This document shows, piece after piece, positions 1 to 35,216 of a stretch of 35,216 nucleotides of DNA. The notes beneath the pieces are model-generated. The model made no database searches, had not been told where the DNA came from, and worked only from the letters and a program-made list of their open reading frames with translations. Made by a program: the position numbers and the translations under genes. Each line of letters starts with the position of its first letter. The first letter of the stretch is position 1. Origin of the DNA: a virus; IMG/VR virus record IMGVR_UViG_3300010885_018795, positions 1 to 35,216 of that record; one strand, written 5' to 3'.

Positions 1-578
1 CTGTGATTAAATGTTAGGCCTGCCCAAACTTTTGCAATACCGTTATATGGTGTAGCAGGAGTAAATGTGACTTCACTTAGAATTGCAATCAACACTCCGT
101 TGTTATACAAACTAGATACTGTATATGTTTGCACGTTGTCGGCTAAAATATCTTCAACTATCCACCCTGCTTTTCCTTGAGAGTCGGAATAGATTGGGCC
201 TGCTGTAATAAAATCAGCACCATCATAAACTTTTAATTGCTTAGATACAGAGTCTAGCCACAAATCTCCGCTGACAATTCCAGTAGGGGTTGTTGGACTA
301 ACGATCGGACCGCCTACTGGTTTGAATTGGTTAGTTAGATTGTAAACAAACATTCTTCCCAACGCAGTATTGTACCACAACTGCCCGACGAGCGGGCTTC
401 TTGGCTGTGCCGGGCTGGCAAAATTTTCTAGCAGATGAATAAAGTTTGTGTTATAGTATGTTCCGTATGCACTAACATTCTTACCAATTAAAGTCAGGCT
501 GGTAGACAATTCATCTGTTTTTTGATCAGATAGATTTAATAAAATTTTTCCGTTAGTAAGTTTAAGTGTATATGCCAT
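1..578 (-). CDS. Tail fibre / structural protein, N-terminal part only (cut by window edge)
   Basis: An open frame starts at 578 (MAYTLKLTNGKILL) and stays open for 192 codons to the left edge, so the C-terminus is missing. The N-terminal ~130 residues are clearly paralogous to the next gene upstream: both contain a TSLTL(I/V)G(K/R)N segment, then HLLENF, then GQLW(Y/F)(N/D)T, followed by a second copy of the same unit (GDLWLDS versus GDIWVDT) and a DGADF or NGADF segment. The role is inferred from this similarity: a tail fibre or baseplate-attached structural protein whose N-terminal domain probably serves attachment. Start choice: ATG lies 4 bp after the stop of the upstream gene, as expected for a coupled late operon. 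Only the N-terminal module can be judged; whether it ends in a tail-collar or other receptor-binding domain is not visible. Confidence 0.75.
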   Translation of the reverse strand, partial: MAYTLKLTNGKILLNLSDQKTDELSTSLTLIGKNVSAYGTYYNTNFIHLLENFASPAQPRSPLVGQLWYNTALGRMFVYNLTNQFKPVGGPIVSPTTPTGIVSGDLWLDSVSKQLKVYDGADFITAGPIYSDSQGKAGWIVEDILADNVQTYTVSSLYNNGVLIAILSEVTFTPATPYNGIAKVWAGLTFNH

Positions 579-582
579 AGTC

Positions 583-2358
583 TTAAGTCTTTATATAATA
601 ATCCAAATATTGCGGCGAAGTAGGACCAGCACCTAATTGAGAGGACAAATCAGGAACATTAAACTGACTTCCGGAGCCACCGTAGGTTTGTCCAATAACT
701 GCATATAGCGCGGGGTAGTCTGCAATATTATATGAAGATCCGTCACACTTTAACCATCCTGCTGGTACCGAGCCTGATTGTCCGGCGGTTGCCGTTACTG
801 CACCTGTAAATAACAGTAGCTTGTAAACATCTTGTAAGAAATCTGCTTTAGTTTGTTTATATAAACTTCCATTTCCTTGTAAGCCGCTATCTGGTAACGC
901 CTGTGGACGATATACCATCACAGAATCAGTTATTGAAGTAGTCGATGTTGATGCTTTACTAAAAATTGCTTGGGCAGTTAGCGTAGTTATAAAACTTTTA
1001 TTTGCGGCCGGAGTACCGTCCCATGATAAACCTGCACTACCAACATCACCTGAAAGGTAGAATGTTGTTGCTCCGACCAATTTAGTTGCGATTGTTGCGG
1101 TACCTGCTAGATATCCAACAAATGTATTAGCGTAGATATTTCTCCAACGTTTAGTCGGACTGCCGATGTCGTATGTGGACGTAGCATATGGAATCATTGC
1201 TGTAGGTGATGTTGTATTTTCATCACCTATTGTTAATGGACCTACTAAAATCTGCTCATACTTACAAGTTAGTGTTGATGCAACGTAGGCATTTGATACA
1301 TACAAATTATGTGAAACGTATGCTGAACCTGTTGAATATAAATTTCCAGATAAGCTAACATTGCCGTTTACATCTAGATCAGCTGTTGGACTAGCTGTAT
1401 TAATTCCAACCCGCTTACTAGTTCCTTTAATTGTTAAGATAGAGTTCTTAATATTATCTTTAACTATCTGGAACTGGAAGTCGCCGCCATTATATGTATT
1501 AAGGAATGTACCTTGATACTGATTATCTCTTTGAATAATAAATGTAGGATCTAGGCCAACTGTTACACCACCGTCGTTACCAACATTTAAAATTCCGCTA
1601 ATTTTTTGATTAATATCATTTCGAACAAAATTATTTGCACTAACTATTTGTAAACTAGGTACTGTTTGCTGTAGGGCCGCGGCTTGACTAGCCACACCGT
1701 TATATTGTGCATAACTAGGAGATACTAATGTTCCAAGATTTTTTCCTGTAACATTTGATCCGGATTTAATAGTACTAAATCCATCAATAATTTGTAACGG
1801 AGTAAATGCATCTTGTGAAATAATTTCTATTGCATTACCGTTTATATAATTGATAACAATATTATGGGAGCCGCCTAATATATCAGTTGCAGTCGTAGCA
1901 TAACTACCAGATTTTAATGCGTTACTATAATTAGGACCAATAAGTGTAAAATCAGCTCCGTTAAAAATCTTTAGTTGATTATTTGAAGTATCAACCCATA
2001 TGTCACCGATTTGAGTATTAACTGGCTCGTTTGCTTGCTGGTGTACACCGCCAACTGGATACCAAGTTGCGGCCTGTGCGGTCCCATCGTTAATTTTTAA
2101 TTTTTTAGAATTTAAGTCAGTAGTGTCGAACCATAACTGTCCTTCGATTGGGTTATTTGGCGGACTCGAACTAGAAAAGTTTTCAAGTAAATGAACAAGA
2201 TCTTGTGCAAGGACCTGGCCATACGATGGAAAATTTCGACCAACAAGTGTTAATGAAGTGTCAACTGTGTTAACATTGCCTTCTTGTACGGTAATATAGT
2301 ATCCACCGGCATCTTTGGCCGGATCCGTAAACGTTATTTTATAATCACCTGTTGCCAT
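583..2358 (-). CDS. Tail fibre protein with C-terminal phage tail-collar domain
   Basis: 591 aa. Three regions can be seen. Residues ~1-130 are an attachment-type module shared with the next gene (two GQLW/GDIW-type units). The middle is Ser/Thr/Gly/Asn-rich fibre sequence with segments often seen in trimeric phage fibres: RVGINTASPTADLDVNG and DIGSPTKRWRNIYANT. The C-terminus is a tail-collar domain (Pfam Phage Tail Collar type) with GWLKCDG around W535 and ALYAVIGQTYGG followed by FNVPDL. Tail-collar domains occur in short tail fibres such as T4 gp12, so a receptor-binding or short-fibre role is likely. The gene begins 4 bp after the stop of the 222-aa gene, within the late operon. The exact T4 equivalent (gp12, gp10 or another) cannot be assigned, because collar domains are shared among several fibre families. 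Confidence 0.85.
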   Translation of the reverse strand: MATGDYKITFTDPAKDAGGYYITVQEGNVNTVDTSLTLVGRNFPSYGQVLAQDLVHLLENFSSSSPPNNPIEGQLWFDTTDLNSKKLKINDGTAQAATWYPVGGVHQQANEPVNTQIGDIWVDTSNNQLKIFNGADFTLIGPNYSNALKSGSYATTATDILGGSHNIVINYINGNAIEIISQDAFTPLQIIDGFSTIKSGSNVTGKNLGTLVSPSYAQYNGVASQAAALQQTVPSLQIVSANNFVRNDINQKISGILNVGNDGGVTVGLDPTFIIQRDNQYQGTFLNTYNGGDFQFQIVKDNIKNSILTIKGTSKRVGINTASPTADLDVNGNVSLSGNLYSTGSAYVSHNLYVSNAYVASTLTCKYEQILVGPLTIGDENTTSPTAMIPYATSTYDIGSPTKRWRNIYANTFVGYLAGTATIATKLVGATTFYLSGDVGSAGLSWDGTPAANKSFITTLTAQAIFSKASTSTTSITDSVMVYRPQALPDSGLQGNGSLYKQTKADFLQDVYKLLLFTGAVTATAGQSGSVPAGWLKCDGSSYNIADYPALYAVIGQTYGGSGSQFNVPDLSSQLGAGPTSPQYLDYYIKT

Positions 2359-2362
2359 TATA

Positions 2363-3031
2363 TTATCCGGTTAATGATGTTAGACTTTGTATTCTAACAG
2401 TATAATCTATTTGTAGAATACGATTTAAACTTTTTTGCACTGGATGGAATATAACGTGTGTTAACAAATCACCAGTTCCGGTACCGTTACTGTTGTATGC
2501 TCGTAACCCTAATTCATCAAATACATAGGTTCCGTTGTAGTCTGTTGAATTATCAAATGCACCTTGCCCGTTTGGTTCACCAAAATCCAATAAACAACTT
2601 ACTAGTACATCAGTGTAAGGTGTACCGGTAATGTGTCTTACTGTCATAAAATTACGGCTTGGATCTAGATTATCAACACTATTAGTATCAATTACTTTAG
2701 AGTAGGTTTCGTTGTATAAACTTGCATTGATACCAACAGCATTAGGAGTTAGATATGTAATAATCCCTGTCGGATCAACGCGGCTACCACCATTGCCGAA
2801 TGCCATTTCGCCTATCCATCCCTCGCCTTGATTGCTGATTGCTCGAGCTAACGCAATACTAAAATTTTCGTAATGAATTGCATTAGGTTTATCAACAATA
2901 ACTTCTCCTGTTGTAGGGTCGCTAATCTTAATATGTCCGCGAATATGCAGGTTGCCTTGCTCAGTTGGAGCGGCTTCTTGGGGGGTTTTCTCTTGATTTT
3001 CAGTCATTTTTGTATCGTTTGAATCGTCCAT
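2363..3031 (-). CDS. Uncharacterised structural-type protein of the fibre cluster
   Basis: 222 aa with no recognised domain. The N-terminal ~25 residues are hydrophilic and Glu/Gln/Thr-rich. The rest looks beta-rich and compact (HIRGHIKISDPTTGEVIVD, GWIGEMAFGNGG, VFDELGLRAYNSNGTG, ILQIDYTVRIQ), with no signal peptide or membrane segment. Its position between two fibre genes in the late module suggests a small virion component such as a fibre connector or baseplate accessory; that is inference from context only. Start uncertain: the ATG at 3031 lies only 5 bp after a late-promoter-like motif (3037-3044), so a transcript begun there would have almost no leader. The internal Met9 (ATG at 3007-3005) is an alternative, but it lacks an obvious Shine-Dalgarno. 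Confidence 0.7.
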   Translation of the reverse strand: MDDSNDTKMTENQEKTPQEAAPTEQGNLHIRGHIKISDPTTGEVIVDKPNAIHYENFSIALARAISNQGEGWIGEMAFGNGGSRVDPTGIITYLTPNAVGINASLYNETYSKVIDTNSVDNLDPSRNFMTVRHITGTPYTDVLVSCLLDFGEPNGQGAFDNSTDYNGTYVFDELGLRAYNSNGTGTGDLLTHVIFHPVQKSLNRILQIDYTVRIQSLTSLTG

Positions 3032-3036
3032 AATGT

Positions 3037-3044
3037 TATTTATC
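3037..3044 (-). promoter_or_regulatory. Putative T4-type late promoter (GATAAATA)
   Basis: The minus strand reads GATAAATA, one base different from the T4 late consensus TATAAATA. It sits in one of only three minus-strand gaps longer than 30 bp (3032-3063), just upstream of the 222-aa gene. With T4-like spacing, initiation would fall near 3031. It would drive the 222-aa protein and the two following fibre genes. Recognition by the gp55 encoded in this window is inference. Confidence 0.5.
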
Positions 3045-3063
3045 GCTTAGTTAATTGTATTGT

Positions 3064-5676
3064 TTACCAGGTTTGTGTAGTCAATGCTACACGCTTCCAG
3101 ATGTTTGCTACACCGTCAGTATAGTCCGCTATGCAATAATAGATATGCGAGCTACTTGCGGCTAAAGAACCTTCTTGATCACCCGCTTGGCCTTTACTAG
3201 TTGCGGGTACATCTGCTAATTTCCACGATATTGTACCGTTTGCAACGTTTAGTCCGTCGCCAACTATTACTGTACCTAACTTAGTTTTTGTTGCCGGTAA
3301 TACTGGTTCTGCTGTACGCTGTTCGGGTGTAATTTCTGCTTCATAGGTACCAAAAGAGATATAATTGTCGTTTGCAACAGTAACACTTTGGCTCATGTTT
3401 ACTTGATATAAGCGAACATTATTAGTATTCCATACAGGAGAAACTGAAACTATAGTTCCGGGTAGTAATACACCTGTTGTTGCATTTCTAACCCGTTGTC
3501 CGTTACTCGGAGTAGCTGAGCCAGTAACATCTATATTGTGAACAAATATCGTTTGTCCGGGGGCTCGAGTTGTGGCTAACGGATAAAAACTTGTAGTAAC
3601 TCTCCACATATTTGCATCTGAGGTAGGGCCAGTAACTAAAGGACCGGTATGGGCTCCTTGTAGAACTACTGATGCTGAAGGGGTATAGCTACTACCAAAT
3701 GCTGAGATGCTGATCGCAGATACTGGAGTAGCTGAAAGCACCGATGACCCTTGTGCTTTCGTAACTCCGTTAGCTTTAATATTAAAAATCGGAGCTTGTG
3801 TGTAATCTGATCCAGGATTATCTAAACTAACTCCTCTAACCCCATATAACACTTCTGTAAAATTTTTCTGTGTTCCGTCAAGATTTGAGCTTAGATACCA
3901 ATACCCCGGCTGGCCGGCATTGTCTAGTGCCGAACAGGTTACAGGAACAAAATCTCCCTCAACAGTCCCGTTTGGTAGCTGACCTTCATCTAATCGGTTA
4001 GCAAGATACCAGCTGTATTGCCCGCCGTTGGCAACTAATTTACCTACCTGTACTGTTTCGCAGATTAGCGGATAGTTTCCGTCAGCAATAACTAATTGAG
4101 GGACTTCAAACAAATAAGTTCCTAAAGGAATTGTAGCAAATGCCAAGTTAATATCAAATGTTACTACTCCGCTAGGAATATCTACGTCAGTATATTTTAA
4201 CGCTTTAGTTTGATTAACTTGAGGATCACGGAAAGTTGGAAGGCCATCTCGCAATTCAGTCAATGCAACATACGGTAAGAAATCTGCCAAACGCTGTACA
4301 ATCTGAGCATCACTAATTTGTAATTGTGCCTGGGCATTAAGAGTTGTTTGATTAGCAAAAACTAATGATGCAACAGGAGGTGAATTATAAGACAGAACAG
4401 GAGATTTAATATACAATCCCATATCGGCAGAAGCCTGTGCACCTGTACCATCGCCACCTGTAAAGTCGATTGTAACTGTATCCGATGGACGGAACCAATA
4501 TGTACTAGTAGTATCTAAGACTGTATAAGTTAAAGAATCTATAGATGTTGGAACAATCGAAGTTGTTGCTTGGAATCCGCTTCCAGTTGCATCAGTGACT
4601 TTAATTACCGGTGCAGATCTAAAACTACCAGACGATGTTAGCGCAGTTGCTACAATAGATTTACCTAATTCAAAACCGCCACTAGATGCAATCTTACCAC
4701 CAGAGTATGTAAGCTGAGTGCCATTGATATCAATACTATCAGGGCCAACAAAAAGAGTATTCCATCGCTTAGATGCGCTACCAAGATTTCTTGTATCATT
4801 ACCGTCTGGTAATATATCTTGTGCAACTGCGGCCAATCCCGATGTTATTCTACCATCAATAATTTGTGCATCATTCTTAATTGCAATTGACCCGAGCATA
4901 CCTGGGTGAAAAATACACTGATAGTAAACAACACTCTGTGACGGGGCATCTGGCACAGTCCAAAACATTGTACCGTTGAATCGACCGACAAAGTTAGCGC
5001 CTGCGCCAGCAACGCTTGTACCGGTGTTAGATACCCATAACCAATCGCCCTCTGTTACTGCGGCGCCGCCTGGGGCTGTCCTAATTTGTACAGGATGTGA
5101 TGGTTGATTAGGAATCACAAAAGCAACTGTGCTTCCCGGTAAAATTCCAGTAACGCTCGGGTTTGAACCTGTATAACCTTCAATACCGTAACCCGAAGTA
5201 TTTCCAGCGGATGCAACAATTCTTAATTCTTTGTATGCAGGTCTTGATAGTCTAGCATTTAATGTAAGAGCGGCATTTTCGCCAATTAATTGAAGCCCTG
5301 ATCCAGGAGTAACTACGCCAGGTACTAGTGCAGTTGCAGTAGTAATTGTAACAATCGGAACACTTAATGTTCCGTCACCTGTTACGTTTACACCTGTACC
5401 GATCTTAATACCGCCGAGACGTATATCAGTAGCAGTACTAAATGGAGCCAACGGACCTACTGGACCTTGCGCACCTGTGTCACCTTTATCTCCTTTATCT
5501 CCCTGGGCTCCAGTATCGCCTTTGGCGCCTGTTTCTCCAGTTTCACCCTTGTCACCTTTTAGGGTTGTTTTAAGAGCCGAGTAAGTTAATTTTTTTGTTA
5601 CTCCGTTGTCAACAACAACGAACACGCTCTGATCGGCCATTGTTGATACAACTGGTAGTTGTGTTATTTTTGTCAT
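3064..5676 (-). CDS. Collagen-repeat tail fibre with cupredoxin-like module
   Basis: 870 aa. The N-terminus (~1-40) is short and probably an attachment segment. It is followed by 12 uninterrupted Gly-X-Y triplets (G41 to ~P75), predicting a collagen-like triple helix. Around residues 150-270 is a cupredoxin-like module: H194 in PSHPVQIRT, then YYQCIFHPGM with C254, H257 and M260. Next comes a fibre module NLGSASKRWNTLFVG, related to the DIGSPTKRWRNIY segment of the 591-aa fibre, then beta-rich repeats including a PGxxY-type unit (VSLDNPGSDYTQAPIF). The start is supported by AGAAGGA, which lies within the last codons of the upstream giant gene; the genes are 5 bp apart and probably translationally coupled. 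It is likely a trimeric fibre attached to the baseplate, with adsorption as the inferred role. No tail-collar or S74 peptidase domain was recognised. Confidence 0.8.
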   Translation of the reverse strand: MTKITQLPVVSTMADQSVFVVVDNGVTKKLTYSALKTTLKGDKGETGETGAKGDTGAQGDKGDKGDTGAQGPVGPLAPFSTATDIRLGGIKIGTGVNVTGDGTLSVPIVTITTATALVPGVVTPGSGLQLIGENAALTLNARLSRPAYKELRIVASAGNTSGYGIEGYTGSNPSVTGILPGSTVAFVIPNQPSHPVQIRTAPGGAAVTEGDWLWVSNTGTSVAGAGANFVGRFNGTMFWTVPDAPSQSVVYYQCIFHPGMLGSIAIKNDAQIIDGRITSGLAAVAQDILPDGNDTRNLGSASKRWNTLFVGPDSIDINGTQLTYSGGKIASSGGFELGKSIVATALTSSGSFRSAPVIKVTDATGSGFQATTSIVPTSIDSLTYTVLDTTSTYWFRPSDTVTIDFTGGDGTGAQASADMGLYIKSPVLSYNSPPVASLVFANQTTLNAQAQLQISDAQIVQRLADFLPYVALTELRDGLPTFRDPQVNQTKALKYTDVDIPSGVVTFDINLAFATIPLGTYLFEVPQLVIADGNYPLICETVQVGKLVANGGQYSWYLANRLDEGQLPNGTVEGDFVPVTCSALDNAGQPGYWYLSSNLDGTQKNFTEVLYGVRGVSLDNPGSDYTQAPIFNIKANGVTKAQGSSVLSATPVSAISISAFGSSYTPSASVVLQGAHTGPLVTGPTSDANMWRVTTSFYPLATTRAPGQTIFVHNIDVTGSATPSNGQRVRNATTGVLLPGTIVSVSPVWNTNNVRLYQVNMSQSVTVANDNYISFGTYEAEITPEQRTAEPVLPATKTKLGTVIVGDGLNVANGTISWKLADVPATSKGQAGDQEGSLAASSSHIYYCIADYTDGVANIWKRVALTTQTW
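5449..5556 (-). repeat. Collagen-like Gly-X-Y repeat within the fibre gene
   Basis: Encodes residues 41-76 of the 870-aa fibre. Glycine occupies every third position 12 times in a row (G41 through G74), with repeated GDKGDT and GAQG units rich in Lys, Asp, Glu, Thr and Gln and only a few prolines near the end. Such repeats form trimeric collagen-like shafts in phage fibres. The low proline content suggests stability from charge pairs rather than hydroxyproline. Confidence 0.9.
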
Positions 5677-5681
5677 AGTTA

Positions 5682-8600
5682 TTAAATTCCTTCTAGAGGG
5701 TTCTCTTCTTCATCAGTTAATACAGCGCCAGTTTCAAGAATGATAACTGGATCGCCTGGGTAATAATCATCAGTCGGTAACGGTGCTGGGCTCTCTTCTA
5801 AGAACTTAAACACCGTAGTATTTTCAAATATTTTGCCGGTTCGTTTTACTACTGTTACTTCGACGCCTGGCTGGATATCAAAATCAAAATGCACTACTGG
5901 CCGTTCAACACTATTAATTATCACAGAGCTCATGGTGAACTGAGGATTTATAGTACTAGTGTTGAGGATTCCAAATGTGTTAGTTTCCCCCGAATCGTAA
6001 GCAACTGCTAAAGAAGAAGTTGTTACAGGGTTAACTGTTGGTTTGAGTAGCGGTAAGCCGCCGTAGTTTACCGTAAATAGGTCTGTTAACGGAGGAGCAT
6101 TAATCGATCGAGTCAACCCAGTAATAGGATCGATCCACAGTTTGTTAGTTATTCCAGTAATTGCAATGCTAGTTAATGTGAATACATTGGTTGTAACTGT
6201 AGACACAAATTTTTCAATTTCAGTAGTATCAGTAACTGGTAAATTTTGTGCTTTACCTTGATCAATAACTAAGGTTCCTTTTGGATAACCATCAAGGATA
6301 CCTGTTCCTAATGTACCTCTTCTTAGCTGTGACAATATGTTGTTATTGACTGTAAAAAATTCAATACGCTCGCCAGCAATGTAAACAATGCCCGGAAGGT
6401 TCTTTTCAGGAGCAGGTACTGAAAGCACACTTGCATCTTCTACTGTAATTTTTGTATCATTTCCAACTAATGGTTCTGCAAGACGAGTTGTATTACTTTG
6501 ACTTAATCTCTTATAACTTGTACGACCAACAATATCTGTAAACATACGATAAGCAGTAGCGCCTGAATATGCATTATCATTTAATGACGTAACTATAATT
6601 TCATCATCTGTTGATTCAAAAATTCCGTCTCTAAGTGTAATAGTTTTATTATTGTCATCTAACATATAATCAATTTCATTGATTAAAGGTTTTCTATTAT
6701 ATTCTACCCAAATATAATTTGAGTTAGATATTTCTCTGCTTAATGTGTATTTGCCAAGGCGATTTGATTGATATTTTTCTTTTCGGATGCCGTCAGCATC
6801 ATGATTATTAAATGTTATAACCCGTAAAGTATCAGATAATGCGCCGGCCTGGTCTCTCGGAACAGCAGTAGTTAAAACAACCTTTCCATCTTGTATTTCG
6901 TAGTCATGGAATCGAAGGATAACGATTGCTAACGCATCTCCTGTTTTAATTTTTTCACTACCAAATAATACTCGAGTAGGAGGAGGTGTTAATTGATAGT
7001 CTATACTAGGAATCAATTTTTCTCCATTTTTATAAACTTCTAATACTCGCAAATCAACTTGTCCCGGAATAACTGGATCATTCGGTGCAATATCGTACTC
7101 GTATTTTCCTTCTTCAACTACGTAATATGTAGTTTGTGGTGGAACTAATCGCTTTTTATTCCATTCAACAATTACTTGTGAATGGTGTGGTAGTACAACT
7201 CCTGGAGGATTTGTTAATGTAAATTCAGTAGTTGTGTTTGGAACATTTGAGAAAATTTGTTCGTGTACTTGACTATACGCTTTTGATTCTCCGGTAAACA
7301 TCCATACTTGAATCTCTTTAGTCCCTATTGGATCGTGTAAAACTCGGACGGCTCCTTTTGGATTTTTATTTTTTGATCTGCCCGGGGCGGCTTCAATAAA
7401 GAAATTTGTAGTTTCAATGCCATTAACTGTTACATAAGCATCGTTAATAGCAGATAAACTTGCAACCGAAACAATAGTTGTCGAAGTGCTTGACGAATTC
7501 CGTACCAGTTGATAATCTATTAAGCCGATTCCGCCTGCTGTTAAACTAGTAATGCTCAACCATGTTTGTGTAGTTGCAGGGCTAGTTAATGTTATTGTTC
7601 CAGCAATAGTATTAACTGTATAGTCTCTATATATCCTTAAAGGAGTAGTATCTGCAACAACAAATACAGATGCAGTACTAGCCACCTTCATGCCAATCGG
7701 ATATGTTAAATTTGCTGTTAGCTCGTATCGACGATTTAAAATATAGGGGCTAGCTTGTGTTTTTTGTTCAAACACAGTAATGCCAATAGCTTCTTGAACC
7801 TGTCCAGGTAATAGTTCCTCTGGTGCATAACTGCTTGAAGGATCTAAAAACTTATATCCATCAATATTAATATCTGCAGGAAGAATACCGAGCGTAATAC
7901 TGTCTAATGGACCACCGTCAATAACAACGTCAAGGGCGTCAGGGTCAGCAGGAAGAACTGTGCCATCACTTGTTTGATCTCTAAAAGTTACTATATTATC
8001 AGTAGCGGTATTAAAACTAGTCAACGGAATATAAACTGTAGCGGTATTATTCTGACCAATAATAGTTTGTGTAATTGCAGTACTTGTATTTTGATCTATT
8101 CTTACTGAAACGCCTGTTCCAGAATTTAGATAGACGTTAATATAGGTTCCTGAACTGACAGTAAAAGGCGTTACTACTGGTACTAGACCTTGTTGTACAT
8201 AGACTACTTGATTGCTTAGTTGATTCTTTAATCCAGACCAGTACGAAATTTGCGAGGTTGATTGCCCTATTAAATTAAGTATATAAGAATATTGAGGGTT
8301 TGGAATATATTGAGTTCCAAATCCGGACCCAACTATAATAAATGGAGGAACATCTATAATATCAATATTCAGCTGAGTGTATCTATTTTGCCAGAAACCC
8401 AACTGTGCAGTAGCCTGAGCTTCTTCATTTTGTAATGATAATAGTTCGTCCTCGAAATTACTTTGAGGATTTTTTACAATTCCGTAGTTTGTTTCAGCTG
8501 AATAACTATCCCATGCGCCTTCCCAATACTTTAATGTGTCCCATGCACTAGAATAGCTAAACGGCAATGTCTCTATTTTTACGCCGCCATAACTGAGACC

Positions 8601-11600
8601 TTTCATTAATTGCTCAGGGTCCTTGCCGGGCATTCCTGGAAGAGGAGCATAGTATTCATCAATTCTATCGTATGCTGATAAAAATTCTACATCTTTAATA
8701 TAATCAACTGTTAGTACTGCATTGATTATTGGAACAAAATTTAATTTTAATCTTCCATATCGTTTTGTAAAAGTAAGTCCGTTAGTATTAGTATATTCTT
8801 CAGTATAATGCTCAATTGTAAATTTATCATTTAAAATTAGAGAATTATTTTGTTTTAATATAATAGTATTTCTATCTAAGCGGGGCACCCATGTTAAGTT
8901 AAAAGTATATGCTTGGCCGTCACCGATAAATTGATCTGTGTAGGATAAATCTACAATCTCTCTATTATATCCTATCCTATCAAATTTTAAAGTTAGGTTA
9001 TTGGATCTAACTTTTCCGTTACTTAAATAGGCCGAAGCTTTAGCAGGTTTTCCTGCAAGACCCAATCCGCCTTCTAGGTAAACTGTCGGCGTTAATGTAT
9101 AACCTGTTCCAGGTTTTATTATTTCAATTTCGTAAACTTTTCCTAAACTAATATACGCTCGCGCTGTGGCGCCTGCTCCCAAATCACCGGGCGCTGAAAT
9201 AATTTTAACTGTTGGAGGAGTAATGTAGTCTTCGCCACTATCATATACTGCTATAGCGTTTACGCTATGTGTAAAGTTATCATACCATGATCTATAAGGA
9301 TACTGAAGTACTGCCGGGGAGGTCTTACTTAAAGTTTCAAACGTGTCTGTTACAGAATTGTAATACGGTGATAAATCAAAATCTGTTGTAAAAGTTTCAC
9401 TGCTTTCTTGATTGTCATATTTTACGGTGAAGTTTCTTATCTTTGTATGATATGGCTTAACTTCATTAATCCATTTTTCATAGTAGGAACTATCTTGTAA
9501 CTTGTAAGAAGGACGTTGATCTAATGCGCCTGCCTCGTTTGTAACGTTTATAAACGAAGTTTTAAATGCCCAGTCTAAATTAGTTTGTTCGTGCATTGCA
9601 TATTTTACTGCTTTGAAGAAGAACTGATTCCAGTACTGTGATAAAGAATTAACAAATAATTCGTCTTTAATTGCACGTAGTATAAAAATCAATTCTTGGT
9701 TTATGCTCTGATCAAAAAGTGTTTGATCAAAAGCCGCAATTTCGTCAAAAGCAAAGTCAGTAAGATCTTGATTCCAAATTTTATCTGTGATTTGTATGGT
9801 TCCGTTTTCTTCGTATACTACATCCCACTCTTTACTCCATGTACCTACAGTGGATGCATCTACTCTCCTTAACACCATGTATGTGCCGTTACCTGCATTC
9901 TTAACTTTAACGTACTCGCCTGCAACTATGTTAACTGCATTAAGTTCATATGTATCTGCTACAGTATCTGCAAAGTCTTGCAAAGCATTATAGGTAGGAT
10001 CTTGCCAATCAACAAAATTCCAAAATAATCGAGTATCATATTTTTGAGTTTCTCTTCTTACCCATTCTTTAATATTTTGATCCCACTGGAGCTTTGTCCA
10101 GAAGCCCGCGGCATCTATATCGGACTGTACTATAACTGTATACGGTCTAACTGACAGAGTAGGAATAGACGTAAATCCGGTTCCACCGCTTTCAACTGTT
10201 GCGCCGATGACTTGTCCTAGTTCATTTAGAATTGTTTTGATTATAGCATTTTCACCTGTACCAGTAACTGTAACTGTAGGAGGGCGAAGTGCGTTATATC
10301 CGTTACCTGGATTGGTAACTGTTACTTGGTCAATTCTACCTCTGCTATCTATCGTACATGCAAGTTCTGCTTGCTTGAGGCCGCGAGTGATAATCGTACC
10401 TAATGTATAATTGTCTTCAACTATAACATCATACTCATTTAACAGCTCGTCTGGAATAATATCGTATGAGTTTAAATTATCAAACGTACAAAATTTAGCT
10501 ATACGCTCAGTTAATAAAATTGAATTAGTCCATGTTATTAAATTACGAAGAGCATTAAATCGATCAACAAACATGCTCTGTCTCGGTCTAAATGAAATTC
10601 CGTATCTTTGTTTTGCATTCAGTAAGCTATCAGGAACTTCGCTTCCTACAGAATCAAACCCTGCAAGACTTTCGATTAATTTCCTTTCAAGCATAATTGG
10701 TGGTCTGCTAAATGGATCATTCTCCTGTAGCAACAACCATTCAGTATGTCGAGGAACACTATCAGACCCTGTGTCATAATTGATATGCAGATTGACTTCT
10801 TGTGCCTGGATCGTGTCTTTAATATTAATTAAACTAAAACTATTTTTACTTAAGACATTAACTGCTTTTAAATTTTGTCCTCTAGGATCTGCAATCAATC
10901 CTGCAACTTCTAACCCGCTTAATCGGCGAGTGTCTATGTCAGGAACTGTTACTTTATTTTTAACCCAGAAATAATAAACATTTGAAAAAGTTTGACTTAT
11001 GCTATTGTAAACTTGTTTAATACTTAATACGCTGTTGTTTGGATATTTTGGTTGTCCGCTAATTCCTTTAATTATACCTTCGTTGGTATCTGCAATCGCG
11101 GCCCACTCGCTTGGCAAGTATTCTGAACGTACCCACTCATATATTTGAATAGAACTTCCTGGAAAAATTGATCCCCAGTTATTTTTTCTATATTCTAACT
11201 CGCCTTGTTCATACCATACATATTTGACCGAACTAGTGTCCCACCATAATTCCCCAATATGTTCATCAATCCAGTTTGTAGTTGAATCTACAGAGACCCC
11301 GCTATTTCCTAAACTATAAATTGCTGGGTCAAATAGTGTTTTATAAGTTAATTCTTGATCAGCTACTCCGGAAACTTTTCCTTTCATTGGATCAATAATT
11401 GCTAGATAATCTTGTATTCTATCATCGTTAACGTTAACAGTGAACACCTTCTTTACTAAATCAGTATTAACTAAACTATCTTGTGTTCGATACTCTGACC
11501 AACTATTAGTTGAAGAATCTATTTTACTAAAAATTAGCAACGAGCCGTTAGATGCTCCTGCATCAGTATCCGAGCTCGGCATTCCAACATATACATTATC

Positions 11601-14600
11601 ATTAGCTTGCGCAATACTATAACCAAAATTACTATCTTGAATAATCAGATTGCTGTCTAAGTCCTGCGCATAAGAGAAGTAAATGTTGTATCGATTAAAC
11701 ACGCTAACGTTACCGACATTACCTAACTTATCATAAAATATAGTACTATTTGCATCAAAGGTTGTTTTTCTTACTTGAGTATCGGAAGTTGGATCATTTA
11801 CATATTTTCTTGACGGTACTGTTGTATCTGGATACAGTCTATAATTATAAATGTTAAAAGTTGTTCTTCTCGAATATAAATCTCCAAGACTAGAAATAAC
11901 AAGATTCTGTTTATCTTCGTCTATAATAATATCGGTACCGAAAACAGTATTGGCATGCTTATTTGGATTAAAGAGATTTTGTAACCAAACGTATGCAGTA
12001 CCAGACCAGCGCCACACAGAAACTACTCCTTGTGTTGCTTCGATTTGATTTCCTGGAGCAGAAACAAATAAGTACTCGCCGTCCTGACTCATTGCTAACT
12101 TATTGCCTAGACTGTCTCCGGACGAAATTATTCCAACGATGCCTTCACTTGACTTGTTTATAGTTTGTACTAAATTAAAATTAGTTCCAGATTTAGTATA
12201 GACTAATACTGCACCTTCATTCGCACGATATCCTGGAGCACCTACTGCTACTATTGACAGATCAGATGCAGATGCAATACTTGTACCAAACTTAGGAGGA
12301 TAGTTATTAAAGAATGTTAGAGGGTTTGTTAAGGTTTCTTGGGAGGTAACAAATATACTACGGGTTGATGTACTAACACCAATGTTAAAATTGACTACAG
12401 CGTCTAAGCCAGTAGTATTTCCAAAAGTTACTGTAGGTGGTTGATTATATCCATAACCAGGATTTGTAATTTCAATTTCTAAAAGTTGTCCTGCAATTAA
12501 AGAAGGATCGTCTTGTAGCTCTTGATTAGAATATGTAGTCACAGAAGAAATTCGAGCAGTTGCCGTGCTTCCTCCTTGAATCTGGGGGGAACTTAATGTT
12601 ACTGTCGTAGCAGTTGTATACCTTCTTCCCGGAACAGCAACTGATGCCCCAATAACACTTCCGCCCATTTGATAAACATAAACTTTACCTGTACCTTCAC
12701 CGGGTGCTGATACAAGGAGTGTCTTATTAACTGTACCAGTATTCAATGCAATGTCATAACCGAATTGTCCGCCTGCTACTGGAGTCGGACTTGCTAACAC
12801 TCCTAGCGTAATATCAACTGCGGCTGGTCTATATAATTGGGTTATCTTTACTAGGCCGGTATAATCGAGCTGGGTAGCTGAAGCAGAGACACTTGCATAT
12901 CTTACTGCTCCCGAGGCTCCGAGTTTAATACGACTAGCATTAGGGGCTCCGGCAAATATTAAATCTTCGTATTGATCATATTTTAAACTAAACCCAAACA
13001 ACGGAGAAATTGAGCTTACATAATAATCTGTATTGCCAACATCGTTTAATCTATAAGAAATATATGTATTAGCATCAACTGCTCTAGCATTTGTTCTTTC
13101 ATAAACAACAATTAAACCAGGACCAAAGTTAATGTCGGGATATCCCGGAGCACTAACAACAAATGTACTAGTCGAAGTTTCTATTGAGGTTCTAAATCCC
13201 CATAGTTGACCGGTATTGTTAACTCCGCTATCAATTAGTGAAGGCGTATAATTATTAATCTTTTTATAAACAGCAAATTTGTTGTTATTGTGATTGCTAT
13301 CTACCCAAATTTTATCATCAAACTCTATGCTTCCAAGATTTGGTAGATTATGGACATCATCAAAGTCTTTAAATCTAACAGATACAAACTTAAACAATTG
13401 ACCAATAATAATATTCTCGGTTGTATATGAATATGATATATAAACACCTTGACTTGTTATTGTTGAAGGAATGCTTATGTAAATGGAATAATTATTATCG
13501 GCTATTTTACTAATAGATGTGATAATAGTGCCTATTGCAATACCGTTACCTATTATTTCTGCACCTATCGCAAGGCCTTCGTTCGAAGTGACGTTAGTAA
13601 TAATTTCGCCGCTGTCGGTGATATTTCCAATAAAAGACCCAGAAATAGTTTTAGAAGTAGTTGCAGAATACGGCTCTGCAACTAAGTCAGTAGCAACAAT
13701 AAACGACGTAGGTGTGGGTGCTTGCAATACGATAAAAATTTTATTAATTTCAGTAATAAATCTTGATACACCAATAATATCGCCTGGTTTTAAACTATGA
13801 GGTTTAGCAGTAGTGAATGTTGCAGAACTACCAATCACGGTAATTTTAAAATCAATAATAGCATTTTTCTGTCTAGTATAACGTAATACATCCCAATCGC
13901 CATCTTCCCGGAATCCGAGCCAAAATGTTGATCCTTCTTTAATAGCATCTGCACTTGCAATGTCCAATAGACTATTTTTATTAAATGCTGTTGCTGTTAT
14001 ATCATCTAACCGCACATACCCTGCATTTGGAAGAGGAGTTATATAATCGATGTTGTTAGAGTCGCCGAATGCGATAGGATCAAATGTCGGGAATACTGTT
14101 TTCCAATCATAGTCTTCTGGTTGAATCAGAACATCTTTTACAGGTTTGTAATACGTAAAATCATTTGTAATTTTTTCATAATCAATAAATTGAACAATCT
14201 GTGGATTTTGTATAAACTTACTGTCGTCGAGATTTATTTCCAATTCTTGGTAAGTGTTATAACCGCCAAAATGTCCTATACGGAAAGCCCACGACTCATT
14301 AAATGTTGCCTTACCTTTTAGACTATTAACTGTAGCTTTAGATATTTTGTTAATTGCATTAGCTGTACCCTTTTCACGAATATATCCTTGATAGAACTTG
14401 TATTGAGCAATACCGTCATTAAAGATATTATCTAAGTAAACACGGGGACTATATCCTGTTAGATGTTGTGCCATTTGTTGCTGGCCCGTATCAAAATTAT
14501 CAATATCTAAACTATAAAAATCCTCAAACTGACTAATTTTATAATCAAAGTTTGGTAATAGCCCAGGGGATGGTTCTTCAGCTAGCTTATTCCAGTTATC

Positions 14601-17600
14601 AAAATTAAATGTATCTGCGCCAAATATCTTTGTTATTGCGCCGTAATATCTGCCGTTGTATCTTACAACTTCGCCTGCACTATAATCTTTATATGCTTGC
14701 CAGTCGTTGACTATTGCTTCATCAAAGACAAATCCCGGACTTGTAAACCCGCCTGTCCATTCGCTAGTTCTAAAGCCAATTAATTTTACTCGGCGCTGGC
14801 GGTATCCAGTTTCTACATCGTATATGATATCATTGAACATACTATAATTGTTAAAAACAATAGCATGTTGTTTTTGTATCATATTGAACTGAGCATAGTA
14901 AACACCTACTCTAGGAAATGCTGTACTAATTTCGAATTCGCCGTCGAGCCTACTTAAAAGAAATCCATTTTTCGGAAACGCACTTCCGTCAGCCGATAGT
15001 AAACTAAATTCATAATTTTCATTATACAGATCATCTGCCACTCCGTAGACTGCATCACCGATTCCACTTGTAGTGCTAAATTTTAATTTGTCTGCAAATG
15101 GGCTTAATGTGATAATAGACCCGACTGACCAGTTTTGTGTTGCCCAGAATAAAAATTCTTTGGTGCTAAATTCCCAATTCATTATTTCGCTAAATTCGGA
15201 ATTTAGATAGTCAAAGACAAACCCTTGATTTTCAAGATATTTTCCGTAGCCAAGCAAGAAATCTGCAATAGCTTGTTGAGTTAAAAACTTTGTTCCATAA
15301 GGAATCTTTGTAATTGTACTGTTGTAATTTTTAGATTTAGCAACCGATATACCGCCAGTGACTGGTAACCCGTTTAATTTTTGAAACTTAGTTACGTCAA
15401 AGGATGTATCGGATGTATGACTTGACTTTGTACGATAAAATATATTACTGTTAAAAACTACTTGACCCGATTGATAAAATTTATTTTGCGCCCATGTAAG
15501 ATAGTTTTCACCTTTACCACCAACTCTTATTTCAGAATCTCCCAGGCCGTGTATCGGTTCAACAATTTCAAAGTACGGTTTATACTTGTCATATCCTCGA
15601 ACTGTCCAAAATCCTTGACCTTTCTGGACTATCACTCCGCTAATTCTAAATGTGCTTATAGGATTGCTTTTAGATAAGACAATATTATAATCTTCAGCGG
15701 GCAATAATACACCAGGATTAGTGCTAGTTGGATCAACTGAATCAATGACAACTTTTAGTTTTTCTTTTGATATAAAACCTTCTGCTTTATAAACTAATCT
15801 ATACTCGATATTAGAAATATCAAGTTTTAACGAAGTTAAGAAATTTGAAGATTTTTGTAATCCATGTTCAATTAGCATCACACTATATCCCGATGCTAGT
15901 TGTCTTTGATTATCAATTGTATCTCTGTATAAGATTACATTATTAATTTTTAATAATTCTTCGTTATCACCGTAGCTGTACTGCCCTGCTATTGATTTTT
16001 TAATTCTCACAGGATCAAACATTAGAGCCGCATAGGCCGCAGGATTCGTTAGCGCGGCTAGTACTTGAACTGCAAATGGCCAAAGGACACTTCTTCTCCA
16101 TGCCGTTTCAGCCGGAGCATGATCACCAAATTTCCAAGGGGCATCAATAGTTGTAAACGATAAATCTTTAATAAGTCCAATACTAACGGGATCTTTTAAA
16201 TTTCCGTATTCATCCACAGGCAAGTAATCAAGAAGATTTTGTCGAGAATATTCTAACCAAGTTCCTGCTCGACTACCTTGCTTAATAACACCATTTGCAA
16301 TGTCTCTCCATAAGATTGTATTTCCTGAAGTGTATGGTGCTAATCCGTATACAGTTGTCCACCAAAGAGGTTTTTCTGTGAAGCCTAACATTTCCCAAGG
16401 ACTAGTATGTGGTCGATCAGTATCGTAAAAATATTTAAAAATTCCTCTCCAATGACCAGGAACTGTTAAAGTTTGTATTGCTCCGGTAGAGGATTCTCTG
16501 TAATTGTATGTGCGAGGTTGTCCTTGAGAAGTTCCAGAATTAGTAGTGTGGTCAACTCCCGACATTCCTGCCCAGCGTAAAAATTCTACTTCTAATATTT
16601 GTGTAACTTCTACAGGAGTAAAGGCATTTGTTCTGTAGGCTCCGGGCAGAATTGAATTTACATTTATTAGATCAGCATTATAAGAAACTTTTATGTTATT
16701 AAAAATTCTAGTTTCAAATTCAAATAAAATGTCATCTCTATAATCATTAAAAGCAACCATAATACTGCCATCGTGCCCCTGTAGGACTTTTGTTGATGTT
16801 AAGTATGTGTCGTCTATGTATAACTGAGGTTGATATTTTGGAAACAATCCAAGTTTTGTAGGTGTTGGAGGAATGTAACAACCTTCAGTTGTTGCATAAT
16901 CTTTAATAACAATAACATCACCTAATGTTAATGTAAAATTAAAAGTTACATTTGCTTGATATTTGTCAAATGTATAGTCTACTCCATGAGTTAGGATTAA
17001 ATCATTTCTATAAACTAAGATGGCTCTTTCTGTTAGTGCTGAACTGTCAAACGATGAATCAATACTGTAACTAGTAATTCTCGTGTCTGTAACTGTATAG
17101 GTTCTAGATTTATAATCTTTTCCATAAGTCAACATATCACTAAAACCGTAAGGAAAGTTAATATCTTTACCTAAATTTAATTCAACTAGTATTTGATCTA
17201 CTGCATCTCTCGGCAATGTTTCTTTAGGGATTGTAAGTAGTTTATTGACAAAAGAATTTTTATAATAGTAATAATCGTTTGCAACTTTTCTTATAGCTGT
17301 TACTAAATTATATTCTTGCTGTCCTAAAAAAAGCTGGGCAAAGCTAAGAGGATACTGATGACTAATTAATCGAGTGCCGTACTTTGATGCTTGTCCCAGG
17401 TCTCGAAAATTATTTTCTCCTATAACGTTACCGCTAAAATTATCTAAACGTTCTACTATAGTTTTAAAGTTATCAGACATTTCTGCAAGAGTCACTTGTG
17501 CTATAGGACCGTTCGTTGGATTGTTTGTTAGCGCCGGGCTAGGCTCGTAGTAACCTAATGCATTCGGTGCTCGAGTAGTATATATCTTGAATAATACTTT

Positions 17601-19781
17601 ATCATGTAATGCTAAATTGTTTACAAAAATTGCAAAATAAAATTGATCTTGGACGGAAAAATTAAAATCAGTACCTAACTTTTGTTTTTTATCATTTATC
17701 CAAACATCGATTGTAAGATCTTCAGTCCAACCGGGATAGTCAATTGCATTAATTTCTACTATGTTAGAAATCTCAGTAATTATGTTGTATTGTAAAATAG
17801 GAATACGAGAACTTTCTGATTCTACCCATACGTTATTAAATGAAGTTGAACTATCTGTGGCAATTTTTAAATAACCAGAACTGACCGGGAATACTATGTT
17901 TTTAGCTGTATTTGAAATAACAAAACTATCTGTATTAAAATAATTAGAGAATAAGAAATCTCCAATGTTTGCCACATTTAAGAATTTTAAATTTAATCCT
18001 AATACTGAATCATAGACGGTGCCTTCAGTATATCCAAATATGCGTGTGCCTGCAAAACTGCCTTGATAGTAATCAGTGTTACTAAAACTTATGCCATTCT
18101 CATCAAACAAATCAAAAATCGGCGCTTGATTAATTGTTGTCTTTTGTTGGGCTGGATCCCAGCTTGTTCCGTTCCATAACCAACTAGACCCTTTATAGTT
18201 AGTTCCGTCGGAATTAACAATCGTTGCGCCGTCATATGGGATTCCTTGAGGATCTTCAATAAGATTAATTCTTTGATTCCCGTCAAGGTCTTCAAATTTT
18301 ACAGTATAAACTCGACCTCTAACTAACGGATCAGTATCTGCATTGAATATAACTCTAAAACCTTCTTCTAGTTTTACTCCATCAACATAATAACCAAAAC
18401 TTCTTTCAACATTAGTAAATGCATCAAGAGTTGAGTTATCCATTAAGTTAATATTTGACATTGCCGAGTAACCAAAATTATACAATTTGATGTTTGGTCG
18501 GAATTCAATAATAGGTCTCTTGGCTCGCTTATCGACAGGATAAACGGGATCAGTGCCGTTAGCTGTAGCAGAGGCCGCAATAACATCTTTATGGAACCAG
18601 CGATTATACCGAGTCCACGGATTTAAGTCTCTACTTGCTCGATTAATAGTTACATACTCAGGAGATATCGGAGCATTTCTAAAGTCGTCGAACGGAAACT
18701 TATCAAACGGCTCAACGTCAAAGTCGGTGTCCAAATTATTTGATGCGTTGACATTATTCTTTAATGTATCAAAATCGATTAAAACAATCTCTTCGCCAAC
18801 ACCCTCAACAATATATCTTTTATTTTTATACTTTTCCGGAGTAACTTGGCCGCTAAAATATACCATTAGTCCATTAGTGAATTGTACATCGTTACCTGAA
18901 CTATAAGTCGTCTTTCCTAAGATATCTTTTTCAACATCAATTTCAGAATTTTCAGTTAATTTTTTAACAATAATTCGGCCAGCAATCCGTTGGTCATCGC
19001 TAGCAACATAGAATAAAGTCGACGGTGTGTTATCGTCAACTGTTAAAATTACCTGACCTTGTTTAGGTCCATTGTTTAATGCTTTGTCGTAGGTATCTTC
19101 TTTACCGTAACTTATTGCTGTCTTGATATAAAAATTATGACTGCTGTCTACATTAAACACATACGTCATGCCTCTAAACAATGTTAGAACAGGATTTGGT
19201 GTTAGGCCGTCTGGACTAATAATCCAAACATCTGTATCAGGACTGTCAGTTACTGTGTATGTGCTAACAGTGGCTTTTATTGGTCCTGTGATTTCGATTA
19301 AATCAGGACCAGCTTCTAACCAATAGTATTGATTATAGTTTACAAACTTATCCCAGTCAATATGGGGATTATAACTAAATGTTTTAGCCTGTAAAATTCT
19401 ATCATGATTTTTAGCGGGCGAGCCAGCAAATGCCAAACTAGATAATAAATCATCATAGGTTTGGACTTTATCAATATTATTCTTTGCATTTTTGATTATT
19501 AATGCAGGCTCTAATTGATAATCTTTTGCAAGTTCTGTTGTGCTATCTAAATATTGATCTGTCTCAGGATTAAATGTATTAGTTAATTTGCTACCGACAA
19601 ATGCATTAATACGTTCAATTTGTGGAACTTCAATTAGTTTGTCTAATGTTGCAGATAAGAATCTTTTATTTTTATCTGTTTGAAGGTATCCCGGTAAAAG
19701 GTTAGCAGTTTGACGTTGATGGTCAGATGCGTCTGCGTTGTATGCGTCAACTAGCTCGTTAGGACTTTTTTTTCTTTTCAT
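5682..19781 (-). CDS. Giant gp7-like baseplate protein (4699 aa)
   Basis: A single open frame of 14.1 kb, about 40% of the window. It lies directly after gp6, the slot of the T4 baseplate wedge protein gp7 (1032 aa), so the gp7 assignment rests on order and general character, not on a detailed match. Visible modules: a hydrophilic N-terminus starting MKRKKSPNELVDAYNADASD; a degenerate cupredoxin-like module (~170-275, H215 in SSHNFYIKTA, with SDDQRIAG where copper ligands would be); two chitin-binding-like segments (from W1430 and from W1694); seven FG-GAP-type repeats (~2194-2755) predicting a beta-propeller; several PGxGY-type beta units; and a C-terminal segment with GERIEFFTVNNN followed by LSQLRRGTLGTG. 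There is no signal peptide or transmembrane segment. The start is preceded by AGAAG, and the gene begins 12 bp after gp6 ends. It may fuse functions that T4 divides among gp7, gp8 and neighbours. Confidence 0.7.
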   Translation of the reverse strand: MKRKKSPNELVDAYNADASDHQRQTANLLPGYLQTDKNKRFLSATLDKLIEVPQIERINAFVGSKLTNTFNPETDQYLDSTTELAKDYQLEPALIIKNAKNNIDKVQTYDDLLSSLAFAGSPAKNHDRILQAKTFSYNPHIDWDKFVNYNQYYWLEAGPDLIEITGPIKATVSTYTVTDSPDTDVWIISPDGLTPNPVLTLFRGMTYVFNVDSSHNFYIKTAISYGKEDTYDKALNNGPKQGQVILTVDDNTPSTLFYVASDDQRIAGRIIVKKLTENSEIDVEKDILGKTTYSSGNDVQFTNGLMVYFSGQVTPEKYKNKRYIVEGVGEEIVLIDFDTLKNNVNASNNLDTDFDVEPFDKFPFDDFRNAPISPEYVTINRASRDLNPWTRYNRWFHKDVIAASATANGTDPVYPVDKRAKRPIIEFRPNIKLYNFGYSAMSNINLMDNSTLDAFTNVERSFGYYVDGVKLEEGFRVIFNADTDPLVRGRVYTVKFEDLDGNQRINLIEDPQGIPYDGATIVNSDGTNYKGSSWLWNGTSWDPAQQKTTINQAPIFDLFDENGISFSNTDYYQGSFAGTRIFGYTEGTVYDSVLGLNLKFLNVANIGDFLFSNYFNTDSFVISNTAKNIVFPVSSGYLKIATDSSTSFNNVWVESESSRIPILQYNIITEISNIVEINAIDYPGWTEDLTIDVWINDKKQKLGTDFNFSVQDQFYFAIFVNNLALHDKVLFKIYTTRAPNALGYYEPSPALTNNPTNGPIAQVTLAEMSDNFKTIVERLDNFSGNVIGENNFRDLGQASKYGTRLISHQYPLSFAQLFLGQQEYNLVTAIRKVANDYYYYKNSFVNKLLTIPKETLPRDAVDQILVELNLGKDINFPYGFSDMLTYGKDYKSRTYTVTDTRITSYSIDSSFDSSALTERAILVYRNDLILTHGVDYTFDKYQANVTFNFTLTLGDVIVIKDYATTEGCYIPPTPTKLGLFPKYQPQLYIDDTYLTSTKVLQGHDGSIMVAFNDYRDDILFEFETRIFNNIKVSYNADLINVNSILPGAYRTNAFTPVEVTQILEVEFLRWAGMSGVDHTTNSGTSQGQPRTYNYRESSTGAIQTLTVPGHWRGIFKYFYDTDRPHTSPWEMLGFTEKPLWWTTVYGLAPYTSGNTILWRDIANGVIKQGSRAGTWLEYSRQNLLDYLPVDEYGNLKDPVSIGLIKDLSFTTIDAPWKFGDHAPAETAWRRSVLWPFAVQVLAALTNPAAYAALMFDPVRIKKSIAGQYSYGDNEELLKINNVILYRDTIDNQRQLASGYSVMLIEHGLQKSSNFLTSLKLDISNIEYRLVYKAEGFISKEKLKVVIDSVDPTSTNPGVLLPAEDYNIVLSKSNPISTFRISGVIVQKGQGFWTVRGYDKYKPYFEIVEPIHGLGDSEIRVGGKGENYLTWAQNKFYQSGQVVFNSNIFYRTKSSHTSDTSFDVTKFQKLNGLPVTGGISVAKSKNYNSTITKIPYGTKFLTQQAIADFLLGYGKYLENQGFVFDYLNSEFSEIMNWEFSTKEFLFWATQNWSVGSIITLSPFADKLKFSTTSGIGDAVYGVADDLYNENYEFSLLSADGSAFPKNGFLLSRLDGEFEISTAFPRVGVYYAQFNMIQKQHAIVFNNYSMFNDIIYDVETGYRQRRVKLIGFRTSEWTGGFTSPGFVFDEAIVNDWQAYKDYSAGEVVRYNGRYYGAITKIFGADTFNFDNWNKLAEEPSPGLLPNFDYKISQFEDFYSLDIDNFDTGQQQMAQHLTGYSPRVYLDNIFNDGIAQYKFYQGYIREKGTANAINKISKATVNSLKGKATFNESWAFRIGHFGGYNTYQELEINLDDSKFIQNPQIVQFIDYEKITNDFTYYKPVKDVLIQPEDYDWKTVFPTFDPIAFGDSNNIDYITPLPNAGYVRLDDITATAFNKNSLLDIASADAIKEGSTFWLGFREDGDWDVLRYTRQKNAIIDFKITVIGSSATFTTAKPHSLKPGDIIGVSRFITEINKIFIVLQAPTPTSFIVATDLVAEPYSATTSKTISGSFIGNITDSGEIITNVTSNEGLAIGAEIIGNGIAIGTIITSISKIADNNYSIYISIPSTITSQGVYISYSYTTENIIIGQLFKFVSVRFKDFDDVHNLPNLGSIEFDDKIWVDSNHNNNKFAVYKKINNYTPSLIDSGVNNTGQLWGFRTSIETSTSTFVVSAPGYPDINFGPGLIVVYERTNARAVDANTYISYRLNDVGNTDYYVSSISPLFGFSLKYDQYEDLIFAGAPNASRIKLGASGAVRYASVSASATQLDYTGLVKITQLYRPAAVDITLGVLASPTPVAGGQFGYDIALNTGTVNKTLLVSAPGEGTGKVYVYQMGGSVIGASVAVPGRRYTTATTVTLSSPQIQGGSTATARISSVTTYSNQELQDDPSLIAGQLLEIEITNPGYGYNQPPTVTFGNTTGLDAVVNFNIGVSTSTRSIFVTSQETLTNPLTFFNNYPPKFGTSIASASDLSIVAVGAPGYRANEGAVLVYTKSGTNFNLVQTINKSSEGIVGIISSGDSLGNKLAMSQDGEYLFVSAPGNQIEATQGVVSVWRWSGTAYVWLQNLFNPNKHANTVFGTDIIIDEDKQNLVISSLGDLYSRRTTFNIYNYRLYPDTTVPSRKYVNDPTSDTQVRKTTFDANSTIFYDKLGNVGNVSVFNRYNIYFSYAQDLDSNLIIQDSNFGYSIAQANDNVYVGMPSSDTDAGASNGSLLIFSKIDSSTNSWSEYRTQDSLVNTDLVKKVFTVNVNDDRIQDYLAIIDPMKGKVSGVADQELTYKTLFDPAIYSLGNSGVSVDSTTNWIDEHIGELWWDTSSVKYVWYEQGELEYRKNNWGSIFPGSSIQIYEWVRSEYLPSEWAAIADTNEGIIKGISGQPKYPNNSVLSIKQVYNSISQTFSNVYYFWVKNKVTVPDIDTRRLSGLEVAGLIADPRGQNLKAVNVLSKNSFSLINIKDTIQAQEVNLHINYDTGSDSVPRHTEWLLLQENDPFSRPPIMLERKLIESLAGFDSVGSEVPDSLLNAKQRYGISFRPRQSMFVDRFNALRNLITWTNSILLTERIAKFCTFDNLNSYDIIPDELLNEYDVIVEDNYTLGTIITRGLKQAELACTIDSRGRIDQVTVTNPGNGYNALRPPTVTVTGTGENAIIKTILNELGQVIGATVESGGTGFTSIPTLSVRPYTVIVQSDIDAAGFWTKLQWDQNIKEWVRRETQKYDTRLFWNFVDWQDPTYNALQDFADTVADTYELNAVNIVAGEYVKVKNAGNGTYMVLRRVDASTVGTWSKEWDVVYEENGTIQITDKIWNQDLTDFAFDEIAAFDQTLFDQSINQELIFILRAIKDELFVNSLSQYWNQFFFKAVKYAMHEQTNLDWAFKTSFINVTNEAGALDQRPSYKLQDSSYYEKWINEVKPYHTKIRNFTVKYDNQESSETFTTDFDLSPYYNSVTDTFETLSKTSPAVLQYPYRSWYDNFTHSVNAIAVYDSGEDYITPPTVKIISAPGDLGAGATARAYISLGKVYEIEIIKPGTGYTLTPTVYLEGGLGLAGKPAKASAYLSNGKVRSNNLTLKFDRIGYNREIVDLSYTDQFIGDGQAYTFNLTWVPRLDRNTIILKQNNSLILNDKFTIEHYTEEYTNTNGLTFTKRYGRLKLNFVPIINAVLTVDYIKDVEFLSAYDRIDEYYAPLPGMPGKDPEQLMKGLSYGGVKIETLPFSYSSAWDTLKYWEGAWDSYSAETNYGIVKNPQSNFEDELLSLQNEEAQATAQLGFWQNRYTQLNIDIIDVPPFIIVGSGFGTQYIPNPQYSYILNLIGQSTSQISYWSGLKNQLSNQVVYVQQGLVPVVTPFTVSSGTYINVYLNSGTGVSVRIDQNTSTAITQTIIGQNNTATVYIPLTSFNTATDNIVTFRDQTSDGTVLPADPDALDVVIDGGPLDSITLGILPADINIDGYKFLDPSSSYAPEELLPGQVQEAIGITVFEQKTQASPYILNRRYELTANLTYPIGMKVASTASVFVVADTTPLRIYRDYTVNTIAGTITLTSPATTQTWLSITSLTAGGIGLIDYQLVRNSSSTSTTIVSVASLSAINDAYVTVNGIETTNFFIEAAPGRSKNKNPKGAVRVLHDPIGTKEIQVWMFTGESKAYSQVHEQIFSNVPNTTTEFTLTNPPGVVLPHHSQVIVEWNKKRLVPPQTTYYVVEEGKYEYDIAPNDPVIPGQVDLRVLEVYKNGEKLIPSIDYQLTPPPTRVLFGSEKIKTGDALAIVILRFHDYEIQDGKVVLTTAVPRDQAGALSDTLRVITFNNHDADGIRKEKYQSNRLGKYTLSREISNSNYIWVEYNRKPLINEIDYMLDDNNKTITLRDGIFESTDDEIIVTSLNDNAYSGATAYRMFTDIVGRTSYKRLSQSNTTRLAEPLVGNDTKITVEDASVLSVPAPEKNLPGIVYIAGERIEFFTVNNNILSQLRRGTLGTGILDGYPKGTLVIDQGKAQNLPVTDTTEIEKFVSTVTTNVFTLTSIAITGITNKLWIDPITGLTRSINAPPLTDLFTVNYGGLPLLKPTVNPVTTSSLAVAYDSGETNTFGILNTSTINPQFTMSSVIINSVERPVVHFDFDIQPGVEVTVVKRTGKIFENTTVFKFLEESPAPLPTDDYYPGDPVIILETGAVLTDEEENPLEGI
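11515..13205 (-). repeat. Seven FG-GAP-type repeats (predicted beta-propeller) in the giant protein
   Basis: Seven units share the pattern F/L-G-x-(S/D/K)-(I/L) followed 10-15 residues later by a hydrophobic strand ending in (S/G)APG or a relative, then a (G)xxxVYxY-type strand. Unit starts: W2194/G2195 (VVSAPGYPD), F2262 (IFAGAPNAS), F2340 (LLVSAPGEGTGKVYVY), F2498 (VAVGAPGYRANEGAVLVY), L2558 (LFVSAPGNQ), F2614 (LVISSLGD) and F2719 (VYVGMPSSD). This is the integrin-alpha/FG-GAP signature, and seven is the blade number of integrin propellers. A PGxGY-type insertion separates units 3 and 4. The fold is inferred from motif spacing only. Confidence 0.7.
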
Positions 19782-19793
19782 GTATCGCTTCTA

Positions 19794-22700
19794 TTAAACT
19801 ATAAGTTTGCCTGGTGTTACTGCACCGATAATCTCTATATCATTAACTGTTAATCCTGAAACAAATATTTCATCTGCTTGACTAGCAATTTCGTACAAGT
19901 TTCCGAACGCACTTCCGTTATTAGATACAACAATAAAATTAGTAATATCAGGAGTCATGACATTCATAACGTAAGTAGACAATTCACTAAAATGGAATGT
20001 ATCTCCGAAGTCCCAATTTTCAATTGCAAAAAACTCACCGATAGCCGCAATAATTCTTGTCTTTAAATCGTTATCGCTAACAGAGCGATTAGAATTTTTA
20101 CTAGCACGGAAGGTTGCTTGAAGATTTGGGGATGCCTTATCACCGAATAAAATTTTATATTTTGCTGGATGATAAACGATTGAATCGCTTACACTTTTTA
20201 TCGGTTCGAGACTCTTACTATATGTATCTTCTAACATAGATACTGTTGGTGCTAGAGGCTTAGTACCTCCAGAGACTAACCAATTTCTAAATTCTGCGTC
20301 GTAGGTACTAGTTAAAATATAAATGTCGATGATATTGCTCTTTGCAGGATCAATTCTTTTTTCAGAACCGCTGTTATGTAGGTAGTGAAATTTTAGGCCC
20401 GACCGTCCCGGTTTAGCAAAATATTCAGTTGTCAGTAGATATTGTTGATTGTCTTCTGACCAATATTTTACTACATCTGTAGTATAAAAATAAAATAACT
20501 GGCCGTCTACTGGAGTAGTTATTACATCGTCTTCAGACGGATAAATCTCAAATAGATCAGTACTTACGAGTTTAGATCGTAATCCGTCAACATTTTTTTG
20601 AAAGAAAATAAAATTATTTAGATACCCAGTTTGGGCCGAAACAGCAGTCGATGCTGTGATTTTTTCAAAGCTATCGGGGTCATCAATTTGTCCGTCATTC
20701 TTAGCATCAAAGAAACTGATAGATACTTTTTTAGGATCGATGTAACCATCGTTTTCAATAATATTACTATCTATTTGCCAGCTATAATCAATGCCCAATG
20801 CAGAAGTTGAAGTTGTATTAGGCGCAGTATTAATACCTAGCACTGAGATCTTATCTTTAATTACTGAGTTTGAAACAAAGTCAAAATTTGTTTTATAGGC
20901 ATCAATAAAGAAGCCTGTTTGTTGTTCGCTTTTAAACAAATAATTAGTTTCTCTATAAAATGTAGTATAGCTCTTTCCAGTCCATTGAAACGCAATCTGC
21001 CACGAACTATCAATGTTAAGATTACTAGTATCTCCTTGATAGATTAGATTAAATTCTGTTTTTAAATCAAGATTAGTGTCAACAATAATAAACCATTCAC
21101 GACTTAAACGATCAAAACTTAAACCAAAGTTTCTCTTAGCAACCATCTGATTTACAATTTCGTTTTCTAATGCATAGCTTAATGTTGTTTGATAAGGAGG
21201 AATACATTCTGTAGCGACTGCACCGTCTGGAATGTAACCTGTTAAAATTACCGGGCCTGTTCCATCATACAGTAATCCTACACCGCTATTGGCTCCATCT
21301 CCGACAACCTTAACTACTTTAGCCCAAAGATAATCTCTTGTATTGCCATCTTTAACTGTTGTTAGTTTTCCGTTTGGCAGGAAATATTGAAGTGTAGTAT
21401 TATCATTAGTAACAATCGCAGGCGCAGAGAATTTAACTAAAGATCCTGCCTCTAGATACATTGCATTGTTACTAGAAAAATATCCTAATTGTGTAGGAAT
21501 TTTATCAAACTTGTTTTTAAAATATCCCCTAGTCTGATTTGACTGGGCACGATTAAACGTCCAATCAATAGAAATATTAGTTAAGTCTGCTCTTGGAAAT
21601 TTATCAAAGTAAAAATTTCTAAGACTTGCACTATTGATTAGCGGCTCAACTTGGTGCTTCAATGCACCAAATGCTTCATTTCGTGTTGTAAAAGAAAATG
21701 TAAATTGATTTCGTTGATCCTCTTTGTAAAGAATTCCATCATGTGCAAAAATATCAACTTGGCTGTATTTTCCTGTTACATCAGTAAGATCAAAATATTT
21801 TGAGATTCCTGAACTTTGTCTATTAACACTTTTAACTTTTAAAATATCAGCCGCGATAGTAACCGGAGCAACATTATAGTCCTCAGCAGTAATCATACGA
21901 TTTTGAATGTAATAATTTTGCGGAGCTTTTTTCTTTATTGATGCAATAGTTTCTGAGGGTGCGCTATTAATTACACTATATTGCAGACTCAATGTCAATG
22001 TTAAAATATGGCTTTGGCCTGATTTATTTGTATACGGGATTCTAAGAGTAATACCATTTATTGCATCAGGACTGATTACATAACTTAATCCGTTGCTTTG
22101 GCGATAGAATAATCTAAATGCTCCTTTCGGAAGGTCGCCAAAGTTTCCGTCGGCAAAGTTTAAATCGACTTGATCGTTATTACGAGTTGTTACTGCAAAA
22201 AAAGTTCTGTTGTCGAGATTAATACTATTATAGATAACATTGTTGCCAACTGTAGAAGATACTTTTGTCCATTCTGTTGAATAATTTCCTGAAGTATCAA
22301 GTTGCCATAGCCATACGTCTGTTTCATTAATATCATTAACATTAACTCCAACTACTTCGTCAGCAACCGGTCTGTCAATGTTAAATGCTTGACTGTTTAA
22401 TGTTCCTTGCTTGAATAATACAAAAAATCCTGTGTTTGCAGAGCCGGCGCCTTTATTATCATTCTTAAAGATTAGACCAAAATTTCTTCCGGGGACAGGT
22501 GATTCTTCGTAAACTGTTGTAGAGTCTTTGAATCCTGAACTAACAATTTCAAAACCCATTGTAACTCCGTTAATAGATTTTGTAAATGAATAAACAGGAA
22601 CATCAGTATTTTTAGAATTTATTTTATACTGTTCGGTCGATACACCGTTAATTGTTGCTTTGTCATTGGGTTGACCGTATGCCATAAGGCCCGGCATGGC

Positions 22701-23183
22701 AGAATTAATAACCGTTATGAATTGTTGGTACCAATTTGTGCTCGATACGTCATTCCAGACAATAATTTGATTGGCTAAGTTTGTATTGTTGCTATCGAAT
22801 ACATTATCTGTAGTTGATAATGCTGTTATTTTTAAGAAGCCCGTTGCTGGAGTATTTCTTTTAGGAGAGTAGCTAATAAGTTGTGCTAAACGTAAAACGC
22901 TATCTTTGCGCTGAGCTGTTTCTAAAAAGTTTTCACGGGCATTTAAATCAATACGGAAACTTAGATTTTGCCCTAGGTACGCAATAAGATCAACTAATGC
23001 AATAAATTCTGAGCTATCAATATAATCATTAAATTCTTCGGGATAGTTATCTCGAAGGTATTGAATCATTACACGGCGTAGCGTGTCAAAATCGTAAGAT
23101 TTGAAGTCTGCGTTTTTGAATGATTGGTAAATTCTAGTCCAATCTTCGGCAACTAATAGTTTGTTATTTGTTGAAGGTATCAT
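19794..23183 (-). CDS. 6: Baseplate wedge protein gp6
   Basis: 1129 aa, against about 660 for T4 gp6. The N-terminus is characteristic of the gp6/J-like wedge family: WTRIYQSFKNADFKSYDFD, then MIQYLRDNYPEEFNDYI, then EFIALVDLIAYLGQNLSFR and RENFLETAQRKDSVLRLAQL, followed by long beta-rich regions. The C-terminal part (TRIIAAIGEFFAIENWDFGD, then LSTYVMNVMTPDI) also fits the family, which builds the iris-like ring holding the baseplate wedges together. It lies between gp25 and the giant gp7-like gene, as expected for wedge assembly partners. The gene follows a 52-bp gap with a late-promoter-like motif, and GGATGG is present ahead of the ATG. The additional ~470 residues relative to T4 are spread through the beta-rich middle and have no identified function. 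Confidence 0.9.
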   Translation of the reverse strand: MIPSTNNKLLVAEDWTRIYQSFKNADFKSYDFDTLRRVMIQYLRDNYPEEFNDYIDSSEFIALVDLIAYLGQNLSFRIDLNARENFLETAQRKDSVLRLAQLISYSPKRNTPATGFLKITALSTTDNVFDSNNTNLANQIIVWNDVSSTNWYQQFITVINSAMPGLMAYGQPNDKATINGVSTEQYKINSKNTDVPVYSFTKSINGVTMGFEIVSSGFKDSTTVYEESPVPGRNFGLIFKNDNKGAGSANTGFFVLFKQGTLNSQAFNIDRPVADEVVGVNVNDINETDVWLWQLDTSGNYSTEWTKVSSTVGNNVIYNSINLDNRTFFAVTTRNNDQVDLNFADGNFGDLPKGAFRLFYRQSNGLSYVISPDAINGITLRIPYTNKSGQSHILTLTLSLQYSVINSAPSETIASIKKKAPQNYYIQNRMITAEDYNVAPVTIAADILKVKSVNRQSSGISKYFDLTDVTGKYSQVDIFAHDGILYKEDQRNQFTFSFTTRNEAFGALKHQVEPLINSASLRNFYFDKFPRADLTNISIDWTFNRAQSNQTRGYFKNKFDKIPTQLGYFSSNNAMYLEAGSLVKFSAPAIVTNDNTTLQYFLPNGKLTTVKDGNTRDYLWAKVVKVVGDGANSGVGLLYDGTGPVILTGYIPDGAVATECIPPYQTTLSYALENEIVNQMVAKRNFGLSFDRLSREWFIIVDTNLDLKTEFNLIYQGDTSNLNIDSSWQIAFQWTGKSYTTFYRETNYLFKSEQQTGFFIDAYKTNFDFVSNSVIKDKISVLGINTAPNTTSTSALGIDYSWQIDSNIIENDGYIDPKKVSISFFDAKNDGQIDDPDSFEKITASTAVSAQTGYLNNFIFFQKNVDGLRSKLVSTDLFEIYPSEDDVITTPVDGQLFYFYTTDVVKYWSEDNQQYLLTTEYFAKPGRSGLKFHYLHNSGSEKRIDPAKSNIIDIYILTSTYDAEFRNWLVSGGTKPLAPTVSMLEDTYSKSLEPIKSVSDSIVYHPAKYKILFGDKASPNLQATFRASKNSNRSVSDNDLKTRIIAAIGEFFAIENWDFGDTFHFSELSTYVMNVMTPDITNFIVVSNNGSAFGNLYEIASQADEIFVSGLTVNDIEIIGAVTPGKLIV

Positions 23184-23207
23184 ATATGTTAAGCCATCCG
23201 GATAACA

Positions 23208-23215
23208 TATTTATT
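23208..23215 (-). promoter_or_regulatory. Putative T4-type late promoter (AATAAATA) before gp6
   Basis: The minus strand reads CAATAAATATG, a close relative of the T4 late -10 element TATAAATA, in the 52-bp gap between gp25 and gp6. With T4-like spacing, transcription would begin near 23202. That leaves a leader of about 19 nt carrying GGATGG before the gp6 ATG at 23183, which is a plausible late transcript start. Recognition by gp55 is inferred. Confidence 0.55.
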
Positions 23216-23235
23216 GAAAAAATTATCTCGGTATA

Positions 23236-23673
23236 TTATTGTACAGACAAACCGGCGTTCTTATCAAATGCTAAACGTAATGTTTGTGATTGATCAGTTC
23301 CAGTAAACGTCATTGTAACTTCTAACAATAGGCCGTACTCAGCCTCTGCTACGTTAATTTTGGGGCTAGTGATCCTTGGATCAGCACCTAAAATTTGTTT
23401 AATATCTGTGTCTATTGCGTTTCGAATGTCTTGCGTAAATGGCTCAAACAATAAATTCCAAATAATGCTTCCAAACTCCGGATTCATTACTCTTTCACCT
23501 TTTCTAGTGCTAAAATGATTCATTAGATCTTGTTTAATTACGTCAAAATCGTAGAGCTTGCTATTACGCTGTTGAGGATCTAATGTACTAAATCCTTTAT
23601 AGAATTGACTAGTTTGTAGTCTATGCTGTTCAGAATAGTTTGCAGGTTGAATTATTTGATTTTTGTATGGCAT
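23236..23673 (-). CDS. 25: Baseplate wedge protein gp25
   Basis: 145 aa, close to the usual length for the gp25-like (GPW/gp25) family. The signature is clear: VIKQDLMNHFSTRKGERVMN followed by PEFGSIIWNLLFEPF, then a short alpha/beta C-terminus with LLLEVTMTFTGTDQSQTLRL. gp25 is a small core wedge protein that docks gp6 dimers and the sheath initiator face of the baseplate; it resembles lysozyme in distant sequence searches but is structural. It sits between gp5 and gp6. The ATG at 23673 lies 16 bp after the gp5 stop. No strong Shine-Dalgarno was seen, so coupling to gp5 translation is likely. Confidence 0.93.
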   Translation of the reverse strand: MPYKNQIIQPANYSEQHRLQTSQFYKGFSTLDPQQRNSKLYDFDVIKQDLMNHFSTRKGERVMNPEFGSIIWNLLFEPFTQDIRNAIDTDIKQILGADPRITSPKINVAEAEYGLLLEVTMTFTGTDQSQTLRLAFDKNAGLSVQ

Positions 23674-23689
23674 AATCTATATTTAACCG

Positions 23690-25924
23690 TTACGCAGTTA
23701 CGGTTCCTCCGGCCTGCTTATAAAACGCAGTAGCCTGCGCAAAATTCTTTCCACCTTGACCGTAAACATCTCCCGGTAAGCTAGCCCAAATACGTTTTGT
23801 TTTACTAATTGCGGTAGTAAAATCTCCCTTGTTAATTGCAGTTAACGCACCTGCTCTTTTTAACAAAAAGATACAACCTAAGTCTTGGCTTCTAGGACTA
23901 AAGTCTGGGAGCGATAATGCTTTCTGGCATTCGTCCCAAGTCTTGCTTAAAAATTGATATGCGCCGGCCGCAGTAGATGTAATAGTTCCTGCTTTTGTAG
24001 GGTATGTGAATCCTTTTCTAGGATGATCTTTAAACTGGTATGTTCGTAATTTAGGATCGTCAATATCAAATAAATTATCTCCTCTTGGCCCGAATCTTGT
24101 TCTATAGCCGTCAGGGCCAGATGTTCCTTCACAGCACCGTAGCATCCACAAGAATGCAGTAACGTTATCTTCTTCTTTATTTCCGGTAGGAGTCGGCGGG
24201 GTTCCGGCAACGTTAGTTGATGCTTTATACTCAACTGTAACTGTTTTTCCAGGGACACCTGTTCCTCTGTTGTCAAGGTCGAGGTCAGTTGCTTTAGCAG
24301 TAAATTGTGTAGGATTGATGTTTTCGTGCTGGTCCCAAGGTTCGTGTGTTGGGACACGCTTCATAATACTAATAATATCTTCTGCTTTATAAAATTTTCC
24401 ATCGCTCCAGCCGCCCGGGTCAACATCTCTATTTGGTAAACTGTATATTGGTAGTGCCGTTGGCTCGGTGGGAGCCCGAACAGTTGTTGCGGCTGATGAT
24501 GCTACTGGTGCTGGTTGTGCTATAGCTCCATTAATATTAAGACTAGGAGATGTTAATCTGAGATCAACATCACCTCGAACTCCGAGCGATTTAGTGGCGC
24601 TGAACTTAATATCAGCGGCACGGACACTAGCTTGGGTAGTTCCTTCCAGTTTTAACTGAGTTGCTTTAATGGACATTTCATTTTTAGATTGCACAGTTAT
24701 AAAAGATGAAAGTAGGCTAGTAGAAACACTAGAATTCATAGTAATAGAAGTCCCTGCATTAATTCCCAATGTATCATCAATGCCGATAACTGCTGACCTA
24801 GAATGTAAATTATATGTTCCGTCAAATGACATTAAACACTCTCTGGCGCCGTCAACAGACCAATTGCCTTTTGTCTGTTGTTTTATATTACCGCCAGCAT
24901 TAATATTAACATCTCGAAGTGCTTCGATATTAAAGTCTCGGTCGGCACGTAGATTAAAATCTCCTTCTGCATGGATACTCACCGAATCAGCCGCATAGAT
25001 ATCTATCTTGCCTTGTGCTGTTAGTTCAATCCAAGCGGTGCCTGCCGCATTAGCAATGTAGATTAAATCACTACTATTGTGTAAAAGGATTTGATGTCCG
25101 GTCCTAGTACGAATTCTAAACAACTCGTCGATAATATTACCTTTACCAGTCTTAGGATCTTTCAAAAGTTTTCCGTCATCCATAACTATTTGATGACCAC
25201 CAAGCCGGCTGACGAATGCTACTAGTTTACCACTATTGTATCCAAGCTCTTTTTTAGGAGCATTAATAGAAGCATCAACTGGACCTGGAGTTGAAATTCC
25301 ATAAACACTACTCGGGTGTTCTCTTCGAGCACTACTTGAAGATATTCCTCGAATATCGTCTGCTAATAATCCTTGTGCTAGCAATCGATCAGCAAACGGA
25401 TGTATTGGTTTCGTATATTCGTCACGTTTGGGATTACTTAAATCTCTATTTCTCTTTGAGAATTCGGCCACCGGAAGATTTTTTGTTCCATATTTTCTTT
25501 CTTGTTCCGGTGTCATTGCAACAAACTTCGAAGCCGCAATGCCGGGCACCATATGGTTTTGAAATTTGTCGGGCACAACTCCTAGCCAGTAACCTGAATT
25601 TTTATCGCCGCCAACAAACATAACAAAAACGACCGTTCCCAAGTCCGGTGGAATGAACCACATGCCATAGCTTTTTTGAACATCATCAAACTTTGACGAA
25701 TCGTTGCCTTCCCACTGTTGATTTGTATAACCAAAGAAACTTGGGAGATACTTAACTGTAATAGTTTCGCCTTGGACTTTGTTTTCCGGATCTGGTGTTG
25801 TTCCTTCAAGCAACATTACTTCCAGGCTTCCCATAAATGTAGGGTCCTGATTATGTGTAACAACTGCAAGGTACGGACCAGGGTGGCCGTATCTTGGCGA
25901 TTCTGAAGAGTCTATGCCTGCCAT
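23690..25924 (-). CDS. 5: gp5-like baseplate spike with C-terminal lambda-R-type lytic transglycosylase
   Basis: 744 aa. The N-terminal ~200 residues resemble the gp5/VgrG OB-fold region (GPYLAVVTHNQDPTFMGSLE, GMWFIPPDLGTVVFVMF, GYWLGVVPD). Residues ~290-465 are regular short beta repeats (ELTAQGKIDIYAADSVSIHA, INAGGNIKQQTKG), the triple-stranded beta-helix that forms the membrane-piercing needle. After a Pro/Ala/Thr linker, residues ~588-744 match the lambda R endolysin (GH104 lytic transglycosylase): CCEGTSGPDG with E599 at the position of the catalytic Glu of lambda R, KDHPRKG, TSTAAGAYQFLS, DFSPRSQD, RIWASLPG and YGQGGKNFA. In T4 gp5 the lysozyme is between OB fold and helix; here the enzyme follows the helix and is of another family. 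Expected role: local peptidoglycan cleavage during DNA injection. Confidence 0.88.
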   Translation of the reverse strand: MAGIDSSESPRYGHPGPYLAVVTHNQDPTFMGSLEVMLLEGTTPDPENKVQGETITVKYLPSFFGYTNQQWEGNDSSKFDDVQKSYGMWFIPPDLGTVVFVMFVGGDKNSGYWLGVVPDKFQNHMVPGIAASKFVAMTPEQERKYGTKNLPVAEFSKRNRDLSNPKRDEYTKPIHPFADRLLAQGLLADDIRGISSSSARREHPSSVYGISTPGPVDASINAPKKELGYNSGKLVAFVSRLGGHQIVMDDGKLLKDPKTGKGNIIDELFRIRTRTGHQILLHNSSDLIYIANAAGTAWIELTAQGKIDIYAADSVSIHAEGDFNLRADRDFNIEALRDVNINAGGNIKQQTKGNWSVDGARECLMSFDGTYNLHSRSAVIGIDDTLGINAGTSITMNSSVSTSLLSSFITVQSKNEMSIKATQLKLEGTTQASVRAADIKFSATKSLGVRGDVDLRLTSPSLNINGAIAQPAPVASSAATTVRAPTEPTALPIYSLPNRDVDPGGWSDGKFYKAEDIISIMKRVPTHEPWDQHENINPTQFTAKATDLDLDNRGTGVPGKTVTVEYKASTNVAGTPPTPTGNKEEDNVTAFLWMLRCCEGTSGPDGYRTRFGPRGDNLFDIDDPKLRTYQFKDHPRKGFTYPTKAGTITSTAAGAYQFLSKTWDECQKALSLPDFSPRSQDLGCIFLLKRAGALTAINKGDFTTAISKTKRIWASLPGDVYGQGGKNFAQATAFYKQAGGTVTA

Positions 25925-25926
25925 GT

Positions 25927-28900
25927 TTAAGTTTTAGTTTGCATTAATTTGTCAATTGGGCTTAACGTTTGTTGAGATCCGTACTGCGCATACGCAGTCT
26001 GCGGGTCTACATTATTTCCAAAATATCCTTGTACTGTATTGCCGATACCTGCTGATTGTGATTCAACTGATCCTTTATTTGAAGAAATATTCATTTGTTG
26101 CACCGTTGCATACTTGTCAGTAATTGACTGTGAATTTAGCTGACCTGCTCCGCCAAGTATGCCATTACTGGGTACTCCTCTAGCCGAATCTATAAATTTA
26201 GATAACTCTGCAACTGCCGGAATATCTAATGCTCCGGGTAAATTTGACGGCTTGCCGCCGGTGGCAATAATTTTTTGTAAATCTATTGCAGGAATATTAG
26301 CAATCGGTGACGTAGTTAATGGTTGCAATGCAGGAAGATTTGCAATCGATGCTCCACTGATATTTGCTAAACTAATTCCTAAAGATTTAAGTCCAGCAAT
26401 GTCTGTATTTTCAGGAACATTTTTAAGTATTTCTAACATTCTGTCAAATATACTGCTTTGCTGATCACTGCTTAGTCCGCTTAATTGTGCAGGGTCAATT
26501 CCTAGCTTAGCCGCAAGGGCCCTAGGATCGTTCGGTGTTGCCAACATTACTTGATCTATCGAATTACCAATGGCGTTGATTTGAGTGTCATTTGCAGACA
26601 ATCGTTGATCAAAATTATTAAAATAATTAAAGGTGTTTAATAGATCTATGTTAGTAGGATCTTGAACTACACTTGAAATAATATTATTTTGAGCATTAAT
26701 TATTGCTTGGTTAGATTGACTATCGCCTGTTAAGATATTGTTTAGGCCGTTAGTATCTAATCTAATACCAGTGGTATAGGGATTATATCCGCCAACTGCT
26801 TGTCCAATGCCCGGAGTGGGGTTCGGTGAGTCGTATCCGTTGACTAGTGCATTACCTATTGCTACCAATCCTCCAACTTGTGCCGCAAAGTTTAATCCTG
26901 CTTGCGCTTGTTGAAGTAAAGAATTAACAGGCGCAAGAAGCCCCTTGGCTGTGTCATCAACTCGTTGAAGTGTTGTTTGAAGGGCTGTGCCTACTCCGCC
27001 AATTGCTCCGCCAACTGAATTGGTGAAATTTGCCAGTAAACCAGGAAGTCCCGCAGTAGGTAATCCCCGACTTATAATGTTCATTAGTTGAGCATTGTTT
27101 GGTTTTATACCGCTTCTTGCAACACTCGATATCGCGCTGTCAATAGTTTTTGCCTCTCCCGGAACTGTAGATTCTAAAGGCACCGCATATACATTCTGAC
27201 GTTTTTCGTTAACTACTTGTCCGGCCAATCTAAGGCAGTTCAATCTTTGTTCAAATCGACCTTCTCGAAAATTACATACAACTCTGTTAACTTGATATAT
27301 ACCGCTAAATGGTAATAGATTTCCAAAATCACCCATTCCGTCAGGTTTAATATCTTTTATTGTTCTAAAAAATAAATCAATAAAAACTGTACCTCCTAAC
27401 CATGAAGCTGAACCGTCTGAGTTGATTGCGGGAGTAGCTGGATCTACATCCTCTTCTTGATTCCCCATATTTGAAGAGACAAGATAATACGGATCTCCAA
27501 CAATTTGTAAATCTATAGTGTTGAAGTCTACACTATCGCAAAGGTGCTCGTGCATTATTTGAGCCAGCTTCATATATGGAGATGCTTGCGGGGCTTTGCC
27601 GTTTAGTCCGTGTCTATCTAGCGAGGCGGCATCTGTAGCAACTCTAATAGGAATTTGTTTTTGATCTTCATTTTTAGCATCTGCTGGAGTTTCTTTTTCT
27701 TCTAATTTTTGTTGCTCCGATGCGCCCTGGGCCTGTTTTGTACCAGAGGTGTCTTTGTTGCCCATATTAAATGGACGCTGTTGAAAGAACAATCCATTAA
27801 CTTTTAAATTAAAATTAAGAATGTCTACATTTTTTCCCGAATACAAATAATTGTATGAACGTCTAATTTGACCTCTTAACTCGTCACCGTCAAATAATCC
27901 TGAACCCATTCCCGGCAATCTACTGTAATGAAACTTAAAAGGTCTAATAGTGTAGGTGTAGATGTAATTGTGATTTTGTGTAGTCGGATTAATCTCCGGT
28001 TTCATTTCTGTTTTTAAATATACCCTAAACCAATCTACTAACCCATTTTTTTCTTTAATTATTGTATCTAGTTTACCTAATAACTCGACGCTGTACTGAC
28101 TATCCCTAATAACCGCAGTCATTACATCTAGTATGCTGTGCTGGCTTCCGAAAGAAATTGTTTCTTTCGTAGAGTCGTACTTTGTATTTTTTGGAGGGTC
28201 GGGTGATTGGTACGAGGACTTAGGATTATTATCACTAATTTCCGGAAAAGTGTATACCTGATCAGACCTAAGTTCCTCATTAATTTTTGAGCCGCCAATT
28301 TTACTATCGTTTGGATTAGCTATTTCTTTCCCGTTCTCGTCTTGGAACACAACTTTAAATTCATTAAAGTGCTTTGGTTCTTTCTGTCCGGTGTCGCTTT
28401 TACGAGTATCTGTTAGTTGCTTTGCAAGAGAGGTAAAAACATCTCCCACTGTAACACCGCTCATCTTAACAGTTGTTGCTAGCTTACCGTCTTCTCCGTA
28501 ACCCATATTGTTCCGTGGGGCGGCCGCGACACGATAAACTGTTCCCCGCTCACTGGTTTCTAGAGACATTTGATTAATGTTGATTGGAATGTATCTAGTA
28601 GACTTAGGTATTTTTTCTGGCTCGGTTAGATTTCCATTTTTATCGTACTTGTACCCAACAAATTCTATTTTAAGAACATAAATTGCTTGATTATGATTCT
28701 CATATCCTGCGGCTAGTGCATTAATCCTTAATGCTTCAATAAAACCGTTTATACTGTAGGGCTCAACAACTTCAAATTTTATCTGACCCGGTTGAGCGCC
28801 GGTAGTAATATTCCATGTTAGATCAATCTCTAAATTATCAATAAAGAAATCAAATCGTCCATAACCGTTTTTATTAAAATCATCAAGTAGAGCACTAAGA

Positions 28901-29235
28901 TCTGGATTAGCAGTTAACTTAGTATAAGGATCACCAGTTTCTTCATTTTGGGCCGCTACAAGTACATCTGTACTAGCATCAGCTTGTATTTCTCTCTTAC
29001 CCTTGCCGCTAGATTTTAAAATCACATAGTCAGGATCGCCGTTTAATGTCTTAAAATAATTAGGATCGTTATATTTTTGTGCCGGAATTGCAAATAACGT
29101 TATTACATAGTTGTAACTTCTATAATCATGCAGAATATTATAATCCACTGCTTGTTTATTAGAATAAGAAAACTTATCTGTTATGAAGTTATTTTTATAT
29201 TCTTTTGTTTGCAACGAACCGATTATTATAGACAT
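25927..29235 (-). CDS. Putative baseplate hub protein (gp27-position)
   Basis: 1102 aa. It lies between gp53 and gp5, where a hub partner of the spike (T4 gp27) would be expected. The N-terminal ~480 residues look like an ordered hub domain: QIKFEVVEPYSINGFIEALR, ILDVMTAVIRDSQYSVELL, VDWFRVYLKTE, IRPFKFHYSRLPGMG and SYNYLYSGKNVDILNFNLKV. Around residues 490-520 is a charged low-complexity linker (Gln/Lys/Glu-rich), then another ordered block ending near YQVNRVVCNFREGRFEQ. The last ~400 residues are Gly/Ala/Leu/Asn/Gln-rich, with hydrophobic amphipathic stretches (GGAIGGVGTALQTTLQ, AAQVGGLVAIGNALVNG). The hub assignment is from position and general similarity to annotated marine myovirus hub proteins; I did not identify a diagnostic motif. 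AGGA precedes the ATG, and the gene starts 1 bp after gp53 ends. Confidence 0.55.
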   Translation of the reverse strand: MSIIIGSLQTKEYKNNFITDKFSYSNKQAVDYNILHDYRSYNYVITLFAIPAQKYNDPNYFKTLNGDPDYVILKSSGKGKREIQADASTDVLVAAQNEETGDPYTKLTANPDLSALLDDFNKNGYGRFDFFIDNLEIDLTWNITTGAQPGQIKFEVVEPYSINGFIEALRINALAAGYENHNQAIYVLKIEFVGYKYDKNGNLTEPEKIPKSTRYIPININQMSLETSERGTVYRVAAAPRNNMGYGEDGKLATTVKMSGVTVGDVFTSLAKQLTDTRKSDTGQKEPKHFNEFKVVFQDENGKEIANPNDSKIGGSKINEELRSDQVYTFPEISDNNPKSSYQSPDPPKNTKYDSTKETISFGSQHSILDVMTAVIRDSQYSVELLGKLDTIIKEKNGLVDWFRVYLKTEMKPEINPTTQNHNYIYTYTIRPFKFHYSRLPGMGSGLFDGDELRGQIRRSYNYLYSGKNVDILNFNLKVNGLFFQQRPFNMGNKDTSGTKQAQGASEQQKLEEKETPADAKNEDQKQIPIRVATDAASLDRHGLNGKAPQASPYMKLAQIMHEHLCDSVDFNTIDLQIVGDPYYLVSSNMGNQEEDVDPATPAINSDGSASWLGGTVFIDLFFRTIKDIKPDGMGDFGNLLPFSGIYQVNRVVCNFREGRFEQRLNCLRLAGQVVNEKRQNVYAVPLESTVPGEAKTIDSAISSVARSGIKPNNAQLMNIISRGLPTAGLPGLLANFTNSVGGAIGGVGTALQTTLQRVDDTAKGLLAPVNSLLQQAQAGLNFAAQVGGLVAIGNALVNGYDSPNPTPGIGQAVGGYNPYTTGIRLDTNGLNNILTGDSQSNQAIINAQNNIISSVVQDPTNIDLLNTFNYFNNFDQRLSANDTQINAIGNSIDQVMLATPNDPRALAAKLGIDPAQLSGLSSDQQSSIFDRMLEILKNVPENTDIAGLKSLGISLANISGASIANLPALQPLTTSPIANIPAIDLQKIIATGGKPSNLPGALDIPAVAELSKFIDSARGVPSNGILGGAGQLNSQSITDKYATVQQMNISSNKGSVESQSAGIGNTVQGYFGNNVDPQTAYAQYGSQQTLSPIDKLMQTKT

Positions 29236-29236
29236 G

Positions 29237-29536
29237 TTATAATCCTAATACTTTTTTAATTGTTGCAATTTGTGGAATATAAATTTGTTGTCCGGGAATC
29301 ATGTCATAGATAGGATCTCGTAATACATCTTTATTTCTAACAGAAAATACCCACCATAGGTTGCTGTCTTTATAAAGATCATATGCAAGTAAATCGGGAC
29401 GATTTTTATATTGTGCTGTTACTGCCCACAACACATCATCTTGCAATGTCGGTATGTCTACAAACTCCGCAACATCTAAATACCCCTTACTTTGATCTGT
29501 TTGGAAGTATGGGCTTCTTCTTGAATATTCTGCCAT
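29237..29536 (-). CDS. 53: Baseplate wedge protein gp53
   Basis: 99 aa, half the size of T4 gp53 (196 aa) but typical of shorter marine relatives. The protein keeps the recognisable core: RSPYFQTDQSKGYLDVAEFV, DDVLWAVTAQYKNRPDLLAY, SNLWWVFSVRNKDVLRDPIY and a LysM-like ending DMIPGQQIYIPQIATI. gp53 is a wedge component that clamps neighbouring wedges around the hub. The ATG overlaps the stop of the preceding gene (TAATG), and AAGGA precedes it, supporting coupled translation. The LysM-like end is probably structural in this context, not a peptidoglycan binder. Confidence 0.85.
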   Translation of the reverse strand: MAEYSRRSPYFQTDQSKGYLDVAEFVDIPTLQDDVLWAVTAQYKNRPDLLAYDLYKDSNLWWVFSVRNKDVLRDPIYDMIPGQQIYIPQIATIKKVLGL

Positions 29537-30357
29537 TATAAGTATCCTTTGCCTGCTAGTTTTCCTGCAAGGAAATCTGTTACATTAAAATTCAATTGTT
29601 CAGTTCTACTATATTGTACTGCTAGATCGAGACTAATTGTACAAACAGATGGAACAAAACTATTTCCGTAGTCTTTAATTCCGGCGCCTACCTGAATATA
29701 GTCAACAGTGTCAGGGTATTCCATTTTCCATCCAGTGACTACAACTGGAACATTATCTATCATACTATTGCCAAAGGCAAAAAATCTACAAACAGGTGGA
29801 GGTGCTCCTGCATCTGGATCACTACCCCAACGCATTTTTGTTAGACTGCGTAATAGATGTTGAACTCCTAAAATAATTGCCCCTTCATATTCATTTTGTG
29901 CTGTAAATTTTCCGGACACTGATATCGGTCCAACAGATGAATTTTTATAAGCGTTTGATGTATAATTACTATGGGTAGGAGCAACTGAATTGTATGTTGC
30001 TTGATTGTTCATAGTAACTGTGGGCGTATAAGGAAAAACAATGCCGTTTGTTGCGGCCAACGGGCGGCCGTTAGGACCGCCTGCTGGGCCAGCTCCTAGC
30101 CCGCCGAGATAAGACTTAGGAACCTCAAGGCGAACGCGAAGATCTCTTTGAATCTTTCCACCCCAAGAAATTTCAGCAGGTGCAGATTTTGATTTACCAT
30201 CCGGATTAGGCGGCTTGCGATCCTTGCTACTTGATGCGTCATCAAATCCCGCATCTTGCTCTGCAAGCATTCTAGTTTGCTCAGACCCCTCGTTAGTACC
30301 GTAGTTAAACGATGCGTTTTGTTGAGCTACAATCATCTCGGCAGTAAGTTCGGGCAT
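29536..30357 (-). CDS. Baseplate tail-tube cap / initiator (gp48- or gp54-like)
   Basis: 273 aa. The first ~75 residues are hydrophilic and disordered-looking, with Ser/Asp/Lys/Pro-rich sequence. The core carries IVFPYTPTVTMNNQATYNSV, then APTHSNYTSNAYKNSSVGPI, SVSGKFTAQNEYEGA, MRWGSDPDAGAPPPVCRFFA and VPVVVTGWKMEYPDTVDYI, a pattern I associate with the gp48/gp54 tail-tube-cap proteins of T4-like marine phages; these proteins have a tube-like fold and start tail-tube polymerisation on the baseplate. Which of the two T4 proteins it matches cannot be resolved by eye. It is the first gene of the minus-strand module. AGGA lies 11 nt before the ATG, and a late-type motif lies further upstream. Confidence 0.65.
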   Translation of the reverse strand: MPELTAEMIVAQQNASFNYGTNEGSEQTRMLAEQDAGFDDASSSKDRKPPNPDGKSKSAPAEISWGGKIQRDLRVRLEVPKSYLGGLGAGPAGGPNGRPLAATNGIVFPYTPTVTMNNQATYNSVAPTHSNYTSNAYKNSSVGPISVSGKFTAQNEYEGAIILGVQHLLRSLTKMRWGSDPDAGAPPPVCRFFAFGNSMIDNVPVVVTGWKMEYPDTVDYIQVGAGIKDYGNSFVPSVCTISLDLAVQYSRTEQLNFNVTDFLAGKLAGKGYL

Positions 30358-30378
30358 GTTAGTTTTTTCCTATATACC

Positions 30379-30398
30379 TTATTTACCCTGGTAAATAA
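30379..30398. promoter_or_regulatory. Perfect 9-bp inverted repeat with late-type motif on both strands
   Basis: TTATTTACC-CT-GGTAAATAA is a perfect inverted repeat with 9-bp arms and a 2-bp centre, in the 110-bp divergent region between the late module and gp55. Read on either strand it contains GTAAATAA, close to the T4 late promoter core. On the minus strand, initiation near 30374 would leave a ~17-nt leader with AGGA before the cap gene ATG at 30357. It could be a late promoter, a repressor operator, or both. The site is upstream of the sigma70 -35 box of gp55, so a bound regulator could affect both directions. Confidence 0.5.
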
Positions 30399-30417
30399 AC
30401 TACACACTTAATATCTC

Positions 30418-30445
30418 TTGACTTCTTTGTACTTTATGTTATAAT
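30418..30445 (+). promoter_or_regulatory. Sigma70-type promoter for gp55
   Basis: TTGACT (30418-30423), a 16-bp spacer and a perfect TATAAT (30440-30445). The predicted transcription start is near 30452. This decides the gp55 start codon, because the ATG at 30450 would be at or before the transcript 5' end, whereas the ATG at 30468 lies after GGGAG (30452-30456). Confidence 0.75.
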
Positions 30446-30467
30446 ATTAATGGGAGATTCTATAACA

Positions 30468-31397
30468 ATGACAATACCAACAATAATAACAACAAGAAAA
30501 GTCAAATACCTAAATAACCGCGATTTACTAGCGGAAATCCATAAAAGTAAAATTTCGTTTAGTAGCTTTGCCAAGCAAGAACACAGTCAATACGATCTAA
30601 TCTTAACTAGTTTAGGCAAGATCAATATTAGAACTATTGCTGAAGCAAAACGAAATCGTGCAAAAAGGATCGGTATTGAAACTTTCAATGCGGCAAAAAT
30701 CGCTGGCGATAAGAAAATAAAACTAGCAGATGTAACACCGGACTATAAAACTATTGCAAAACAGGATATAGTTATTCGTATTATGACATTTGAGCACATT
30801 CCGCTTGCTCCGGGTCGAAAGAAAACTACCAAGACTACCGCAGACAGTCATGAAAAGGTAAACTTCCCTCCATTCCAACATTGGAGATTTAATGACGAAG
30901 ATGAATTAGAGTGTGTGGGCAAGAGTCATTGGAAAGGCGGAATTAAAACTGGCAAGTTTAGCAAAGACCACGGTCGCATTACTGAAAACTTAGGCAAGAT
31001 GTATATCAAACTAAGTGAACGGTATGCACAAAGATCTAACTGGCGTGGATATACTTACATCGACGAAATGAAGGGACAGGCTATTCTACAATTAAGTCAG
31101 ATTGGACTACAGTTTGACGAATCAAAATCAGAAAATCCATTTGCCTATTATACCGCGGCCGTTACAAATAGCTTTACTCGTATACTGAACATCGAAAAGA
31201 AAAATCAGAACATTCGAGATGACATGCTAGAGCAAAACGGATTAACTCCAAGTATGACTAGACAAAACAGTCAAGAATTTGCGGAAGAAATTGCCCGCCA
31301 AGCAGAGCTATACAAAAATATGCGCATGCCTAAGAGCGAAGACGAACCTGTCGAAGAAGCAGAAGATTTAGAAGAAACTGGTGAACAAAAGATTTGA
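30468..31397 (+). CDS. 55: Late-transcription sigma factor gp55 with long N-terminal extension
   Basis: 309 aa from the ATG at 30468 (MTIPTIITTRKVKYLNNRD). This start is preferred because the promoter at 30418-30445 would start transcription near 30452 and GGGAG precedes it; an in-frame ATG at 30450 would add six residues. The C-terminal half (~165-265) carries the gp55 sigma-like region: RITENLGKMYIKLSERYAQR, NWRGYTYIDEMKGQAILQL, FDESKSENPFAYYTAAVTN and SFTRILNIEKK, related to sigma region 2. T4 gp55 is 185 aa. Here some 160 extra residues precede this region (YLNNRDLLAEIHKSKISF, KINIRTIAEAKRNRAKR, HIPLAPGRKKT, VNFPPFQHWRF) and match no domain I recognise. The tail is acidic (EDEPVEEAEDLEETGE). 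Role: redirects host RNA polymerase to TATAAATA-type late promoters. Synteny with gp47 and gp46 supports the call. Confidence 0.88.
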   Translation: MTIPTIITTRKVKYLNNRDLLAEIHKSKISFSSFAKQEHSQYDLILTSLGKINIRTIAEAKRNRAKRIGIETFNAAKIAGDKKIKLADVTPDYKTIAKQDIVIRIMTFEHIPLAPGRKKTTKTTADSHEKVNFPPFQHWRFNDEDELECVGKSHWKGGIKTGKFSKDHGRITENLGKMYIKLSERYAQRSNWRGYTYIDEMKGQAILQLSQIGLQFDESKSENPFAYYTAAVTNSFTRILNIEKKNQNIRDDMLEQNGLTPSMTRQNSQEFAEEIARQAELYKNMRMPKSEDEPVEEAEDLEETGEQKI

Positions 31398-31422
31398 TTT
31401 ATCAATTTGTTTCTGCTATAAT
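31394..31422 (+). promoter_or_regulatory. Sigma70-type promoter for the gp47-gp46 operon
   Basis: TTGATT (31394-31399), a 17-bp spacer and a perfect TATAAT (31417-31422). The -35 box overlaps the gp55 stop codon (31395-31397). Initiation is predicted near 31429, just before AGGAGA (31430-31435) and the gp47 ATG at 31441. The leader would be only about 12 nt, so the Shine-Dalgarno would lie almost at the 5' end. Confidence 0.72.
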
Positions 31423-31440
31423 AAACGACAGGAGAACTGA

Positions 31441-32454
31441 ATGAGTCTATTCAAGAAAGTAGCGTGTTTTACCGATATACATTTTGGTTTAAAGTCTAAC
31501 AGCCTTGTGCATAACAAGGACTGTGAGGAATTTGTAGATTGGTTTATTGAAACTGCCAAGAAAGAAGAGTGTGAATCAGCAATCTTCCTCGGTGATTGGC
31601 ATCACAACCGTAACTCAATTAACTTGATTACGCTAGATACCAGTATTAGGTGCTTGGAAAAGCTAGGTGCGGCATTTGAACAGTTCTTTTGGTTCCCAGG
31701 AAATCACGATTTATTCTACAAGGACAAGCGTGACATTCATTCTAGTGCCTTTGGTCGGCACATTCCAGGAGTCACGGTTGTAGATCGTGTTACAACTCTT
31801 GATGATGTTACCCTAGTTCCTTGGTTAGTAGGCGATGAATGGAAGACCATCAGTCAAACCAAGAGCAAGTACATGTTCGGTCACTTTGAATTACCGCTGT
31901 TCTATATGAACGCAATGGTACAAATGCCCGATCACGGAGAACTGCAAACATCACATTTCCAACACCAGGATTATGTGTTTAGCGGACACTTTCATAAACG
32001 CCAATCAAGAGACAAAGTACATTACATAGGTAATGCATTCCCCCATAACTTTGCAGATACTTGGGATGACAAACGCGGTATGATGACTTTAGAATGGAGT
32101 GGCGAACCTCAATATATTGATTGGGATAACTGTCCTAAGTTTCGTACAATTAAACTAAGCAAGTTAATTGACGAAAAAGATGATGTTATGAAATCTAAAA
32201 TGTACTTAAAGGTGCATTTGGATATTGATATTAGTTACGAAGAGGCTAATTTTTTAAAAGAAACATTTATCGGCGAATATGATATTCGAGAAATGAGCCT
32301 AATACAAGAAAAAAATAATATCGAAGGGGTCGTAGACGACAACCCCGATGCTAAATTTGAATCAGTAGATCAAATCGTTACAGAGCAACTGGTTAATATC
32401 GAATCAGACGCATTTGATCAAAAACTATTACTGGATATCTATCACGGATTATGA
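31441..32454 (+). CDS. 47: Recombination endonuclease subunit gp47 (Mre11/SbcD-like)
   Basis: 337 aa, about T4 size. It has the calcineurin-like metallophosphoesterase motifs in order: D12 and H14 in TDIHFG, D52 in LGDWHHN, N88-H89-D90 in PGNHD, H148 in FGHFELP, and H183/H185 in SGHFHK. These would bind two metal ions (Mn2+ in the family). With gp46 it forms the nuclease-ATPase that resects DNA ends for recombination-dependent replication and takes part in host DNA breakdown in T4. AGGAGA precedes the ATG by 5 nt. The gene ends in a 4-nt ATGA overlap with gp46, favouring equimolar synthesis of the two subunits. The last ~80 residues, after the nuclease domain, probably carry the gp46-binding region. 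Confidence 0.96.
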   Translation: MSLFKKVACFTDIHFGLKSNSLVHNKDCEEFVDWFIETAKKEECESAIFLGDWHHNRNSINLITLDTSIRCLEKLGAAFEQFFWFPGNHDLFYKDKRDIHSSAFGRHIPGVTVVDRVTTLDDVTLVPWLVGDEWKTISQTKSKYMFGHFELPLFYMNAMVQMPDHGELQTSHFQHQDYVFSGHFHKRQSRDKVHYIGNAFPHNFADTWDDKRGMMTLEWSGEPQYIDWDNCPKFRTIKLSKLIDEKDDVMKSKMYLKVHLDIDISYEEANFLKETFIGEYDIREMSLIQEKNNIEGVVDDNPDAKFESVDQIVTEQLVNIESDAFDQKLLLDIYHGL

Positions 32455-34244
32455 CATTTAACATTAAAGACATTACTGTAAAAAACTTTTTAAGTGTTGG
32501 CAATCAAACACAAGCAGTAGATTTTAGTAAAGAACATCTTACGCTGGTACTAGGAGAGAACCTAGATCTGGGCGGGGACGATAACGGAAGCCGTAACGGC
32601 ACAGGAAAAACTACAATCGTTAACGCATTAAGCTATTCTTTATACGGGCAAGCCCTTACAAATATTCGAAAAGAAAACTTAATTAACAAGACCAACGGCA
32701 AAGGTATGTTGGTTACAGTTGAGTTTGAGAAAGACGGTGTAGGATATCGCATCGAGCGGGGTCGTAAACCTAATATCCTTAAACTGTACATTAATAATCA
32801 AGAGCAAAAAACCGACGAAACTGCCGAAGATGATAGCCAGGGCGATAGCCGCGAAACACAAAAATTCATTGATCAATTGCTAGGTATGAGCCATATGATG
32901 TTTAAGCATTTGGTTGCATTAAACACATATACTGAACCTTTTTTGGGTCTTAAAGCGGCGGATCAACGTGAGATCATTGAGCAACTATTAGGCATAACTC
33001 TGCTTTCAGAGAAGGCAGAGAACCTTAAAATTCAAATGAAGGAAACAAAAGATGCTATTACAGCAGAAAATTTCCGAATTGAAGGTGTAAAAACAGCTAA
33101 CGAAAACGTTCAAAAGAGCATCAATAGCCTAGGAATTAAAAGTTCAGCGTGGAATAATAAACAACAATTAGATGTCGAGAACCTAGGCAAAGCTATTATG
33201 AAGCTAGCTGGTGTTGAAATCGATACAGAGCTGGCCGCCCATGCACAACTTAAAGCATGGAACGAAAGTAATAGTAAAATAAGAGAGCTAACTAAACAAC
33301 GTGCTACTTTAGAAGCCGCTACAAGCCAAGCAGAAAAAAGTCTAGTAAAATATACAAAAGAACTCGAAAGTCTAGCAAACAAGACATGCCATGCATGTGC
33401 TCAAGAGTTGCACGATCATAAGCACGAAGAAATGACTGCTGAGGCAAATAAGTACCTGGTAGAAGCCAACCTGTACTATAATAAGGTTAAAGCTGATTTA
33501 GATCTAGTTCAAACAGGATTAAAAGAGATAGGCAACTTGCCTAAACCGCCAGCAACCTTTTACGACACAGAAGCAGAAGCACTAGGGCATAAAAATAATT
33601 TAGATAGTCTCGAACAAAATCTAGAGCTTAAGGCTACAGAGTTTAATCCGTATGAAGAACAAATTGAAGAGTTAAAGAAAACAGCCCTTCAAGAAGTTAC
33701 TTGGGACACAATCAACGAACTTACTCGAATTAAAGAACATCAAGAGTTCTTGTATAAGCTGTTAACTAACAAAGATAGTTTTATCCGTAAAAAGATTATT
33801 GATCAAAACCTAACATACCTAAATAAACGCTTGAGCTATTACATTGATAAAATTGGTCTACCACATGCTGTAGTTTTCCAAAACGATCTCACTGTTCAAA
33901 TTACTCAGTTAGGGCAAGAACTAGACTTTGACAATTTGAGCAGAGGCGAACGAAATAGATTAATTCTAGGATTGAGCTGGGCATTCCGAGACGTGTGGGA
34001 AAACTTGTATCAACATGTTAACTTACTATTCATAGACGAGTTAATCGATGCTGGAATGGATGCGGCAGGTGTAGAAGCAGGTCTTGCTATTTTAAAGAAA
34101 ATGGCGCGAGAGCGTAACAAGAATATCTTTTTGATCAGTCATAAGGATGAGTTAGTAGGCAGGGTGAATAACGTGTTGCACGTAATTAAAGAAAACGGAT
34201 TTACCAGTTACTCAAACGATGTCGACTACGTAGAGGCGCAATGA
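32451..34244 (+). CDS. 46: Recombination endonuclease ATPase subunit gp46 (Rad50/SbcC-like)
   Basis: 597 aa. SMC/Rad50-type ABC ATPase with split nucleotide-binding lobes. The Walker A is GSRNGTGKTT (K53). A coiled coil enters and returns around a zinc hook CHAC (C313 and C316). The ABC signature is LSRGERNRL (S497), Walker B is LLFIDELID (D529, E530), and the H-loop is ISHKDE (H564). The coiled-coil arms are short (roughly 150-200 residues each side), as usual for phage versions. The protein dimerises on DNA and controls the gp47 nuclease by ATP binding. It is translated from an ATGA overlap with gp47 and overlaps the following small gene the same way. No key residue is missing. Confidence 0.96.
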   Translation: MTFNIKDITVKNFLSVGNQTQAVDFSKEHLTLVLGENLDLGGDDNGSRNGTGKTTIVNALSYSLYGQALTNIRKENLINKTNGKGMLVTVEFEKDGVGYRIERGRKPNILKLYINNQEQKTDETAEDDSQGDSRETQKFIDQLLGMSHMMFKHLVALNTYTEPFLGLKAADQREIIEQLLGITLLSEKAENLKIQMKETKDAITAENFRIEGVKTANENVQKSINSLGIKSSAWNNKQQLDVENLGKAIMKLAGVEIDTELAAHAQLKAWNESNSKIRELTKQRATLEAATSQAEKSLVKYTKELESLANKTCHACAQELHDHKHEEMTAEANKYLVEANLYYNKVKADLDLVQTGLKEIGNLPKPPATFYDTEAEALGHKNNLDSLEQNLELKATEFNPYEEQIEELKKTALQEVTWDTINELTRIKEHQEFLYKLLTNKDSFIRKKIIDQNLTYLNKRLSYYIDKIGLPHAVVFQNDLTVQITQLGQELDFDNLSRGERNRLILGLSWAFRDVWENLYQHVNLLFIDELIDAGMDAAGVEAGLAILKKMARERNKNIFLISHKDELVGRVNNVLHVIKENGFTSYSNDVDYVEAQ

Positions 34245-34477
34245 TAAACAAGTACGAAGAGCTACATCAACGGTTTATGGATTCTTTTGTGCAATATCAC
34301 AATATCAAAACCGCATGGACTCTTCGAAGGTCTCAAGAAAAAACGATTGCTTTACGAAAAACATTAAGTACGATGCGACAGCTGATGACCGAGATGCGTG
34401 AAGTGGCTAAGAAACTACAAGTAGCAGAGACACAGCGTAAGCAAGAAATAAAGAAACAAAAAGGAGTCTCTAAATGA
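34241..34477 (+). CDS. Small coiled-coil protein of unknown function
   Basis: 78 aa, charged and helical, with Leu/Met heptad-like spacing in the second half (LRKTLSTMRQLMTEMREVAK, then a Lys/Gln-rich end). No recognised domain, signal peptide or membrane segment. It starts in a 4-nt ATGA overlap with gp46 and itself overlaps the next gene by ATGA, so it is clearly part of the recombination operon. Position alone hints at a DNA-metabolism accessory role (T4 also has small genes between 46 and 45), but sequence similarity to those was not established. Confidence 0.8.
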   Translation: MINKYEELHQRFMDSFVQYHNIKTAWTLRRSQEKTIALRKTLSTMRQLMTEMREVAKKLQVAETQRKQEIKKQKGVSK

Positions 34478-34668
34478 GCGCAACAATTCAAGCAATTAAA
34501 GATGCTGTTACAGCATGGGAAGCAGAAGATACAAAATTTGAAAGCGGCAACAATGCGGCCGGTACACGATCACGCAAAGCTCTAGCAGAGCTAGGCAAGC
34601 TAATCAAAGCTCGCCGTAACGAAATCACAGCAACCAAGAATGCCCGCAAGGAAGCCAAGACTGCTTAA
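34474..34668 (+). CDS. Histone Hc1-like small basic protein
   Basis: 64 aa, Ala/Lys/Arg/Glu-rich and helical. The central part (SGNNAAGTRSRKALAELGKL) resembles the conserved GNKAAAQRVR segment of Hc1-type bacterial histone-like proteins (Pfam Hc1 family, as in Chlamydia), and the C-terminus is basic (NARKEAKTA). A role in DNA binding or compaction is inferred from this resemblance, which I recall from the family and have not aligned formally. AAGGAG precedes the ATG, and the start overlaps the preceding stop by ATGA. Its place in the replication/recombination operon fits a nucleoid-type or single-strand-handling accessory. An alternative is an unrelated basic helical protein. Confidence 0.6.
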   Translation: MSATIQAIKDAVTAWEAEDTKFESGNNAAGTRSRKALAELGKLIKARRNEITATKNARKEAKTA

Positions 34669-35096
34669 TGTCTTGGACTTATCAAGGTACTGTCATTGAA
34701 CAACTACCCGAGGACTGTGTTGGATTTGTTTATCTTATCACTAACACCGTCACGGGGCGCATGTATATTGGCAAAAAATTAGCAAAGTTTAGTAAAACGA
34801 CCTACAAGACTGTAAAGTTAAAGAACGGCAACAAGAAGAAAAAGAAAATACGTAGTAAAATTGACAGCGACTGGCAAGAATATTACGGATCTAACTTAGA
34901 ATTAAACACAGACGTTTTAAAATTAGGCAAAGAACAATTCACGCGAGAGATCCTGCATTATTGCAAAAGCAAAGCAGTATGCTCTTACATCGAGGCCCTT
35001 GAACAATTCAACCGCAAAGTATTAGAATCAGCAGATTACTATAACGGACAAATCTCAGTCCGTGTCCATGGCTCTCACATAATCAACAAAATCTAG
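34668..35096 (+). CDS. GIY-YIG nuclease-domain protein (SegE-like)
   Basis: 142 aa. The GIY-YIG core is seen as GFVYLITNTVTGRMYIGKK (Y22; Y33-I34-G35), followed by a Lys-rich insertion (~45-62) and DSDWQEYYGSN. The likely catalytic glutamate is in SYIEALEQF (E109 or E112). It resembles the free-standing GIY-YIG proteins of T4-like phages annotated as SegE-like. Unlike typical Seg homing enzymes it has no obvious extra DNA-binding domain and is short. It shares one base with the preceding stop (TAATG), so it is co-translated with the operon, which suggests a resident function more than a recent insertion. It could be a homing endonuclease, a repair nuclease, or an exclusion nuclease. Confidence 0.75.
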   Translation: MSWTYQGTVIEQLPEDCVGFVYLITNTVTGRMYIGKKLAKFSKTTYKTVKLKNGNKKKKKIRSKIDSDWQEYYGSNLELNTDVLKLGKEQFTREILHYCKSKAVCSYIEALEQFNRKVLESADYYNGQISVRVHGSHIINKI

Positions 35097-35216
35097 GCTC
35101 AGTCTTACAGGATATGCTCGCACCGGCTTAAATCGGGTGCCTAGCGACAACCGGATAATAACGGGGACGGAAGCCTCTGCGCTGTACAGAGCACTTATCA
35201 ACCATCCTTAACAGGA
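35097..35216 (+). promoter_or_regulatory. Structured non-coding segment, probable 5' leader of the next gene
   Basis: No open frame longer than a few codons. It is visibly more GC-rich than the surrounding genes. Hairpin 1: GCACC (35120-35124) pairs with GGTGC (35136-35140), extended by GCT (35116-35118) with AGC (35043+100 = 35143-35145). Hairpin 2: CTCTG (35175-35179) with CAGAG (35187-35191), within a near-palindrome centred on CTGTACAG. Between them is ACGGGGACGGAAG. The window ends in TAACAGGA, a likely Shine-Dalgarno, so a gene probably starts just beyond the edge; by T4 order it might be the sliding clamp gp45. No U-tract follows the hairpins, which argues against an intrinsic terminator. 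Confidence 0.5.

Follow-up and report, generated by a model that had tools for sequence, protein, structure and literature searches.

Animal integrins bind their protein ligands through a β-propeller, and the locus described here raises the question of whether a propeller of this kind sits within a phage baseplate protein and, if so, what it does there. The window, the whole stretch of 35,216 nucleotides that was analyzed (positions 1 to 35,216 of IMG/VR record IMGVR_UViG_3300010885_018795), comes from an uncultured, T4-related, jumbo-type phage in which the gene for a giant virion protein adjoins baseplate wedge gene 6. Its minus strand encodes a baseplate block of the T4 type, consisting of a gp5-like baseplate hub/tail lysozyme (744 aa; 23690..25924; phrog_13211, E 1e-43), a 145-residue ORF at the gp25 position, a gp6-like baseplate wedge subunit (1,129 aa; 19794..23183; phrog_10646, E 4.9e-292, and phrog_219), the giant virion structural protein encoded directly after gp6 as a single ORF of 4,699 residues (5682..19781), and fibre-like genes that include a collagen-like tail fibre candidate downstream of the giant gene (870 aa; 3064..5676; phrog_10972 and other tail fibre families). 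The phrog_10938 family profile matches the giant protein along its scaffold (E 2.7e-303). An Rfam match to Polynucleobacter-1 RNA (RF01718; 48.6 bits, cut-off 37) occupies positions 35115–35216 of the plus strand and runs off the window end.

The giant gene is separated from gp6 by 12 bases, and its position matches the place of gp7 in T4. Homology to T4 gp7, as suggested by this gene order, was considered and rejected; scaffold profiles searched against the PDB match none of its T4 baseplate chains. Homologues at the conserved position are present in PA5oct, RaK2, 121Q, Atu_ph07, GAP32, Munch, and CBB, and they are virion proteins: PA5oct gp355 is annotated ESI-MS/MS, and 21 peptides of CBB gp236, whose gene directly follows gp6, were detected in virions (PMC5259590). 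The baseplate setting claimed in the first-pass annotation is thus supported indirectly, and gene order together with virion detection of the homologues would place the giant protein in the wedge.

Seven FG-type units had been proposed within this protein, and all seven start exactly where they had been placed, at residues 2194 (WG), 2262, 2340, 2498, 2558 (LG), 2614, and 2719. GAP-type turns are found at residues 2210, 2278, 2358, 2514, 2574, and 2733 (GMPS), and the turn of unit 6 reads SSLG and has no proline. Both the glycine and the proline of the FG-GAP/Cage motif are expected in every integrin-type blade (PMC3192720); here the glycine is present in all seven blades and the proline in blades 1–5 and 7, being absent from blade 6. 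A repeat HMM was built from relatives, with neither the window nor the relative nearest to it in the training set, and was scored on the whole protein. Units 1 to 7 scored 16.7, 0.3, 26.7, 19.3, 15.6, 1.6, and −0.5 bits, and one extra site was found in the whole protein, at residue 4132 (−0.3 bits). Six sites reach at least 0 bits, compared with a mean of 0.06 and a maximum of 3 in 300 shuffles, and four reach at least 8 bits, compared with none across all 300. The Pfam model FG-GAP_2 (PF14312) gives 30.6 bits on residues 1890–2850, over its curated cut-off of 23, and 18.6 bits, below the cut-off, on the full-length protein. The shuffles and the Pfam score together put the seven-unit signal far beyond chance, and no fewer than five repeats fit the FG-GAP profile. 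PF14312 likewise has matches at E ≤1 in 28 of 33 relatives (best 4.6e-22), scoring 77 bits in L030 and 64.1 bits in L072. Units 2, 6, and 7 are individually weak in the repeat HMM, such that the degeneracy ascribed earlier to blades 6 and 7 is borne out, an account that was incomplete in passing over blade 2, which is also degenerate by profile score.

Structure prediction, fold search, and sequence profile agree with the earlier proposal of a seven-bladed integrin-type propeller, predicted at residues ~2176–2768 (11478..13256, minus strand, as are all its parts). AlphaFold was run on residues 1890–2850 with 33 sequences and returned a model with mean pLDDT 71.6 and pTM 0.69, in which the blades are mostly at pLDDT 80–96 and the low-confidence parts are a PGxGY module and both ends. 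The predicted blades correspond to residues 2194–2243 (blade 1; 13053..13202), 2262–2330 (blade 2; 12792..12998), 2340–2483 (blade 3; 12333..12764), 2498–2541 (blade 4; 12159..12290), 2558–2604 (blade 5; 11970..12110), 2614–2707 (blade 6; 11661..11942), and 2719–2766 (blade 7; 11484..11627, the best stretch for Pfam). Blade 6 has a 58-residue B-C loop with a conserved TTFD motif, and a strand assigned by DSSP right before blade 1 (residues 2178–2184; 13230..13250) is a candidate for closing the ring.

Foldseek searches with the window model return integrin alpha chains in all of the top 35 places among PDB folds (E 1.9e-11 to 1.6e-8), with large rmsd values (6–20 Å) and TM-scores normalized by query length of ~0.2–0.3. 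These values prompted a second model, that of the compact relative L010 (488 aa), which has pLDDT 87.4, pTM 0.85, and exactly seven four-stranded units together with the scaffold hairpin; its best 50 fold matches consist of integrin alpha chains and WD40-type propellers, the latter mostly G-beta chains. Both models thus predict seven blades of four antiparallel strands, and closure of the ring is strongly suggested by the L010 model and its fold matches, the window model itself superposing on integrins with a large rmsd. Neither prediction nor fold search gave a confident structure other than a propeller, and the seven units are retained in compact and insertion-laden relatives alike. From sequence alone, a profile of the 33 regions matches integrin alpha-4 (E 3.1e-14) and alpha-6 (E 7.2e-9), and its best 14 matches are all integrin alpha chains. 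Single-sequence PDB searches gave nothing useful and no integrin match; only the family profile found integrins. A fold search of viral models returned many viral FG-GAP propellers, phage proteins included.

The relationship does not extend to the calcium loops. In integrins, Ca2+ is bound by DxDxDG loops that connect strand A to strand B in blades 4 or 5 to 7 (PMC3192720). No DxDxDG motif occurs in the propeller region, the sole one in the giant protein being DINIDG at residue 3970, and the A-B loops have 2–6 residues in the window and at most 11 among the 33 members. Calcium binding of the integrin kind, as raised in the first-pass annotation, is therefore not supported, since these loops are too short.

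The propeller is an insertion into an otherwise conserved scaffold. It follows a scaffold hairpin, KIWVDSNHNNNKFAVYKK (residues 2157–2174; 13260..13313, minus strand), which aligns with KVWIDSINSDNDWAVAVV in PA5oct, where the scaffold runs KVWIDS..WAVAVV straight into the next conserved part and the propeller site is empty. When the window flanks are joined (up to residue 2171 and from 2752), they align with PA5oct in one continuous alignment with a score of 263, compared with scores of at most 249 for 500 shuffles of the left flank. The inserted length is ~580 residues, in a scaffold common to cultured jumbo phages, with borders that can shift by ~12 residues. RaK2, 121Q, PA5oct, GAP32, and Munch share the scaffold on both sides and the place after gp6 with the window, but they lack the propeller, no FG units being found in any of the five; their anchors are 250–364 residues apart (250–255 in RaK2, 121Q, Munch, and GAP32) rather than the 940 of the window. 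CBB gp236 has the same scaffold and place after gp6, its propeller status being judged by length alone (~3,340 aa). Other relatives have different sequences at or near the site: the Atu_ph07 giant protein has a PGxGY repeat stretch, and in SCTP-2 the equivalent hairpin holds a LamG-like insert with a weak match (PF13385, 15.2 bits, below cut-off). The PHROG profile of the phrog_10938 family leaves the propeller uncovered, and conservation is lower in the propeller than in its flanks. The scaffold that follows the propeller, searched as a profile, also matches a stretch of a solved tailspike depolymerase, Dpo31/Dpo36 (28lx, E 0.0044).

The PA5oct protein, scanned as the sole query, gave no matches. 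Loci of a second environmental sample were selected, with PA5oct as the starting point, on the scaffold that follows the propeller and therefore not on the propeller itself. Among 75 loci with both anchors, 66 have at least two FG units and 713–1,413 residues between the anchors; the other nine do not, and have either 241–540 or 2,777–2,997 residues. A tree of 97 scaffold sequences (residues ~2790–3120), built by a quick method and with its root not known, has one branch that splits 80 carriers from 17 non-carriers (SH-aLRT 94), and because of the root one gain and one loss of the propeller are indistinguishable. Six carriers with long insertions had at first been labelled as arrays by length alone; they were relabelled because three of them (L032, L065, L074) have FG-GAP_2 matches and all six fall among the carriers in the tree. 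L061 and L079 are placed with the carriers by kinship and weak propeller-type matches only. Nine of the 17 propeller-free homologues are from cultured phages, and no cultured phage with a propeller in the giant protein was found in the phage collection.

Relatives have 634–1,923 residues between the anchors and insertions of many kinds, and there are two hypervariable loops: loops longer than 40 residues occur at blade 2 B-C, the main insertion site in relatives, in 20 of 33 members and at blade 3 C-D in 22. The window itself has a PGxGY-type module (residues 2374–2476; 12354..12662, minus strand; pLDDT ~28–61) that had been described as lying between blades 3 and 4 and is actually inside blade 3, interrupting its C-D loop. 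This module resembles cyanophage structural proteins. PGxGY-type modules recur within the giant protein (residues ~2374–2476, 3120–3200, and 3505–3600) as well as in cyanophage structural proteins; most tblastn matches that the region gives in cyanophages fall on this module, and two of the matched records, ACG-2014i and S-WAM2, lack an FG-GAP_2 match and were set aside. CBM_5_12-like matches are present in 14 of the 33 regions, and in L030 the match is above cut-off and inside the blade 2 loop. Such units also occur outside the propeller, elsewhere in the giant protein, and CBM_5_12 or chitin-binding-like modules precede the propeller in the window (residues ~1434–1475 and 1694–1716, below Pfam cut-off). 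In L033 (4637–7480), matches to C1q (19.8 bits, cut-off 23.7) and to the endosialidase β-barrel (22.4 bits, cut-off 35) were rejected as parts of the propeller, being located in a β domain before it (residues 85–196 of that stretch) that weakly resembles these folds. The blade signature is eroded in L018 and L021.

What the propeller does can be approached from these features. In the reading we prefer, to which we give a probability of about one half, a seven-bladed integrin-type (FG-GAP_2) propeller without calcium loops, lying as a single insertion after the conserved β-hairpin of the giant baseplate-wedge protein that follows gp6, most likely projects from the wedge as a surface-binding platform, and its loops, mainly blade 2 B-C and blade 3 C-D, would bear small interchangeable modules in contact with the host surface, probably with glycans. 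Sequence comparison and structure prediction show the fold, the insertion, and the variability of the loops; the wedge position would follow from gene order and from virion detection of the homologues, exposure there is probable, and surface binding is suggested by the modules carried and by structural precedents. Every sampled member of the clade retains the propeller, a pattern that a structural role would explain as well, and the separate fibre genes downstream could carry out host recognition instead.

Both of these points bear on the strongest alternative, that the propeller is a docking hub, which would secure a second virion protein (for instance the collagen-like fibre encoded downstream) to the wedge without itself contacting the host. 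We regard this as unlikely on balance, although a serious contender: it would account for the propeller in all 80 rows of the clade, as expected for an assembly part, and for the fibre genes directly downstream, and the seven-bladed propeller of T7 gp12 adjoins a fibre dock and makes the strongest inter-subunit contacts through its loops (PMC6702177), but the most variable loops here bear inserts resembling binding modules, and propeller-free relatives have wedges all the same. That the propeller is mainly a structural spacer enlarging the baseplate, with loop insertions building up because they are tolerated, is improbable. The many kinds and lengths of insertion, the eroded signature in two relatives, and the lack of calcium loops or a known active site would be in keeping with a spacer, whereas the confinement of large insertions mainly to two loops, rather than their spread, and the recurrence of CBM-like modules argue against it. 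Least credible by far is the absence of a closed seven-bladed ring, with the FG motifs lying in an open or other β domain or the scaffold hairpin serving as an eighth blade, since the poor superposition of the window model on integrins and the resemblance of the hairpin and the strand before blade 1 to blade parts are outweighed by the confident seven-unit L010 model, its propeller-filled best 50 matches, and the retention of seven units across the family.

This sequence-level relative of the integrin propeller, built into the probable baseplate wedge of a large clade of uncultured phages, is a concrete candidate for how these phages encounter their hosts, and the empty site in a cultured relative offers a comparison with and without the propeller on one scaffold. 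Our literature searches turned up no phage baseplate protein described as having an FG-GAP propeller, and propellers of other kinds are present in phage tails. The baseplate receptor-binding protein Gp45 of phi11 (PMC4901313) is a precedent with a propeller, but it has five blades, is a homotrimer from a siphophage of S. aureus, and is likened by fold rather than sequence. PhiKZ gp131C (PDB 4GBF) is likewise seven-bladed and peripheral in the baseplate of a jumbo myovirus, with a function that is speculative (as cited in PMC4901313); it differs in being the C-terminal domain of another protein and is absent among the best 50 fold matches of the window model. Atu_ph07 gp320 (L094, 7019–8200), a 'hemagglutinin', also contains an FG-GAP_2 propeller (TM 0.71 by target length), but is a separate 393-residue protein encoded next to a tail sheath gene; the giant protein of Atu_ph07 has PGxGY arrays and no propeller. 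The T7 gp12 tail nozzle is a further seven-bladed propeller in a phage tail (PMC6702177), differing as a hexamer that gates DNA, and is again likened by fold and not by sequence.

The N-terminal propeller of integrin alpha chains (FG-GAP/Cage, PF01839; alpha-4 3v4p, alpha-5 9dia) likewise has seven four-stranded units in which strand A bears the FG and strand B is followed by a GAP-like turn, and alpha-5 matches the window model with E 4.8e-11 and TM 0.64 by target length. Unlike integrins, the phage propeller lacks DxDxDG loops, has A-B loops of 2–6 residues, falls in Pfam class FG-GAP_2 (PF14312), is inserted within a phage scaffold, and has extra modules in its loops. A bolder reading, which we advance tentatively and at somewhat less than even odds, is that a large group of uncultured jumbo-type phages acquired an integrin-type propeller once and that the wedge thereby became a glycan- or protein-binding platform, its loops acting as slots for exchangeable modules, in principle like the inserted I domain of integrins.
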